From: Mycetocola miduiensis
GTDB taxonomy: Bacteria; Actinomycetota; Actinomycetes; Actinomycetales; Microbacteriaceae
Assembly (NCBI RefSeq): GCF_900115155.1
Contig: NZ_FOVM01000001.1
Coordinates: forward strand, 620,001-684,000
Direction: 5' to 3'
DNA length: 64,000 nucleotides
Part shown: piece after piece, positions 1 through 64,000 of the stretch
Layout of the letters: every line of letters starts with the position of its first letter
How positions within the stretch are numbered: the first letter of the stretch is position 1
Notes under the pieces: model-generated
What the model was told of the DNA's origin: nothing
The model's input: only the letters and a program-made list of their open reading frames with translations
Databases searched by the model: none
Translations under genes and position numbers: made by a program

Positions 1-326
1 TCATGGTCCCGCGGGTCGCGCCTTTCAGTAGGCAGCGTCCGGCCGGTGCGATCGCTAAGAGCGCACGGCTTTCGCATGCGGAATCTTTCCAAAGAGTCAT
101 TACCGAAAGGACGTGGTTGTCAGACGCTCGTCCAGAGGATGTCACTGAGGACCACGACCAATCGATCAGACCTTCGAGATTCGGTCGAGCACTCCTCATC
201 TCGGGCCGCTCGATGAACAGCGTGCTGCGACCGATCGGCGCCAGCCTTTCCGTTGCCCTCCTCAGCGGCCTTGCCGCATCCGTGATCAATGTCGCGAAGC
301 GCGTGATCGACCAACGGTGTCCAAGA

Positions 327-812
327 CGCAGCGAAGCGGAGCCGAGGCATCGTTGGCGGGCACCCTTCGAGGCCCCAGATGGGGCGTCGAAGGGCAAGGA
401 GCGTAGCGACGCAGTAAGGACCCGAGGAGCGCAGTGACGAGCGGCGAGAAGCCCAACAGACCGAGCGAAGCGATGGTCCTGTGGGCTGCGAGAAATCGTC
501 GGCTACGCCGACCACCAAGCAAGATTCCATGCAGCGAAGCGGAATGGAAACGCAGGGTGGTGCCAATTTTCCTTATGCCCTTCTTCCTTTTTCCCTCGAA
601 TCCGGAGCTTTAGCGGAGGATCGAGTCATATTGCTGATGTGATCAGCGGAAAAGGATGGTTCCAACGTGTCTGGACCCACTGCTGAAACCGCAGGTTCCA
701 ATGCGAAGTGGTGGGTCCAGTGCCATCATTTTTCGCTGGTAAGTCGGGGTTTGCTTGGACCCACGGTTTAGAACGAAGTGGCACCGTGGGTCCAAGCATC
801 GAGCGAAGCGAC
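327..812. repeat. Dispersed GAGCGNAGCGA motifs
   Basis: Variants of a short motif recur: CAGCGAAGCGG near 330 and at 532-542, GAGCGTAGCGAC at 399-410, GAGCGCAGTGAC at 427-438, GAGCGAAGCGA at 463-473 and GAGCGAAGCGAC at 801-812. Inverted repeats lie between the copies. The function is unknown; similar low-complexity GAGCG-AGCGA strings are common around hypervariable accessory loci, but here I only report the pattern. Confidence 0.55.
671..796. repeat. Two related inverted repeats (GGACCCAC hairpins)
   Basis: CTGGACCCAC (671-680) pairs with GTGGGTCCAG (711-720). CTTGGACCCACGGT (754-767) pairs perfectly with ACCGTGGGTCCAAG (783-796). The two hairpins share the core TGGACCCAC and both have loops containing a GCGAAGTGG or ACGAAGTGG string, so they look like two copies of one element. 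No T-tract follows, so intrinsic termination is not obvious. Confidence 0.6.
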
Positions 813-1464
813 GGAGCGCGTATTGATACCCCTTGACATCATGCTCGCCTGACACCGACGCAGACGCGGGTACGCGGCTGCCTTCGCCTCACGACAGCGC
901 AGGTCGGAGCATCGCGGAGACCTCTTCACTATCCGGAAGGGCGCATTCACGCCAGAAGGTTCCGCACGTGAAATCGGATTCTGGTCCCTGAGGTGCAGCC
1001 GGAAACGTTGTTCTGCCGAAGTTGCGGGGCTTGATTAAGACCCCTGTTTCGAGCACGTCCGCAACGTGGCTCCAACCGCCCGTTGCTGTCCCGAAGTGCC
1101 TGATACCGCCTTTGAAAGCCGCCCTGGACCCGCGCCGGGATCGAGCGCGCGCGCCATGAAGACTGAACGGTTCCGGCGAATATTCGAGTCCTGCTCTCGA
1201 GCAGAGAGAAGGAAGCGTTCAAGAGCGCTATCTAGATGCCACCGGGCACCGCATGACCGTAAGCTGACCAGCAGATGCCCACACCACGGCCCCGCTGCGG
1301 TCGACCTGTAGGGCCTGATGCCCGGAGTCCAGTGAGTGACCACGAGCCGACCGTTAGACGGCCACCTCCTGGTCTAATCGCGGCCAGACTTGAGCGCCAT
1401 CCTCTGTGGGCAGCCAGTGTCCACGAGCTGGTCCGGAAGAGGCCATGATCTGGTCCTATATGGG

Positions 1465-1521
1465 CAAATTCTGGCCAGCATCGGTCCAAATTCTGGCCAG
1501 CATCGGTTCAAATTGCGGTCC
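1465..1521. repeat. 22-bp tandem repeat, about 2.5 copies
   Basis: The string AAATTCTGGCCAGCATCGGT starts at 1466 and again at 1488. A third, partial and diverged copy (AAATTGCGGTCC) starts at 1510. The period is 22 bp. Short tandem repeats like this occur at the ends of some insertion sequences (IS21 family) and as operators, but no transposase is present, so the nature stays open. Confidence 0.6.
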
Positions 1522-1815
1522 TGCGATTGAGCAGTATTGAATTATTGATGACTGAACAGCGGAAAGCTGTAAGGGCAAATCGACGAATGCCCCTCGGCAC
1601 TGGTAGCGGTGGACGTTGCATGCCGTGAAGCCTCCGAAACGAACTTCTTCCGTCCACTTCTTCGTATCTGCACATGCCCTCTGGGGACCAACATTTTTTG
1701 TTGATTTTGCGATGACCGTTTGCGCTCGTGTACGACAACATTCGCCCCACTGCCCTCGCTTCAAGGTCTTCGGGCGCCCTCGCGATCGCTTCGATAAGCC
1801 CTTACCCTGCTGGAT

Positions 1816-2475
1816 GTGACCGATTCCACACCCAGCCCCGACAACGCCGATGGACTAATCGGCACCCCAGTTTCGGATGAGGCCGTCAGGCGCCTCGCGG
1901 ACGCGATTGCCCATCTGGCCGCGGACGGACCTTATCTGGTGGACGCCGTGACGGAGTTCGCGCTCACCCTCAGGCCTGTTTCGCGGGATGGGCGACTGAG
2001 CAAACAGCAGGAGGAGTTCTTGATTGAATCGGGTAGCTTCACTGCCGAGGAGCTGGCAGACGCGAAGAGAGACGTCGACAAAGGCTCGCTGCAACTCGGT
2101 GCGATCGACGCTTTCTTGTCGAACCTCTGTGCCACGATGTCCCTTGAAGACGCCGCCGGCTTCCTGGGATGGGATGAAGGAGCCGTAACGACGGCCGTCT
2201 CCGAGGGGCGCCTGTACGGAGTCGAGATTTCCGGCCGACTCCGTTTCCCCAGCTGGCAATTCAACTTGGGATCCCCCGACAAACTCCTTCCGGGGCTCGC
2301 CGAAGTCATCAAGGTACTAACCCCGCGATGGGGTTGGCACAGCGTGGCTGGCTTCATGTCAACACCCCAGGAGGATTTAGTCGCAAAAGGCCGCAAGACG
2401 CCGGCCGTGTTCCTCCGCGATGGAGGCGACGTGAGCGAAGTGCGCGCGATTGTCGAGTCCGACGATTGGTGGTGA
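1816..2475 (+). CDS. Putative DNA-binding protein with Xre/MbcA/ParS-like C-terminus
   Basis: The 219-aa product begins at GTG 1816. Around residues 108-150 it has an excisionase-like helix-turn-helix (MSLEDAAGFLGWDEGAVTTA, then a basic wing and the FPSWQF string). The C-terminal part (VAGFMSTPQEDL, then FLRDGGDVSEV and DDWW) resembles the toxin-binding module of Xre/MbcA/ParS antitoxin-type proteins. No RES-domain toxin or other partner lies next to it. The gene is 279 bp upstream of jetA on the same strand, so it could be a regulator of the Wadjet operon or simply an unrelated orphan. The assignment is by pattern memory only. Confidence 0.5.
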   Translation: MTDSTPSPDNADGLIGTPVSDEAVRRLADAIAHLAADGPYLVDAVTEFALTLRPVSRDGRLSKQQEEFLIESGSFTAEELADAKRDVDKGSLQLGAIDAFLSNLCATMSLEDAAGFLGWDEGAVTTAVSEGRLYGVEISGRLRFPSWQFNLGSPDKLLPGLAEVIKVLTPRWGWHSVAGFMSTPQEDLVAKGRKTPAVFLRDGGDVSEVRAIVESDDWW

Positions 2476-2754
2476 TGAACGTGTTCGGGCGGCAGCCGCA
2501 CTTGTCGCGGCGGCTGACGGACGGACGCGCGTTCTGTCCCTCTAGGAAGCGGGATAGACCCGTACGAACCGCTTGCGAACCCGCCGTCGACGCGGTCTCG
2601 AGCGCCAGCAACGTTCCCGTTCGGGTTCGTAACCGTGCGTGAAACGCGCCCACCCTTACTGGGTGTGCGAAAGGCGTCCTTCATAGTCCGGAATGTCCGT
2701 GGTCGCTGTCAAGCTGGGACACGACAGTGCATTCACCGGCGAGGGGACTGACGA

Positions 2755-4230
2755 GTGAGCGAGATCACAGGAGAGCTTGCTCGGGTCTCTGACGCGTTCG
2801 AGCGGCCGACGCTGACGCTCCTGCACCAGCGGCAGGCACCTGCGGTCGTCGCTGTGCTGAATACCTGTTTCTCGCGCGAGACGCGGATGGTGCCGACGGC
2901 GAGGCTGCACATTCTGGTCGACAGCCTGCTCGCCGAGATGACCACCTCGGGCGCTGATGATGTGCCCACGGGGTCTGGCCGGGAGGTTTGCATGCGGTGG
3001 ACGAAGTCCCAGTGGCTCATCAAGTCCACAACTCAGGATGGCAACGAGGTCTACTCGCTGACGTCGCATGCGCAGCAGGCGCTCGACTTCATCGCGAATC
3101 TCCGTCAAGAGCGAACGGGCCTGAGCGAGCACCGTATCTCGAACATCCTCGCAACGGCCAGGCGGATCAATCTCGAGAGCAACCCTGACCGCGAGTCGCG
3201 CGTCGCCATTCTGGATGCGGAGATCATCGAGCGGACGGTGGAGCGCGACAGGCTGAACGCCGGCGGCGAGATCAAGGCGATAAATGAAGACCGCATGGCG
3301 GAGGGATTCGCTGAGTTGCTTTCGCTCGTTGCGCAGCTGCCATCGGATTTCAAGCGCGTCGAAGAGGCTTTCCGTACAGTGCGCAGCGAGATCCTGGAGG
3401 ACTTTCGTTCAGAGCGCCGGGTCCCGGGAGAGGTCATCGACCGGTATCTGGAACGCATCGACCAGCTGCACGCCTCCACACCGGAGGGGCGGGCATTCGA
3501 CGGGGCCTTCGTGCTCCTGCGCGATGACGAGCTTCTGGGTCAGCTCCGCCAGGATGTGAACGTCCTGATTGACCAGGGTGAGTCGTTCCTCGTGGATAGC
3601 GACCGTGTGGAGTTGCGCGGCATCGTGCCTTTGATGAGGCAGGGCCTCGACTCTGTGCTGGATCAGCGGAGCCGGGTCACGGAGGTGTTGCGGACCTACA
3701 TCACCACAAGAGACGCAGCCAAGGACCGAGAGCTCGACCGTGTTTTGAGGTCGCTGGAGGGCGCAGTGTCCACGTGGCTATCGACAGCAGGGCCGCGGGA
3801 AAGCGTACCGGTCAGCCTGCTGCCAGGACAGGTGGAAATCGAGCACCTGCGGGAGCGGTATTACGACCCCTCCGACGACGTGCCTCTTCCCGATCTTCCG
3901 GAGGCTGATGACGAGCAGCCCGAAGGGCTCTCGATGGAAGAGCTTCGTCAACGAGGTGGTCCCCGGATGGCGGAGCTTCACGCTGCGCTGGAGGAGGCAC
4001 AGCACCGGGCAGGAGAGTGGAGTCTGGGCGAGCTGTTTGCTGAACTGCCCAAAGAGTTACGCCGGCCGGTGGACGTGCTGGGCCTGCTTCACCTGGCGAC
4101 CAACAATGACGACCTCGCCCCGACACCCGAGACTGAGACTTATTTCGCTATCCGCCCCGATGGGACCACGCGGATGTTCAATGTGCCGGTGCTTGCACCA
4201 GGCAGCTCCCCGGAGGAGGAAGAACTGTGA
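2755..4230 (+). CDS. jetA: Wadjet defence protein JetA (DUF3375)
   Basis: The 491-aa product begins at GTG 2755 and is the first of four genes whose ends all overlap. Its length, its acidic helical character and its place before DUF4194, SMC-like and Toprim genes identify it as the DUF3375 component of a type I Wadjet system. JetA is the kleisin-like subunit of the JetABC SMC complex, which senses and extrudes small circular DNA. Long helical stretches (about residues 115-260) are rich in E, R and D. The stop codon overlaps the jetB start (GTGA). Identification rests on gene context as much as on sequence, and that context is unambiguous. Confidence 0.88.
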   Translation: MSEITGELARVSDAFERPTLTLLHQRQAPAVVAVLNTCFSRETRMVPTARLHILVDSLLAEMTTSGADDVPTGSGREVCMRWTKSQWLIKSTTQDGNEVYSLTSHAQQALDFIANLRQERTGLSEHRISNILATARRINLESNPDRESRVAILDAEIIERTVERDRLNAGGEIKAINEDRMAEGFAELLSLVAQLPSDFKRVEEAFRTVRSEILEDFRSERRVPGEVIDRYLERIDQLHASTPEGRAFDGAFVLLRDDELLGQLRQDVNVLIDQGESFLVDSDRVELRGIVPLMRQGLDSVLDQRSRVTEVLRTYITTRDAAKDRELDRVLRSLEGAVSTWLSTAGPRESVPVSLLPGQVEIEHLRERYYDPSDDVPLPDLPEADDEQPEGLSMEELRQRGGPRMAELHAALEEAQHRAGEWSLGELFAELPKELRRPVDVLGLLHLATNNDDLAPTPETETYFAIRPDGTTRMFNVPVLAPGSSPEEEEL

Positions 4231-5024
4231 GCTTTATCGAGCAGACCCGCGGCGACGTCGTGGAACCCGAATGGGGTGACCCGGCTGTGCCTGTTGCCGA
4301 GGGAATAGTCGAGGACATCCGCGACGAAGTCGCGAGCACGGCTGTTGAGGACGTTGAGCCAGCCTCCACAAACTCATACTTCGACGGTGACGAGGGCGGG
4401 CTCTACCTCGAGGAGCGTCGCGCCCTTGTCGTGCTGCTGAAGAATCGGTTCATCACATCCGAGAGCCACCCGAAGGAGTGGAATACGCTCATCGCCTCGC
4501 GGCAGGCGATCAGCAAGCGACTTAACGACCTCTTCCTCGAGCTGAAGTTCGACGCAAAGCGCGAAGTCGCCTACAAGCGCCCTGTCAGCTCCGACACCGG
4601 TGGGCGCGATTTCCCCACCCTCGTGCACGACACGATCTGGCAGCGTGAGGAGACTGCGCTGCTGGTTTTCCTCCGGGTCCAAGCCCGGAACGACGAGATT
4701 CGTGGCGAGGTGCAGTCCCCCATCAGCGAGGCAGACATGCTGGAGTTCCTCCGCGACAACAGACCGGAGTCTGCCACCAACCAGGTCTCGGACGACAAGA
4801 GGGCGGGCAGGGCGATCAAGGCCCTCACGAGCGCGGGGCTTCTCATGAAAACCAACGAAGACGGCGTGTTCCGGATCTCGTCAGCGATCGAGACGATGCT
4901 TCCGGCGCCCGTTTTGAACAACCTGCTGACGTGGATCAACGTACGCAATGAATCCGGCCCCCAGATCGGCCCCGAGATCGGCCCCGAGGCTGAAGCCGAA
5001 CCGACCGAAGAGGAATCCTCGTGA
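4227..5024 (+). CDS. jetB: Wadjet defence protein JetB (DUF4194)
   Basis: The 265-aa product begins at GTG 4227, overlapping jetA by 4 bp. JetB is the KITE-like winged-helix subunit that binds the kleisin JetA. The DUF4194 core runs from about residue 50 (LYLEERRALVVLLKNRFI) through the region RALVVL, WQREETALLVFLR and ISEADMLEFL to about 240. The last 20 residues are an acidic tail with IGPEIGPE and many glutamates, probably disordered. The stop overlaps the jetC start. The gene is required, with the other three jet genes, for restriction of plasmids in the systems studied. Confidence 0.88.
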   Translation: MSFIEQTRGDVVEPEWGDPAVPVAEGIVEDIRDEVASTAVEDVEPASTNSYFDGDEGGLYLEERRALVVLLKNRFITSESHPKEWNTLIASRQAISKRLNDLFLELKFDAKREVAYKRPVSSDTGGRDFPTLVHDTIWQREETALLVFLRVQARNDEIRGEVQSPISEADMLEFLRDNRPESATNQVSDDKRAGRAIKALTSAGLLMKTNEDGVFRISSAIETMLPAPVLNNLLTWINVRNESGPQIGPEIGPEAEAEPTEEESS

Positions 5025-8000
5025 CCTTGCTCCAGCAGATCTCGGCGATGATCGAGACCAACGAGCCGCAGTGGCGGGCAGAGCAGCTTCAGGTCGTGAA
5101 CTGGGGCGGCTTCCACGGGCACGCGAGCGTACGTTTTGCCCCCGAGGTGACCGTTATCAGTGGGTTGTCTGGCGCAGGGAAAAGCTCGCTGCTGGACGCG
5201 TACCTCGCGCTGATGATGCCTCCGAACGTGCCGTTCAACGGCGCGTCTAACGACTCCGGATCAGGCCGCGCCCGCTCGGCCGAGCAGCGAAACCTGCTGA
5301 GCTATCTCCGCGGCAAACTCGACGACACGCTCGAAGAAGGCGAAGTCGTCGACCGCGTGATGCGGGGCCGCGGGACGCCCACCTGGGGCGCTGTGGCGAT
5401 GACGTTCGTCAGCGAGACCGGTGAGCGCCACACGGCGGCGCGGGCATACTTCGTTCCTGCGCGTGCCGCGCGCTCAGCCGACATCAACGTCATGCGTTTG
5501 ATGACGGTCCCCGGCGAATTGGACCTGCGCGAACTGAAGCCGTTCGCGACCATGGGCGAGTTTCACTTCCCGCCGCGCCAGCTGAAGGCCTCATGGCCAG
5601 ATATGGCCACTTTCGACTCGTACAACTCCTTCGCGCAGGCGCTCTTTGTCAAGCTCGGCATCGGCACGGGTGGTGACGGCACGAACGCGCTGCGTCTCTT
5701 GGCACGCATCCAGGCCAGCGAGGACATCTCCACGGTCGACAAGCTGTACAAGGACCTCGTGATCGATCGGCCCGACTCGTATGAGAAGGCCGACTCCGCG
5801 ATCGAGCACTTCGACCGGCTGGAAGACGTCTACCAGGAGATGGTGACGGCTCAGGAACGCGCTGAGTTGCTTGAGCCGATCACAAGCGCCTACGAGGCGC
5901 TGGTCCGGGCGCAGGACGCGATCGACAATGACAACGAGCTCGGTGCGCTGGATGCTGAATCCTCCCCAGCCGGGCTCTGGCGTATGCGCCGGCATAGCGG
6001 GATCCTCGCCCGCGCCATAGAGAAGAACCGCTCCGCTGCGTTTGATGACCGCGCGACGCTGAACGAACTCCACGCAACGGAGCAGCGACTCACGAGCCAG
6101 CTCGCAGCGACGAAGAAGGCGCACAGCGAGGCAGGCGGTGATCTGCTGATCGACCTCGGCAACTTGATCGAGGCTGCCGGGACTCAGGTAAAGACACGCG
6201 AGGAACGCCGGGCTCGACTGGTGAAGGACACCATGTCGCTGACAGCGACGATCACATCCCGCGAGGAGTTTGAGAGCCTCCAGGAAAAGGGTCGTGAGTT
6301 CCTCACCGAGCATGAAAACGCAGCGGAACGGTTGAGTACTCGGCGCGACGAGGTCCGCGAGGGCAGCTGGCCGATCAGGGATCGCCTGAAAGATATCCGC
6401 CTGGAGCTGGACTCCCTTGATAACCGCTCGGGGCGGGTCGACCAGCACCTCCACGACATGCGTGAGGCGGTCGCCGAGGCCTCAGGGCTCGATCTGTCAG
6501 ATCTCCCGTTCGTGGCTGAGTTGATTGACGTCATGCCTGAGGAGGAGCACTGGCGAACCGCCATCGAGACCTCTTTGTACAGCGGCGCCCGGCTCATGCT
6601 GGTCCCGCTGGAGCACCTGGAGCGCTTCTCCCGGAATATCGACACCCTGCACCTGAAGGGGCGTCTCAACTTTGAGGGAGTTGCCCGGTCGAAGACCCAG
6701 CAGCAGTCGATCCTCGAGCCAGACCGCGTTGCAGGGAAGCTTCGCTTCAAGGACTCGCCGTACCAGAGCTGGGTCACCGACTACGTGCAGCATCCCTCAC
6801 GCAACGCACTCTGCGTCGCGGGTCCTGGGCAGCTGGATGGCAACGACCTGCGGATCACTCTTGCGGGCCAGACCCGGCGAGGGCGGCGAGGCAGCCATGG
6901 CCGCCAGTCTTCGCGCAACGTCATCGGCTTCGACAACGCCGACCTCAAGGTTGAACTTGCACAGGAGCGGCAGATCCTCGAGGCGCAGCTGAAGACAATC
7001 GAAGATGAGGCTGCCCGGATTGGCGCAGGAATCGCGTCCCTCAGTTCGAGGAAAGAAGCGTACGGACGCGTCCTGAGCGAGATATGGCCGGATCTCGACG
7101 TTGCCGCCGCGGTGGCGGAAATGCAGGATCTGTCGCGACGTCGCGACGAGATTCGCGACAACAACGACGTCTTGGGCGAGCTCGACCGCCAGATATCAGA
7201 GCTCAGCGACGAGCTGGAACGCGTGCAGGGGCAGCGTCACCTGTTGAATCGTGCGATCAGCGACCTCAACGATGTTCACCTGAAGTATTGCGAGCGTGAA
7301 GACGAGATCAATCCCGTTCTTGCCCGCGTGGACGATGCCGGAGTCCTACTTCGCGACGAGTTGGCGCGCGATCTGGACGCCCTGTGGGCGAAGGTGATCG
7401 TAGACGAAGCTGAACTCCCGGAGTCCTTCGAGCGGCAGCTCAGCCGCCTGCGCACCGAACTGAAACGCCGGAACGATGAAGCCCAGGTCGAGGTGATGCG
7501 TTTGACGCAGCAGCTTGAGGCGATCTTCAAGCGGTACAACAAGGATTACGACGACGACCCGAATCGCGGCGAGACGGTTTCCTTCTACGACGATTACGCA
7601 GCCATTCTCGATGGCATCGTGCAGTCAGGTTTGCGCGAGCGGCGCGACGAGTGGCGGCGCCGGTTGCTGGTATGGAGTGGCGAGCACTTGCAGCAGCTGG
7701 CCACTGGTCTGAGCTCGGCTATCGAGGAGATCGAGGACCGCCTCGAACCCATCAACCTGATCCTCAAAGACCTGCCGTTCGGCGCCACGAGCGACCGGCT
7801 CCACATCCACTTGCGCCGACTCACACGCGACCTGGTGGTGCAGTTCCGCAAGGAACTGCACCAGCATGCCCGGATGGCGACCACAGGGTTCAGCGACGAG
7901 GAACTGGAGAAGCGCTTCAAGGACCTGCGGCGATTCATGGCCCAGATCCGGCGCAAGGACGATGTGCGGCTTCCTCGGGAGCTTGTCGACGTGGCAAATC

Positions 8001-8428
8001 GCGACCGTCTTCTCGATGTCCGCCAGCACGTCGAGATCAGCGCTGAGCGTCGGGACCTCGCTGGGGCCACCCTGAGCGTCTACACGTCGCTCCAAGGGAA
8101 GAGCGGTGGCGAGATGCAGGAGCTGATCGCCTTCATCGTCGGTAGTGCACTGCGGTTCCAGCTCGGGGACCAGCAACGCTCGCGTCCGAGGTTCGCCCCG
8201 GTCTTCCTCGACGAGGGATTCATTAAGGCGGACGGGCAGTTCACGGCGCGCGCTGTTGAGGCGTGGCGCGGCCTGGGCTTTCAGCTGATCATCGGTGCCC
8301 CTGTCGACAAGGCACCTTCTCTTGAGCCCCACGCAGAGGTCATCGTGGAGATCGCCAAGAACCTCACCACGAACCGGTCCTACGTCCTCGAGATGCGTGG
8401 GCTCGATGACGGGAGCACCACAGTATGA
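5021..8428 (+). CDS. jetC: Wadjet SMC-like ATPase JetC
   Basis: The 1135-aa product begins at GTG 5021. It has a P-loop GLSGAGKSS at residues 48-56, long coiled-coil arms (roughly 240-490 and 650-1000), an ABC signature KSGGE with Ser1028, and a Walker B FLDE with Asp1064-Glu1065 near the C-terminus. This is the architecture of MukB/SbcC-like SMC proteins. JetC is the loop-extruding ATPase of the complex that recognises small circular DNA. All ATPase motifs are intact, so the protein should be active. The gene overlaps jetB upstream and jetD downstream by 4 bp each, which suggests tight translational coupling and fixed stoichiometry. Confidence 0.93.
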   Translation: MTLLQQISAMIETNEPQWRAEQLQVVNWGGFHGHASVRFAPEVTVISGLSGAGKSSLLDAYLALMMPPNVPFNGASNDSGSGRARSAEQRNLLSYLRGKLDDTLEEGEVVDRVMRGRGTPTWGAVAMTFVSETGERHTAARAYFVPARAARSADINVMRLMTVPGELDLRELKPFATMGEFHFPPRQLKASWPDMATFDSYNSFAQALFVKLGIGTGGDGTNALRLLARIQASEDISTVDKLYKDLVIDRPDSYEKADSAIEHFDRLEDVYQEMVTAQERAELLEPITSAYEALVRAQDAIDNDNELGALDAESSPAGLWRMRRHSGILARAIEKNRSAAFDDRATLNELHATEQRLTSQLAATKKAHSEAGGDLLIDLGNLIEAAGTQVKTREERRARLVKDTMSLTATITSREEFESLQEKGREFLTEHENAAERLSTRRDEVREGSWPIRDRLKDIRLELDSLDNRSGRVDQHLHDMREAVAEASGLDLSDLPFVAELIDVMPEEEHWRTAIETSLYSGARLMLVPLEHLERFSRNIDTLHLKGRLNFEGVARSKTQQQSILEPDRVAGKLRFKDSPYQSWVTDYVQHPSRNALCVAGPGQLDGNDLRITLAGQTRRGRRGSHGRQSSRNVIGFDNADLKVELAQERQILEAQLKTIEDEAARIGAGIASLSSRKEAYGRVLSEIWPDLDVAAAVAEMQDLSRRRDEIRDNNDVLGELDRQISELSDELERVQGQRHLLNRAISDLNDVHLKYCEREDEINPVLARVDDAGVLLRDELARDLDALWAKVIVDEAELPESFERQLSRLRTELKRRNDEAQVEVMRLTQQLEAIFKRYNKDYDDDPNRGETVSFYDDYAAILDGIVQSGLRERRDEWRRRLLVWSGEHLQQLATGLSSAIEEIEDRLEPINLILKDLPFGATSDRLHIHLRRLTRDLVVQFRKELHQHARMATTGFSDEELEKRFKDLRRFMAQIRRKDDVRLPRELVDVANRDRLLDVRQHVEISAERRDLAGATLSVYTSLQGKSGGEMQELIAFIVGSALRFQLGDQQRSRPRFAPVFLDEGFIKADGQFTARAVEAWRGLGFQLIIGAPVDKAPSLEPHAEVIVEIAKNLTTNRSYVLEMRGLDDGSTTV

Positions 8429-9582
8429 AGCAACCCGCTGACATTGTCGCTGCGATCGAGAGCCGCCTGACGAAGACGTGGGCGCAGACGCTCACCCTTG
8501 AGAGCGACAAAGCGGCGTGGCCGCATCGATTCCCGCTGTCGGGGGGCTCTTCACGCGCCATCGGAGATGACTTCACCACCGTGGTCCGTGTTGTCGCGGA
8601 CTGGCGCGACTGGGCGCAGGGATTCAACGCCGAGCTCGTGGACCGTGCCAAGCGTATTGGTGTCGTCACCCACTCGATTCCCTCGCACCTGTTCGTCCCT
8701 TCGATCGACGAGGCTGCACGGATTTTGGGCGCCGAGTGGCAGAGCCGTCTTGAGAGGGGTCGTGACCGGCTGACCGAGCTGCGCCTGCGGTTCCCGGAGC
8801 TGGTGGGGCTCTCCGGCCTTCTGAAAGCAGTCGACGGCTTCACCGACGTCGACTTCGACTTACTGCTGCGGGCAGGCGCGTGGTTCGCCGAGAACTCTGC
8901 GGACGGTCTCACGCCACGGCAGGTGCCGCTGGAGGGCTTCCACGCGAAATGGCTGGACACCAGACAGCATCTGGTAGCGACCCTCGCCGGAAAGCCGGAC
9001 CTCGCTCTTGCCCGTAATCATCCGCCGAGGATCCACTTCAGCTATCTCGACCCTGATTACCTCGCGCGAGGAGGACGCAAGCACGACAGCGCCAGCGTTG
9101 GAGATAGCTTCGCGCCGGCGTATGCCCCGCAGGTTGTGATCATCTCCGAAAATAAGGACACCGCCGTCAACTTCCCCGAGCTTCCTGGTGCCATCAGCGT
9201 CGAAGGGGTGGGCCGAGGAGGCGGGACGATCGCATCCTTCGGCTGGCTCGTGAACGCCTCGGCCATCATCTACTGGGGCGACATGGACGCAGACGGGCTG
9301 GAGATATTGGACGGCTTCCGCGCAGCTGGTGTCCCGGCGCGCTCGATGTTCATGGACACTGAGTCGTTCGATTTCTGGGAGCGGTACGGGACCAACGTCA
9401 ACAAGCACGGCGTTGTGCTGACAGCGCGGGAGCCTCGTCCCGTGCCGTATCTCACTGACGACGAGCGCAAGCTTTACCTCGGTCTGGTGCACCCGTCATG
9501 GTCACGGAACCGCCGCATCGAGCAGGAGAGGATTCCTCTCGCAGTTGCCCGCGCCAAGGCTGTCGTGGCAAGTGGCGGCTGA
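8425..9582 (+). CDS. jetD: Wadjet nuclease JetD (DUF3322/DUF2220, Toprim)
   Basis: The 385-aa product begins at ATG 8425 (ATGA overlap with jetC). The N-terminal DUF3322 region is followed by a DUF2220 Toprim-like nuclease domain. The catalytic acidic residues are visible: Glu242 in IISENKDT and the DxD motif Asp286/Asp288 in YWGDMDADG. JetD cleaves the circular DNA handed over by JetABC. Because the Toprim residues are present, the nuclease looks functional. The gene ends 4 bp from the convergent KfrA-like gene. Confidence 0.92.
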   Translation: MKQPADIVAAIESRLTKTWAQTLTLESDKAAWPHRFPLSGGSSRAIGDDFTTVVRVVADWRDWAQGFNAELVDRAKRIGVVTHSIPSHLFVPSIDEAARILGAEWQSRLERGRDRLTELRLRFPELVGLSGLLKAVDGFTDVDFDLLLRAGAWFAENSADGLTPRQVPLEGFHAKWLDTRQHLVATLAGKPDLALARNHPPRIHFSYLDPDYLARGGRKHDSASVGDSFAPAYAPQVVIISENKDTAVNFPELPGAISVEGVGRGGGTIASFGWLVNASAIIYWGDMDADGLEILDGFRAAGVPARSMFMDTESFDFWERYGTNVNKHGVVLTAREPRPVPYLTDDERKLYLGLVHPSWSRNRRIEQERIPLAVARAKAVVASGG

Positions 9583-9586
9583 AGGG

Positions 9587-10171
9587 TTACCTGTCCTCGT
9601 CGGCTCCTGGGATACGCGCAATCAACGCAGCGAGCGTCTCACGCAGCGTCTGATTGGTAACCCGTTCCTCAACGAGCTGCCTCTCCAGATCGGCCCGTGC
9701 CTGTCCAGCAGCCTGCAACTCTGCCGTCGCACGCGTTTCATCGGCTCGAGCTGCTTCGAGCGCCGCCTCAAGCGCCGTGCGTTCGTTCGCGTGAGCCTCG
9801 GCTGCAACGATCGCAGCCTGATCCGCAGCGTCGAGATTCTCCCCAAGCTCGGTGATCTCCTCCTCCTGCAGCATTACCTGCGCCCGCCATTCCCGCTCGA
9901 CAGCCGCGTGCGATGCAGCGGCCAGCGTCGACGCCTCCCCCCACATCAGGCCGGCGACTCGATGCAACTGTTCCACGAGCGCCGCGGGAAGCGCACCGAT
10001 CGTCGCGCCTGACGAAGCTTGCACCTCTCGCCATCCACGGAGATAGCGGGTGGCGTCAGCGTTGTTGACGCCGGCGCGCTCCCGGACGGTTGCGACAGTA
10101 GGCTTTCCTCCGTCGCGCTCGATGCTGTCGGCAGCTGCGTGGACTCGCGCTTCGGTGCTGGTCTCGCTCAT
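9587..10171 (-). CDS. KfrA-like coiled-coil DNA-binding protein
   Basis: The 194-aa product starts at ATG 10171, which has AGGA close upstream; a TTG three codons earlier is possible. Residues 1-60 resemble the KfrA N-terminal DNA-binding domain (ARVHAAADSIERDGGKPTVATVRERAGV, then ATRYLRGWR). The rest is an alanine/glutamate-rich coiled coil with heptad pattern. KfrA proteins are plasmid-associated transcriptional autoregulators and segregation aids. This copy converges on jetD with a 4-bp gap. Whether it works with the Wadjet system or is a leftover from a plasmid or integrative element is unknown. Confidence 0.6.
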   Translation of the reverse strand: MSETSTEARVHAAADSIERDGGKPTVATVRERAGVNNADATRYLRGWREVQASSGATIGALPAALVEQLHRVAGLMWGEASTLAAASHAAVEREWRAQVMLQEEEITELGENLDAADQAAIVAAEAHANERTALEAALEAARADETRATAELQAAGQARADLERQLVEERVTNQTLRETLAALIARIPGADEDR

Positions 10172-10375
10172 GGTCCTCAATTCGGTAGTAACATGGTCGC
10201 CACCGACACGCTACCACTAGTGTCATTATCACCGCTACTCGTAATTACTACTACTGGTACTACTACCGGGGTCGCTATCGAAGAGCCGCGGCGGGCACCA
10301 GAAGCGCGGACGTCGCGGTCGAGCCAGTAGCAACAGGGGTTTCCCTCCTGCGGGCCACCGGCGCATACTGCCACC

Positions 10376-10525
10376 ATGGACGACGACGACGACGACGCCT
10401 CGTTCGAGGCTCCGAACTGCCCGCAGTGCCTTGTGCGGCTCGACCTGGCAGGGACGATTGAGCATCCGTACTGGCTGTGTCCTGTCTGTCGCTCGGCGCA
10501 TCTCAGCTATGTGGCGATCGGCTGA
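10376..10525 (+). CDS. Small CxxC-CxxC zinc-ribbon protein
   Basis: A 49-aa reading frame from ATG 10376 to TGA 10525. It starts with six aspartates and contains CPQC (residues 15-18) and CPVC (35-38), spaced like a zinc ribbon. No obvious Shine-Dalgarno sequence is near the start, only a purine-poor leader. It is too short to assign a function; such small zinc ribbons are frequent in actinobacterial accessory DNA. The paired cysteines are the main reason to believe it is real. Confidence 0.5.
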   Translation: MDDDDDDASFEAPNCPQCLVRLDLAGTIEHPYWLCPVCRSAHLSYVAIG

Positions 10526-10693
10526 TACTAGGCGTTCTCAGTCCGTCGTAACCATCTGTGGTAGTCCAGGAGGCCGGGTGATGGTCGGAGCGTCAACCTA
10601 GTCGGGCTCGAAGTGGCGGCCGAATATCCGCCCGACGGTGGCGGATCTACCCGCCAAAGCAGATGCGCCACCTTGTTGAGCGCGGGGTCTCGG

Positions 10694-11083
10694 CTATGCG
10701 GCATTAATGAAGGCTCGTGCGGCGGCGAGCACTTCTCGTGCGCGGCCTTCGGCGAGAACCTCAGCCGGGGTCTCGTCATTCAGCCGTGGGTTCATTCCCA
10801 TGAACCAGGCTCGAGCGACAGGCGCGGCGTCCGTCGTCGTGAGCAGGGTCATGATCTGAAGCGTGTCGCGGAGGCGCTGCTCTGATGCTTGCGGAGGCTG
10901 AACGTCACCGCTCACCCAACGGGCGACCGTCCGCGTGTCCCGCCCGACGATGACGCTGAGGAGCGCCTGGCCCAGCTGCTCTTGCAGCGCAGCGGCGACA
11001 TCGGTGACGCTGAGCTCAACTGACCGTGCGTGGGCGTTTATCTGCACCCGCGGCCCCGAGACTCGTGTCGCTGAATCGGTCAT
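10694..11083 (-). CDS. Xre/MbcA/ParS-like antitoxin-type protein (orphan)
   Basis: The 129-aa product has a predicted N-terminal helical DNA-binding part (VELSVTDVAAALQEQLGQALLSVIVGRDTRTVARWVSG, about residues 23-60). A DUF2384-like C-terminus follows, with ARAWFMGMNPRLNDETPAEVL and a final AAARAFINA. That C-terminal pattern is the toxin-binding module of Xre/MbcA/ParS antitoxins. No RES-type toxin gene is adjacent. It may be an orphan regulator. It is the second such protein near the Wadjet operon, the other being at 1816-2475. Confidence 0.6.
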   Translation of the reverse strand: MTDSATRVSGPRVQINAHARSVELSVTDVAAALQEQLGQALLSVIVGRDTRTVARWVSGDVQPPQASEQRLRDTLQIMTLLTTTDAAPVARAWFMGMNPRLNDETPAEVLAEGRAREVLAAARAFINAA

Positions 11084-11170
11084 GATTCCACCTCCGGTGG
11101 TCTTGCTGTCATCCTAGAGTGCGGTCTCTTGTCGGGCAATATGTCGGGTGCAATGCCCAGCCTGGTCAGC

Positions 11171-11525
11171 CTACTGCCGTCCCGGGCTTCGTGTCGTAAA
11201 GCTTTTGCATTCCGCCGGCAGCATGCCGCCATTTCCGCTCTCGAGGAGATGGACGCGAGCGCTTGGGACGGTGCGCTTGGTGCCGTATTTCTGTCGGACG
11301 TTGGAGGCTGCCAAGGCTTCGAGCGCATCGGCGATCGCGGACCAGGATTTGGCCAGCGGCGCATCTGTGCGTATTTGGTCGACGCAAGAACGAAGCAACT
11401 CGTTGGTGCAATCGCGCGCGGCGCTCAGTGCATGAGTTCTTCGAGTGAGGCGGGCCGGTGTGTGCTCAGGCAGTTGAGCTCGCCGGTGGCGGTGCTGAGG
11501 GCTTGCTCGCTGTTGCGCTAGTTAT
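11171..11525 (-). pseudogene. Possible decayed gene in two frames
   Basis: On the minus strand one frame reads a natural-looking peptide ending SLEELMH at about 11429. A second frame overlaps it and continues (SWSAIADALEALAASNVRQKYG) to a stop at 11171. Neither part has a good start codon. Together they look like one small gene broken by a frameshift. I recognise no family, so this is weak. Confidence 0.25.
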
Positions 11526-11576
11526 TTGCCTCCTCTTACGTGCTTAGGGGCGCTGTTTTTCAGCGACAAACAGCAA

Positions 11577-12026
11577 ATGCACCGCCGATTGAAAATTCGG
11601 CGGTGCATGCTCGTCGGTGAGAATGGCGGGTGAGGACGTGTTTCTGGTTTTGCCTGCACCGCCGATTGATTTGCCAATTTCCATCGGCGGTGCACGGTTT
11701 TGGGTGTTTTCTCTTGATTTTTCAATAAAAAGATAGAGAAACCAGAGAGATGCACCTTATGCACCGCCAGTTTCGAGAATCTATACACACACATGCGCGC
11801 ACACACGCACACATAGAAAAGTTGAAATCTCGCGGTGCATACGGTGCATTGGGTTATTTAGCCTGATGGGGCGGCGAAAACCGTGTTTTGCGTCGCGGTG
11901 CAATCGGCGGTGCACGTTCTTGTCGGCAGTGCCATATGTGCATCGGATTTGGAGTCTCATCAGGTACTTTAGCGTCGTTGATCGAGCGCATTACCGCACC
12001 GCTGATCGTTGTGGATCGGCGGTGCA
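11577..12026. repeat. Iteron-like array of TGCACCGCCGAT, partly palindromic
   Basis: At least eight full or partial copies. Inverted pair 1 is ATGCACCGCCGA 11577-11588 with TCGGCGGTGCAT 11597-11608. Inverted pair 2 is TGCACCGCCGAT 11655-11666 with ATCGGCGGTGCA 11683-11694. Single copies are TGCACCGCCA 11760-11769, ATCGGCGGTGCA 11903-11914 and ATCGGCGGTGCA 12015-12026. Shorter GGTGCAT or GGTGCA copies are at 11834-11840, 11843-11849 and 11897-11902, and ATGCACC at 11750-11756. The surrounding DNA is AT-richer than the genome and includes a CA/GC-alternating run near 11786-11816. This could be a set of operators or a replication/partition iteron array for the gene at 12178. Confidence 0.75.
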
Positions 12027-12177
12027 CGGTTTTCACCCCTGGAAAGACGTGCTTCAGCATGCTTTTCCGTTCCTCGTCGACCTAATCCATGGACACCAGT
12101 CGAGATCCTCCAGCTTCCCGATCGCGGCACCACCTTGGGGAGTTTCGGCTCCCGATGGCATGCGACATCATCGAAGC

Positions 12178-13614
12178 ATGGGGAGTCGGCGAGTATTCGA
12201 GATAGCGAATGACGCCGGTGTCGACGTGCAGACGGCTCTCGCCGCACTGGCGAGGCTCGGATCCGACGTGACCGAGCCGACAAAGCGACTCGACCCCGGC
12301 CTAACGCGGAAGCTTGGCGGTGCACTTGGCGTGCCCTCGATCACACCTGAGGCTGTACTGGAGTCGCCGTGGCAGCCGCCGGTTCGCCGGGCTCCTGCTC
12401 GACCGGTAGTCGACCGAACCAAACGGACACTCTCGCGACCGCAACGGACGCTCCGGCCGATGCCGAAAAACGTTCTCGGCCTGGAGCACACGAACGCGGT
12501 TCTGCAGATGATCCCAAGCCTGTACGACCTGCTGCTCCGCTGTGGCAGTTCACCTGCCGCGGGCGGTGTCGTCGTCATCTACCACGATGCACGTCTGCGA
12601 CCCGAGTACGGCTTATCCACCTTGAGCCGCAAGCCTTGGATGCCGCCAACCGCGAGCGGGGTCACCAGAGATGCGCTCCTCGGTCCGCTTCGTGCGCTCG
12701 ATCGCCAGTACCGGGACCACGCGCTCATGCCCCCGAACATGTTCATTGCCGTCGACGTGCCGAACAGACGCGCTTGGTTCAGCCGGTCCTTCCAGACGCG
12801 GCCGAAGGGGCCGTTCCTGGACGCGACCACCTCGGAGCCGATCCCTGAGGTGCTAGCGGGTCCGCCCGCCCGGCTGGCAGACAGGGCGCAGATTTTCTAT
12901 CCAGAGCACGTTCCGGCGCTCGCGCGCGACCTCAGCGCGCCCCAAGACAGCCCGGAAGAAGCGTTCCTGCTGCATGAAGAGCTGCTTCAGCTCGCCGTCG
13001 ACAGTCTCGACAGCGACGAGCAGCTCGACCCGCTGCCCGTGCACCTCAACGGGCTGTGGGTCTTCGCCCGGCCGATCATCATGCGGCGGCCCGACGGCAG
13101 CGAGCGACACGTCCGCGCAGTCTGGTACCGGCAGGGTGAGGTCGTCTGGCGGATGCGCACCTTCGCTGCCGGAATCGGCAACGACCCCAAGGAAGTCGGT
13201 GAGCGACTGGCCGGACGGCTGCCGTTCGTGCCGGTCTGGGACGAAAGCCGCCCAGAGTCGAAACTCCTGGCGGCCGTCTGGGCTTTGATGGCGCAAGGCG
13301 GAATCACGGAGTCCGATCATCAAACTTCGGATCGCGGCCCTTCGGCCGAGAATCCGGAGCGCGGCGACTTGACCATCGTGCGGGTGAAGGCGGGCACCGA
13401 TCACGCGCAGGTCTATCGGAACGACGACCCGAGCAATTTCATCGACCGACCTGCATGGAGCGTCCGCGGGCACTGGCGACACCAGCCGTACCCGTCGCTG
13501 GGGCGTGACGAGGCGGGCAATGTCATCACGAAGATGAAGTGGATCGCGTCCTATTCGAAGGGTGACGCGCGTGATTTCGCCCCCAGGGACAAGGTGATCG
13601 TCGTCCGTCCGTAA
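12178..13614 (+). CDS. Protein with IF2_N-like N-terminus, function unknown
   Basis: Starting at ATG 12178 (another ATG lies at 12160) the product is 478 aa; upstream in-frame codons run through the repeat array and are unlikely to be translated. Residues 5-47 match the IF2_N fold (RVFEIANDAGVDVQTALAAL, then VTEPTKRLDPGLTRKL), a small DNA/RNA-binding-like helical domain found in translation factor IF2 and in some fused proteins. The C-terminus contains RGHWRHQPYPS and MKWIASYSKGD, a tryptophan-rich pattern that I recall from proteins of actinobacterial plasmids and phages. No catalytic motif was recognised. The repeat array upstream may be its binding site. Confidence 0.55.
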   Translation: MGSRRVFEIANDAGVDVQTALAALARLGSDVTEPTKRLDPGLTRKLGGALGVPSITPEAVLESPWQPPVRRAPARPVVDRTKRTLSRPQRTLRPMPKNVLGLEHTNAVLQMIPSLYDLLLRCGSSPAAGGVVVIYHDARLRPEYGLSTLSRKPWMPPTASGVTRDALLGPLRALDRQYRDHALMPPNMFIAVDVPNRRAWFSRSFQTRPKGPFLDATTSEPIPEVLAGPPARLADRAQIFYPEHVPALARDLSAPQDSPEEAFLLHEELLQLAVDSLDSDEQLDPLPVHLNGLWVFARPIIMRRPDGSERHVRAVWYRQGEVVWRMRTFAAGIGNDPKEVGERLAGRLPFVPVWDESRPESKLLAAVWALMAQGGITESDHQTSDRGPSAENPERGDLTIVRVKAGTDHAQVYRNDDPSNFIDRPAWSVRGHWRHQPYPSLGRDEAGNVITKMKWIASYSKGDARDFAPRDKVIVVRP

Positions 13615-13737
13615 CGGCCACCAGAGCCCTTCTGCACTGCTCGTAAACCGGACTGTCATCAAGGAGGATGAAGGGGACCCTAACCGGGAACCCTAAGCGG
13701 GAACGCCCTCCGGGACGCGGCAATCGAAGCGGATGGC

Positions 13738-14022
13738 CTACCGGGCCAGGCCTTCGATTGAGTAACGGCGTTCAATTCCTGCCGTGACTCGGCCCCATTC
13801 GCTCCCCGCGACGCGCTCCTGGTGCAGCTTGAAGACACGCTCGTCCTCGAAACGCTCCTCAACGGACCAGACCAAAGGGTCCCCAGCCGCGGTAACTTCG
13901 AACGAGACACACCCGGGCTCGGCGCGCGTGCGCTCGATGTGTTCAGCGAGGTGAAAAGTTACGATCCGCGCCTCATCCTCGGACTTGCAAATGAGTTGGC
14001 CGGTGAGGTGTATTTCGCTCAT
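13738..14022 (-). CDS. Antibiotic-biosynthesis-monooxygenase (ABM) fold protein
   Basis: The start MSEIHLTGQL at 14022 is preferred because upstream codons are arginine-rich and unlike the family. The 94-aa product has the ferredoxin-like ABM pattern: a first strand, HLAEHIERTRAEPGCVSFEV, then WSVEERFEDERVFKLHQER. Related small proteins are quinol or heme-degrading monooxygenases, often dimeric. The substrate cannot be deduced. It stands alone, oriented toward the gene at 12178. Confidence 0.65.
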   Translation of the reverse strand: MSEIHLTGQLICKSEDEARIVTFHLAEHIERTRAEPGCVSFEVTAAGDPLVWSVEERFEDERVFKLHQERVAGSEWGRVTAGIERRYSIEGLAR

Positions 14023-14762
14023 GTACCCACCATATGACGCAACTCGGTGTCCAATAGACGGACGTCTACGGACACAGAATTGTGGCCGCACTTCTAAACT
14101 TTGCGGAGTGTTGGCGACTTATCACTTCGGAACCTTGAACAGGCCGTTAACGAGAGCGGCGGCGCGTACCGCCCGGTCTTCAGCCTGCGGTGCACCGACG
14201 AGCGCGCCACAGCAACCAGATACCGACGATCAAGGTGGCAGGTGATAGAAGAACCAGCGTCAAATAGACGGGGAACACGCGAACAGCATCAAGTCTTCTG
14301 TCGCACTGCGCGCGTTCTAGAGAACAGAAGACAGAATGACCAAAAGCGGGACGAGAGTCGCCACCCACTTTTTCCTAAGTTCGCCATGTTCGCGACATTT
14401 ACACCATGACAACCCCAATCGCCCAGCCGGCAACGAGGACCAGGAAGCTTCCGACCGTCACGAGCAGCGCTGCCGTGATCACGAAGCTGGATGTTTCCAG
14501 GCAACCTCTGACGCAATCGAAGGAGAAGAGGTACGCCCGCGCCTACGCTCCAGCACGTGGGCGACAGGCGTCCGGGGGAAAGATTGCGAACTCCCTGAGA
14601 TGAATTAACCTCCATGCCGCCGGCGGGGCACGCCTGCATGGAGGAGATTGTGATGAATAGCGTCATTTGAGCGGAAACCTCGCATGCCCAGCAGCGGGAA
14701 ACTCACCTCCCGCCGAAAACGAACCTGCTTATTAACCGAACCGGTGGATCCACGCTAAGTCG
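14023..14762. other. Intergenic region without a convincing gene
   Basis: About 740 bp. Two short minus-strand frames could encode single transmembrane helices: one near 14405-14500 with TAALLVTVGSFLVLVAGWA, and one ending at 14180 with PATLIVGIWLLWRARR. Neither has a clear start codon and ribosome-binding site, so they are probably remnants. A hairpin lies at 14609-14644. Confidence 0.4.
14609..14644. terminator. Possible terminator hairpin
   Basis: CCTCCATGC (14609-14617) is complementary to GCATGGAGG (14636-14644), enclosing a GC-rich loop. It lies downstream of the minus-strand operon that ends at 14763, so it could stop that transcript. No long T-tract is visible on the minus strand side. 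Confidence 0.4.
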
Positions 14763-15590
14763 TTACGGCATGACGCCGAAGGCCTTGGCGAGGCGGTCGA
14801 TCTTTTCGGCACGGCCGAGCCTCGGCAGGTCGCTGCCGTCCCGGATGACGCGGCCGCGTGATTCGAAGTCATCGAGGAAGTCCCGCGCCCACATCGCATC
14901 AGATTGGGTGGGGCTGATGGCCTCGTTGATCACCGTGAGCTGATCCAGCTCGAGGCAGAGCTTCCCGGTTAGCCCAAGGGCAACAGCATGTTCTGCTTTC
15001 TGGCGCAGAACCGGATGGCTGCTTCCGACCGTGGGGCCGTCGATAGGGCCTGGCAAGTTGCCGATTCTACTGGCGATGACGAGCCGTGAACGGGGGTACG
15101 CCATCGCGAGATCATCGGCACTTGTGCCCGTGTCGCGGCGATAGTCGCCGCTGCCGAAGCCGAGCCTGAATGCGCCCCGGGCTCGCGCGATCGACGGCGA
15201 TTCCTCGATGCCGAGCGCGGACTCGACAAGGGCAAGGATAGGCACGATTCCGCCGAGACGGTCGAATGTCTCCGTGACGTGGCTCGCCGATTCGGTCTTA
15301 GCGAGCATCACGCCTGCCAACCCAGGAACACCCTTGAGCCCGTCGACATCATCAGACCAGAAGTCGCTCGAACGGTCGTTGATACGCACCCACCCCGACC
15401 CGCCGGCGGTAAGCCAGTCGATCACCGAGGCTCGAGCGTCCGTCTTCAGTTTTGGATCGACGGCATCTTCGATGTCGAGAATGATCTGGTCGGCGCGGGA
15501 GCAGGCGGCCGCGTCAAAATCGCTGGTCCGGATGCCTGAGACGAGCAGCCATGAACGCGCGATCTCGGGTGCGATAGCGCTTTCGGTCAT
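14763..15590 (-). CDS. CitE-like HpcH/HpaI aldolase family protein
   Basis: The start MTESAIAPEI at 15590 gives 275 aa. The family core is visible: LDIEDAVDPKLKTDAR, MLAKTES, LVESALGIEE and GFGSGDYRRD, the last two supplying the acidic metal ligands of CitE/malyl-CoA-lyase-like TIM barrels. The usual C-terminal GKxxIHPxQ motif is changed to GKLCLELDQ, which may alter CoA or substrate binding. It is the last gene of the minus-strand ABC importer cluster, after a 168-bp gap. Its role could be cleavage of a CoA-bound C4-C5 product, but that is inference. Confidence 0.75.
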   Translation of the reverse strand: MTESAIAPEIARSWLLVSGIRTSDFDAAACSRADQIILDIEDAVDPKLKTDARASVIDWLTAGGSGWVRINDRSSDFWSDDVDGLKGVPGLAGVMLAKTESASHVTETFDRLGGIVPILALVESALGIEESPSIARARGAFRLGFGSGDYRRDTGTSADDLAMAYPRSRLVIASRIGNLPGPIDGPTVGSSHPVLRQKAEHAVALGLTGKLCLELDQLTVINEAISPTQSDAMWARDFLDDFESRGRVIRDGSDLPRLGRAEKIDRLAKAFGVMP

Positions 15591-15758
15591 AGTCCTTCTA
15601 CTTTTCGAGGTCGATCGGGCAGTACGCGTGCACAATCCGTGACGTGAACAGCGGAATCATTTTTCCGATCACGCTGTCACAAAAATGCTCGGATTACCTG
15701 TGCATCGTGAAGTTCTCTGCCATGACGCTGGAAGCGGCCGTTCCCGAAGCCGGGCTAG

Positions 15759-16244
15759 CTACTTCTCGAGCACCACGGTGGGAACACTGGGGTCACTAGT
15801 GCCCGCATCCGCACGTGATCGCTTGATGTAACCAACCGTCACTAGCTCGGAACTGTGCCCAGCGAGAAGGGTTGCGACGACCTGAGCCGACCGACTCGCA
15901 GACGATTCCACGCCCACAAGCACGGCCCGCGTGCCCTCCTTCACCGGCTGGCCGACAGTCAGGAGTCCCAAATCAAGCTCTATGGATGCCCGCGGAACCC
16001 CGAGTCGCCTTGCGACCATATGCGCCAGCACGGTGTCATTCTCGCCCGCCCAACTCAGCACCAAACTCGCGTTGTGCTCTGCCAGCAGCGTCGCCAACGT
16101 GTCACCGATGGTCTCGGCGCAAATCGGGTCGAGGCCGAGATCGACATCCACCCTGCCATCCTCGCCAACCACAGTGAGCGCGACAATCGCCTCTGCCAGG
16201 CCGATGGTTGATTCGCGATCGTCGCGTGCCATACCGGAACTCAT
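15759..16244 (-). CDS. PRTase-fold protein lacking PRPP motif (1)
   Basis: The start MSSGMARDDR at 16244 overlaps the permease stop (ATGA) and gives 161 aa. The pattern LVLSWAGENDTVLAHMVARRLGVPRASIELD, then GTRAVLVGVESSASRSAQVV follows type I phosphoribosyltransferases, for example the strand-loop-helix of orotate PRTase. The acidic pair and TTG of the PRPP loop are replaced by VESSASR, so PRPP-dependent catalysis is doubtful. It may be a ligand-binding or regulatory protein of the cluster. A second protein of this sort is encoded at 27635-28219. Confidence 0.55.
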   Translation of the reverse strand: MSSGMARDDRESTIGLAEAIVALTVVGEDGRVDVDLGLDPICAETIGDTLATLLAEHNASLVLSWAGENDTVLAHMVARRLGVPRASIELDLGLLTVGQPVKEGTRAVLVGVESSASRSAQVVATLLAGHSSELVTVGYIKRSRADAGTSDPSVPTVVLEK

Positions 16245-17020
16245 TTCTTTAGTTTCTCGTTGGGGTCTCGCAGAAGCGTTTCCATCAACCACAGCAGAAG
16301 CGACGTGATCACCACAAGGATAAGGACCACCGCATACGCCTTGGGGATCTGGAACTGGCTGGACGCCTGTTGCGCCATAAAGCCCAGGCCCGCGTTCGCA
16401 CCCAACATTTCAGCGAGCACGACCGACACCGTAGCCATCGATACTCCGAGCCGCAGGCCTGACAAGATCATGGGGCGGGATGCTCCAGCACGGATGTGCC
16501 AGTCGGTTGCCTGCGCCGACGCCCCGAAGGCCTGTCCGACCTTCAGGTATCGCACTGGTACCGCGCTCAGGCCCTTCATCGTGTTGTAGGCGATCGGGAA
16601 GAACGCACTGGCGGCGGCGAACAGGATCTTGGACGGTAGCCCCACTCCGGCCCAGATGAGGAACAGTGGGTAAACCAGCGAGATCGGAAAGATGTACCCC
16701 CAGGCGAGGAGCTTCTCGAAGATGGCCGACCGCAGAGGTTTACGACTCAACACGAACCCGACTAACAGACCAGCCACCGCCGCGATGCCGAACCCGGCGA
16801 TCATTTCGAATACGGTTATGCCCGCCGCGGCCCAGACCTCCGACTCGCGCAAGAGCTCGATCGATTCGGATAGAACTGCACCAAGTTGGGGCAGGATGAT
16901 CGGCGAAATGGAGCCCGTGGCGTTCGCCAGAATCCACCCGCCGAAGACCACGACAACAAAGAGGATGCGCAGGCTCCAAACGATGGTCCTTCGTGGGCCC
17001 GCAGAAGTTGAGGGCCTCAT
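16241..17020 (-). CDS. ABC transporter permease, SsuC/TauC type
   Basis: A 259-aa integral membrane protein with about six hydrophobic segments, starting at 17020 with an ATGA overlap to the ATPase stop. The EAA-like loop (NTMKGLSAVPVRYLKVGQAFGASA) contacts the ATPase. It belongs to the nitrate/sulfonate/taurine type of BPD permeases. The cluster encodes a second permease (17835-18665), so the importer may use a heterodimeric channel. The likely cargo is a small N-heterocycle, judged from neighbouring enzymes. Confidence 0.85.
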   Translation of the reverse strand: MRPSTSAGPRRTIVWSLRILFVVVVFGGWILANATGSISPIILPQLGAVLSESIELLRESEVWAAAGITVFEMIAGFGIAAVAGLLVGFVLSRKPLRSAIFEKLLAWGYIFPISLVYPLFLIWAGVGLPSKILFAAASAFFPIAYNTMKGLSAVPVRYLKVGQAFGASAQATDWHIRAGASRPMILSGLRLGVSMATVSVVLAEMLGANAGLGFMAQQASSQFQIPKAYAVVLILVVITSLLLWLMETLLRDPNEKLKK

Positions 17021-17793
17021 TTGGCCTCACTCGCTGTCGTGGGCTGAATACGGTGAAACAACTCGGCGCGCAGGTCGTCGAACCTGGCCGTCGTCATGAA
17101 TTCGAGGCTGCGTGGCCACGGTTCGTCGACGACGATTTCCTTGCTGATCTCCCCCGGGCCGGCCTTCATCACGACGATGCGGTCCGCCCAGAATATCGCC
17201 TCTTCCAAACTGTGCGTGATCAGGACGACGCTCTGACCCGCATCGTGCAGAATCTGGGTCAACTCCTGGCCTAACGAGCGTCGGGTCTGTTCATCCAGGG
17301 CACCGAACGGCTCGTCCATGAGCAGGAACTTGGGTTTCAGGGCGAGCGCTCGTGCCACGGCGACGCGTTGCTGCATACCTCCGGAGAGTTCGCCCGGGTA
17401 CTTGTCGGCCTTGTCGGCGAGCCCCACGAACCCCAATTCGGCTCTCGCCTTCTCCAGCGCGACCTTCTTGTCTTCCCCTGCGAAGCGCAGGCCCATCGCG
17501 ACGTTGTCGACGACCTTCTTCCACGGGAAGAGGCTGTAGTCCTGGAATACGAAAGCGGCCTGCCGCGGATCCGGCCGTGCCATCTCAATTCCGTCCAAAT
17601 AGATCCCACCCGAGGAGGGTGAAAGCATGCCACCCATCGCATGAAGCAGTGTGGACTTGCCGCAGCCGCTGGGGCCGATGACCGTCACGAATTCGCCTTG
17701 CTTGATTTCCAGGTTGACACCGGTGATCGCAGGCTCGGCAGCATTGACGTTGTAGCGGATCTCGAGGTTTTCGACGTTTAGGTGACTTATCAT
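17017..17793 (-). CDS. ABC transporter ATPase, NitT/TauT type
   Basis: The start MISHLNVENL at 17793 has GAAGGAAA 6 bp upstream; an alternative start at 17838 would overlap the upstream permease stop. The product is 258 aa. Walker A GPSGCGKST, signature LSGGMQQR and Walker B LLMDEPFGALDEQTR are all intact. It powers the importer with the two permeases and the lipoprotein encoded at 18753-19769. The C-terminal part is typical for SsuB/TauB-like ATPases and has no extra regulatory domain. Confidence 0.9.
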   Translation of the reverse strand: MISHLNVENLEIRYNVNAAEPAITGVNLEIKQGEFVTVIGPSGCGKSTLLHAMGGMLSPSSGGIYLDGIEMARPDPRQAAFVFQDYSLFPWKKVVDNVAMGLRFAGEDKKVALEKARAELGFVGLADKADKYPGELSGGMQQRVAVARALALKPKFLLMDEPFGALDEQTRRSLGQELTQILHDAGQSVVLITHSLEEAIFWADRIVVMKAGPGEISKEIVVDEPWPRSLEFMTTARFDDLRAELFHRIQPTTASEAK

Positions 17794-17834
17794 TTTGGTT
17801 TCCTTCGTCTCGCGGACAGTCCGATTGGGCAGCA

Positions 17835-18665
17835 TCATGACCTCACCGTGCTCTTCCACTTGGTCAAGCGGGCTTCGCCGAGCTCCCACAGGGTTCCGAG
17901 CAGGATTACCGCCACGGCGGAAATGATGATCAGAACCATGGCGCTGTCGATATTGAAATTGTTGGTGTAAACCTTCACCAAGTAGCCGATGCCGATGTTC
18001 GACACGAACATCTGGGCAATGAGAACGCCGATGAATGCGTTACGGACGCCGTGCCAAAGGCCAGCGAAGATCGCGGGCGCCGCCCCGGGAAGAATGACAT
18101 GCACGAAGGAGTGCCATTTGGACCCGCCAAACGCCGAGGCCACGCGGAAGAATCGCGGCTCGATGGAGTCAACCCCGGCGACAACGTTGACGGTGATCTG
18201 CAGGAAACCGAGTACTGCGCCGAAGGCGATGGCAGATCCATTTCCGAGCCCGAAGAACAGCACGAAGAGCGGCAGGAAGATCGTCTTGGGAATGCCGAGC
18301 AGGTAGATGACGATCGACATGTACGCCTCGCGGATGGTGGCGTTGAGCGCGAGCGCCAGACCGAGCGGCATGCCGATGGCGACGGCGATGATGAAGGCTA
18401 TGACGAGCACGTAGAGCGTGTCACTGAGCGCCTGATAGGTGTCGGTGTTGCCGGCGAACATCTCGCCGAAGGCAGCAAGAATCGCCGTCGGCTTGGACGC
18501 ACTTCTCTCGTCGATCGCTCCGATATTCGCCAGCACTTCCCAGAGAACGAAGAAGCCGATCACCAGGAGGGTGCGGTAGAGGGCCGCCTTGCGTGCGAGG
18601 GCGGATGGGTCGAGTCGCGCAGCCGGGAGCTTGCGCGGAGCTTTGACCATGGTCTTCGTATCCAA
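17835..18665 (-). CDS. ABC transporter permease, SsuC/TauC type
   Basis: The 276-aa product has a short basic N-terminal tail, then six predicted membrane helices (first at about ALYRTLLVIGFFVLWEVLANIG). It carries the conserved cytoplasmic loop VDSIEPRFFRVASAFGGSKWHSFVHVILPGA split over a helix boundary. ATG at 18650 is an alternative start. It lies between the lipoprotein and ATPase genes and differs clearly from the second permease at 16241. Confidence 0.85.
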   Translation of the reverse strand: MDTKTMVKAPRKLPAARLDPSALARKAALYRTLLVIGFFVLWEVLANIGAIDERSASKPTAILAAFGEMFAGNTDTYQALSDTLYVLVIAFIIAVAIGMPLGLALALNATIREAYMSIVIYLLGIPKTIFLPLFVLFFGLGNGSAIAFGAVLGFLQITVNVVAGVDSIEPRFFRVASAFGGSKWHSFVHVILPGAAPAIFAGLWHGVRNAFIGVLIAQMFVSNIGIGYLVKVYTNNFNIDSAMVLIIISAVAVILLGTLWELGEARLTKWKSTVRS

Positions 18666-18752
18666 TGATTGCCTCTTGTCTGCGTCGTGACTGCGACATC
18701 GGGGCCGCGCGCCAGTGCATGGCCGCCGGCCCCGAAGCCGCGCTTTCAGGGT

Positions 18753-19769
18753 CTACTTGAGGAGGTCCTGCCAGTAGGTGTACTCGATGGCTAACGGGTT
18801 CTCGTTGGTGCGGTCTCCGGTGCTGAATGCGGCACCTTCGGAAAGCCCGTCGAGCTCCTCATCGCTGATGCGGCCATCGGCGGACATGCGGGGGAGCTCA
18901 AGCTCTGCGAGACGCTTGGCAACCTCCGGGCTATACTTGCCCTCTTCGACGAGCACGCTCTCAAACAGCTCTGGCTCAGCCTGGAGCTTTTCGACCATTT
19001 CGTAGTACTTCTCGAAGAACACTCGCACGGCTTCTGGATTCTCGGCCGCAAACTTGTCCATCACCGAGAAGGACTCGAGCACTGTCGGACCCACATAGTC
19101 GGAGGAATCGCCCAAGATCCGGCCGCTTCCCTCTTCTTCCAGGGAGATGGCAGTGTCAGACATCCAGATAATGGCATCTACCGCGCCCGAGCGGAATCCG
19201 GCGACCATTGATCCGACGTCACCGAACGCAGTGGTGCTGTAGTCGCCTTCGTTCCAACCAAGGTCTTCTGCGATCTTGTGGACGGAAAAATCGGAAGGTG
19301 CGCCGGCTCCTGTGATGCCGAAGTTCGCGCCTTTCAGTTCTTCGATCGTTGTCGCATCGGTGTTATTGTTCGCGACGACGTACATCGCCCACGGCGAGAA
19401 GTTGGACCCGACGATCGTTTGTTCGATGCCCTGATCGCGGAGGGCTGCCTCAGTGGTGCCACCACCGAGCGCAATGTCCGCCTCACCCGAGGCGAGAATC
19501 TGGCCCAGCGTCGGAGTCGTACCAGCGACGAATTCGACGTTGATCCCGGCATCTTCCCAAGTGCCTAGGAACTCGTGGTATTGAACTGGCGCGAAAAAGT
19601 AGGCGTTGTCTACAGCAGTCACAACGCGAACTGTTACCTCCTCACCGGATTCGCCGGAGGCGGTCGCAGTGTCGCTGGATGCGCAACCTGTCATACCGAA
19701 CCCGAGTGCCACAATCGACAAGCCCGCGAGAACTCGACCCTTCACTTTCCGTGCGTTTGAATGATTCAT
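18753..19769 (-). CDS. ABC transporter substrate-binding lipoprotein, NMT1/SsuA type
   Basis: The 338-aa product has a lipoprotein signal peptide with lipobox MTGC (Cys29). The rest follows the NMT1/SsuA-like periplasmic fold: VVTAVDNAYFFAPVQYHEFLGTWEDAGINVEFV, then an allosteric-type loop GEADIALGGGT and a long C-terminal helix region. Family members bind sulfonates, nitrate, riboflavin or pyrimidine precursors. With dihydroorotase and carbamoylase genes nearby, a pyrimidine-like or hydantoin-like ligand is plausible but unproven. Confidence 0.85.
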   Translation of the reverse strand: MNHSNARKVKGRVLAGLSIVALGFGMTGCASSDTATASGESGEEVTVRVVTAVDNAYFFAPVQYHEFLGTWEDAGINVEFVAGTTPTLGQILASGEADIALGGGTTEAALRDQGIEQTIVGSNFSPWAMYVVANNNTDATTIEELKGANFGITGAGAPSDFSVHKIAEDLGWNEGDYSTTAFGDVGSMVAGFRSGAVDAIIWMSDTAISLEEEGSGRILGDSSDYVGPTVLESFSVMDKFAAENPEAVRVFFEKYYEMVEKLQAEPELFESVLVEEGKYSPEVAKRLAELELPRMSADGRISDEELDGLSEGAAFSTGDRTNENPLAIEYTYWQDLLK

Positions 19770-19844
19770 TGCATTTCTCCTTATGAGTATGTACTGCTCT
19801 GTTCCAGCCGAAGGCTGAGTGGGCGAGGCAAACAGGAAGTGCGT

Positions 19845-21377
19845 TTAGCTCCCGCTAAAAAGGCGATTGAGCCCGACATCCTCGGCCCACACCCGCTGGT
19901 GCGCTTCGAGAAGGTATGGGCGCAATTCGCTCACTCGTTCACGAGCGTTTGCGAAGTCTGTGAGGAAGGTCGGCATGACATCTGCCAGTTGTGCGCGCAA
20001 CGCCGCCTCGTCGATCTTGGTACTGCGGCCGTTCCTGATAACCACGTCGCCGTCGACGATCACCGTCTCGACCCCCCTGCCGGATTCCGAGTAGACAAGC
20101 TGTCTGACCGCGCTGTTGAGGGGTAGCCACGACGGGTCGTTCAGGTCTACGAGATAGCAGTCGGCGCGGAAACCTACAGCAAGCTCGCCCAGTGAGTCGG
20201 ACTTGCCGATTGCCCGAGCGCCACCTCGCGTCGCCGCGTCGAAGACTTGGTATGCCTGCTCTGGCAGGGGATCCGGGTGCGTGATCGCATTGAGCGTGGC
20301 CGTGAGCTTCATCGCCTGGAACATGTTCTGGCTGTCGCTGCACGACGGGTTGTCGCAGCCGAGCGCGTAGCTGATACCCATCCGCTGCACAGCCTCGATC
20401 GGCGGGATTCCACTCTTCAGCTTGAGGTTGCTGAGCAGGTTGAACACCACCTTGGTGTCGGTCTCGGCGAGTTTTTTCAGCTCATGCTCGAGTAGCCAGA
20501 CGCTGTGGGCGAGGTTCACCCGCGGCCCGAGCATGCCGAGCGTTCCGAGCCAGTTGATGAGTGAACCGTCGTGTTCGCCGTAATGGATGCGCGCTTCCAG
20601 AGCCATGCTCTTCGACTCATAGATGTGCGTGAAGATGGGGAGGTCGTATCTCTCGGAAAGAGCGACTGTGCGCTTGAGCAGCCCGTCCGTGCATGACTCC
20701 GGGGCGGTGGGGGCCAGCGCCCAGGTAACCCTGCCATTCGCGGAGCCCTCTGCGAAGTACTTCTCCTCGAGGTAGTCGAGCAGGTCAAAATCGAGGTCCG
20801 GTTCCGCAAAAGATTTGACACGTGAATGGTATTCCTCCGGAATCACCTCTTCCCAGAATGGCCGGGTACCGATGCCGGTTTTATCGGCATATTGGGGGCC
20901 GACGACTGCGCGGATCCCGATCGATTCATACGCTTCGACGACCGTTTCGAGTTGCTCTGGCTCGAACGGGAAAAGCGTGACCATATCTTGCACGGTCGTT
21001 ATGCCGCCACGCAGGCATTCGAGAGCGCCCAAAATGGTGCGCACGCGGACCTCTTCGGTGCTGCGCGCAGGAAAGGACGGGGGCAACGCGAGGAGTGCCC
21101 ACCATTCGAGCGGCTCTTCCTCCATGGTGCCTTTGGCCAGCACGTCGTGGGAGTGGTAATGGGCGTTGATGAACCCAGGAAGGACCAGGCGGTCGGTTGC
21201 GTCGACGATCTCGACGGAGTCGGAGGGCGTGAGCTCCTCTCCTACACCGGGTCCCATCTTGACGATGATGCCGTTCTCCGCAACGAGGTCCTGGGTGATG
21301 AGGCCTGCCTCAGGACCCGGACCTGCGAAGTACTGACCGTTCCGAATTACCAGCACCCTGGATGACGATTGGACCAC
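19845..21377 (-). CDS. ATZ/TRZ-type amidohydrolase
   Basis: The 510-aa product belongs to the amidohydrolase superfamily (chlorohydrolase, cytosine/guanine deaminase branch). Metal-site elements are visible: NAHYHSHD near residue 71, IFTHIYE, LAHSVWLLEHE and GCDNPSCSDSQ, the last replacing the more usual GTDxxxSN string. The C-terminal composite strand segment (GFRADCYLVDLNDPSWLP and VIVDGDVVIRNG) is intact. It probably deaminates or hydrolyses a ring substituent of the imported compound. It is followed by the importer genes and faces the IclR gene. Confidence 0.8.
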   Translation of the reverse strand: MVQSSSRVLVIRNGQYFAGPGPEAGLITQDLVAENGIIVKMGPGVGEELTPSDSVEIVDATDRLVLPGFINAHYHSHDVLAKGTMEEEPLEWWALLALPPSFPARSTEEVRVRTILGALECLRGGITTVQDMVTLFPFEPEQLETVVEAYESIGIRAVVGPQYADKTGIGTRPFWEEVIPEEYHSRVKSFAEPDLDFDLLDYLEEKYFAEGSANGRVTWALAPTAPESCTDGLLKRTVALSERYDLPIFTHIYESKSMALEARIHYGEHDGSLINWLGTLGMLGPRVNLAHSVWLLEHELKKLAETDTKVVFNLLSNLKLKSGIPPIEAVQRMGISYALGCDNPSCSDSQNMFQAMKLTATLNAITHPDPLPEQAYQVFDAATRGGARAIGKSDSLGELAVGFRADCYLVDLNDPSWLPLNSAVRQLVYSESGRGVETVIVDGDVVIRNGRSTKIDEAALRAQLADVMPTFLTDFANARERVSELRPYLLEAHQRVWAEDVGLNRLFSGS

Positions 21378-21394
21378 ACTGCCTCCTCGTTAAG

Positions 21395-21407
21395 TTCCGT
21401 AGAATAG
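21395..21407. promoter_or_regulatory. Candidate IclR operator (TTCTACG box)
   Basis: TTCCGTAGAATAG, reverse complement CTATTCTACGGAA, lies 18 bp upstream of the amidohydrolase start and in the divergent region shared with the iclR-type gene. The same TTCTACGnA core occurs at 24994 and twice near 28250-28280, each time next to a promoter of this cluster. The IclR-family protein encoded at 21640 is the natural candidate to bind it. Confidence 0.5.
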
Positions 21408-21639
21408 AAAGTGTTTTCACTATAGGGGTTAACTTCCTGCAAAGACACAACTATCTGCTTCGCAGCCGAATCGTAATGTGAACGTCAAATTCCGGACACC
21501 AAACCGTCACGCGTCGCCCTCGCGTCAGCGACCCACCGCCGTAGAACGGAAATTGTCGGCAGGAATTGGGCAAGAATGTGTGTAGCGGCACTCGGATTCG
21601 TCATCCGCGCCGCCATCAACTGAAGAGGAAGGGCCAGAC

Positions 21640-22380
21640 ATGCAAGTCGTGTTCCGGGCACTAGATGTGCTGCGTTGCGTCGCCAAATCAGTGAGCCCGC
21701 TGTCGCTGAACGACATCAGCAGCCGTCTGGAACTGCCACCGTCAACAGTGCACCGTCTCCTGTCGGCCCTCACCGACGAAGAGTACGTGATCCGCGACCC
21801 GCTCAGCCGCCGCTACATCGCAGGACCAGCCCTTGCCGAGTTCACCAAGCACGCGAGCTCGAACAAGCTTCCGGATCTGGCGGCGCCCGTACTTCAGCGC
21901 CTGAGCCACCAGTTTGCGGAAACCGTCTATGTCACGTCCTTGACCACCGACCGGGCGGTCTGCGTCGGCCTCATCGAAAGCAGCCGCCCACTGAGGCTGA
22001 ATATGAGCGTCGGCGACCGCTTCCCTTGGCATGCCTCGGCATCCGCACGTTCCATCCTCGCCTTCCTTCCGCAAACTCTGATCGAGCAGCTTCTCGCCGA
22101 GCAGCCCATGGACCAGTTCACGGTGAACACTCCTCGCACCAAGGAAGAGGTCTACGCGCACCTCTCCGATGTGCGGGTGTCCGGCTACGACGTCTGCGAC
22201 GACGAACTGGACAGCGGAGTTTGGGCGGCCGCGGCGCCCATCCTCACGGATAAGACCGAAGTGCACGGTTCGCTCGGCATCGGTGCTCCCGGTGAGCGTT
22301 TCAAAACGAAGTCGTTGCGCGAAGCCGCGATTAACGCCGTTGTGGAGGGTGCCGCGGAGATCGCCGCGAATCTGGGCTGA
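21640..22380 (+). CDS. IclR-family transcriptional regulator
   Basis: The 246-aa product has an N-terminal winged helix-turn-helix (VFRALDVLRCVAKSVSPLSLNDISSRLELPPSTVHRLL). The IclR effector-binding domain follows, with the family strings HASASARSILAFLP and VRVSGYDVCDDELDSGVWAAAAPI. It is the only gene of the cluster on the plus strand apart from aspA and is divergent from the amidohydrolase-importer operon. It likely controls both minus-strand operons in response to a pathway acid. The TTCTACG boxes are its proposed sites. Confidence 0.88.
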   Translation: MQVVFRALDVLRCVAKSVSPLSLNDISSRLELPPSTVHRLLSALTDEEYVIRDPLSRRYIAGPALAEFTKHASSNKLPDLAAPVLQRLSHQFAETVYVTSLTTDRAVCVGLIESSRPLRLNMSVGDRFPWHASASARSILAFLPQTLIEQLLAEQPMDQFTVNTPRTKEEVYAHLSDVRVSGYDVCDDELDSGVWAAAAPILTDKTEVHGSLGIGAPGERFKTKSLREAAINAVVEGAAEIAANLG

Positions 22381-22423
22381 TCCTCACCGTTTTCGAACCT
22401 GTGATGGGCGTACCGCGTGGTTC

Positions 22424-23419
22424 CTAGCGATGCAGGTCGATTGTGGTTCCGAAACCGCGCTCGATGGCACGATGCGCCACGAGCCGGGCCGACACCGTGT
22501 CGGCCGCCCCAAAGCCAACGCTCTTGAACACCGTAGGACCATCACCGGACGCAGGGCCTAACTCTCCTGCCAGCAAAGTACCGAGCTCCAGCACGTCATC
22601 ACGCCTGATGTGTCCGGCATCGATGGCGCCCGCGATGTCGCCGGCGCCGTCAACTCCGCCTCCGAAGGTATCAACGACAACTCGGCTGGCCCGCCCGACC
22701 GTCACCGGCGCGATCTCCGATTCAGTGGGTGAATGGCTACCCACCCCGCATATCAGGGTGCGATCCCCGATCCAGCCGTCCTCGATGATCGGCACCCTGG
22801 ACGTGGTGGCCGCGACCACGATGTCCGAGCCGCGGCAGGTGGATTCAGCTGAGTCCGCCGGCACCACGGTTACGCGTCGGTCTGGGTAGCTCTGGCCCAG
22901 CTCGTCCTCGAGCATCTCAGCGAATCTCTGGCGCCGAAGCGGGTCGCGCGAGAAAACCTTCACGGTCTCGACTTCGCCACAGGCGTGCACCATGGCGAGC
23001 ACCTGGGCCCGGCCCTGTATGCCAGCACCAATGAGACCGACTGTCTTCGATCGGGGCGGCGCCAGTCGCGATGCGGCGAGCCCCGACATGGCACCTGTAC
23101 GCAGATCGGTGATGATGCCGCCATCCATCACGATCTCCAGGCCGAGTTCAGGATCGAGCAGCGTGATAACCGCTGAAGACTGGGGGATCGAACCGATGGG
23201 CTCCCCGAGTGCGTACCAGACTTTGAGTCCGAAAAGCCGCGAATTCACGGAGCCGGGCATCACCAAGATCTCTGCGGGTACCACCGGAAGCTTCAACGCG
23301 GTGCGCGGTGGCGATGCGGTGCGGCTTTGCACATGGGCAAGGGCCGCCTCCTCCACTGCCTCGAAGGCGGCAGCCATGTCGAAGACCTTGGAGACGTCGG
23401 ACGCGGTGAGGATCAACAT
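22424..23419 (-). CDS. Ornithine cyclodeaminase / mu-crystallin family protein
   Basis: The 331-aa product has the family core: an N-terminal substrate domain with VMPGSVNSRLFGLKV, then the NAD(P) Rossmann motif GLIGAGIQGRAQ and the ketimine-reductase-like stretch SDIVVAATTSRVPII. Members are ornithine cyclodeaminases, alanine dehydrogenases or cyclic-imine reductases. The cluster provides no direct hint which. It is the last gene of the enzyme operon that starts at 28219. Confidence 0.85.
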   Translation of the reverse strand: MLILTASDVSKVFDMAAAFEAVEEAALAHVQSRTASPPRTALKLPVVPAEILVMPGSVNSRLFGLKVWYALGEPIGSIPQSSAVITLLDPELGLEIVMDGGIITDLRTGAMSGLAASRLAPPRSKTVGLIGAGIQGRAQVLAMVHACGEVETVKVFSRDPLRRQRFAEMLEDELGQSYPDRRVTVVPADSAESTCRGSDIVVAATTSRVPIIEDGWIGDRTLICGVGSHSPTESEIAPVTVGRASRVVVDTFGGGVDGAGDIAGAIDAGHIRRDDVLELGTLLAGELGPASGDGPTVFKSVGFGAADTVSARLVAHRAIERGFGTTIDLHR

Positions 23420-23453
23420 GGATACCCTTCACGAACTAACGGGCGGGCGCTAC

Positions 23454-24203
23454 TCACCATAGTGTTTGGCCTCCATCGATCACCAGCGAGGCACCGACGA
23501 CGAAGGATGCCTCGTCGGATGTGAGGTAGATTACCGCGCCGACCACCTCATCCGTCTCGCCATAGCGTCCAGCGGGTATCGTCGCTACCCGCTTGCTCTT
23601 GAATTGGGGGTCTTCCGCGTACTCACGATTGAGGTTGGTCACGAAGGTTCCCGGAGCAATACTGTTCACCCGAACTCCCAACGGGGCGAGTTCAAGGGCC
23701 ATCGAACGTGTGAGCATGGCGATACCGCCCTTCGACGATGCATAAGCGAGACTTCCAGGCCACGATTGCGTTTGCCGGGTAGACGATACGTTGACGATGG
23801 CACCCGAACCGGCGGCGACCATGCGGCGCGATGCCGCCTGGCCCATCAGGAAGTAACCGGTGAGGTTCGTGTCGATCACCCGGCGCCATTCCGCCTCAGG
23901 CATTTCCAAAAAGCTCGCGGTGCTCATAATCCCGGCGTTGTTCACCAGGATGTCGATCCCACCGAAGATTTCCACCGTGCGTGCCACCACAGATTCCGCG
24001 TCGCCTCCCACCGAGACATCGCCGCTGACTGTTTCGGCAACGCCGCCGCTCTCCATGATTTCGTTTCTCAGCTCCAGCGCCGCACCCACACGGCGCGTGT
24101 GCAATGCTACCTGCGCGCCTTCACGGGCGAGGCCCAGGGCGATCGCCGAACCGAGCCCCCCGTTGGCGCCGGTCACTAAGGCCCGCTTGCCGTCAAGCCT
24201 CAT
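23454..24203 (-). CDS. Short-chain dehydrogenase/reductase
   Basis: The start MRLDGKRALV at 24203 overlaps the racemase-like gene stop (ATGA) and gives 249 aa. The cofactor motif TGANGGLG, NNAG, the catalytic Ser in VNVSS and YASSK (Tyr, Lys) are intact. The C-terminus SLVIDGGQTLW is typical of classical SDRs. Basic residues after the second strand (HTRRVG) suggest NADP. The substrate is unknown; it would oxidise or reduce an intermediate of the pathway. Confidence 0.88.
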   Translation of the reverse strand: MRLDGKRALVTGANGGLGSAIALGLAREGAQVALHTRRVGAALELRNEIMESGGVAETVSGDVSVGGDAESVVARTVEIFGGIDILVNNAGIMSTASFLEMPEAEWRRVIDTNLTGYFLMGQAASRRMVAAGSGAIVNVSSTRQTQSWPGSLAYASSKGGIAMLTRSMALELAPLGVRVNSIAPGTFVTNLNREYAEDPQFKSKRVATIPAGRYGETDEVVGAVIYLTSDEASFVVGASLVIDGGQTLW

Positions 24204-24973
24204 CGCAAAGCCTCCATCGCAGGCAGCTTGGGCGTACCGAGCGGCAGATCCATCAGGGAACCGAGGTCGAGGCCGTCGGCGGCGATCCCCAAAGTCTGCA
24301 AGCACCACCACAGGATGCTCTGGTTGGTGCTCACGACGGGTTTGTTTGCGTCGCGTTCCAACTGGGCAATCATGGCAAGGGTCGCAAGATTGGTGGATGC
24401 GATGACGATCGCGTCAGCATCGGCTGACTCGAGGGCCCTCGCCATCGAGTACGCGGTGCTCGCTGGTTGCCGGTTCGTAATGAACCATTCGCGGGCGTCG
24501 GTCGATTCACGACTGAAATCCCGATGGACTGCTGAGACGACGACCAAACCTGCTTCGCGCATCGTGCTTTCGAAGGCCTGACCCGACTCCTCTTTATAGG
24601 GCGTCAGTACCGCGATTCGTCGTACAGTCATCGCTTCAAGGGCGGCCAGCATGGCGTTCGTGGCGGTGACAACGGGCAACCCACATTCCTCGGCTATGAG
24701 CTCTGACAGCGTTTCGCGCACACCGCTGCCGCCGTTGAAGCTCGTCTCGGCACACGCGTAGACCACAGCGTCAAGGCCGAGCTCCGTGATCGACTTCGCG
24801 AGTTCCACACCCTGGCGCCGCATCGCCTCATGGTCGGTGGTAGTCATTCGAAGCGTGTGGAAGCTCACCCCGGAAAGTTCGAGGGCATACAACTCCGGCT
24901 CAATGAGCACGTTGTCCGCCGGCAGGATCAAACCGATCCTGCCGCGCCAGCCGTTTGTCATAATTTCCAACAT
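24200..24973 (-). CDS. Asp/Glu racemase superfamily enzyme (maleate isomerase / arylmalonate decarboxylase-like)
   Basis: The 257-aa product (a second ATG lies four codons in) matches the maleate isomerase, arylmalonate decarboxylase and hydantoin racemase group: GRIGLILPADNVLIEPE, VVYACAETSFNGG and IASTNLATL. The first catalytic position holds Cys74, but the second position, usually Cys in CTNLRT, is Ser193. Maleate isomerases use both cysteines, and native arylmalonate decarboxylase uses the second. A one-cysteine enzyme may be a decarboxylase or racemase-like lyase of unusual stereochemistry. In this context it could also racemise a hydantoin. Confidence 0.75.
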   Translation of the reverse strand: MLEIMTNGWRGRIGLILPADNVLIEPELYALELSGVSFHTLRMTTTDHEAMRRQGVELAKSITELGLDAVVYACAETSFNGGSGVRETLSELIAEECGLPVVTATNAMLAALEAMTVRRIAVLTPYKEESGQAFESTMREAGLVVVSAVHRDFSRESTDAREWFITNRQPASTAYSMARALESADADAIVIASTNLATLAMIAQLERDANKPVVSTNQSILWWCLQTLGIAADGLDLGSLMDLPLGTPKLPAMEALR

Positions 24974-24993
24974 ATGGTCTCCGCCGTTCTTTG

Positions 24994-25003
24994 TTCTACG
25001 TAA
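24994..25003. promoter_or_regulatory. Candidate IclR operator (TTCTACG box)
   Basis: TTCTACGTAA lies in the 61-bp gap between the dihydroorotase-like gene and the racemase-like gene, about 20 bp upstream of the latter's start. It shares its core with boxes near 21400 and 28250-28280. This suggests a second internal promoter or control point in the enzyme operon. Confidence 0.4.
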
Positions 25004-25034
25004 TGGTTCGTATCGAAAATGATCTACGGACAGG

Positions 25035-26324
25035 TCACGGACCTCCTCCGGTGGAGGAGTGGGTAACCCGGCCCTCCAGAACCGTCATCAGCACTCGGTG
25101 TGTGAATTCGAACCCATCGAACGGAGTGTTTCGCGATTTGCTGAGCAAATCGGACGACTGCAGCACCCAAGGCCTTCCACCCTGCACAACACAGAACGTG
25201 GCCGCCGACCCGACTGCAATTTCCGGCTGCTGCCAGTCGGCGATGCCGCCGATTCGGGCGGGTGCGGTCGACATGACTCTCATCACTCCGTGCCAGTCGA
25301 CCAAACCATCAACGGCGAACACGTCGGCCACGATGGGCAATGCCGTCTCAATGCCCGTCATGCCGAATGCGGCTGACGACCAAGGAAGATTCTTCTTCTC
25401 GGCGGGGTGGGGAGCATGATCGGTCGCCACCACGTCGATCGTCCCGTCGAGGAGCGCCGACCTCAACGCCTCGATGTCGTCTCTCGAACGCAAGGGCGGG
25501 TTCACCTTCAGCGCGGCGCCTCGGCGCACAGCATCCTGGTCGCTCAGCGAGAGGTGATGTGGAGTCACCTCGGCGCTGACCGGCGCACCAAGAGACTTGG
25601 CCCAGCGGATGAGATCAACGGTACGCCTGGTCGACACGTGGCAAACGTGCAGCCTGCCGCCGGTGGCCCTCGCGATGGCGATATCCCGGGCAACGATCGC
25701 CTCTTCTCCCACGCCCGGCCACCCGCGGCAACCTGCTTCTTCGGCCACCTCAGCGTTGATGATTCCATCGCGCACGATCGATGCGCTCTGCGCGTGCTGC
25801 GCGAAGACGCCGCCGTGCTCGGCCAGCAGTGACAGGAGTTCGTAGACGAGGCCATCATCGGTGAGACAGTGCCCGTCGTCGGAGAAAACCGTGACGCCGG
25901 CCTTGCGCAGCGACACCACGTCGACGAGCTCTTCACCGGCCAGCCGAAGCGTCGCCGCTGCGATGGGGTGCACCCTGGTGCTAACCTCGCGTGCCCTGAC
26001 CCTCAGCTCCTCGATGAGGTCGACGCTGTCGGTAACCGGACTCGTGTTCGCCATCGGGAACACATCCGTATAGCCGCCCGCCGCCGCCGCGCGAGTTCCA
26101 CTGGCCACTGTCTCAGCGTCCTCTCCCCCAGGCTCCCGCAGGTGCGTATGCAGGTCGACGAACCCGGGCAAGGCCACCAACATTGCATCCTGTGTCGCAT
26201 CGCCAGGTGCTATTTGCACGATCCTGCCCTGCTCGACGTGAAGGTCGACGAGGGGTCCATCGCCCAGGATCCGCACCCCTTCGACGACGAACGATCCCTC
26301 CGTACCGGTCGGGGGCATGTTCAT
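25035..26324 (-). CDS. pyrC: Dihydroorotase-like cyclic amidohydrolase
   Basis: The start is uncertain: ATG 26324 is preferred because a purine-rich GAGAG lies upstream, but ATGs at 26345-26348 fit too. The product is about 429 aa. Class I dihydroorotase motifs are all visible: DLHTHLREPGGEDAET, PMANTSP, VFSDDGH, HVCHVST, EVTPHHL, ATDHAPH and SRNTPF. It would hydrolyse dihydroorotate to N-carbamoyl-L-aspartate or act on a related hydantoin. Placement between a carbamoylase and a racemase-like gene, away from pyrimidine biosynthesis genes, suggests a catabolic role. Confidence 0.85.
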   Translation of the reverse strand: MNMPPTGTEGSFVVEGVRILGDGPLVDLHVEQGRIVQIAPGDATQDAMLVALPGFVDLHTHLREPGGEDAETVASGTRAAAAGGYTDVFPMANTSPVTDSVDLIEELRVRAREVSTRVHPIAAATLRLAGEELVDVVSLRKAGVTVFSDDGHCLTDDGLVYELLSLLAEHGGVFAQHAQSASIVRDGIINAEVAEEAGCRGWPGVGEEAIVARDIAIARATGGRLHVCHVSTRRTVDLIRWAKSLGAPVSAEVTPHHLSLSDQDAVRRGAALKVNPPLRSRDDIEALRSALLDGTIDVVATDHAPHPAEKKNLPWSSAAFGMTGIETALPIVADVFAVDGLVDWHGVMRVMSTAPARIGGIADWQQPEIAVGSAATFCVVQGGRPWVLQSSDLLSKSRNTPFDGFEFTHRVLMTVLEGRVTHSSTGGGP

Positions 26325-26360
26325 TGCTGGCTCTCTTTCATTCATCATTCGCCGCCACAA

Positions 26361-27638
26361 TCAGGCCAGGTCGAGGGCGTAGAGTGCCCTGAGCAGCACC
26401 TGTGTGCCCAGGGCGAGCTCCTGGTAAGACGTCCACTCGTCGGGAACATGGCTGAGTCCCCCTTGGCTCGGCACGAAGATCATTCCAGCCGAGGTGACCT
26501 TGCTGATCTGCTGGGTGTCGTGGCTCGCACCGCTCGGCATGATGCGGTACGGCACACCGTGTGCCCTGGCCTGGGCTGCAATGAGGTCGACCAGGCGCGT
26601 TGGGAGGATGGCCGGCGAGGTATCTCCGATGATCTGGATGTCAATGTCGACGTCTCGTTCCTTGGCGATGACCTGAAACCGCGAGAGCAAGTCGCGTGCC
26701 GTGGTGCGCTGGCGGTCACCGTCGATGTCGCGTACATCGACGCTGAATATGACGCGACCCGGGATCGTCGTGATCGAGCTTGGCTCCACGTCTAGTTTGC
26801 CCACCGTGATGCGGGTTCCTCTGTGCTGCGAATTCTGGGCGATCTGCTCACACAAAAGCACACATTCGGCGGCCGCCACGAGTGCGTCCCTCCGCAGGTG
26901 CATGGGAGTCGCTCCGGTATGGGACGCTGTGCCCACAAGTTCGACCATCACCCTGCTGCTGCCGGAGATGACGTCGACAATGCCAATCGGCGTTCGCGAA
27001 GTCTCGAGAACGTTGCCCTGCTCGACATGGAGCTCGATGAACCCGTGCCAATCTTCGGAGGCCCAGGCCGCTGTGTCGATGCGATCGGGGCGCAAGCCGA
27101 CCGAAGCCATGGCCTCGGCCATGGTGATCCCCCCGTTGTCGTATAAACCGGCGATCCCCGCGGACGTGGCAACTCCTGATGCAGCGCGGCTTCCATTGCA
27201 CGCCTGTCCGAAACGTGCACCCTCCTCGGCCGCAAAGGCCACAAACCGCCACGGGCGCCGGTGAGGCAGCCCGGATTCTACAACGGACCGCGCCACTTCC
27301 ACCGCGGCGGCAACACCAGCGATCCCGTCGAACCGCCCGCCCGACGGTACGGAGTCGAGATGTGACCCGGTTCCGACCGCGTCGGATGAACCTTCCGCGA
27401 CGCCCGGTAGCTCGGCGATCGAGTTGCCCGCAGCGTCCACCGTCACGGTGAGGCCAAGCTCGCACATCCGGTTCCGGAACACGTCGTGGGCCCTACGCTC
27501 GAGCGGACTGTAGGCAAGCCTCGTCACCCCAGGGCCGGCCTCAGTGATCTCCGCAATGCGCTCTATGAATTGTTCCAGTCGATTTGCGTCAATGAGCGCG
27601 ACCGCTCCCTCAACCCCGATAGATGGCTTCGAGGTCAT
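26361..27638 (-). CDS. M20 family N-carbamoyl-L-amino-acid amidohydrolase
   Basis: The 425-aa product is a Zn/Mn-dependent hydantoinase/carbamoylase family amidase. Metal-binding and catalytic elements are in order: GTGSHLDSVPSGGRFDGI, AAEEGARFG, ELHVEQG, SHTGATPM and GASHDTQ. Relatives are allantoate amidohydrolase, beta-ureidopropionase and ureidosuccinase. Beside a dihydroorotase, N-carbamoyl-aspartate is the most likely substrate, giving aspartate, CO2 and ammonia. The start overlaps the upstream PRTase-fold gene (ATGA). Confidence 0.88.
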   Translation of the reverse strand: MTSKPSIGVEGAVALIDANRLEQFIERIAEITEAGPGVTRLAYSPLERRAHDVFRNRMCELGLTVTVDAAGNSIAELPGVAEGSSDAVGTGSHLDSVPSGGRFDGIAGVAAAVEVARSVVESGLPHRRPWRFVAFAAEEGARFGQACNGSRAASGVATSAGIAGLYDNGGITMAEAMASVGLRPDRIDTAAWASEDWHGFIELHVEQGNVLETSRTPIGIVDVISGSSRVMVELVGTASHTGATPMHLRRDALVAAAECVLLCEQIAQNSQHRGTRITVGKLDVEPSSITTIPGRVIFSVDVRDIDGDRQRTTARDLLSRFQVIAKERDVDIDIQIIGDTSPAILPTRLVDLIAAQARAHGVPYRIMPSGASHDTQQISKVTSAGMIFVPSQGGLSHVPDEWTSYQELALGTQVLLRALYALDLA

Positions 27639-28219
27639 GCCGCGTCTCCACCCTCATGGGCGGCGGCGACCATTCCGGCATCAGAGAACTCGGCCGCAAT
27701 GCGGCTGTCTGCAGCGAGCATCGTCGCATCGGCCGGGCGTGAGATCAGGGCTCGCCACACGACCACGACGACATCGTGCCCCGCGAGTGATTCGAGCAGA
27801 TCGGGTGCGTCCAGGTGAACGCTCACCACGGCCACTCGCTCGCCCGCGTGGAGCGTTCCCGTTTGCAGGAATTCCGCTTCTGTTGCGGCACGCGGGTTAG
27901 CAACACAAAACGGTATGCCGGTCTCGAGCGCAACCGCTGTGCCCAAGATCTGGGCGGCATCCCCGAAGGCGATGATGCGATCGGCTGTCGCGGGAATGCT
28001 CGCGCCCATAAGGGTGGCGACTCGTCGAAGGATGGCAGGACGTGTTACCCAGCCATCGCTCCGGTGGGCCGCAGCCTGCAGGGGCAGGGCGGCCGCGATG
28101 TCGTTGGCGAGCTCCTGTTTCCAGAATTCGGGGTTCTGGACGAAGGCACCGGAAGCGAGTGCTCCTGGGCTCAAGGCAGCATCGATAGCAGTCGCCGACC
28201 TTCTAACCACGGCGTTCAC
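27635..28219 (-). CDS. PRTase-fold protein lacking PRPP motif (2)
   Basis: The 194-aa product is first in its operon. The pattern RIIAFGDAAQILGTAVALETGIPFCVANP, then LQTGTLHAGERVAVVSVHLDAPDLLESL resembles orotate phosphoribosyltransferase from the substrate strand to the PRPP loop, but the acidic pair and TTG of that loop are missing (VSVHLDAP). Enzymatic PRPP chemistry is therefore doubtful. Co-transcription with a dihydroorotase and a carbamoylase suggests it binds an orotate-like ligand. It is not closely similar to the other PRTase-fold protein (15759-16244). Confidence 0.55.
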   Translation of the reverse strand: MNAVVRRSATAIDAALSPGALASGAFVQNPEFWKQELANDIAAALPLQAAAHRSDGWVTRPAILRRVATLMGASIPATADRIIAFGDAAQILGTAVALETGIPFCVANPRAATEAEFLQTGTLHAGERVAVVSVHLDAPDLLESLAGHDVVVVVWRALISRPADATMLAADSRIAAEFSDAGMVAAAHEGGDAA

Positions 28220-28246
28220 CGGGGAACGAGAAGTGGTCTTCGATAT

Positions 28247-28280
28247 TCCATTCTACGCAAACAATGTCCATTCTACGGAT
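28247..28280. promoter_or_regulatory. Two direct TTCTACG boxes between divergent operon and aspA
   Basis: TCCATTCTACG occurs at 28247-28257 and again at 28267-28277, exactly 20 bp apart, so both face the same side of the helix. The boxes lie 28-61 bp upstream of the PRTase-fold gene start and in the 260-bp region divergent to aspA. Together with boxes near 21400 and 24994 they form a small regulon-like set. Confidence 0.55.
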
Positions 28281-28479
28281 TATAGTCATATTGATGCTGG
28301 ATAAGTACAGCAACCTGATTCGAGCGTGTGTGCCCGCCCCAGGCGAGTCCGGCACACGGGCAGGTGCGGTGTGACGCTCGTCACAGGTCAAGAAGTTGCC
28401 CGCGTTGTTTGATCACTTCAAAGTCGAGGCGTCCGATAGGCCAAATGGCCACAACGCCTCCCTTCAATAAGGAGCCAGA

Positions 28480-29997
28480 ATGCCAATCACCGCCTCGAAA
28501 AACGTGGCAGCACCACAGGTATCTACCGGGCCCATTCCCGAGCCGGGGACGCACGCTGCGGCCGCCGTAGGTTTCCGTATTGAACGGGATTCACTGGGCG
28601 CGCTCGAGGTACCAGCGGATGCATACTGGGGCGTACACACGAAGCGTGCGATAGACAATTTCCCTATTGCCAAGCGGCCCATCTCGGTCTACCCGGACTT
28701 GATCGTTGCCCTCGCCTCGGTGAAGCAGGCCTGCGCCAGGGCTAACAAAGAGATTGGCACACTGTCCGCGCAGAAGGCCGACTGGATCGACGGCGCATGC
28801 CAAGACATCATCGATGGCAAGTTCCACGACGAGTTCGTGGTCGGCGTGATCCAGGGTGGCGCTGGCACGTCGACGAATATGAACGCCAACGAGGTGATCT
28901 GCAACGTCGCGCTCGAGCGCGCCGGCTACGCGAAAGGGCGCTACGACATCCTCAGCCCGATCGACGACGTCAACCGCAGCCAGTCGACGAACGACACGTA
29001 CCCGACCGCGATCAAGATTGCGCTCACACTTTCGCTTCAGCACCTGTTGCGCGAACTCAAGGCACTGCAGGGTGCGTTCAGGGCGAAGTCCGTCGAGTTT
29101 GGCCAGGTGCTGAAGGTGGGGCGCACCCAGCTGCAGGATGCCGTTCCGATGACTCTGGGCCAGGAGTTCCATGGGTTCGCGACAACCCTCGCCGAAGACT
29201 ACGACCGCCTCACCGAGGCCGTTCAGCTTCTGGCAGAGGTCAATCTGGGCGCCACCGCGATCGGCACAGGCATCACGGCCAGCCCTCGGTACGCCGCGAC
29301 CGCCATCCGTTGGATCAATGAAATCACCGGTCTCAAGCTCGAGACCGCGCCCGACCTGATCGAATCGACGAGTGACGCCGGTGGGTTCATGTCGTTCAGC
29401 GCGAACCTTAAACGCAGCGCCATCAAACTATCGAAGATCTGCAATGACCTGCGCCTGCTCTCTTCCGGCCCGCAAGCCGGTTTCGGCGAGATCAACCTGC
29501 CACCCAAACAGGCCGGATCGAGCATCATGCCCGGCAAGGTCAATCCGGTGATACCAGAAGTCGTCAACCAGGTCGCGTTTGCCGTCGCCGGGTCGGACGT
29601 CACGGTCACCATGGCGGCCGAAGGCGGACAGCTGCAGCTCAACGCATTCGAGCCGGTCATCGCGCATTCTCTGCTGCAGAGCCTCGCGTGGATGACCCAG
29701 GCGATGTGGACGCTTCGAGTCAATTGCATCGAAGGCATCACCGCCAACGAGGACCACCTTGAAGCCATGGTCGGCTCAAGCGTCGGCGTCATCACCGCGC
29801 TAATCCCGCACATCGGCTATTCGGCGGCCGCAGCGCTGGCAAAGACAGCGCTACTCACGGGCCGCAACGTGGCGGATCTCGTCGTCGAATCCCAGCTCAT
29901 GAGTCGCGAGGACGTCATGCGTGAGCTAGAGCCGGCACGTCTCTCGGGAATGGAGGCCGGCTTGGCGACCGCACCGTCGGTTCCTATCATCGAATAG
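28480..29997 (+). CDS. aspA: Aspartate ammonia-lyase
   Basis: The 505-aa product is a class II fumarase/aspartase superfamily enzyme. The signature GSSIMPGKVNP is intact, as is the TSDAGGFMSFSANLKR stretch and the downstream KICNDLRLLSSGPQAG. These features fit aspartase rather than fumarase C. It deaminates L-aspartate to fumarate and ammonia. The N-terminus carries about 30 extra residues before GFRIERDSLG, so the true start could be internal. Divergent placement from the carbamoylase operon suggests it takes up the aspartate produced there. Confidence 0.88.
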   Translation: MPITASKNVAAPQVSTGPIPEPGTHAAAAVGFRIERDSLGALEVPADAYWGVHTKRAIDNFPIAKRPISVYPDLIVALASVKQACARANKEIGTLSAQKADWIDGACQDIIDGKFHDEFVVGVIQGGAGTSTNMNANEVICNVALERAGYAKGRYDILSPIDDVNRSQSTNDTYPTAIKIALTLSLQHLLRELKALQGAFRAKSVEFGQVLKVGRTQLQDAVPMTLGQEFHGFATTLAEDYDRLTEAVQLLAEVNLGATAIGTGITASPRYAATAIRWINEITGLKLETAPDLIESTSDAGGFMSFSANLKRSAIKLSKICNDLRLLSSGPQAGFGEINLPPKQAGSSIMPGKVNPVIPEVVNQVAFAVAGSDVTVTMAAEGGQLQLNAFEPVIAHSLLQSLAWMTQAMWTLRVNCIEGITANEDHLEAMVGSSVGVITALIPHIGYSAAAALAKTALLTGRNVADLVVESQLMSREDVMRELEPARLSGMEAGLATAPSVPIIE

Positions 29998-30089
29998 CGG
30001 ACGCTGTCGTGCCGTTGGGGCAAGTTTGCTGTTTCACGGACGCTCAGCGGGAACCCGCTATGGGAACCTCCGTTGGGCAATTGAATTCG

Positions 30090-30263
30090 CTACGTTCCGG
30101 CGCCAGCCCGCCCGTGACCTTCGGTGGTTCTGTTCGATTCAAGAATCGCGCTCTTGCGTGTTCCCCAGCGGATGAAAAGCGCGAAAGCCAGGACTATCCC
30201 AGCTACGGCGAGGACCTGAATGACGACCCAGAAGTTCCACCAGAACAAAGAATCGAACTCCAT
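30090..30263 (-). CDS. Small membrane protein
   Basis: The start MEFDSLFWWN at 30263 is preferred over an upstream in-frame ATG. The 57-aa product has one hydrophobic helix (FWVVIQVLAVAGIVLAFALF) followed by a basic, hydrophilic tail. No family is recognised. It stands alone between aspA (convergent) and a divergent membrane protein gene. Confidence 0.5.
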   Translation of the reverse strand: MEFDSLFWWNFWVVIQVLAVAGIVLAFALFIRWGTRKSAILESNRTTEGHGRAGAGT

Positions 30264-30464
30264 ATCAATCACCCCTCGAGTGGCAGACAACTAGCTGTCC
30301 TAGTGGGACCGTATCCCACGGTGGTCTTCCCGGCAACAGGCCGTCGACTGAGAGGCCGCGAGGGATCGAGAAGGGACGCCTAATGGTACGTCCTGTGGGA
30401 CATAAGCGAAGGGCCATGAGGCAGCACTAATCTGATGGATGGATCGGCCGGCGAGAGGAACTCT

Positions 30465-30866
30465 GTGACACGACCACCGCGAACCATAGTTCTCCGTCCG
30501 CTCCCTGCTACTCGGATCGCAAATATGATCCCAGCGGCCGGGAGCATCTTTATGGCGGCGCTCCTTGTTCGAGACGTGGATCTTCCTGGTGGGAACGACA
30601 CTATGGTGCTTATCCCCGTCATCGCAGTCAGTGTTTTCCTTGCTGTTCGAGCATGGCGATACTCGATCTTGCTGACGCCGGATCGGATTGTCGTGAGAGG
30701 TTTCTTGCGGGATAGGACAGTCGAACACAGCCTGGTTACTGAGGTCACCGACTCCGCTTGTATTCCCACACCAATGCCGAACGCCCCGAGCAATATGCCC
30801 ACGACCGTGTTCGAGGAACACACGCTCTGCTGCTCTAGTAAAACCCCACCGTATCCACGCGGTTGA
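30465..30866 (+). CDS. Probable PH-like membrane protein, possibly truncated
   Basis: GTG 30465 has AGAGGAA close upstream and gives 133 aa. Two hydrophobic helices (MIPAAGSIFMAALLV and MVLIPVIAVSVFLAV) are followed by YSILLTPDRIVVRGFLRDRTV, which resembles the start of a bacterial PH-like domain. The last 35 residues lose this pattern (TPMPNAPSNMP and CCSS), so the gene may be frameshifted or cut near the junction with the sugar operon at 30916. Confidence 0.45.
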   Translation: MTRPPRTIVLRPLPATRIANMIPAAGSIFMAALLVRDVDLPGGNDTMVLIPVIAVSVFLAVRAWRYSILLTPDRIVVRGFLRDRTVEHSLVTEVTDSACIPTPMPNAPSNMPTTVFEEHTLCCSSKTPPYPRG

Positions 30867-30915
30867 TCAATGGCCCGCCGTCGAGGAACCGCGTGGCGTT
30901 ACGAGCAGGGTGCGC

Positions 30916-31815
30916 TCACCATGACGGCACCTCTCCGAGGCGGGGCGGGTCGGCGCCCTCTCTTGCGACGGTGACGCCCGCGCATGCGAGTGCGCCGCCG
31001 ACGGCGTCGGCCATCGTCTCCTCGTCGATCCGGAGACCTTCCCGGCCGGCCGTTGCGAGGAGCCGCCAGATCAGCGCGGCCATGAACGAGTCGCCCGCCC
31101 CGATCGTGTCGCGTACGTCAACGCGTGCCGCCGGCGCAGCGAGCTCGCCGCCCTCGAACACGGCGTGCGCCCCGTCCGCGCCGCGCGTCAGCACGGTCAG
31201 GCGCGCGCCGCCGGCCCGCCATGCCCGCAGGGTCTCCCGGGGGTCGCGATCCGGATACAGCAGCTCGGCATCCTCGTCGCTTGCCTTCACGACGTCGCTC
31301 CGGGAGATGTACCACTCGATAGCGGCGCGACGATCCCGGGGGTCGCCGATCAAATCGGGCCGGATGTTGGGGTCGAACGAGCGGACGACTCCCGCTCCCG
31401 CGTCGTCGAACGCGGTCCGCACGCTGCTCGCGCCCGGTTCGAGCAACGCCGCGATCGATCCGGCGTGGATCCAGCGGACGTCCTGGGCGGCCTCGCCGAC
31501 CGGGGCTAGGGACGCGTCGAGGTCGAACTCGTACTCGGCCGCGCCGTTCGGGTCGATCTCCGCCCGCGCCGTGCTCGTCGGAGCGTCGACCACCGACACC
31601 GCGGTGATCTCCACGCCGCTCCCGCGCAAGTGGTCCAGAATCGCTCGCCCGTGTTCGTCGCTTCCGATCCGTGTGTGCAGCGCGACGGGGACGCCGAGGC
31701 GCGCCACGCCGACCGCGACGTTGAGCGGGCTCCCGCCGGGGCGGTGGGACGGATCCGCCCCGGCGGTGCGGACGATGTCGACGAGGGACTCGCCGACGAC
31801 GAGCACGTCGGTCAT
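30916..31815 (-). CDS. PfkB-family carbohydrate kinase (fructokinase-like)
   Basis: The start MTDVLVVGES at 31815 overlaps the stop of the upstream gene (ATGA) and gives 299 aa. The ribokinase fold is complete: GESLVDIVR, HRPGGSPLNVAVGVARLG (PfkB signature 1) and DTIGAGDSFMAAL, with the catalytic Asp in GAGDS. It would phosphorylate the sugar taken in by the FrcBCA-like importer or its epimerisation product. It is the last gene of the LacI-controlled operon. Confidence 0.88.
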   Translation of the reverse strand: MTDVLVVGESLVDIVRTAGADPSHRPGGSPLNVAVGVARLGVPVALHTRIGSDEHGRAILDHLRGSGVEITAVSVVDAPTSTARAEIDPNGAAEYEFDLDASLAPVGEAAQDVRWIHAGSIAALLEPGASSVRTAFDDAGAGVVRSFDPNIRPDLIGDPRDRRAAIEWYISRSDVVKASDEDAELLYPDRDPRETLRAWRAGGARLTVLTRGADGAHAVFEGGELAAPAARVDVRDTIGAGDSFMAALIWRLLATAGREGLRIDEETMADAVGGALACAGVTVAREGADPPRLGEVPSW

Positions 31816-33182
31816 CGATCGGTGCGGGCTTCGAGCCGTACCGGGTTCTCGAGCGAGGCGGCCACCGTCCGCCACGAGTCGGCGAAACGGCCGTACGCGG
31901 CGCGGATGGTCACGTCCGTCGGCAGCTCCGGGCACTCGTTCTCGCCGTTCGTGCCCCAGTTGCTCCAGCCCGACTCACGGCGCTGGACGATCTGGAACCG
32001 GCCGACCGGCTTCGACGTCCACCACGTCATGGCGTACCCGGTGCCCGCGTTGATCGCCGCGGTCTTGTTGGAGGGCCCGACGAAGACCGTGGCCTCCTCC
32101 GTCGTTGGCACCTCGACGCCCAGGGGCTCGTCCGTCGTCTTCCACTCCCGCGCGGGGGAGTCCGCGGCACGGTGGGCCTCGGCGCGCACCTCGGACAGGT
32201 GCTCCCGGATCTCGTCGTGCGTGAGGAACGACTCCCACGCGCTGAACAGCCGCCAGTACCAGTCCCAGTTGGCGGATTCGATGTCGCCGCCGATCGCCTG
32301 GTGGTACGCGTGCAGTGACGGGGAGGACTCCTCCGAGATCCCGCTCGTGATTTGGTGGACGCGGTCCGCGAGAATTCCCGCGTAAGGGTCGCCCTCGCGA
32401 TAGGTCGTGCCCGCCCAGGAGGCGAAGTGGTCAAAGAGCACGTCGCCGGGCCCTGCCTCGAACTCGTCACCGACCGTGAACTTGTTCACGGCGGCGCGGC
32501 CGTCCACCTCCGTCGCGAAGTCCGAGATGTCGTAGTGCCGCTCGAACCACGCGGACCCGGCCGTGAACTGCCAGTCGATCGTGAACCACTTGCCGCGCAG
32601 CTCTGGCAGGAGCCCGTCGGGGATGCGGCCGGTCAGCCGGTACTTGTGCAGGAGCGGGCCGCGCTCCAGGACCTCGACGTCCGCGATGACGTGCTCGGGC
32701 GGGTTGATGAGCCCGTTCTCCGGCGTGAAGAACGGAGCGTAGAAGCCGCCGATGCAGTTGTCCCCGCCCGGGATGAGGTCGACGCCCTGCTCCTTGGCGA
32801 GCAGGTGCCGGATGCCCCACTTGGAACTTGTCGTACCCTTGCCCGTGCCCCGGCACAGCTCGATCTCAAAGGGGCCGGTGTTAAGCCGCACGACGGCGTC
32901 CTGCTCGAGGGCCGGCACCTCGGTGATTGTGGCGCCGTTCGTCTCGGGTGCCCCTTCGACCACCGTGAGGACGAAAGGCCCCGTGCCATCCGGGATGTCG
33001 AGGATCGTGACCAGCCCGCCGGAGGCGAGTCGCTGCGCCGGCGCGAGCGGACCGTCCCCGAGGCGCACGGAGATGACGGAGTCCGTATCAACCGCGTCGA
33101 GGAACACCGGCTCGCTTCTGCGCGGCATGCCGGTCGGGTTCGCGAGTCGGTACTCCGCGAGCACAGTTTGGTCGTCGTTCAT
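31812..33182 (-). CDS. Protein of unknown function in sugar operon
   Basis: I do not recognise this 456-aa protein. There is no signal peptide or membrane helix, so it should be cytoplasmic. The N-terminal 100 residues look beta-rich (EYRLANPTGMPRRSEPVFLD and GLVTILDIPDGTGPFVLTVVEG). The middle has aromatic-rich motifs (GGDNCIGGFYAPFFTPENGL, WFTIDWQFTAGSAWFERHYD and WDWYWRLFSAWESF). That composition resembles sugar-active beta-sandwich proteins, but no catalytic residues can be named. It is translationally coupled to the PfkB kinase. Confidence 0.6.
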   Translation of the reverse strand: MNDDQTVLAEYRLANPTGMPRRSEPVFLDAVDTDSVISVRLGDGPLAPAQRLASGGLVTILDIPDGTGPFVLTVVEGAPETNGATITEVPALEQDAVVRLNTGPFEIELCRGTGKGTTSSKWGIRHLLAKEQGVDLIPGGDNCIGGFYAPFFTPENGLINPPEHVIADVEVLERGPLLHKYRLTGRIPDGLLPELRGKWFTIDWQFTAGSAWFERHYDISDFATEVDGRAAVNKFTVGDEFEAGPGDVLFDHFASWAGTTYREGDPYAGILADRVHQITSGISEESSPSLHAYHQAIGGDIESANWDWYWRLFSAWESFLTHDEIREHLSEVRAEAHRAADSPAREWKTTDEPLGVEVPTTEEATVFVGPSNKTAAINAGTGYAMTWWTSKPVGRFQIVQRRESGWSNWGTNGENECPELPTDVTIRAAYGRFADSWRTVAASLENPVRLEARTDR

Positions 33183-33225
33183 GGGTTTTCGCCTCTCGAT
33201 CAGGAATGGGATGGGATGGGATGGC

Positions 33226-34233
33226 TCAGGTGATGTGGAGATCGTCGGGGCAGCCGCAGCTGCCGCGACGGATCAGGGCGACGGGCAGGACGACGCACTG
33301 GGGCGGCACGTCCGAGTCCACCATCGCCATGAGGAGGCCGACCGCCTCCTGCGCGATCCGCTCGAAGGGCTGGCCGATCGTGGAGAGTCCGGGAGCTGTG
33401 AAGGCGGCTTCCGGGATGCCGTCGAACGAGACGACGGCGAGGTCCTCGGGAACGCGCAGTCCCGAGTCCGCCGCGGCGCGGAGCACGCCGATTGCGAGCT
33501 CGTCCGCGACCGTGAACACTGCGGACGGGCGGTCGTCCGTCGCGAGGATCTCGCGACCGGCCGCGTACCCCGCGCTCCGGGCGAAACGGACGGAGCTCGT
33601 CTGGCGGACAATGACGTCGTCGCGTCCGACTACCGCCTCGAGCGCGCCCTTCATGCGCTCGTCGGACTGGGCCGACGGGCCGACCACGACCGTCACGTTC
33701 CGGTGGCCGTGCTCGAGGAGGTGGGCCACGGCCTCGCGTCCGCCGGCGCGATTGTCCACCTCGATCGCGCTGTGCTGGTTGCCCACCGGCGAGCGGTCCA
33801 CGAACACGGAGGGCAGTCCCGACCGGTCGAGGAGGTCAATGATGTCGGGCGACCGGCTGGAGCTGACGATTAGGATGCCGTCCACCCGTCCGTTGAGGAA
33901 CGTGCTGAGGTAGGCGAGCTCCCGGGCGGGATCCTCCGCGGAGTTGCCGAGCAGCAGCGTCATTCCCTGCGCGTAGGCCGCCTCCTCGATGGCGCGCGCC
34001 AGCTCCGCGAAGTACGGGTTACTGCTGTCGGGCACCACGATCCCGAGGACCGCCGTGCGCTGCAGCTTCAGCGCGCGGGCGAGACCGTTCGGGCGGTACC
34101 CGAGCTCGCGCACCGCAGCCTCCACCTTCGCCCGCGACTCCGCGGAGACGACTCGTGGCCCCCCGTTCATGACGTAGCTCACGACGGCGGTACTCACCCC
34201 GGCGAGACGCGCGACGTCATTTCGATTGACCAT
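33226..34233 (-). CDS. LacI-family transcriptional regulator
   Basis: The start MVNRNDVARL at 34233 gives 335 aa. The N-terminal HTH (VNRNDVARLAGVSTAVVSYVMNG) is followed by the hinge helix (GYRPNGLARALKL) and a periplasmic-binding-like sensor domain. It is encoded inside the sugar operon, 44 bp upstream of the unknown protein gene. It probably represses the operon from the CTAC-rich site near 38110 in the absence of sugar. Confidence 0.9.
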   Translation of the reverse strand: MVNRNDVARLAGVSTAVVSYVMNGGPRVVSAESRAKVEAAVRELGYRPNGLARALKLQRTAVLGIVVPDSSNPYFAELARAIEEAAYAQGMTLLLGNSAEDPARELAYLSTFLNGRVDGILIVSSSRSPDIIDLLDRSGLPSVFVDRSPVGNQHSAIEVDNRAGGREAVAHLLEHGHRNVTVVVGPSAQSDERMKGALEAVVGRDDVIVRQTSSVRFARSAGYAAGREILATDDRPSAVFTVADELAIGVLRAAADSGLRVPEDLAVVSFDGIPEAAFTAPGLSTIGQPFERIAQEAVGLLMAMVDSDVPPQCVVLPVALIRRGSCGCPDDLHIT

Positions 34234-34244
34234 GTAATCCCTCC

Positions 34245-35147
34245 CTACTGGAACCGGACGGCGGACGCGCCCTCGATCTGCGTCTGCATGTAGGTCCGGG
34301 CGTGGCGGGCGAGGTCGTCCGAGTCGCGCCAGAGATTCCGCCAGATCGCGAGCGTGTTCGACAGCACGGGATCCACGACGGTCGAGGAGAAGGACTCGAA
34401 CGTGATCGGCCCAGTGTAGCCCGAACTCGACAGGGCCGCGAAGAAGCTGCGGAAGTCGATCGTGCCCGACCCGAGGTAGCCGCGATGGCTCTCCCCCACG
34501 TGCACGTAGCCCAGGCGGTCGCCGCACACAGCGATCGGGGAGGCCATGTCCGGCTCCTCGATGTTCATGTGGTACGTGTCGAGGTGGACATAGACGTTGT
34601 CGCGGTCCACGGAGCCAAGGTAGTCCATAGCCTGGCGCGCGGTGTTCAGAAGGTTCGACTCGTAGCGGTTGACGACCTCAAGACCGAGCCGGACGCCGGA
34701 GGCAGCGCCCGTGTCCGCAAGTCGCTGAATGCTCTCCACGCTGTTTGCGTAGGAGCGCCGGGACGCGGGCCCTGGGTGCTTGCTCATGCTCCCGTAGATG
34801 ACTCCGCACAGGTAGTCGCCGCCGAGGTCCCGGACTACCGCGGCGGCGCGGTGCAGCAGGTCCTCGCCGCGCCGCCGGATCTCCTCGTCTTCGCTGGAGA
34901 TGTCCGTCGCGGGCGAGAGCCCGAGCGAGGCAACCATCGAGAGCCCGTGCCGGTCCAGGGATCTCCTCGTCGCGTCGACGTCGATCGCATAAGGATCGAG
35001 CAGCGCCAGCTCGATGAGGTCGTAGCCGGCCTCGGCCGTGCGCCGGATCGCGTCGTCGGCCGTCTCCGGCGTCCATTCGCCGGTCCACACGAGGGCATGG
35101 ATGCCGTAGCGATGAGAGGTCGAAGCGACGAGGGAGTCAGAGGTCAT
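34245..35147 (-). CDS. Sugar epimerase, D-psicose/tagatose 3-epimerase family
   Basis: The 300-aa TIM-barrel protein has the four metal-ligand motifs of ketose 3-epimerases: LEVVNRYE, HLDTYHMNIEE, HVGESHRGYLG and FESFSS. Members interconvert ketoses at C3, for example D-psicose and D-fructose. With a fructose-type importer and a PfkB kinase, a ketose epimerised before phosphorylation is likely. The start overlaps the stop of the ATPase gene (4 bp). Confidence 0.82.
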   Translation of the reverse strand: MTSDSLVASTSHRYGIHALVWTGEWTPETADDAIRRTAEAGYDLIELALLDPYAIDVDATRRSLDRHGLSMVASLGLSPATDISSEDEEIRRRGEDLLHRAAAVVRDLGGDYLCGVIYGSMSKHPGPASRRSYANSVESIQRLADTGAASGVRLGLEVVNRYESNLLNTARQAMDYLGSVDRDNVYVHLDTYHMNIEEPDMASPIAVCGDRLGYVHVGESHRGYLGSGTIDFRSFFAALSSSGYTGPITFESFSSTVVDPVLSNTLAIWRNLWRDSDDLARHARTYMQTQIEGASAVRFQ

Positions 35148-35944
35148 GGACGATCTTCTTTCGATAGGGCGCCTACGTGGGCGGGCGCTGAGGTGGCGCC
35201 GGTCATGATCGCGACCGCCTCTGCTGGCGTGTGCGACTCGGGCGAGATCGTGGCGATCCTCCGCCCGAGGCGCTGGATGTGGATCCGGTCGGCGACCTGG
35301 AACACGTTGGGCATGTTATGGCTGATGAGGATGACGCCCAGTCCTGCCTCGCGCAGACCTGTCACGACATCGAGCACCTGCGCGGTCTCGCGCACGCCGA
35401 GCGCAGCCGTCGGCTCATCGAGCACGACGATGCGGCTGCCGAACGCGACGGCGCGTGCGATCGCTACCGCCTGACGCTGGCCGCCGGACAGCGTCTCTAC
35501 GACCTGGGTGATGTCCTGGAGGGTGCGGATGCCGAGCTTGGACACGTTCTCGGCCGCCAGCTGGCGCATCCGCTTGTGGTCGAGCATCCGGAGGACGCCG
35601 CCGAGTGGCCCTCGGCGGCGGATCTCGCGGCCGAGGAACATGTTGGAGGCGATGTCGAGGTCGGGCGCGAGCGAGAGCGTCTGGTAGACGGTCTCGATGC
35701 CGGCGGCGTGCGCGTCCTGTGGGCGGCGGAAATGGACTTCACTCCCTGCGACCTCGAGGTTCCCGACATCAGGGATCTCTGCTCCCGTCAGACATTTTAT
35801 GAGAGTCGACTTCCCGGCGCCGTTGTCGCCGATCACGGCCAGGATCTCCCCCGCGTTCAGATCCAAGTCCACACCGTCGAGGGCGACGACCGCACCGTAC
35901 GTCTTAACAATTCCCCGCGCACGCAGGATCGGCTCGGCGGTCAT
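35144..35944 (-). CDS. Sugar ABC transporter ATPase, FrcA-like
   Basis: The start MTAEPILRAR at 35944 overlaps the permease stop (ATGA). The 266-aa product has one ABC domain only: Walker A GDNGAGKST, signature LSGGQRQ and Walker B IVVLDEPTAAL. Most ribose/xylose-type ATPases have two fused domains of about 500 aa; the single-domain form matches the fructose transporter FrcA. It would work as a homodimer under the permease. Confidence 0.88.
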   Translation of the reverse strand: MTAEPILRARGIVKTYGAVVALDGVDLDLNAGEILAVIGDNGAGKSTLIKCLTGAEIPDVGNLEVAGSEVHFRRPQDAHAAGIETVYQTLSLAPDLDIASNMFLGREIRRRGPLGGVLRMLDHKRMRQLAAENVSKLGIRTLQDITQVVETLSGGQRQAVAIARAVAFGSRIVVLDEPTAALGVRETAQVLDVVTGLREAGLGVILISHNMPNVFQVADRIHIQRLGRRIATISPESHTPAEAVAIMTGATSAPAHVGALSKEDRP

Positions 35945-36984
35945 CCCTTCACCCCCGCCCGGCGGATCCACTGGTCGAGGGCGACCGCGAAGAGGATCAG
36001 GATGCCGATCGCGAGAGTCTGGTACAGCACGTCCACGCGAGCGAGCGAGAGGCCGTTGCGGAAGACCGCGACGGTGATCGCCCCGAGGAAAGTGCCGAGC
36101 AGCGCGCCGCGGCCGCCGAAGAGGCTCGTGCCGCCGATGACGACCGCTGTGATGGAGTCGAGATTGACGTCGACGGCCGCGCTGGTCGTCGCGGCGTTGT
36201 TGCGGCCGATGAGGATCCACGCGGACAGGGTCACGAGGACGCCCGCGACCGCATACACGCTCATCAGCACGCGCCGCGTGTTGATGCCGGACAGCCGGGC
36301 GGCGAGGGGGTCGCTGCCGACGGCGTACACGTGACGGCCCCACCCGGTCTGATGCAGCACGAAGCCCATCCCGACATACATCAGCAGCATGAGGATTACG
36401 CCGACCGTGAAATTGAACGGCCCGACGCTGAACGCCACCGCCGTCCAGAGGAGGAATCCGCCGAGCTTCTCGCCCTGAATCGCGACGCCGTTGCTCATGA
36501 GGAGCGCGAGAGCCAGGAAGATGCTCAGCGTGCCGAGCGTCGTGATGAACGGTGGCAGCCGGAGCACCGAGACCAGCACGCCGTTCAGGAGGCCGGCGAG
36601 GAGCCCGACCAGGATTCCGATTGCGAAGGCGATGGGCCCTGGCAGGCCGGTTAGGCCCACCAGGGATCCCATCACCATCGAGACGAGGATCATCAGCGCA
36701 CCGACCGAGAGGTCGATGCCGCCCGTCAGGATCACCAGCGTCTGGGCGACCGCAAGCGACCCGACGACCGCAACCTGCTGGAGGATCAGAGAGATGTTCC
36801 CCGGGCTGAGGAAGCGCTCATTCGCCAGCTGGAATACGAGCATCGCAATGACTAGCGCGATCATCGGGCTGATCTCGGGATGCAGGTGCAGGATGCGATG
36901 CACCCTCTGGAGCGGGGTTAGCGGGCGGGTCTTGAACGCCTCGGCCGCGGACAGTTCGGTGTTTATCGTGGTCGCCATCATCAA
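35941..36984 (-). CDS. Sugar ABC transporter permease, FrcC/RbsC-like
   Basis: The 347-aa membrane protein (three possible ATG starts at 36978-36984) has about ten hydrophobic segments. The family strings QTLVILTGGIDLSVGALM and GGTSLFGGRGALLGTFLGA are characteristic of the ribose/fructose/xylose permease family. It pairs with the ATPase at 35144 and the lipoprotein at 36987. Confidence 0.9.
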   Translation of the reverse strand: MMMATTINTELSAAEAFKTRPLTPLQRVHRILHLHPEISPMIALVIAMLVFQLANERFLSPGNISLILQQVAVVGSLAVAQTLVILTGGIDLSVGALMILVSMVMGSLVGLTGLPGPIAFAIGILVGLLAGLLNGVLVSVLRLPPFITTLGTLSIFLALALLMSNGVAIQGEKLGGFLLWTAVAFSVGPFNFTVGVILMLLMYVGMGFVLHQTGWGRHVYAVGSDPLAARLSGINTRRVLMSVYAVAGVLVTLSAWILIGRNNAATTSAAVDVNLDSITAVVIGGTSLFGGRGALLGTFLGAITVAVFRNGLSLARVDVLYQTLAIGILILFAVALDQWIRRAGVKG

Positions 36985-36986
36985 CC

Positions 36987-38060
36987 TCAGGAGGTGCAGG
37001 CGTTCATCGCTTCGGCGCCGGTGACACTCTCCAGGCCGGCGACCGGCTGGTCGGTGACGAGCTCGACACCGGTGTCTATGAAGCCGTCGGCGTTGTCCGT
37101 CGTGGGCTTGGTGCCGGAGCGGACGTACTCGACTGCCGCCTTGACGCCCTCGGCGCCCATCTTGCCCGGGAACTGCTGCGAACCGGCGCCGAACTTACCG
37201 TCGATGATCGTGTTGATGTCCTCGCATGCGCCGTTGATCGACGTCAGGAGGGCGTCGACGTTCGCCGCCTTCAGCGCCTGATAGGCGCCTAGGCCCGGGG
37301 CCGTGTTCGAGGTGTAGACGACGTTGATGTTCGGGTTGAGCGAGAGACACTTCTCCATCGCCGTGCGGCCGCCGTCCTGCGCGCCATCGCTGTACTCGTG
37401 GCACGCAATCTCGTACTCGCCACCGGAGTAGGTGCCGGTCTTCGCCTCGTCGCCGATCTTTTCGGGGTCACCGAGGGCGATGCCCATGCCGTCAAGGAAG
37501 CCCTGGTCGCGCTGGTAGTCGACCGAGACGACCTTGTCCGCGAACAGGTCAAGCATCGCGATGACCGCCTTCTCGCCCTCAAGCGAGGCCGCGGCCCACT
37601 TTCCGATGGCTTGGCCGGCGGCGAAGTTGTCGGTGGCGTAGGTCGCGGTCGCGAGGTTCGCGGGGCTGAATGGGGTGTCCAGGGCGAGCACGAGGACACC
37701 GGCATCCTGCGCCTTCTTGATCGCGTCATTGACCGCGGGGCCGTTGTTCGCGATGAGGATCGCGGCGTCGCCGCGAGCGGTGGCGTTCTCGATGGCCTGG
37801 ATTTGGCCGTCGCTGTCGGTCTGATCCTTACCCGCCGCGACCGTGATCTCGACGTTCTGGCTCTCGGCCTCTTTCTTCGCGCCGTCGACCATGGCGACCC
37901 AGAACGGGTCACTGGGGTCCTTCGTGATGATAGTCACGTGGATCGTTTCCTCGCTTACCGAGGACCCGGACTGAGCCGAGCACCCGGAGAGCAGTAGGCC
38001 CAATCCGGCGAAGGCCGCCGCGGCCACCAGGGGCCCACGGCGTGACAGGTTTCGATGCAT
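36987..38060 (-). CDS. Sugar-binding lipoprotein, FrcB/RbsB-like
   Basis: The start MHRNLSRRGP at 38060 gives 357 aa. It has a lipoprotein signal with lipobox LSGC (Cys27). The mature protein follows the type I sugar-binding fold: VTIITKDPSDPFWVAMVDGAK, LVLALDTPFS, and NVVYTSNTAPGLGAYQAL. It is the first gene of the operon and lies 50 bp downstream of the tandem CTACAGCAGTAG operator-like site. The ligand is probably a ketose. Confidence 0.9.
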   Translation of the reverse strand: MHRNLSRRGPLVAAAAFAGLGLLLSGCSAQSGSSVSEETIHVTIITKDPSDPFWVAMVDGAKKEAESQNVEITVAAGKDQTDSDGQIQAIENATARGDAAILIANNGPAVNDAIKKAQDAGVLVLALDTPFSPANLATATYATDNFAAGQAIGKWAAASLEGEKAVIAMLDLFADKVVSVDYQRDQGFLDGMGIALGDPEKIGDEAKTGTYSGGEYEIACHEYSDGAQDGGRTAMEKCLSLNPNINVVYTSNTAPGLGAYQALKAANVDALLTSINGACEDINTIIDGKFGAGSQQFPGKMGAEGVKAAVEYVRSGTKPTTDNADGFIDTGVELVTDQPVAGLESVTGAEAMNACTS

Positions 38061-38109
38061 CCCAACTCCTTTGGTGAGTGACGCCAAGCTGGCGTGTCGT
38101 TCGAGTATC

Positions 38110-38133
38110 TACAGCAGTAGCTACAGCAGTAGA
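38110..38133. promoter_or_regulatory. Tandem LacI-type operator candidate
   Basis: CTACAGCAGTAG occurs twice directly in tandem (38110-38121 and 38122-38133). Each copy has CTAC/GTAG inverted arms, and the junction forms the palindrome GTAGCTAC. The site is 50 bp upstream of the lipoprotein start, the usual place for a LacI-family operator. Confidence 0.6.
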
Positions 38134-38228
38134 GTGGCATCACCAGGAGGGATCTGTCAAGCGCAGGGCATCCCTGGAGTCTGAGCCTGTCGACCGCGGG
38201 CGCAGCAGGCAGTACACCGCCGCCCACC

Positions 38229-38417
38229 ATGGACGGCACCGACATCAACTCGTCCGACGCGACGGTCTACGACACCACCCACGGCGACGGCATCTACCTC
38301 CAATTCTCCGGCCCGAACGCGCACATCGAGTTCGCCAGCCAGCAGGATGCGCTCGGAGTCGCTCATGCACCGCAGGCGCGCGAGCGCGTCCCAGGGTTCT
38401 CGAGTCGCACCGAGTGA
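38229..38417 (+). pseudogene. Short remnant or hypothetical protein
   Basis: A 62-aa frame with a natural-looking part (DGTDINSSDATVYDTTHGDGIYLQFSGPNAHIEF) that degrades toward its end (HAPQARERVPGF). It is followed by a terminator hairpin at 38442. No family recognised. It may be the 3' part of a lost gene, or a small protein with a recently altered C-terminus. Confidence 0.35.
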
Positions 38418-38441
38418 GGGGTCGCACGGGCAAAGAAAAAC

Positions 38442-38470
38442 CCGGCGCAGTGTGACACTGCGCCGGATTT
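38442..38470. terminator. Bidirectional terminator-like hairpin
   Basis: CCGGCGCAGTGT (38442-38453) pairs with ACACTGCGCCGG (38455-38466), a perfect 12-bp stem. ATTTTAG follows on the plus strand and the plus-strand sequence before it is GAAAAAC, giving T-rich tails in both directions. Confidence 0.75.
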
Positions 38471-38556
38471 TAGCCAAGTCTGCCCTTTCGCTCTCCCTAG
38501 TAAGGGACCGAAAGAGGCCGCTGATCAGGCTTTTGTGTTGCGGGGTAGGATCAACC

Positions 38557-38625
38557 TACGACCTCAACGTCGCCGTGTCGAATCACCATATGGCGCGCTT
38601 CCACGAGCTGCGGTCTGACACCGAC
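38557..38625 (+). pseudogene. Fragment of a second dnaE2-like gene
   Basis: The frame reads YDLNVAVSNHHMARFHEL, matching DLNVAVSNHQMSRFHDL of the intact DnaE2 encoded at 39775-43110, and the DNA is similar over about 55 bp (compare 42630-42690). No other part of a polymerase gene is visible here. It looks like a tiny remnant left by duplication, recombination or gene replacement. Confidence 0.65.
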
Positions 38626-38811
38626 ATTTGCACAGCGCCGATCCGGTTGAAAGCGATCCAGTAAGGATCCACATCAGCAGCGCTCGGGTTCCCCGACCGT
38701 ACAGGAGTCATCGCCATGCTGGAAGCGATTCACGGAGAGCGGTGTCATGCAGAACAGGGACCCTGATCGGTGCCGGTCCACGACCGGACACGTTCGCTCA
38801 GCTATTGAGCC

Positions 38812-39045
38812 TTAGCCGAAGACACCACCGAGCGACAAAGCGACGAGAACGACGCCGACTATCAGCATCCCGGTCGACCAGATACGAAGTCGGGTCGGAG
38901 ACGCGCGCTTTGCCCTTTCCTTCTCCGACACGACATTTTCGACGTCGTAACGGACGGGCGCTAAGCGGCGAGCAAAAATGATGAAGGCGGCACCGCCAGC
39001 GACGAGCAGAATGCCCGCTATAAGCATTACAGGCATTAAGTTCAT
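38812..39045 (-). CDS. Small two-helix membrane protein
   Basis: The 77-aa product has two hydrophobic helices (VMLIAGILLVAGGAAFIIFA and GMLIVGVVLVALSLGGVFG) separated by a charged, basic-acidic loop. No family is recognised. It stands alone between remnants and the DUF6504 gene, on the opposite strand. Confidence 0.6.
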   Translation of the reverse strand: MNLMPVMLIAGILLVAGGAAFIIFARRLAPVRYDVENVVSEKERAKRASPTRLRIWSTGMLIVGVVLVALSLGGVFG

Positions 39046-39452
39046 GCCGCTTGGTTCCCATTCTTCCCGGCGCCGGCATAGCTTTCCGGTGGCTTCTTGC
39101 CTCGTTCAATCCTTAAGACTCGTCGCGGGCGCGGTCGGCTAGCTCTCCGCCCACACACGATTTTCGCGGCTTCTTGGGGGCGAAGCCGACCGCACAATGC
39201 GGGTCCAGTCGCATCCCCGGGGAACCGCTCAGACGACCCGAAAGCCGGAGCTCAAACGAACACTTCCAGCCATAGCGCGGCTGCGAGGATCCACCGAGAC
39301 TGGGGAAAGTCCCGTATGCCCCGCCCGTTGAAGAATCGCGCTCAGGCACCTCGGATGCGACAACCATTCGGCGCCCCGAAGGACCGCTTCCGGCGTTGGA
39401 CCCTGGACAGGTGTATCGAGTCTGTCGCCGGTCGGGAGTACACTTTCAACAA
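39046..39452. other. Gap without a recognised gene
   Basis: I see no supported gene in these about 400 bp. The region lies where imuA and imuB would be expected if this were a complete mutasome locus, but no helicase- or Y-polymerase-like fragment could be recognised. Confidence 0.4.
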
Positions 39453-39476
39453 TCGAACACATATACGAATGTTCGA
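39453..39476. promoter_or_regulatory. Split LexA (SOS) box upstream of DUF6504-dnaE2
   Basis: TCGAACACAT (39453-39462) and GTTCGA (39471-39476) are the two parts of an actinobacterial SOS box (TCGAAC, 4 bp, GTTCGA), but eight extra bases (ATACGAAT) lie between them. The site is 14 bp upstream of the DUF6504 start. LexA may still bind poorly, or the 8-bp insertion may have changed control. Confidence 0.5.
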
Positions 39477-39490
39477 AGGAAGAAGTACTC

Positions 39491-39778
39491 ATGCCGACGA
39501 TCATCGACAAGCCGGTCACGGTGGACTTCAGCGCGGGCGGTGACCCGGCGGCGTTCTTCCTCGACCGGTTCGAGCACACTATCATCGGGCAACCGCAGGC
39601 AATCTTCACTCGCACCAGGTGGTGGGAGCAGGGTTCAGCTCCGAAACGAATCGACACGGAACTGTGGCGGGTTGACGCCGTCAAGGCCGGCTTGGCAGCC
39701 GGAGGCGAGGAACAGCACAGGTACGACCTTCGGCGAGACGCCGACGGCACCTGGGTGCTCGCCCTCGACTGGGGATGA
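39491..39778 (+). CDS. DUF6504 family protein
   Basis: The 95-aa product starts at ATG 39491 with GAAGGAAGAAG upstream. The pattern FFLDRFEHTIIGQPQAIFTRTRWWEQGS, then DTELWRVDA, YDLRRDADGTWVLALDWG is the small protein usually encoded between imuB and dnaE2 in Actinobacteria. Its stop overlaps the dnaE2 start by 4 bp. It presumably helps the error-prone polymerase complex. Here the upstream partners are absent. Confidence 0.75.
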   Translation: MPTIIDKPVTVDFSAGGDPAAFFLDRFEHTIIGQPQAIFTRTRWWEQGSAPKRIDTELWRVDAVKAGLAAGGEEQHRYDLRRDADGTWVLALDWG

Positions 39779-42700
39779 GCTTCCCGCATCTGCACGTCCA
39801 CTCCGCGTACTCGATGCACTACGGCGTCACCATGCCGGAGGAACTCGCTGAACAGACTGCAGCGCAAGGGTCCGACTTCCTCGCCGTCACTGACCGTGAC
39901 GGCCTTTACGGAGCCATCAAACACATCCGTGCGTGCATCGCCGCCGGCATCCGCCCGGGCCTCGGCGCCGACCTCGCCATCCACGATGACGAGCACCGGC
40001 CGCTCGGCCGAGTTGTCGTCCTCGCGCACGGCCACACCAACGGCCGGGGGTACGCCGCGCTCTGCCGGTTGGTGTCCGCCGCCCACCAGAACGGGTCCAA
40101 GAAGCCATCCGTGTCTCGGGAACGACTCGCGTTCCTCGCCGGAATGAACTCGCTCACCGTGCTCCTCGGACCCACATCCGACGTCGGCCAGGCCATTGAA
40201 CGCCGCGACGGAACAGAGGCTCGGCAGCGCCTCACGGCTTGGACCCGGGCGATGCCCGCCGGTTCAGTGACGTTGGAGGTCATCTGCCACCTCGCGGAAC
40301 CAGGAAACCCAGGATCGGTAACCCCGGCGACTCGGATGCTATCGCTCGCCGAAAACGCCCTGCTACCCGCTGTCCTCACGAACGCGGTCCGGTACGGCAC
40401 CCCCGATGAGGCGCTGACCGCCGATATCGCTGACGCTGCCAGGATGCTTACTCCGCTGGCAGAGCTGGAGGATCTGCAAACCAACGGACAGGCGTGGCTG
40501 AAATCAGGCCAGGCGATGCGCCAAGTCGCACGGATGGTCGTCGACGCGGGCCCCCGCGAACCGGGTGCGGTCGACCAGCTGATCCGGGACACCGAGCAGC
40601 TCGCCGAGAAGTGCGCCCTCGACGGTGCCACCGACATCGGGTTGGGGAGACCGCGGATGCCGGAAGCATCCGTCATCGGGGTCACAGGTGACCCACTCAC
40701 CGAGCTGTGGGCCCGTGGCCGCAACGGTGTCGACGAACGATACGCCGGCAGCACGCTGCTTCCTGACGCGCATCGCGCGCTCGAGCATGAGATGAGAACC
40801 GTTGAGCAGCTCGGGATGGCCGGGTACTTCCTCACAGTCGCGCACGCGTGCGACCTCATCCGGAATCAAGGCATCCGGATCCAGGCGCGCGGGTCCGGGG
40901 TCGGCAGCGTACTCAACTACGTCCTGCACACCTCCTCGGTTGAACCGATCAGCAACGGCCTGATCTGGGAACGATTCCTCTCCCCCGAACGAGTCAACCT
41001 GCCCGACATCGACATCGACGTCGAGTCCGCCAAACGGCACGACATCTACCGGATGCTTTTCAAGGAATTCGGGTCGGAACGAGTGACGCTCCTGTCGATG
41101 ACGAATGCGTACCGCGGCCGCGGCGCAGTCCGGGATGCCGGGCTCGCTCTCGGGATGGACGACGCCGACATCAAAGAGATCGCCGGGCAGATGTGGCGGT
41201 TCAACGCCCGCCAGTTCCGCCAAGCGCTCAAACAGAACCCGGAACTCGCCGGACTCGCCACGGCAGTGCAGGAAGATCAGCAACTGGACATGCTCGTCGA
41301 CCTGACGCAGCGACTCGACCGGCTGCCGCGACACATCGCCGTGCACCCCTGCGGCGTGATCCTCTCCGACCGGTCCCTGCTGGACCGCACCGCGGTCCAG
41401 GCATCCGGGATGGGGTTGCCCATGTCGATGTACGACAAGCACGACATGGATCCGCTCGGCTTGATCAAGCTCGACGTGCTCGGGGTGCGGATGCAATCCG
41501 CGATGGCACACGCCGTCGCCGAACACCGCCGGCTCACCGGTGAAACGATCGACCTGAACAGAGTGCCTCTCGACGACGAACCCACATTCGAGCTCCTCCG
41601 CTCCACCCGCACCCTCGGAGTGTTCCAACTCGAATCCCCCGGCCAGATGGAACTCGTCGGAAAACTTCAACCGGAGGTGTTCAACGACCTCACCGTCGAA
41701 ATCTCGTTGTTCCGCCCCGGCCCGATGCAGAACAACATGCCGCTCCAGTTCCTCCAAGCCCGCCACGGCGAAGTCGCCCCCGACTACATCCACGAGAGGT
41801 TCAAGCCGTTCCTCCAAGAAACGATGGGCGTCATCGTCTTCCACGAGCAGGTCATGCGGATGTTCGACGAGCTCACCGGGTGTGGTCTTGGCAAAGCGGA
41901 CGTGCTCCGCCGACGCCTCGAAAAACCCGACGAGCTCCCCGCGATCGAGTCCTACGTCCGCGAGCACGCCAACCTCCGCGGATTCTCCGACGCCGTCGTC
42001 AACCGGGCGTGGACGGTCCTCGCCGGGTTCGGAGCGTTCGGATTCGCGAAGGCACACGGCGCGGCCTTCGCCCTCCCCACCTACCAGTCCGCGTGGCTGA
42101 AAACACACCACCCCACGGTGTTCTTCGCCGGTCTACTCACCCACGACCCCGGCATGTGGCCGAAAGACCTCATCCTCGCCGAAGCTCGGAGCCTCGGTAT
42201 CCCCATCCTCGGATTCGACGTGCAGACATCAGGTCTTGAGTACCGGGTTGAGGAGACGGCCGACGGGATCCAGGGAATCCGGATGGCGCTGGTCGAGCTG
42301 AACGGCAGCAGCGAAGCCGAACGCGCACGGATCGCGAAGCACCAACCATTCGACTCGCTCCAGGACTTCCGCGACCGGGTCCGCCCGAAACGCCGGACCT
42401 TCGAAGCGCTCGCCCGCGTCGGCGCACTCGACAGCTTCATCGGCTACGACCGGGACCGCCGACACGAACTCCTCGCCCACATCCAGTCACTCCAAGGATC
42501 CGCCCTACACATCGGCGACGACCAGCTCGCCCTCAACATCGAACTGCCCCCGCTCGGCTACGAAGGAAACCGATTCAAAGCAGTCACCTCGCTCGAGCTC
42601 CGCGGCCGCACCCAAACCGACCTCGAACTTCGCGACCTCAATGTCGCCGTATCGAACCACCAGATGTCGCGCTTCCACGACCTGTTCCGCGAACTCGGAG

Positions 42701-43110
42701 TGACCCCGGCGGCGAAGCTCATCGACCTGCCCGGCGGCACCGACGTGCTCATCGCCGGCGTCCGACGAGCAACGAACACACCACCGACCCGGAACGGCAT
42801 CGGCCGGGTCGTGTTCCTCTCCCTTGACGACGGGTCCGGACCGGTCGCAAACGCGGTCGTCTTCGGCGATGCTCAGCAGAGGATCGGCGGAAAAGTGTTC
42901 CGCACCAGCTACATGCTGATCCGTGGGAAGACTCGACGATCCGGCGCGCGCGGAGTATCCGTCCCCGTGGACGACATGTGGGATCTCTTCGACGTGCAAC
43001 GCAAGGTCAAGGCGAGACTGAAGGCAGAACAGCGAGACGCAGATGCCCACGCTTCAGCGGGTGTCCACCACGTCGAACCTGTGGCGGGTTGGCACCTTCG
43101 CGCAGTGTGA
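39775..43110 (+). CDS. dnaE2: Error-prone DNA polymerase III alpha, DnaE2 (ImuC)
   Basis: The 1111-aa product begins SFPHLHVHSAYSMHYG, the PHP domain. Polymerase motifs follow: ARGSGVGSVLNYVL, LPDIDIDVES with catalytic acidic residues, and SLFRPGPMQNNMP. A C-terminal helix-hairpin and OB-fold region ends near DLNVAVSNHQMSRFH and DDGSGPVANAVVFGD. Length and coupling to DUF6504 identify DnaE2 rather than the replicative DnaE1. DnaE2 performs mutagenic translesion synthesis after DNA damage together with ImuA and ImuB, neither of which is encoded in this window. Confidence 0.9.
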   Translation: MSFPHLHVHSAYSMHYGVTMPEELAEQTAAQGSDFLAVTDRDGLYGAIKHIRACIAAGIRPGLGADLAIHDDEHRPLGRVVVLAHGHTNGRGYAALCRLVSAAHQNGSKKPSVSRERLAFLAGMNSLTVLLGPTSDVGQAIERRDGTEARQRLTAWTRAMPAGSVTLEVICHLAEPGNPGSVTPATRMLSLAENALLPAVLTNAVRYGTPDEALTADIADAARMLTPLAELEDLQTNGQAWLKSGQAMRQVARMVVDAGPREPGAVDQLIRDTEQLAEKCALDGATDIGLGRPRMPEASVIGVTGDPLTELWARGRNGVDERYAGSTLLPDAHRALEHEMRTVEQLGMAGYFLTVAHACDLIRNQGIRIQARGSGVGSVLNYVLHTSSVEPISNGLIWERFLSPERVNLPDIDIDVESAKRHDIYRMLFKEFGSERVTLLSMTNAYRGRGAVRDAGLALGMDDADIKEIAGQMWRFNARQFRQALKQNPELAGLATAVQEDQQLDMLVDLTQRLDRLPRHIAVHPCGVILSDRSLLDRTAVQASGMGLPMSMYDKHDMDPLGLIKLDVLGVRMQSAMAHAVAEHRRLTGETIDLNRVPLDDEPTFELLRSTRTLGVFQLESPGQMELVGKLQPEVFNDLTVEISLFRPGPMQNNMPLQFLQARHGEVAPDYIHERFKPFLQETMGVIVFHEQVMRMFDELTGCGLGKADVLRRRLEKPDELPAIESYVREHANLRGFSDAVVNRAWTVLAGFGAFGFAKAHGAAFALPTYQSAWLKTHHPTVFFAGLLTHDPGMWPKDLILAEARSLGIPILGFDVQTSGLEYRVEETADGIQGIRMALVELNGSSEAERARIAKHQPFDSLQDFRDRVRPKRRTFEALARVGALDSFIGYDRDRRHELLAHIQSLQGSALHIGDDQLALNIELPPLGYEGNRFKAVTSLELRGRTQTDLELRDLNVAVSNHQMSRFHDLFRELGVTPAAKLIDLPGGTDVLIAGVRRATNTPPTRNGIGRVVFLSLDDGSGPVANAVVFGDAQQRIGGKVFRTSYMLIRGKTRRSGARGVSVPVDDMWDLFDVQRKVKARLKAEQRDADAHASAGVHHVEPVAGWHLRAV

Positions 43111-43278
43111 GGTGAAGTCGGCGAACCGGCTTTAAGACGCATCGGGACATCCCCGGCGCAATGAGAACAACGCACGGGGACTCGCAGCGGGGTAGCCGCC
43201 AGAGCACAGGCTGCGCCCGATGAATTTGCCCCGCGTCGAGCCAAGCGTCGCGGCACTAAGGTAATCACACGGCTGTAG

Positions 43279-43345
43279 TTATACACACTGTTAATAAGGG
43301 TGTTAATAACATTCCACACTGTTAATAAGGCTGTTAACAACTTTC
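43279..43345. repeat. Tandem 31-bp repeat with four TGTTAAYAA copies and a DnaA-box-like site
   Basis: Two 31-bp units (43284-43314 and 43315-43345) follow each other. TGTTAATAA occurs at 43289, 43301 and 43320, and TGTTAACAA at 43332. TTATACACA at 43279-43287 equals a known DnaA-box variant. The region is AT-rich in a GC-rich chromosome. It may be an operator array or a DnaA-titration site. Confidence 0.55.
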
Positions 43346-43651
43346 GACCGGGGGATTTTCACTTGCTCGGCACGTGGACAGATCCGGGCCGCGCGCTAGT
43401 GACGCTCCATTGTCGTGCCGCGTGCAAAGGCCTTAAAGAGTGTCTCGTGAAGCGGCCCCCGGTCGTGTCCTGCCGGCTCCACGAGCGGTGACCGCTCAGG
43501 GGCGCACCCCGGGCGCACCGGTAGGAATTATCCTCGACGATCCGCACGATCCCGGGCACACAAGGCGCAACGAACCAAACACGTATTACTACCGTGTGCT
43601 ACCAATCAACTACTGGAAAAGGCGAGATGGCAGGAGCGTCCTAAGCAAATC

Positions 43652-43680
43652 AAAAAGGCCACTTCCCGTGGGAAATAGCC
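43652..43680 (-). terminator. Terminator downstream of the tRNA pair
   Basis: Read on the minus strand, GGCTATTTCCC pairs imperfectly with GGGAAGTGGCC and is followed by TTTTTG. It lies 65 bp beyond the 3' end of tRNA-Ala, in the right direction to stop the tRNA transcript. Confidence 0.7.
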
Positions 43681-43745
43681 TTGGACCGGGGATTCTGTTG
43701 AGGACCGGGTCTAATCGCGCGGACGTTGATGCGGAAAGTGGAATG

Positions 43746-43818
43746 TGGAGCCTAGGGGAATCGAACCCCTGACCTCCTGCTTGCAAAGCAGGCGCTCTAC
43801 CAATTGAGCTAAGGCCCC
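43746..43818 (-). tRNA. tRNA-Ala (TGC)
   Basis: The cloverleaf starts GGGGCCTTAGCTCAATTGG and has anticodon TGC in CTTTGCAAG. The acceptor stem contains the G3-U70 pair that identifies alanine tRNAs. CCA is not encoded. It is 35 bp from tRNA-Ile on the same strand, as usual near gyrA in this order. Confidence 0.95.
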
Positions 43819-43853
43819 GTTACGGGAGAATTTTATGAAAAACGTCTCCCGAG

Positions 43854-43927
43854 TGGGGATACCAGGACTTGAACCTGGGACCTCTTCGTTATCAGCGAAG
43901 CGCTCTAACCGCCTGAGCTATATCCCC
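43854..43927 (-). tRNA. tRNA-Ile (GAT)
   Basis: The gene starts GGGGATATAGCTCAGGCGG and has anticodon GAT in CTGATAA. The acceptor stem GGGGATA pairs with TATCCCC and the discriminator is A; CCA is not encoded. It lies 79 bp downstream of the DUF3566 gene. Confidence 0.95.
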
Positions 43928-43972
43928 GTTTGGGCAGCTTTGAGACTACCTGAATTTCGCCATATGTTCTAA

Positions 43973-43997
43973 TCGAGGGGGCCTGGGGCCCCCTCGA
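43973..43997. terminator. GC-rich hairpin after the DUF3566 gene
   Basis: TCGAGGGGGCC (43973-43983) and GGCCCCCTCGA (43987-43997) form a perfect 11-bp stem with a 3-base loop, just beyond the DUF3566 stop. No T-tract follows, so it may act as a weak terminator or processing site before tRNA-Ile. Confidence 0.6.
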
Positions 43998-44006
43998 CCA
44001 GCACGG

Positions 44007-44407
44007 CTAGTTGTTTGTGAACCCGACCAGCAGCCCACCGGTGATTTTCACGCTGAGGTTGTAGAGAGCCGCACAGAGCGCACCGAGCGCGGTCACAACG
44101 ACGAGGTTGAGGATCGCAACGACGACAGCGAAGCCCATCACGCGACCGAGGTTGAAGATCGCGGTGAGATCCTGGCCTGCTCCGGCAACCTCGGTAAACA
44201 GCGAGTTGACCTGATCGAAGATCTTCGTCTGATCGAGGACCGTGTAGATCAAGAAGAACACGACAATGGTCACGATGGCGAGAGCCACCGCGAGGAGGAA
44301 CGACAGCTTCACTGCCGACCAGAAGTCGATGTAGACCAGTTTCAGCCGTACCTGCTTGGTCGACGTGCGCTTGCTCGACTTGTTCGCGAGCTTCTCGGCA
44401 ACGCTAC

Positions 44408-44411
<4 letters not shown>
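44007..44411 (-). CDS. DUF3566 membrane protein
   Basis: The 134-aa product has a short basic N-terminus and two clear membrane helices ([24 protein letters not shown] and [21 protein letters not shown]). DUF3566 proteins follow gyrA in many Actinobacteria; their function is not established. The start overlaps the gyrA stop by 4 bp, so it is co-translated with gyrase. Confidence 0.88.
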
Positions 44412-49025
<4,614 letters not shown>

Positions 49026-49141
49026 TTAGGCTCCAAACCGTTTTCGTGCTCGACATGTAATTCTATCAAGATCGAGAGTGCTTCGGGGCGGATATGCCCA
49101 TCTGAGCCACTTTTACCGGACAGGCGACCAGATTTGTCTGG

Positions 49142-49648
49142 TTAACCATAGGTATCGCGCACGCCACGCCCCTGAACCGATCTGGGACCGCGTTTGAAGG
49201 TTGGGACGTTGGGTCCCAGAAAACGGATGCTCTCGATTCCTGCTTCCGGGTACCTCACGGCGATGTGCGTCATGATGTCAACGCGCATCAACCGGAGCTG
49301 TGTCGCCCATGCCGTCGATTCGCATTGCACGCTGAGCACACCCTGTTCGATCCCGACCGGCGTTGAGTGGTTCGCCGTCTCTTCACCGGCGAGCTCTTTC
49401 CAGTTGGCGACGAGGTCGGATTGGGCGAGCGGCGAATCCCACCCGAGCTGGCTCGTGAGGGCACCCAGCACATCGCCGACCCCCTTCGGATCGCGACCGT
49501 GGCCGAATGGAACACTCTCGGCCGGGTCGATCTTGCGGTTGCGTTTGGATCGGGTGAAGTGCTTGTGGCCGCCGAAGAGTTCCTTGAATCGGATATAGAC
49601 CCGGGCGGATTCGGAGAGCGGTTCGTTTCCCTGGTTCGGCTCAGCCAC
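49142..49648 (-). CDS. dciA: DciA-like DUF721 protein
   Basis: The preferred start is GTG 49648, overlapping the recF stop, and gives 168 aa. The DUF721 core runs from GALTSQLGWDSPLAQSDLVANWKELAG to VLSVQCESTAWATQLRLM. In bacteria without DnaC, DciA helps load the replicative helicase DnaB, which fits its place next to recF and gyrB. The N-terminus is basic and probably disordered. Confidence 0.85.
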   Translation of the reverse strand: MAEPNQGNEPLSESARVYIRFKELFGGHKHFTRSKRNRKIDPAESVPFGHGRDPKGVGDVLGALTSQLGWDSPLAQSDLVANWKELAGEETANHSTPVGIEQGVLSVQCESTAWATQLRLMRVDIMTHIAVRYPEAGIESIRFLGPNVPTFKRGPRSVQGRGVRDTYG

Positions 49649-50825
49649 GGGCAACCTCCTCCGCCGTTTCGAGGATGCGGCCGGCGGAGATGTGCACCGT
49701 ATGCGCGGTGAGGCCCTCCGGGACGTCGTCGAGAACGGCGGCCGTGATGAGGACCTGCTCAAATCCGCCGACGGCGGCGGCCAGCCGGGCCCGACGGTTC
49801 AGGTCCAGTTCGGCGAACACGTCGTCGAGAATGAGGACCGGGTCACCGGAGTTGGAGCCCCGACGAAGCAACTCTGCGGATGCGAGCTTGAGCGCGAGCG
49901 CGAACGACCAGGTTTCGCCGTGACTGGCGTAGCCCTTCACCGGCAGTGAATTCAGCTCGAACAGCACGTCGTCCCGGTGCGGTCCGACGAGGGTCAATCC
50001 GCGATCGAGCTCACTGCGGCGCTGCAGGGCGAGCGCCGCGCGGAACCGTTCTGCCGTCGCGGCGGTTTGTTCTTCGGAGGCTGCCGAGCTTCCGCTCGTC
50101 GACGGCGCATCCGCGTCGGTGTCGACCCCATCGATGCTGAGAAGTGCGGAAAGGGCAGGACCGTGATCGTCGCCGACGACGGAAGCGTAGGCATCCCGGA
50201 TCGGCTGTTCAAGCGCTGCCACCAGTGCCACGCGCTCGTCGATGATTTCGGAACCCAGTGACACCAATTTGTCGTCCCAGATTTCAAGCGTGGTCAGCTG
50301 ATTTGCCTTCAGACCAGACACCCGGGCCGACTTCAAAAGGGAGTTGCGCTGTTTCAGGGTGCGCTCGTAGTCGCTGAGCACCCCGGCGAGGCGGGGAGTG
50401 TGCAGCACGAGCAGTTGGTCGAGAAAGCGGCGCCGGCCGGACGGGTCGCCGCGGATGATGCCGAGGTCTTCGGGGGCGAAGAGTACGCTGGAGAAGTACC
50501 GGGGCAACTCGCGCGGCTTGATCTGGCCGCGATTGATCTGGGCTCGGTTCGCGCCCGTGCGGTTGATCTGGACCTCGGCGAGGAGATCGCGACCGTTGTG
50601 CTGCAGCCGGGCTCGAATGATTGCAGCGTCTTCACCGGCTCGAATCAGAGCGACGTCGGTCGAGACGCGATGGGAGCCGAGCGTTGAGAGGTAACCAAGC
50701 GCTTCGACGAGGTTGGTTTTGCCCTGGCCGTTGCGTCCGACGAAAAGGTTGGCTCCCGGCACCATCGCCACATCAGCGACCGCATAGTTGCGGTAATTGC
50801 TGAGGTTGAGGTGGGTGACGATCAC
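49641..50825 (-). CDS. recF: DNA recombination/repair protein RecF
   Basis: The 394-aa product has Walker A GRNGQGKT (residues 30-37), the SMC-like signature region SHGETWSFALALKLASAELL and Walker B VLILDDVFAELD. RecF binds gapped DNA and helps load RecA. Length and order are as expected between gnd and dciA. Confidence 0.95.
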   Translation of the reverse strand: MIVTHLNLSNYRNYAVADVAMVPGANLFVGRNGQGKTNLVEALGYLSTLGSHRVSTDVALIRAGEDAAIIRARLQHNGRDLLAEVQINRTGANRAQINRGQIKPRELPRYFSSVLFAPEDLGIIRGDPSGRRRFLDQLLVLHTPRLAGVLSDYERTLKQRNSLLKSARVSGLKANQLTTLEIWDDKLVSLGSEIIDERVALVAALEQPIRDAYASVVGDDHGPALSALLSIDGVDTDADAPSTSGSSAASEEQTAATAERFRAALALQRRSELDRGLTLVGPHRDDVLFELNSLPVKGYASHGETWSFALALKLASAELLRRGSNSGDPVLILDDVFAELDLNRRARLAAAVGGFEQVLITAAVLDDVPEGLTAHTVHISAGRILETAEEVARG

Positions 50826-50849
50826 CGGTAAAGCCTACCGATGACGCCT

Positions 50850-50891
50850 GACAGCCTGCGTCAGTTGTCGGACAGCCTGCGTCAGTCGTCG
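50850..50891. repeat. 21-bp tandem duplication at the gnd stop
   Basis: GACAGCCTGCGTCAGT starts at 50850 and again at 50871, with a 21-bp period and one mismatch (TTGTCG versus CGTCG). The second copy includes the gnd stop codon. It looks like a recent local duplication, without visible effect on coding. Confidence 0.75.
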
Positions 50892-51772
50892 GATTTCTTG
50901 ACCGAGTGGCCGCCGAACTGGTTGCGCAGTGCGGCAACGGCCTTCATGGCTGGCGAGTCGTCCTGGCGCGATACGAAACGGGCGAAAATGGATGCTGAAA
51001 TCGTCGGCACGGGGACGGCATTCGCGACGGCTTCCTCAATCGTCCAGCGGCCCTCGCCCGAATCCTCGACATAGCCCTCAATCTCGGAGAGATCATCATC
51101 TTCGTCGAGTGCACGAACCAGCAGTTCGAGCAACCAGGAACGTACAACGGTGCCGCGTTGCCAGGCTTTAAAGGTTCCGGGGACGTCGCGGATGATGTCT
51201 TCGCGCTTCTCGAGCAGTTCAAAACCCTCGGCATACGCTTGCATAAGCGCGTATTCGATGCCGTTGTGCACCATTTTCGCGTAGTGGCCGGCGCCGACTT
51301 CTCCGACGTGCACAAATCCTTCTTCGCGCGGTCCTTCCGGTCGAAGGGCATCGAAGACCGGCATGAGCCGCTCAACCTGCGCTGTTGAACCGCCGACCAT
51401 GAGGCCGTAACCGTTCTCCAGCCCCCACACACCACCGGACACACCGACGTCGATGTAGTCGATGCCCTTGGCAGCGAGGAGCTCGGCGTTCTTGAAGTCT
51501 TCGGTGAACCGGCTGTTGCCGCCATCGATGACCAGGTCGCCTGCGTCGAGACGGTCGCTGAGGTCAGCGACGACGGACGACGTGATTTTTCCGGCGGGAA
51601 CCATCACCCAGATCGTGCGGGGCGATGGCAGTGCCGCGATGAGCTCCTCCACGGTAGCGACGTCGCAGACATCCGGATTCTGGTCGAAACCAGTGACTTC
51701 GATCCCTGCGTTCCGCAGCCGGGTTCGCATGTTGCCGCCCATTTTGCCGAGTCCGATGAGGCCGATGTGCAT
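50882..51772 (-). CDS. gnd: 6-phosphogluconate dehydrogenase (short, decarboxylating type)
   Basis: The 296-aa product has the cofactor motif GLIGLGKMGGNM, then VIDGGNSRFTED, GVSGGVWGLENG and KMVHNGIEYALMQAYAEG. The short form of about 300 aa lacks the long C-terminal part of the classical 470-aa enzyme and is often NAD-preferring. It makes ribulose 5-phosphate and CO2 from 6-phosphogluconate. Location between dnaN and recF is typical for this lineage. Confidence 0.93.
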   Translation of the reverse strand: MHIGLIGLGKMGGNMRTRLRNAGIEVTGFDQNPDVCDVATVEELIAALPSPRTIWVMVPAGKITSSVVADLSDRLDAGDLVIDGGNSRFTEDFKNAELLAAKGIDYIDVGVSGGVWGLENGYGLMVGGSTAQVERLMPVFDALRPEGPREEGFVHVGEVGAGHYAKMVHNGIEYALMQAYAEGFELLEKREDIIRDVPGTFKAWQRGTVVRSWLLELLVRALDEDDDLSEIEGYVEDSGEGRWTIEEAVANAVPVPTISASIFARFVSRQDDSPAMKAVAALRNQFGGHSVKKSDD

Positions 51773-51802
51773 GCGAGAAGTCCTTCGGGTTTGGTGTGTG
51801 GG

Positions 51803-52951
51803 TTAGCGCAGGAGCAGGTTCGGCTGCAGCAGGTACTTGAAGCTGTCAGCTCCTGGCTGGTCTTTCGATGACTGGCTGGTAATCAGCATCGGGCCAGGCT
51901 TGTTCGTGTTCTCGCTCTTCGTGAACGAGAACCGCACATATTCGCTGCGCACGGCGGTGAGGCCGTCGATGAGGAACTGCGGTTTGAGGCTCAGGACGAT
52001 GTCGTCGCCGGTGAGGAGGGCGTCGATCGCTTCGGATGCCTGTGCCTGCTCGGATCCGACCGCCTCCATGGTGAGACCGTCGATTGTGAAGGTGAAGCGA
52101 AGTGCTGCTTCTCGCTCGAGGACGAGGGATACCCGGCGGACTGCTTCGATCAACTCGGCCGTGTTGATGACGGCATAGTTCTCGCTCGTGTCAGGGAACA
52201 GTCGGCGAACCGGGGGAAAGGAACCCTTGATCAGCAGCGACGTAACGGTTTTCTTGTCAGCCGTGAAAGCGATCAGCTCGCGGTCGTCCTTGCTGGTGAA
52301 CGCGACGGAAATCGTCGACGAGTGGCCGAAAGTCTTGCCGACCTCCTGAAGGGTGCGGGCCGGAACCAGTGCAACGAGGCTGTCTGGGGCGGTGTTGTCG
52401 CCGTTGTCCCAGTCGATCTCGCGAACCGCGACCCGGTAGCGGTCGGTGGCGACCAGGCTCAGCCGGTTGTCGGTCACTTCGAGCTGCACGCCGGTAATCA
52501 CGGGGGTGACATCATCTCGTGATGCAGCGACCGCGACCTGAGATACAGCTGCTGCGAAATCTTCACCGGGCACGAGGCCGGTCTCGCCGGAGATCTGCGG
52601 GATGCTCGGATATTCCTCAACAGGCATCGACAACAGCGTGAAGTTCGCAGACCCGCATGAAACGACGATGCGGTTCTCGTTGGTGGTGAACTGCACCGGT
52701 GCGTTCGGAAGCCGGCTCGCAATGTCAGCGAGCAGGCGGCCTGAGACGAGGACAGTTCCGGGTTCGTCTACCTGGGCGTTGATCTGGGTCTGCGCTGAGA
52801 CTTCGTAGTCGAAGCTCGAGAGGGTCAGTCCATCGTTGGTGGCCTCGATGAGCACGCCGCTCAGAATCGGAAGGGTCGTTCTCTGAGGCAACAGCTTCAC
52901 CGCGAATGAGACTGCTTCACTGAAGACATCGCGATTGACGCTAAACCGCAC
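51803..52951 (-). CDS. dnaN: DNA polymerase III beta clamp
   Basis: The preferred start is GTG 52951 (VRFSVNRDVF), which fits the family N-terminus and has AGGGGA upstream; an ATG at 52993 would add 14 residues. The product is 382 aa. The three-domain clamp pattern is complete, ending SFKYLLQPNLLLR. It encircles DNA and tethers polymerases. Confidence 0.95.
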   Translation of the reverse strand: MRFSVNRDVFSEAVSFAVKLLPQRTTLPILSGVLIEATNDGLTLSSFDYEVSAQTQINAQVDEPGTVLVSGRLLADIASRLPNAPVQFTTNENRIVVSCGSANFTLLSMPVEEYPSIPQISGETGLVPGEDFAAAVSQVAVAASRDDVTPVITGVQLEVTDNRLSLVATDRYRVAVREIDWDNGDNTAPDSLVALVPARTLQEVGKTFGHSSTISVAFTSKDDRELIAFTADKKTVTSLLIKGSFPPVRRLFPDTSENYAVINTAELIEAVRRVSLVLEREAALRFTFTIDGLTMEAVGSEQAQASEAIDALLTGDDIVLSLKPQFLIDGLTAVRSEYVRFSFTKSENTNKPGPMLITSQSSKDQPGADSFKYLLQPNLLLR

Positions 52952-53059
52952 GGTTGGATCCCCTGTCGTTTCAAGGTACGAGTGGTTCCCCATGTTAGTC
53001 GGGTCGGAGAAGCACTGTCATTCACGTCTTCGCGCGAGGTTCACGAGCCCAAGGCGACC

Positions 53060-53345
53060 GACCGAAAAGGTTATTGGCCAGAGAGAAAGTTAAAGATTAG
53101 TTAATGGTCTTAACCGCTGTGGAAACTGTGGATAACTTCCGACACGCTAGCGATTTCATGGGAACTACAACTGTGTGAGTTGTTGGTCGTGTGTGCAATC
53201 GCTGTCAGCTACATTCCATGCGATTACTGGCATCCGAGGCGGTTCTGCACATTCCGGAGAGATCCGTTCACAGAATCGGAGGAGTTTTCAGGCGAGTTTC
53301 CACAGGGTTATCCACATTGTGTACGACGCCTCAGTTTCCACAGCG
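53060..53345. promoter_or_regulatory. Origin-region sequence between dnaN and dnaA
   Basis: An AT-rich patch near 53068-53110 (AAAGTTAAAGATTAGTTAAT) is followed by DnaA boxes TGTGGATAA at 53127-53135 and TTATCCACA at 53308-53316. Several TTTCCACAG-like strings lie between and after. This is probably part of oriC and contains the dnaN promoter. Confidence 0.7.
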
Positions 53346-53367
53346 TTAACCGCCTGTGAGCACTGCT

Positions 53368-54801
53368 TTAACGAGGAAAACGATGGCCCTGTTTGATCCG
53401 GCTGGTCAATTCGGTGACCTGGTTATAAATCGACCGGCGCTCCTGCATGAGGTCGGAAATCTTCTTATTCGCGTACATGACAGTCGTGTGATCGCGGTTT
53501 CCGAAGAGCTGTCCGATCTTCGGAAGCGACAAATTCGTCAGTTCACGGCAGAGGTACATGGCGATTTGTCGAGCCGTTGCTATGGCCTGCGAGCGGCTCG
53601 AACCGTACAGGTCGTCCACGCTGAGCTTGAAATAGGCGGCGGTGATGTTGATGATGTCGACCGGCGAGATGACGTTGTCGTCGTCGAGTGTGATGAGGTC
53701 CTTGAGGACGGTCTGGACCAGGGTCATGTCCACCGGAGTGCGGTTGAGACTTGCGAACGCTGTAACGCGGATGAGGGTTCCCTCGAGTTCGCGGATGTTG
53801 CTCGACACCTTCGAGGCAATGAACTCGAGCACTTCGTCCGGGATCTGCAGTTTTTCGCTCTGTGCTTTTTTACGGAGGATCGCAATCCGGGTCTCAAGGT
53901 CGGGGACCTGGACGTCGGTGATGAGGCCCCATTCGAATCGCGAGCGCATCCGGTCTTCAAACCCGGTGAGCGCTTTCGGCGGCAGGTCGCTCGTGATCGC
54001 GACCTGCTTGTTGTGGTCGTGCAGGGTGTTGAAGGTGTGGAAGAACGCTTCCTGCGTCTCCGCCTTGCCCTGCAGGAACTGGATGTCGTCGATCAGCAGA
54101 ATGTCGATGTCTCGGTACCGCGCCTGGAATACGGCTCCACGGTTGTTGGCGATCGAGTTGATGAAGTCGTTGGTGAATTCCTCGCTCGAGACATATCGAA
54201 CGCGGATGCCCGGGTAGAGGCTCATGGCGTAATGGCCGATGGCGTGAAGAAGGTGGGTCTTGCCCAGCCCCGAGTCGCCATAGATGAAGAGGGGATTGTA
54301 CGCCTTCGCGGGCGCTTCGGCTACGGCAACGGCGGCTGCGTGCGAGAACCGGTTGGACTGGCCGATGACGAAGTTGTCGAAGGAGTACTTGGAGTTGAGG
54401 CGCGTGTCGTTCTGACGCGCCGGCAGCGCCGTGTCAGCCATCGAGAGGTGGGACGTCTGGTTATTGACATAACTCGGCTGCGGGGCGTTCATCGGAGCCT
54501 GGGGAAGCGGCTCATATTCTTCGTCGATGATCTCCGGGTTCACGACGACGGCGAACGTCGACGCACCGTGAGTCTCCTGAAGGGTGCCGATCGCCTTGAG
54601 CAGCGGAGCACGCATCCGCATGTTGAGCTGACCTGCGGTGAACTCGTTCGGCACCTCGAGATAGAGCGTGCCGGCCATGATGCCCTTGGGCACCACCAGG
54701 TTGAGGAAGCCATGCAGGGGAGGTGTGATGCGCTCGTCTGTTGCGAGCTCATCGAGCACGGTCTGCCACGTTTGCGTGATTGACTCTTGCTCGTTTGCCA
54801 T
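53368..54801 (-). CDS. dnaA: Chromosomal replication initiator DnaA
   Basis: The 477-aa product has domain I (residues 1-90), an extended linker with [12 protein letters not shown], the AAA+ domain with Walker A GDSGLGKT (175-182) and Walker B LLIDDIQ, and domain IV with the DnaA-box-binding string [29 protein letters not shown] split over two helices. All elements are intact. It recognises the boxes on both sides of its gene. Confidence 0.97.
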
Positions 54802-55131
54802 ATTTCCCCAAAAAGTTATTCACAAAGTTATCCACGGATGCTCTCACACCCCCGGATCTATTGGTAACCGGATGGTGGGGGCTGGGGATAACTGAGCCCT
54901 CACGCTAGCCAATCGGACGGTCTACCCCAAATTTACCGCAGAAAAACGCCCGCGTGTCAGTGCTGGTGTAGCTGGGAAACCTGTGGATAATCGATCGTTT
55001 GACGGGATTCAGTTTGACCATCCGACGCTCAAGCCGTAGGTTTAATCAGTTGACTTGTGCCCTTGGGCGCCAATTCTTTCCTCTGCCATGCGACTCGCCG
55101 CAGCGGAGATCCAAACGTGGAGTAAGTGATT
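54802..55131. promoter_or_regulatory. oriC region between dnaA and rpmH
   Basis: DnaA-box-like sequences: TTATTCACA 54816-54824, TTATCCACG 54828-54836, TGGGGATAA 54883-54891 and TGTGGATAA 54982-54990. The spacing of the first two is 12 bp. The rest carries the divergent promoters for dnaA and rpmH. The exact unwinding element cannot be set by eye. Confidence 0.75.
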
Positions 55132-55269
55132 ATGAGCAAGAGAACGTTCCAGCCGAACAACCGCCGTCGCGCCAAGGTGCACGGTTTCCGTTTGCGCATG
55201 CGCACCCGCGCCGGCCGTGCCATCCTCGGTGCACGCCGTCGTAAGGGCCGCACCGAACTTTCCGCGTAG
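55132..55269 (+). CDS. rpmH: 50S ribosomal protein L34
   Basis: The 45-aa basic protein starts [20 protein letters not shown] and ends [11 protein letters not shown], the complete L34 pattern. It is too short for ordinary gene listings but unmistakable. It begins the rpmH-rnpA-yidD-yidC-jag-rsmG series. Confidence 0.97.
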
Positions 55270-55298
55270 CACCCTGGCTTCGGCAACCCGTCGTTCTC

Positions 55299-55640
55299 GT
55301 GCTCGCTAAAGCTCAACGCATCACGAGCGCAGATGACTACAAACGGGTCGTCCGCAGAGGTCGACGGATGTCTGGCGCGAACAGCGTGACGTACCAACTG
55401 ATGAACCCGAACGGCGGATCCCCGCGGTTCGGGTTCATTGTTGCAAAATCCGTGGGCAATGCCGTGGTCCGTAACCGGGTTCGTCGACGCCTCAAGGCTG
55501 CGGCCTGGTCAATGGCTCCTGGCCTTCCAGCGGGTGCCGAGACGGTGTTTCGGGCTCTTCCGCTGTCGGCAACGGCAGATTTTGCGGTGCTGTCGGCCGA
55601 GGTCGAACGCTCCGCCGCGCGGTTGGCTGAGAAGTCATGA
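55299..55640 (+). CDS. rnpA: Ribonuclease P protein component
   Basis: The 113-aa product starts at GTG 55299. The RnpA signature is present in RFGFIVAKSVGNAVVRNRVRRRLKAA, where basic residues bind the RNA subunit. RNase P trims the 5' ends of tRNAs. The stop overlaps the yidD start (ATGA). Confidence 0.95.
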   Translation: MLAKAQRITSADDYKRVVRRGRRMSGANSVTYQLMNPNGGSPRFGFIVAKSVGNAVVRNRVRRRLKAAAWSMAPGLPAGAETVFRALPLSATADFAVLSAEVERSAARLAEKS

Positions 55641-55978
55641 CCGGTGTCACCGCGAACCAGAGTCAGGACTTGGCAGTGGGGCAGAGCATCCTGTTGCTGC
55701 CTCGCAATGCTGCGGTGGCAGCGCTGATCGCCTACCGCACAGCGATCTCGCCGCTGTACGGCGAGGTCTGCCGGTACTATCCCTCTTGTTCGGCTTATGC
55801 GATGCACGCGATTGCGCAGCATGGAGCTGTGATCGGATCGGGACTTGCCCTCCGACGGATTGCACGTTGTCACCCCTGGGCTGCCGGCGGTGTCGATGAT
55901 GCTCCTCTCAAGAAAAACTTCAGATACACCGTGACCCCGCGCGGGTTCGTTGTTCCAGCAAGCCACCGAAAGGGCTAA
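55637..55978 (+). CDS. yidD: Membrane protein insertion efficiency factor YidD
   Basis: The 113-aa product has the family core AVAALIAYRTAISPLYGEVCRYYPSCSAYAMHAI with the conserved cysteines, and later RRIARCHPWAAGGVDD. The N-terminus is about 20 residues longer than most YidD proteins, so the true start may be internal. It assists YidC. Confidence 0.92.
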   Translation: MTGVTANQSQDLAVGQSILLLPRNAAVAALIAYRTAISPLYGEVCRYYPSCSAYAMHAIAQHGAVIGSGLALRRIARCHPWAAGGVDDAPLKKNFRYTVTPRGFVVPASHRKG

Positions 55979-55984
55979 TCCCAC

Positions 55985-57136
55985 ATGGATCTCTTGTCGC
56001 TCATCCTCTGGCCGCTGAAGTGGGCCGTCGAGCTCATTCTCGTCGGCTGGCACTCACTGTTCAGTGCGCTGGGCCTCCCGCCGGAGGAGGGACTGACCTG
56101 GGTCCTGTCGATCGTCGGCCTGGTGCTCGTCGTCCGTGCGCTACTGATCCCGCTCTTCGTTAAGCAGATCAAGAACCAGCGACGGATGATGGAAGTCGCC
56201 CCGCAGCTGAAGAAGATCCAGGACAAGTACAAGGGCAAGAAAGACCAGTTCAGTCGTGAGGCCATGAGCCGCGAGACGATGGAGCTGTACAAGAAGACAG
56301 GGACGAACCCGCTCGGATCCTGTCTCCCGCTTCTGGTGCAGATGCCGATCTTCTTCGCCCTGTTCTCGGTTCTCAACGACTCACAGACCGGTAAGTCTGG
56401 TGTCGGACCGCTGAACGAGGAGCTCTCGGAACAGTTCGGATCGTCGTCGCTGTTCGGTTTTGCTCCCCTTCACATGAGCTTCTCCTCGGCGATGAATGCG
56501 CCTGGTGGCCCCGAAGTCGGTGTCATGATCGTTGCGGCCATCATGGTGGTGCTGATGACGGCGTCGCAGTTCATCACTCAACTGCAGATCGTCTCGAAGA
56601 ACATCTCGGATGAGACGAAGGCAAGCCCGATGTTCAAGCAGCAGCGGATCCTGCTCTACATCCTTCCGTTCGTCTTCCTCTTCTCCGGATTCGCGTTCCC
56701 GCTCGGCGTCATGTTCTACTGGCTGGTCTCGAACATCTGGACCATGGTTCAGCAGTTCATCATCATCCGGAACATGCCGATGCCCGGGACCGAAGCAGCC
56801 AAGGAGCGCGAAGAGCGCCTGGCCCGCAAGGGCAAGCTCAAGCCCGCCGAGTCCGCCGCTGGCGACACGCTCGTTGTCGAGGAAAAGAAGCCATCGCAGC
56901 GCCAGCAGCCGGTAGGTAAGAACCGCGCCAAGAAGGCCGCCCCGAAGAACCCGGCCGTTGCTGCGCCGAAGAATCCGGCGACGACCGGCCCGAAGAATCC
57001 TTCGGCACCAGCGTCGAAGAACCCGGCCACCGCCCCCAAGAGCACCGCACCTGCGGCAACTTCCGGAACTCCCCAGGCCCCGGCGGCCAAGGCCCAGCCC
57101 GAGGCCGGAACGGCTTCCAAGAACGATGGAAAGTAG
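55985..57136 (+). CDS. yidC: Membrane protein insertase YidC
   Basis: The 383-aa product has the N-terminal helix typical of Gram-positive YidC, the insertase core (TGTNPLGSCLPLLVQMPIFFALF), and five hydrophobic segments. The last 120 residues are a positively charged tail with repeated KNPA/KNPS units (about residues 318-355), rich in Ala and Pro. Such tails may help bind ribosomes. The Sec-independent or Sec-assisted insertion function should be intact. Confidence 0.95.
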   Translation: MDLLSLILWPLKWAVELILVGWHSLFSALGLPPEEGLTWVLSIVGLVLVVRALLIPLFVKQIKNQRRMMEVAPQLKKIQDKYKGKKDQFSREAMSRETMELYKKTGTNPLGSCLPLLVQMPIFFALFSVLNDSQTGKSGVGPLNEELSEQFGSSSLFGFAPLHMSFSSAMNAPGGPEVGVMIVAAIMVVLMTASQFITQLQIVSKNISDETKASPMFKQQRILLYILPFVFLFSGFAFPLGVMFYWLVSNIWTMVQQFIIIRNMPMPGTEAAKEREERLARKGKLKPAESAAGDTLVVEEKKPSQRQQPVGKNRAKKAAPKNPAVAAPKNPATTGPKNPSAPASKNPATAPKSTAPAATSGTPQAPAAKAQPEAGTASKNDGK

Positions 57137-57140
57137 CGCC

Positions 57141-57659
57141 ATGAGCGACGTGATTGATAACCAGGCAGACGTTGAGGTCGTTCGGAACGACTCCCCCACC
57201 GTGACGCAGCTTGAAGAAGAGGGTGACGTAGCCGCGGACTACATCGAGGAGTTCCTCGACATCTGTGACCTCGACGGCGACATCGACATTGATGTGCGCA
57301 ATGGCCGCGCGTACGTGGCGGTCACAGCCAGCGAGGGCAGCAACATCCGTGTTCTGTCGAAGCCGGATGTTGTCAGCGCGCTTCAGGAGCTCACGCGCCT
57401 CGCCGTTCAGAGCAAGACGGGTGCGTTCTCACGCCTCATCCTCGACATCGGTGGCTCCCGTGACGCCCGTCAGGCAGAGCTGGCCGTTCTTGTGGACAGT
57501 GCGATCGCACAGCTCGAGGCTGGCGCGGCATCCGCGGCACTTCCGGCAATGTCCAGCTATGAGCGCAAACTGGTTCACGATGTTGTGTCTGACCGGGGAT
57601 TTGTCTCCACGTCCCACGGCGAGGGGCGGGATCGCCACACGGTGATCACCCGCGGATAA
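57141..57659 (+). CDS. jag: Jag-like KH/R3H RNA-binding protein
   Basis: From ATG 57141, the 172-aa product has an acidic N-terminus, a KH-like domain (DYIEEFLDICDLDGDIDIDV, ALQELTRLAV), and an R3H domain (ERKLVHDVVSDRGFVSTSHGEGRDRHTVI). It follows yidC closely, as usual, and binds RNA in connection with membrane or cell-division proteins. Confidence 0.93.
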   Translation: MSDVIDNQADVEVVRNDSPTVTQLEEEGDVAADYIEEFLDICDLDGDIDIDVRNGRAYVAVTASEGSNIRVLSKPDVVSALQELTRLAVQSKTGAFSRLILDIGGSRDARQAELAVLVDSAIAQLEAGAASAALPAMSSYERKLVHDVVSDRGFVSTSHGEGRDRHTVITRG

Positions 57660-57667
57660 CCGCGAAG

Positions 57668-57681
57668 GTTTCACGTGAAAC
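57668..57681. other. parS site 1
   Basis: GTTTCACGTGAAAC, the perfect palindromic ParB binding site, lies between jag and rsmG. It is one of seven identical sites in 1.6 kb. Confidence 0.95.
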
Positions 57682-57778
57682 GCGTCGCTCCTCGCGACCG
57701 GGCTGAGACGTTTCCGTGGTCGCGGATGCCACCTGCAAACAGCCGGACCGTGCAGCCAACGAATAGGGTAAAAGCAAC

Positions 57779-58414
57779 ATGAGTGACTCTACGCTTGAGA
57801 TCGAGCCCGCCGCGGCAGCCACCCTCCTTGGGGACCGCGTCGAACTGACTCGGCGGTTCACACAGAATCTGGCCACGCATGGAGAAGAACTCGGTCTGAT
57901 CGGGCCGCTCGAGCTGCCACGGCTTTGGACTCGGCACGTTCTCAACAGCGCACTGGTGGCACCCCTGCTGCGACCCGGCCTCGTCGGCGACGTCGGGTCA
58001 GGGGCCGGTCTTCCAGGCCTGGTGTTGGCGATCGCTCGTCCCGATGTGCAGTTTGTGCTGATCGAACCGATGGAACGCCGAGTTGCTTGGCTGAATGATC
58101 AGGTTAGCGACCTTGAACTGGACAATGTGACCGTTTTGCGAGAGCGCGCTGAAGATGTGAAGCTCGCGAATCGACTGGACCAGGTGACTGCCAGGGCTGT
58201 CAGCGCATTCCGCAAACTTCTTCCGCTGACCGCTCCCCTGCTTCGCGACGGTGGTGAGCTGGTCCTGATGAAGGGGGCCGGCGCGCAGGCGGAGATCGAG
58301 GCCGCCCAGAAGGAAATGCGCAAATACAAGGTTTCTGATGCGCGCGTACAGGTTCTCGGAGAAGGACTCACGGAAGACGTGACCCGCGTCATCCTTGGGA
58401 CCGTTCGCGCCTAG
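57779..58414 (+). CDS. rsmG: 16S rRNA (guanine527-N7)-methyltransferase RsmG
   Basis: The 211-aa product has the SAM-binding string VGSGAGLPGLVLAIARP and the following FVLIEPMERRVAWLN, with TARAVSAFRKLLPL further on. It methylates G527 of 16S rRNA, and loss gives low-level streptomycin resistance. Length is normal. Confidence 0.95.
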   Translation: MSDSTLEIEPAAAATLLGDRVELTRRFTQNLATHGEELGLIGPLELPRLWTRHVLNSALVAPLLRPGLVGDVGSGAGLPGLVLAIARPDVQFVLIEPMERRVAWLNDQVSDLELDNVTVLRERAEDVKLANRLDQVTARAVSAFRKLLPLTAPLLRDGGELVLMKGAGAQAEIEAAQKEMRKYKVSDARVQVLGEGLTEDVTRVILGTVRA

Positions 58415-59210
58415 AGAGCCGGGGGCTGATCACCGCGACTCGGTATCATCCTGAGCCTGCCTGCTCACGAGTTTCACGTGAAACGCGGGCGTAAGCCTCC
58501 ACGCACAGCGGTCGACTGACACTCCTCCACCAGCTAACTCGTGCCACTGGCTCAACCCAACTTCGGTCTGCCCGTCTCTCGCGAGGTTGTGGGCGATCAC
58601 TATTGAGTCGAGCGGCAGCGTCATGTGAACGAGTACGGCTGTGGACGTCTCGCGGTCAAGCAGGTGTCGCGTCCAGCACTGGTAGGCCGTGCTGGGCGTG
58701 GCTCCACCGCCCGAACCTCTTTCGTGGCCGATTGGTGCCTGGTGCATGTTTCACGTGAAACAGTCCAGGTGATCTCGGTACGCGTCGTCGCGTCGACCCT
58801 CGCTACCGAATCAGCTGGTGAGGCGGCTCGAGTACGTGTGTGGGGCACGCTACGTAGAGTTGCGGGATATTCACTATGTTTCACGTGAAACACAAGCCGC
58901 GCGGGTCTCCGGCTAGCCGTGGTGTCGGACATTGCGCCACCACAAGCGTTTCACGTGAAACATGTCGGGGCCTCGACACTGAGTGCACGCACTGAGGGGC
59001 GGTTGTATGAATAGTTGGGGCGTCGGAAGACCTGCGGAGCCGGGCATGTTTCACGTGAAACAACAGTTCGCGACATTATCAAGGCCGCCTACTTCGGCGT
59101 AGCCGACGAGCAATCCGGGCTCGTTGCATTCCCGCCACGCGGCGCGTTGGCGGGCCGCAGGGGGAGGGTCAGGTACGGTTGAAACAACGAGAGAACGGAG
59201 ACCGTTTCAC
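58415..59210. other. Long parS-bearing intergenic region
   Basis: Nearly 800 bp without a credible gene; the open frames have no ribosome-binding site and no family signal. It carries most of the parS sites and acts as the ParB loading zone. Confidence 0.7.
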
Positions 59211-59217
59211 GTGAAAC
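58471..59217. other. Cluster of six parS sites
   Basis: GTTTCACGTGAAAC occurs at 58471-58484, 58748-58761, 58878-58891, 58948-58961, 59048-59061 and 59204-59217, all perfect. With the site at 57668 this makes seven. ParB spreads from them and recruits SMC for chromosome segregation. Confidence 0.95.
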
Positions 59218-60182
59218 ATCCCCAATCTGAACGAGAGTCGGTGAGTGCAACGTCAGTCGCAGAAGAGACATCCCCGCTCATGCGGGAGATCCTCGATTTG
59301 ACCCACCGGCGCAAGAATCTCGCTCAATCGACCGTTCCCCTCCCCGGAACCACGCGAGTTTTCACCATTTCCAACCAGAAGGGTGGTGTTGGCAAGACAA
59401 CCACGACGGTGAACATCGCGGCAGCACTCGCGAAGTCGGGCGCGCGTGTTCTTGTTATCGATCTCGACCCCCAGGGCAACGCATCCACGGCGCTTGGTGT
59501 TGACCACCACGCTGAGATCCCGAGCGTCTACGACGTGCTCATTGATGAATTTCCTCTCGCCGAGGTCATTCAGAAGAGTCCGGAGTTCGACACCCTCTTT
59601 TGTGCGCCCTCTACGATCCACCTGGCCGGCGCCGAGATCGAACTGGTGTCACAGGTGGCCCGTGAGCACAGGCTGCGCACCGCGTTGGAACAGTTCATCG
59701 CCGACGCCGAGGACCCGTTCCATTACGTCTTCATTGACTGCCCGCCATCCCTCGGACTGCTCACAATCAACGCATTCGTGGCCGCTAAAGAGGTTCTGAT
59801 ACCGATTCAGGCCGAATATTACGCCCTGGAAGGCCTCAGTCAGCTGCTCAACAGCATCCAGTTGATCCAAAAACACCTGAATCCGCCCCTGCGGCTCTCC
59901 ACGATCCTCCTCACGATGTTCGACGGGCGTACAAACCTCGCGCACCAGGTGGCGGATGACGTCCGTGCCCACTTCCCCGTCGAGGTGCTGAACACGGTGA
60001 TCCCGCGAGCCGTCCGAATCTCTGAGGCACCGAGCTTCGGTCAGACCGTGATCACTCACGACCCGAGCGGGGTCGGATCAATCTCATATCTCGAGGCCGC
60101 CGCCGAAATCGCTGCCCGGCACGCCAAATCGGCTAAGACACACAGCAACACAGCAACACTCACTGAAGGAGCAACACACTAA
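59211..60182 (+). CDS. parA: Chromosome partitioning ATPase ParA (Soj)
   Basis: The GTG at 59211 lies inside the last parS site and gives 323 aa; another GTG at 59241 has GAGAG upstream and is a good alternative. The deviant Walker A KGGVGKTTTT, the switch DLDPQGNAST and Walker B-like DCPPSLG are intact. ParA moves the ParB-origin complex. Its stop overlaps the parB start by one base (TAATG). Confidence 0.95.
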   Translation: MKHPQSERESVSATSVAEETSPLMREILDLTHRRKNLAQSTVPLPGTTRVFTISNQKGGVGKTTTTVNIAAALAKSGARVLVIDLDPQGNASTALGVDHHAEIPSVYDVLIDEFPLAEVIQKSPEFDTLFCAPSTIHLAGAEIELVSQVAREHRLRTALEQFIADAEDPFHYVFIDCPPSLGLLTINAFVAAKEVLIPIQAEYYALEGLSQLLNSIQLIQKHLNPPLRLSTILLTMFDGRTNLAHQVADDVRAHFPVEVLNTVIPRAVRISEAPSFGQTVITHDPSGVGSISYLEAAAEIAARHAKSAKTHSNTATLTEGATH

Positions 60183-61135
60183 TGGCTGCGAAACGTACCG
60201 GTCTCGGCCGCGGAATCGGTTCACTCATCCCCACAGCGACGCAGGAGATGACCGACAACGGGCGACCGGTCGACGTTTTCTTCCCGGACAACTCCAGCAG
60301 TCGTGCGAACAACGAACGCCTCGTCGAGGTTCCGGGTGCGCGGCTCGTCAACCTCGACCCGAATGACATCCTTCCCAACGCCGTGCAGCCTCGCACCCAC
60401 TTCGACGCAGACCACCTCGCGGAACTCGTGCACAGCATCCGCGAGGTCGGGGTCCTCCAGCCGATCGTTGTGCGTCAGCACGCGACCGAAAACGGCAAGT
60501 ACGAGCTCATCATGGGTGAGCGCCGGCTCCGGGCGACCAAAGAGGTCGGCCTCGACAGCATACCCGCGGTCATCAAGGACACCGCGAACGAGGACATGCT
60601 CCGCGACGCGCTTCTGGAAAACCTGCACCGGTCCAACCTCAACCCGCTCGAAGAGGCATCCGCCTACCAGCAACTACTCTCGGACTTCGGCATCACCCAG
60701 GACCAGCTCGCGCAGAGAATTGGCCGGTCACGGCCACAAATTACGAATACCATCCGGCTTCTCAAGCTGCCGGAATCGGTGCAGAAGCGCGTCGCGGCGG
60801 GCGTACTCACTGCCGGCCACGCCCGCGCCGTACTCTCCGTCGGGCACCCCGAGGGGATGCAGCGTCTCGCCGACAAGATCGTGAACGAGGACCTTTCCGT
60901 GCGCGCCGCAGAAGCCGCCGCCGCGCAGGGCCTCGCTCCGAAGAAGCCCAGGCCCGCTTCGGGTCCCCGCCACGGCCACCTCGACGAGATCGGTGAACGC
61001 CTTGGCGACCGACTCAACACCCGTGTCAAGGTCACGCTTGGTGCCAAAAAAGGCCAGGTCACGATAGATTTCGCGACAATTGGCGACCTGAACAGGATCC
61101 TCGGTGAAATCGGGGAACCGGTCTACGGAGCCTAA
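60182..61135 (+). CDS. parB: Chromosome partitioning protein ParB (Spo0J)
   Basis: The 317-aa product starts MAAKRTGLGRGIGSLIP, contains the CTP-binding box (GERRLRA, LHRSNLNPLEEASAY), and a helix-turn-helix ITQDQLAQRIGRSRPQITN. A C-terminal dimerisation part ends NRILGEIGEPV. It binds the parS sites, slides as a clamp and loads SMC. Confidence 0.95.
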   Translation: MAAKRTGLGRGIGSLIPTATQEMTDNGRPVDVFFPDNSSSRANNERLVEVPGARLVNLDPNDILPNAVQPRTHFDADHLAELVHSIREVGVLQPIVVRQHATENGKYELIMGERRLRATKEVGLDSIPAVIKDTANEDMLRDALLENLHRSNLNPLEEASAYQQLLSDFGITQDQLAQRIGRSRPQITNTIRLLKLPESVQKRVAAGVLTAGHARAVLSVGHPEGMQRLADKIVNEDLSVRAAEAAAAQGLAPKKPRPASGPRHGHLDEIGERLGDRLNTRVKVTLGAKKGQVTIDFATIGDLNRILGEIGEPVYGA

Positions 61136-61143
61136 ATCGCCTG

Positions 61144-61173
61144 CGGCGGCCGGGAGTTACTCCCCGGCCGCCG
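61144..61173. terminator. Hairpin between convergent parB and ddl
   Basis: CGGCGGCCGGG (61144-61154) pairs with CCCGGCCGCCG (61163-61173). It overlaps the last codons of ddl and may stop transcription from parB. Confidence 0.6.
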
Positions 61174-62110
61174 TGACAGCCAGTGCGCTGTACGCAGACG
61201 ACAGCGTCAGTCCCGCGGCCTCAATTGCCTGAGGCACGAGTGACGTCTCGGTCAGCCCTGGCAACATGTTCGCCTCGAGGAACCACACCACTCCCTCGGC
61301 GTCGACGATGACGTCCACCCGGGAGAGATGACGCAGGCCGAGCAGCCTGTGAACCTGTACAGCCACCTCGGCGGCGCGCACGGCGACCTCTTCAGACACC
61401 CTCGCGGGTGCGTAGAACGTCGTTTCTCCGGCGTTGTAGCGCGCCTCGAAGCTGTACACGTCAGACAGGGGAACGATCTCGACCGCAGGAAGCGCCACAG
61501 GACCGTGACCGGAGTCCATCACCGTGATCGCGAGCTCAGTGCCGTCGATCTTCTTCTCGATGAGGGCCACGTCGGAGTAGGTGTACGCGTCGACCATGGC
61601 GCGAGGAAGGTCAGCAGCGTCCGTGACGATCGTCACACCCTGCGCGGAGCCGCCCTGGGCCGGCTTCACGACAGCGGGAGCACCGATGCCGTGAAGGATC
61701 TCGGCCAGCACGCCGTTGGCACCCAACTCGCGGAAGGTCTGATTGGGCAGGGCCAGCCAGTCGGGCGTGGCGATACCGGCACGTGAAACCAGCGCCTTCG
61801 CGGTGGGCTTGAACCACGCCAGTCCGGCGCCTTCGGGGTGTGACCCGACGTAGCGGATGCCGCGGGCTCGTAAGAGCGCCTGCAGAGCGCCGTCTTCGCC
61901 GCTGGCGCCGTGCAGGGCCGGCCAGACGACATCTGGGGTGTTCTCGGTGAGTGCCGCCAGCAGGGAGGCATCCGGGTCGCGCAACGTCACAGTGTGGCCG
62001 GCGGCCTGCAGCTCCTCTGCCACGCGGCGTCCCGAGCGGAGCGAGACATCACGTTCGTGGGAGATCCCGCCGGCGAGCACCACGATGTTGAGCTTCTTGA
62101 ATGTAGTCAT
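61157..62110 (-). CDS. ddl: D-alanine--D-alanine ligase
   Basis: The 317-aa ATP-grasp protein starts LNIVVLAGGISHERDVSLRSG and has APAVVKPAQGGSAQGVTIV, then LFALEANMLPG-like VVWFLEANMLPGLTETSLVP. It forms the D-Ala-D-Ala dipeptide for peptidoglycan. Its position beside parB is usual in Microbacteriaceae. Some related ligases with relaxed substrate use exist, so the exact substrate is inferred. Confidence 0.9.
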   Translation of the reverse strand: MTTFKKLNIVVLAGGISHERDVSLRSGRRVAEELQAAGHTVTLRDPDASLLAALTENTPDVVWPALHGASGEDGALQALLRARGIRYVGSHPEGAGLAWFKPTAKALVSRAGIATPDWLALPNQTFRELGANGVLAEILHGIGAPAVVKPAQGGSAQGVTIVTDAADLPRAMVDAYTYSDVALIEKKIDGTELAITVMDSGHGPVALPAVEIVPLSDVYSFEARYNAGETTFYAPARVSEEVAVRAAEVAVQVHRLLGLRHLSRVDVIVDAEGVVWFLEANMLPGLTETSLVPQAIEAAGLTLSSAYSALAVTAAGE

Positions 62111-62144
62111 GATCAGGCCTTTTCTCTGGTCTGTGTGCGGGATA

Positions 62145-63467
62145 TCAGGACATATTGGGGGGAGGTGCCGTGAACTTCCCGCGTGCTTTCGAACTCGTCA
62201 GGCGCCCCGTTCCAGCGAAAGTGTTAAGCAGGTCGAGCTCGCCGTTGATGACCGTGGCGAGGCGTCGGATGCCGACACGGATGCTCTCAGGCGCCGGGTA
62301 GCAGAAGGACAACCGCATGTTCTGGTGCCCGTCGCCATCAGCAAAGAACGCCGTGCCCGGGGTGTAGGCAACGAGTTCTTTGACGGCACGCGGCAGCATG
62401 GCCTTCGAGTCCAGCCCCTCCGGCAGAGTGAGCCACACGTAGAAGCCACCTGTCGGGTTCGTCCAGGTGAGGTCGGGCAGGTATTCCCCGAGCGCAGAGA
62501 GCATCGTTTCTTTGCGCTCCTTGTAGACCCCGCGGAAGGTATTGATCTGGGCCTTCCAGTCGGCCTGGTCCAGATACTGCGAGATCACCAGCTGGCTGAA
62601 CGACGACGGACAGAGGATCGCCGCCTCGTTGGCCAGAATCAACTTCTCGCGGATGGCGTGAGGCGCGAGGGCCCAGCCGACACGGAAGCCCGGTGCGAGC
62701 GTCTTGGAGAATGTCCCCAGATAGACGACGCCGTCCTGTTCGAGCGAGCGCAACGCCGCCGGTGGCTTCTGATCGAAGTAGAGCAACCCGTACGGGTTGT
62801 CTTCAAGCACGAGGATGTCATTCTCCCGCGCAATCTGAAGGATCTCGCTCCGCCGTGCTTCCGAGAGCGTGACGCCGGCAGGGTTGTGGAAGGTGGGAAT
62901 CGTGTACAGGAACTTGATCTTCTTGCCGTCGGCCTTGAGCCGCGCAATCTGCTCGCGCAGCGCCTCGGGGATGAGCCCATCGTCGTCCATCGCGACATGG
63001 TTCACCTCGGCCTGGTAGCTCTTGAAGATGACCATCGCGGTGACGTAGCTCGGTCCCTCGGCGAGGACGACGTCACCCGGGTCGATGAAGAGTTTGCTGA
63101 ACAGTTCGAGGGCGTGCTGGCTCCCTGTCGTGATGACGACGTCCGAAGCGCTGCCCTGGATGCCCTCGAGAGCCATCACGTCAAGCGTCTGCTCCCGGAG
63201 CTTCTCAACACCCTGCCCCGAGCCGTACTGCAGGGCGACAGGGCCCTGTTCTCGCATGACGCGACTCATGGCATCCGTCACCAGGTCCTCGGGAAGGGCG
63301 GAGACGAACGGCATCCCACCGGCCAGCGAGACGACCTCTGGGCGGCTGGCGACGGCGAACAGTGCACGGACCTCGCTGGCGGCCAACCCGGCCGTGCGGG
63401 CGGCGTAGGCGCCGTACCACGGGTCGAGGTTGTTTCCGGATGCTTGGCGGTGGACTGGTTCTGACAC
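62145..63467 (-). CDS. PLP-dependent class I/II aminotransferase
   Basis: The 440-aa product has the fold-type I pattern: GSGQGVEKLREQTLDVMALEG, TGSQHALEL, TIPTFHNPAGVTLS, DNPYGLLYF and the PLP lysine in GTFSKTLAPGFRVGW. It resembles 2-aminoadipate/branched-chain aminotransferases of the LysN/MocR-derived group. The specific substrate is unknown. Confidence 0.9.
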   Translation of the reverse strand: MSEPVHRQASGNNLDPWYGAYAARTAGLAASEVRALFAVASRPEVVSLAGGMPFVSALPEDLVTDAMSRVMREQGPVALQYGSGQGVEKLREQTLDVMALEGIQGSASDVVITTGSQHALELFSKLFIDPGDVVLAEGPSYVTAMVIFKSYQAEVNHVAMDDDGLIPEALREQIARLKADGKKIKFLYTIPTFHNPAGVTLSEARRSEILQIARENDILVLEDNPYGLLYFDQKPPAALRSLEQDGVVYLGTFSKTLAPGFRVGWALAPHAIREKLILANEAAILCPSSFSQLVISQYLDQADWKAQINTFRGVYKERKETMLSALGEYLPDLTWTNPTGGFYVWLTLPEGLDSKAMLPRAVKELVAYTPGTAFFADGDGHQNMRLSFCYPAPESIRVGIRRLATVINGELDLLNTFAGTGRLTSSKARGKFTAPPPNMS

Positions 63468-63552
63468 TGTTCTTCCGTTCCTGGTTCCTAATCGATGTTA
63501 TCGGGGTTGAGTGATGCCAATTGCGCGCGTGTGGCTCCTGTTTTCGGTGGGT

Positions 63553-63588
63553 AAAAAAAAGACCCGCCCGGCGTGTGCCGGGCGGGTC
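63553..63588 (-). terminator. Intrinsic terminator of trxA
   Basis: GACCCGCCCGGC (63561-63572) and GCCGGGCGGGTC (63577-63588) form a perfect 12-bp stem with a 4-base loop. Read on the minus strand it is followed by eight T residues (63553-63560). Confidence 0.95.
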
Positions 63589-63608
63589 GAGTTTCGAGGG
63601 TCGCCGGA

Positions 63609-63932
63609 CTACGCCAGGAAGGCGGCCAGGTCGGCTTCGAGTGCTGCTTTGGGCTTCGCGCCGATGATGGTCTGCGCGACCTCTCCACCCTTGAACACCT
63701 TGAGGGCGGGGATGGAGGTGATCTGGTACTGCATCGCCAGGCCGGGGTTCTCGTCGACGTTCACCTTGACGATGTCGAGCTTGTCGAGGTTCTCAGTCGC
63801 GATCTGGTCGAGGATCGGCGAAACCATGCGGCAGGGGCCACACCACTCGGCCCAGAAGTCGACGAGGACCGGTCGGGCGCTCTGCAGAACCTCTTTGTCG
63901 AAGGTGCTTTCGGATACGGCGCGTGCTGACAT
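63609..63932 (-). CDS. trxA: Thioredoxin
   Basis: The 107-aa product has the active site WCGPC (residues 30-34) and the conserved proline loop QITSIPALKVF. Size and sequence are standard for TrxA, the general disulfide reductant. It is transcribed away from the origin genes and ends at the strong terminator near 63560. Confidence 0.97.
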   Translation of the reverse strand: MSARAVSESTFDKEVLQSARPVLVDFWAEWCGPCRMVSPILDQIATENLDKLDIVKVNVDENPGLAMQYQITSIPALKVFKGGEVAQTIIGAKPKAALEADLAAFLA

Positions 63933-64000
63933 GAAGTGTTCTCCTTTGTGGATGGGTCGAAGTCTAGACGGATGCCGCGACGGCTGACGCGATTTCCGGG

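Follow-up and report, generated by a model that had tools for sequence, protein, structure and literature searches.

Features of the Locus

The DNA under investigation is a stretch of 64,000 nucleotides (hereafter, the window) from the genome of Mycetocola miduiensis (Microbacteriaceae), spanning contig positions 620001-684000. It includes part of a 49-kb island bounded by att-like repeats, inside which a cluster of short repeated words is flanked by a broken gene remnant and by a gene starting at 12178. The features relevant to the analysis are the following:

671..798: another repeat cluster, distinct from the array (TTGGACCCAC / GTGGGTCCAA), with a homologue in genome G006
10694..11083, minus strand: small gene resembling the C-terminal part of Xre/MbcA/ParS antitoxins, with a weak match that stays under the curated cut-off
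11270..11490, minus strand: broken remnant, N-terminal part of the gene for a stand-alone Pox_D5-domain protein, 5' end towards the array
11577..12026: array of iterons (TGCACCGCCGAT units, four inverted pairs), a putative origin of replication
11708..11787: stretch with an AT fraction of 0.64, which may be an unwinding element
11751..11848: array core, inward-facing doublets TGCACC-TTA-TGCACC ... GGTGCA-TAC-GGTGCA, 68 bp apart
11782..11815: alternating purine/pyrimidine tract of 34 nt, the longest such run in the window
12178..13614, plus strand: adjacent gene, IF2_N-like at its N-terminus, which does not accompany the array constantly
43744..43790: perfect 47-bp direct repeat that extends into tRNA-Ala and closes the island on the right

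This repeat has its second copy at contig position 614810, to the left of the window, 49 kb from the first; the tyrosine integrase of the element, also left of the window, is 80% identical to one in G006.

The analysis of the array revealed five exact copies of TGCACCGCCGAT, at 11578(+), 11655(+), 11683(-), 11903(-), and 12015(-), plus three inexact ones, at 11596(-) with one mismatch and at 11760(+) and 11995(+) with two, in agreement with the eight full or partial copies in 450 bp counted by the initial annotation. The five exact copies are the only ones in the whole 3.3-Mb genome, where 0.74 would be expected by chance (1e-4 per 450 bp), while the reversed word, used as a control, has none; the cluster is, therefore, real and unique. 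Allowing up to two mismatches, the window contains 20 matches versus 10.5 expected, and the 12 lying outside the array, every one with two mismatches, are close to the chance number. Eleven TGCACC/GGTGCA hexamer cores are embedded in the array versus 0.29 expected. Two inverted pairs had been reported; inverted pairs do exist, but their number is four (11578/11607, 11655/11694, the doublets 11750-11773/11826-11849, and the degenerate copy at 11995 with 12015-12026). The array is also AT-richer than the window, as previously noted (0.48 vs. 0.37), and its richest AT 80-mer, at 11708, is equalled or beaten by just 0.03% of the window 80-mers (sampled every five bases). Its predicted fold as single-stranded DNA greatly exceeds those of shuffled sequences in stability (z -7.1), as expected from its inverted repeats, and the alternating tract would be prone to adopt the Z-DNA form. 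Clustered iterons in noncoding DNA and an AT-rich core between iteron groups, two traits of the replication origin of an element with a P4-family primase/SF3 helicase, are thus both present.

Homologous Arrays in Other Genomes

The array region was used as a DNA query against 398 genomes of the same family, a sample of a larger group, and matched six of them, its own included. In G277, the match lies within the array (90 nt, 75% identical), and the whole array was recognized when the region was read out, with GTACCGGCGATTG where the window has TGCACCGCCGATTG; the neighbouring ORFs were read as rpsF, ssb, rplI, and dnaB. A third homologous array, whose iteron is GTACCCGTTTCGC, was found in G006, where it adjoins a 194-aa relative of the stand-alone Pox_D5 protein and not a full primase. 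Both arrays are about 470 bp long and keep the scaffold of the window array, with iterons of the GTACC type. A profile built from the three arrays retrieved a fourth one on a 174-kb contig of G054 (nhmmer E 2.3e-16), at a distance of 5.6 kb from the gene for a P4-family primase-helicase (DUF5906, Pox_D5, TIGR01613) and surrounded, on reading of the ORFs, by plasmid- or phage-like genes; hence, the window array is homologous to arrays lying beside P4-family initiators.

The comparison of the first three arrays disclosed a concerted change of the repeated word. The base that distinguishes TGCACC from TGTACC keeps the window state at none of the 12 aligned sites of G277 (the 11 cores plus the degenerate one at 11995, counted by reading alignment columns) and at one of the 11 sites of G006, while 56% and 52%, respectively, of the non-core columns are still identical to the window array. 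A core base changed in concert on such a background suggests the action of a trans-acting protein, and argues, as far as the sequences tell, for recognition of the array by a protein later than the separation of the lineages. Most likely, the arrays make up an actinobacterial family whose members share a layout but differ in the repeated word.

No match was retrieved by blastn from plasmids and phages, either with the window region or with the G006 array, and the exact inverted-pair pattern is present in one of the 398 family genomes (the window genome itself) and in no viral contig. A pattern based on the purine run matched seven viral contigs, none of which is array-like by reading.

Arrays and P4-Family Primase Genes

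The loci were scored by one rule for two-strand k-mer clusters. Nine of the 15 loci found by protein similarity to the Pox_D5-domain protein have an array scoring 10.5-22.2, compared to none of the 19 controls (11 stretches taken at round-numbered positions in the same genomes, plus eight others from the collected loci), which do not exceed 8.6, with a threshold chosen after the data were seen. This comparison leaves out five loci: the window and L042 (a decayed array, score 5.3), both identified from an array or a DNA match; L043, initially a DNA match (6.2); L035, found via the gene at 12178 (9.9); and L086, which continues L085 (5.2). With these five included, the Mann-Whitney p is 0.0026. 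Eight of the 15 loci (L085, L087-L093) were fetched once the look of an array was known, and three of them score high; the remaining seven were fetched before or while that look was being learned. A clear array is absent from six of the 15 (L061, L089-L093), two of which are weak members: L091 (E 3.7e-4) and L093, matched outside the Pox_D5 part and bearing an internal stop. In L076, the GTAGGAC array taken by itself has a score of 11.7; the top-scoring repeat of that locus is another word, GAGACC, which is found 15 times in 450 bp (8097-8543) near the D5 primase gene and is distinct from the GTAGGAC array.

The iteron words differ from one array to another (GTACCAC, CGCTACA, GTGCAAC, TGGAACA, ATAGACG, and others). 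All eight full-length partners carry DUF5906 and Pox_D5, and TIGR01613 is present in all three helicases tested (G054, G437, and G006). The doublet core, with at most one mismatch, occurs in 10 of 12 arrays, and every one of the 12 includes an 80-mer belonging to the top 0.5% of its own locus for AT content. Alternating purine-pyrimidine runs reach 32, 34, and 36 nt in the arrays of G006, G054, and G322, and 8-13 nt in the other eight of the 12; in four arrays, the window one included, a tract of 32-36 nt is the longest of its locus. Judging from these sequences, the shared plan consists of iteron pairs that point inward from both sides of an AT-rich core.

The same organization is found on a complete circular Streptomyces plasmid of 639 kb (NBC_01454, NZ_CP109461.1), whose array (5466-5895, score 21.0) lies 0.5 kb upstream of the primase gene (6380-8221). 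Conversely, pGKT2 (NC_018580.1), a plasmid likewise found by its primase, has no array within 9 kb, so that the association with the primase is strong but not universal.

The doublet core alone has a wider distribution, being found in 115 (TGTACC) and 10 (TGCACC) viral stretches. A D5 match exists in five of these 125 and is absent from the DNA examined of the other 120; hence, the doublet layout is not exclusive to a D5 initiator and may serve more than one initiator. The same 105-bp span recurs in 77 of the 115 TGTACC stretches (L117-L231; the TGCACC set is L232-L241). The proteins encoded in about 6 kb around the core of L143 and L141 include a phage ATPase, a member of an HNH-endonuclease family, and a terminase.

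The Stand-Alone Pox_D5 Protein

The remnant beside the window array shows similarity in two frames (11490-11431 and 11431-11279), with a frame change near 11431. Since this similarity covers residues 19-89 only, the Pox_D5 part is not seen in the window itself; its relatives of 194 and 219-224 aa do carry Pox_D5 (PF03288). Genome G369 matches the degenerate stretch 11321-11491 and encodes there a 224-aa protein with a C-terminal Pox_D5 domain (Pfam E 5.4e-6). When this protein was used as a query, matches were found in 11 of the 398 family genomes and in five of the 376 genomes sampled from the order. Among them, an intact 194-aa relative is encoded by G006 and degraded ones by G277 and by the window; elsewhere, the matches are longer frames aligned in their C-terminal part. 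The matches to longer D5 proteins start at residue 59 or later, indicating that the stand-alone protein has an N-terminal part of its own. Its relatives were not found in plasmids, phages, or viral contigs, nor in the other four genomes of the genus of G006, and sequence comparison with the PDB returned insignificant matches only. The ORF is chromosomal in G006 and is located on a short contig in G369. Upstream of the G369 gene (L043:3830-3942), there are four CTGTTGA words in two orientations, possibly a short array, whose score (6.2) falls within the control range.

The genome of M. miduiensis has no match to Pox_D5 or DUF5906. A cognate P4-family primase/helicase gene in the same element is, thus, found in relatives and lacking here, and the array was classed as a relic or orphan rather than a working member of the family.

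The second repeat cluster of the island (671-798) is homologous to one located about 0.9 kb after an intact P4-family primase gene of G006, which suggests that the island once harboured that primase too. Six CTGGTACC words (L112:10939-11077, score 11.0) lie downstream of the G006 gene, and several copies show a matching change between the GTGGGTCCAA cluster of the window and the homologous GTGGGCCCAA cluster of L112.

The Gene at 12178

The initial annotation connected the array to the protein encoded directly downstream, at 12178, described as carrying an IF2_N domain. The domain is credible, being recognized in the G006 homologue (Pfam E 1.3e-9), though no Pfam match to it was obtained for the window protein. 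Residues 1 to 60-76 of the product match part of frames of 939-957 aa, which we take to be IF-2, in four genomes of the genus (own included), and the structure model has a pLDDT of 53. The gene is rare, occurring in five of the 398 family genomes (E 1e-15, own included) and at two loci of the wider genome-contig set, one of them (L011) in Herbiconiux moechotypicola; the G297 homologue is split over frames.

The link with the array was not borne out. The 1.5 kb upstream of five homologues (L011, L012, G081, G006, and G297) contain a single copy of the 12-mer with up to two mismatches, in L011, versus eight in the window, and arrays recur without the gene. An array of the same architecture with another motif does immediately follow the G297 homologue, and the G006 homologue has one at a distance of about 8 kb. 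Eight array-bearing P4-primase loci (L060, L075-L078, L085, L087, and L088) have no match to the gene in the stretches examined. A Pox_D5/P4-family primase-helicase gene accompanies the array more consistently than the gene at 12178 does; of the previous proposal, the replication-type iteron module inside the island is retained and the gene at 12178 as its partner is not.

Possible Function of the Array

On the whole, the array is probably an orphan origin embedded in the 49-kb tRNA-Ala island. We consider it likely, on the strength of the sequence comparisons, that replication of an element of the P4-family primase/D5 type started from it, and that this origin is now integrated and orphaned. 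According to this model, an initiator with a C-terminal Pox_D5-type domain would bind the iterons, its oligomers being placed by the inward doublets on either side of a core that is AT-rich and alternates purines with pyrimidines; this core would then melt and an SF3-type helicase would be loaded. At present the array is presumably inactive for lack of a cognate initiator.

The mechanism is supported by known systems. Rep of the staphylococcal pathogenicity islands (SaPI) and Cch2 of SCCmec recognize the iterons of their origins through their C-terminal domains, and binding is retained by the Cch2 domain in isolation (PMC7581432); the alpha protein of phage P4 binds the ori repeats with its winged helix (PMC4234260). 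The likeness to the Staphylococcus systems concerns the iterons near an initiator-helicase gene and their reading by the C-terminal domain (PMC7581432), and that to P4 the P4-family primase/helicase and the winged-helix domain acting on ori repeats (PMC4234260). However, in SaPI/Cch2 the helicase gene is immediately followed by the origin, whereas the window array has no helicase, and the inward-doublet core, the alternating tract of four of the 12 arrays, and the actinobacterial hosts have no counterpart there. Repeated initiator sites are also found in classical iteron plasmids and in the PLE origin, where RepA binds a repeat (PMC7145576); these differ from the present arrays in the initiator family. 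A classical origin of the Rep_3/RepA_N type found no support: no such Pfam match was obtained with six genes of 5021-14091 (seven queries), nor, more in general, among the Pfam-searched ORFs of the window and of the relatives' loci.

Other explanations were evaluated. The array might be a regulatory or incompatibility site, whose iterons are bound by the stand-alone Pox_D5 protein for the control of copy number, of partition, or of its own promoter. The gene or its remnant does point its 5' end at the array in the window, in G277, and in G006, and the protein, with its own N-terminal part, is intact in G006 and G369 at 44% mutual identity. Still, the eight loci listed above display the same layout beside full primases and have no match to residues 1-58 of the stand-alone protein in the stretches examined, and the AT-rich core suits an origin; this possibility appears unlikely. 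Unlikely as well is that array and stand-alone protein form a separate two-part module, i.e., an origin-reading domain without a helicase, by which plasmids entering with a related origin may be countered through interference or incompatibility; the window version of the module adjoins a Wadjet-like anti-plasmid system. A multi-site operator of the gene at 12178 would account for the position of the array directly upstream of it, and an array of the same type directly downstream of the G297 homologue might be cited in its favour; but no cluster of the motif precedes any of the five homologues examined, the upstream alignment shows, by reading, little conservation past the last few tens of bases, and arrays recur at loci devoid of the gene, making such a role improbable.

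Two further interpretations are hardly plausible. A transfer origin (oriT) or a recombination site (attP arm sites) could be invoked on account of the relaxase matches near some arrays (above the Pfam cut-off in L076, below it in L075 and L078) and of the integrase and att-like repeats of the window element; yet 32 kb separate the array from the att-like repeat at tRNA-Ala, no relaxase was recognized by reading among the ORFs near the L077, L087, and L088 arrays, and the plasmid NZ_CP109461.1 was typed as non-mobilizable. A structured RNA or terminator hairpins, to which we attach equally little credit, would agree with the strong predicted folding and with one pair scanned as terminator-like on the minus strand, but there is no Rfam match at E up to 1, the units vary in spacing and face either way, and the word is also repeated in direct doublets, which stems would not require.

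If the array is indeed an orphaned origin of a P4-family element, it would disclose an origin layout for such elements in actinobacteria, usable to find origins from sequence, and the variable word in a constant frame would provide a natural series on the reading of DNA by Pox_D5-type domains. For a Pox_D5 protein standing alone next to an origin, a role in control or interference would be uncommon. In the open-access literature searched, no paper combined Microbacteriaceae with iterons, the papers listed in a search including DUF5906 did not contain that term, and the listed titles disclosed nothing about such arrays; being limited to open-access sources, this is weak evidence of novelty.

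Other Genes of the Island and Its Surroundings

The Wadjet-like operon (2755-9582, plus strand) comprises a JetC-like gene (SbcC_Walker_B/AAA_29) and jetD (JetD_C, DUF3322), both assigned by Pfam; the two genes ahead of them were taken as jetA and jetB from position alone. It is directly followed by a KfrA_N-domain gene on the minus strand (9587-10171), upstream of which repeated words of the TAGTAGTA type are present near 10220-10300. A small zinc-ribbon-like ORF is located at 10376-10525 (plus strand), with a look-alike, recognized by eye, at L032:18494-18622. Homologues of the small gene at 10694-11083 are found 0.4-1.7 kb from D5 matches in L085 (twice), L086, L089, and L092. Lastly, the ORFs of the region 44000-61200 were read as gyrA, gyrB, recF, dnaN, dnaA, rpmH, parA, and parB, which would place the chromosomal origin region about 40 kb from the array.
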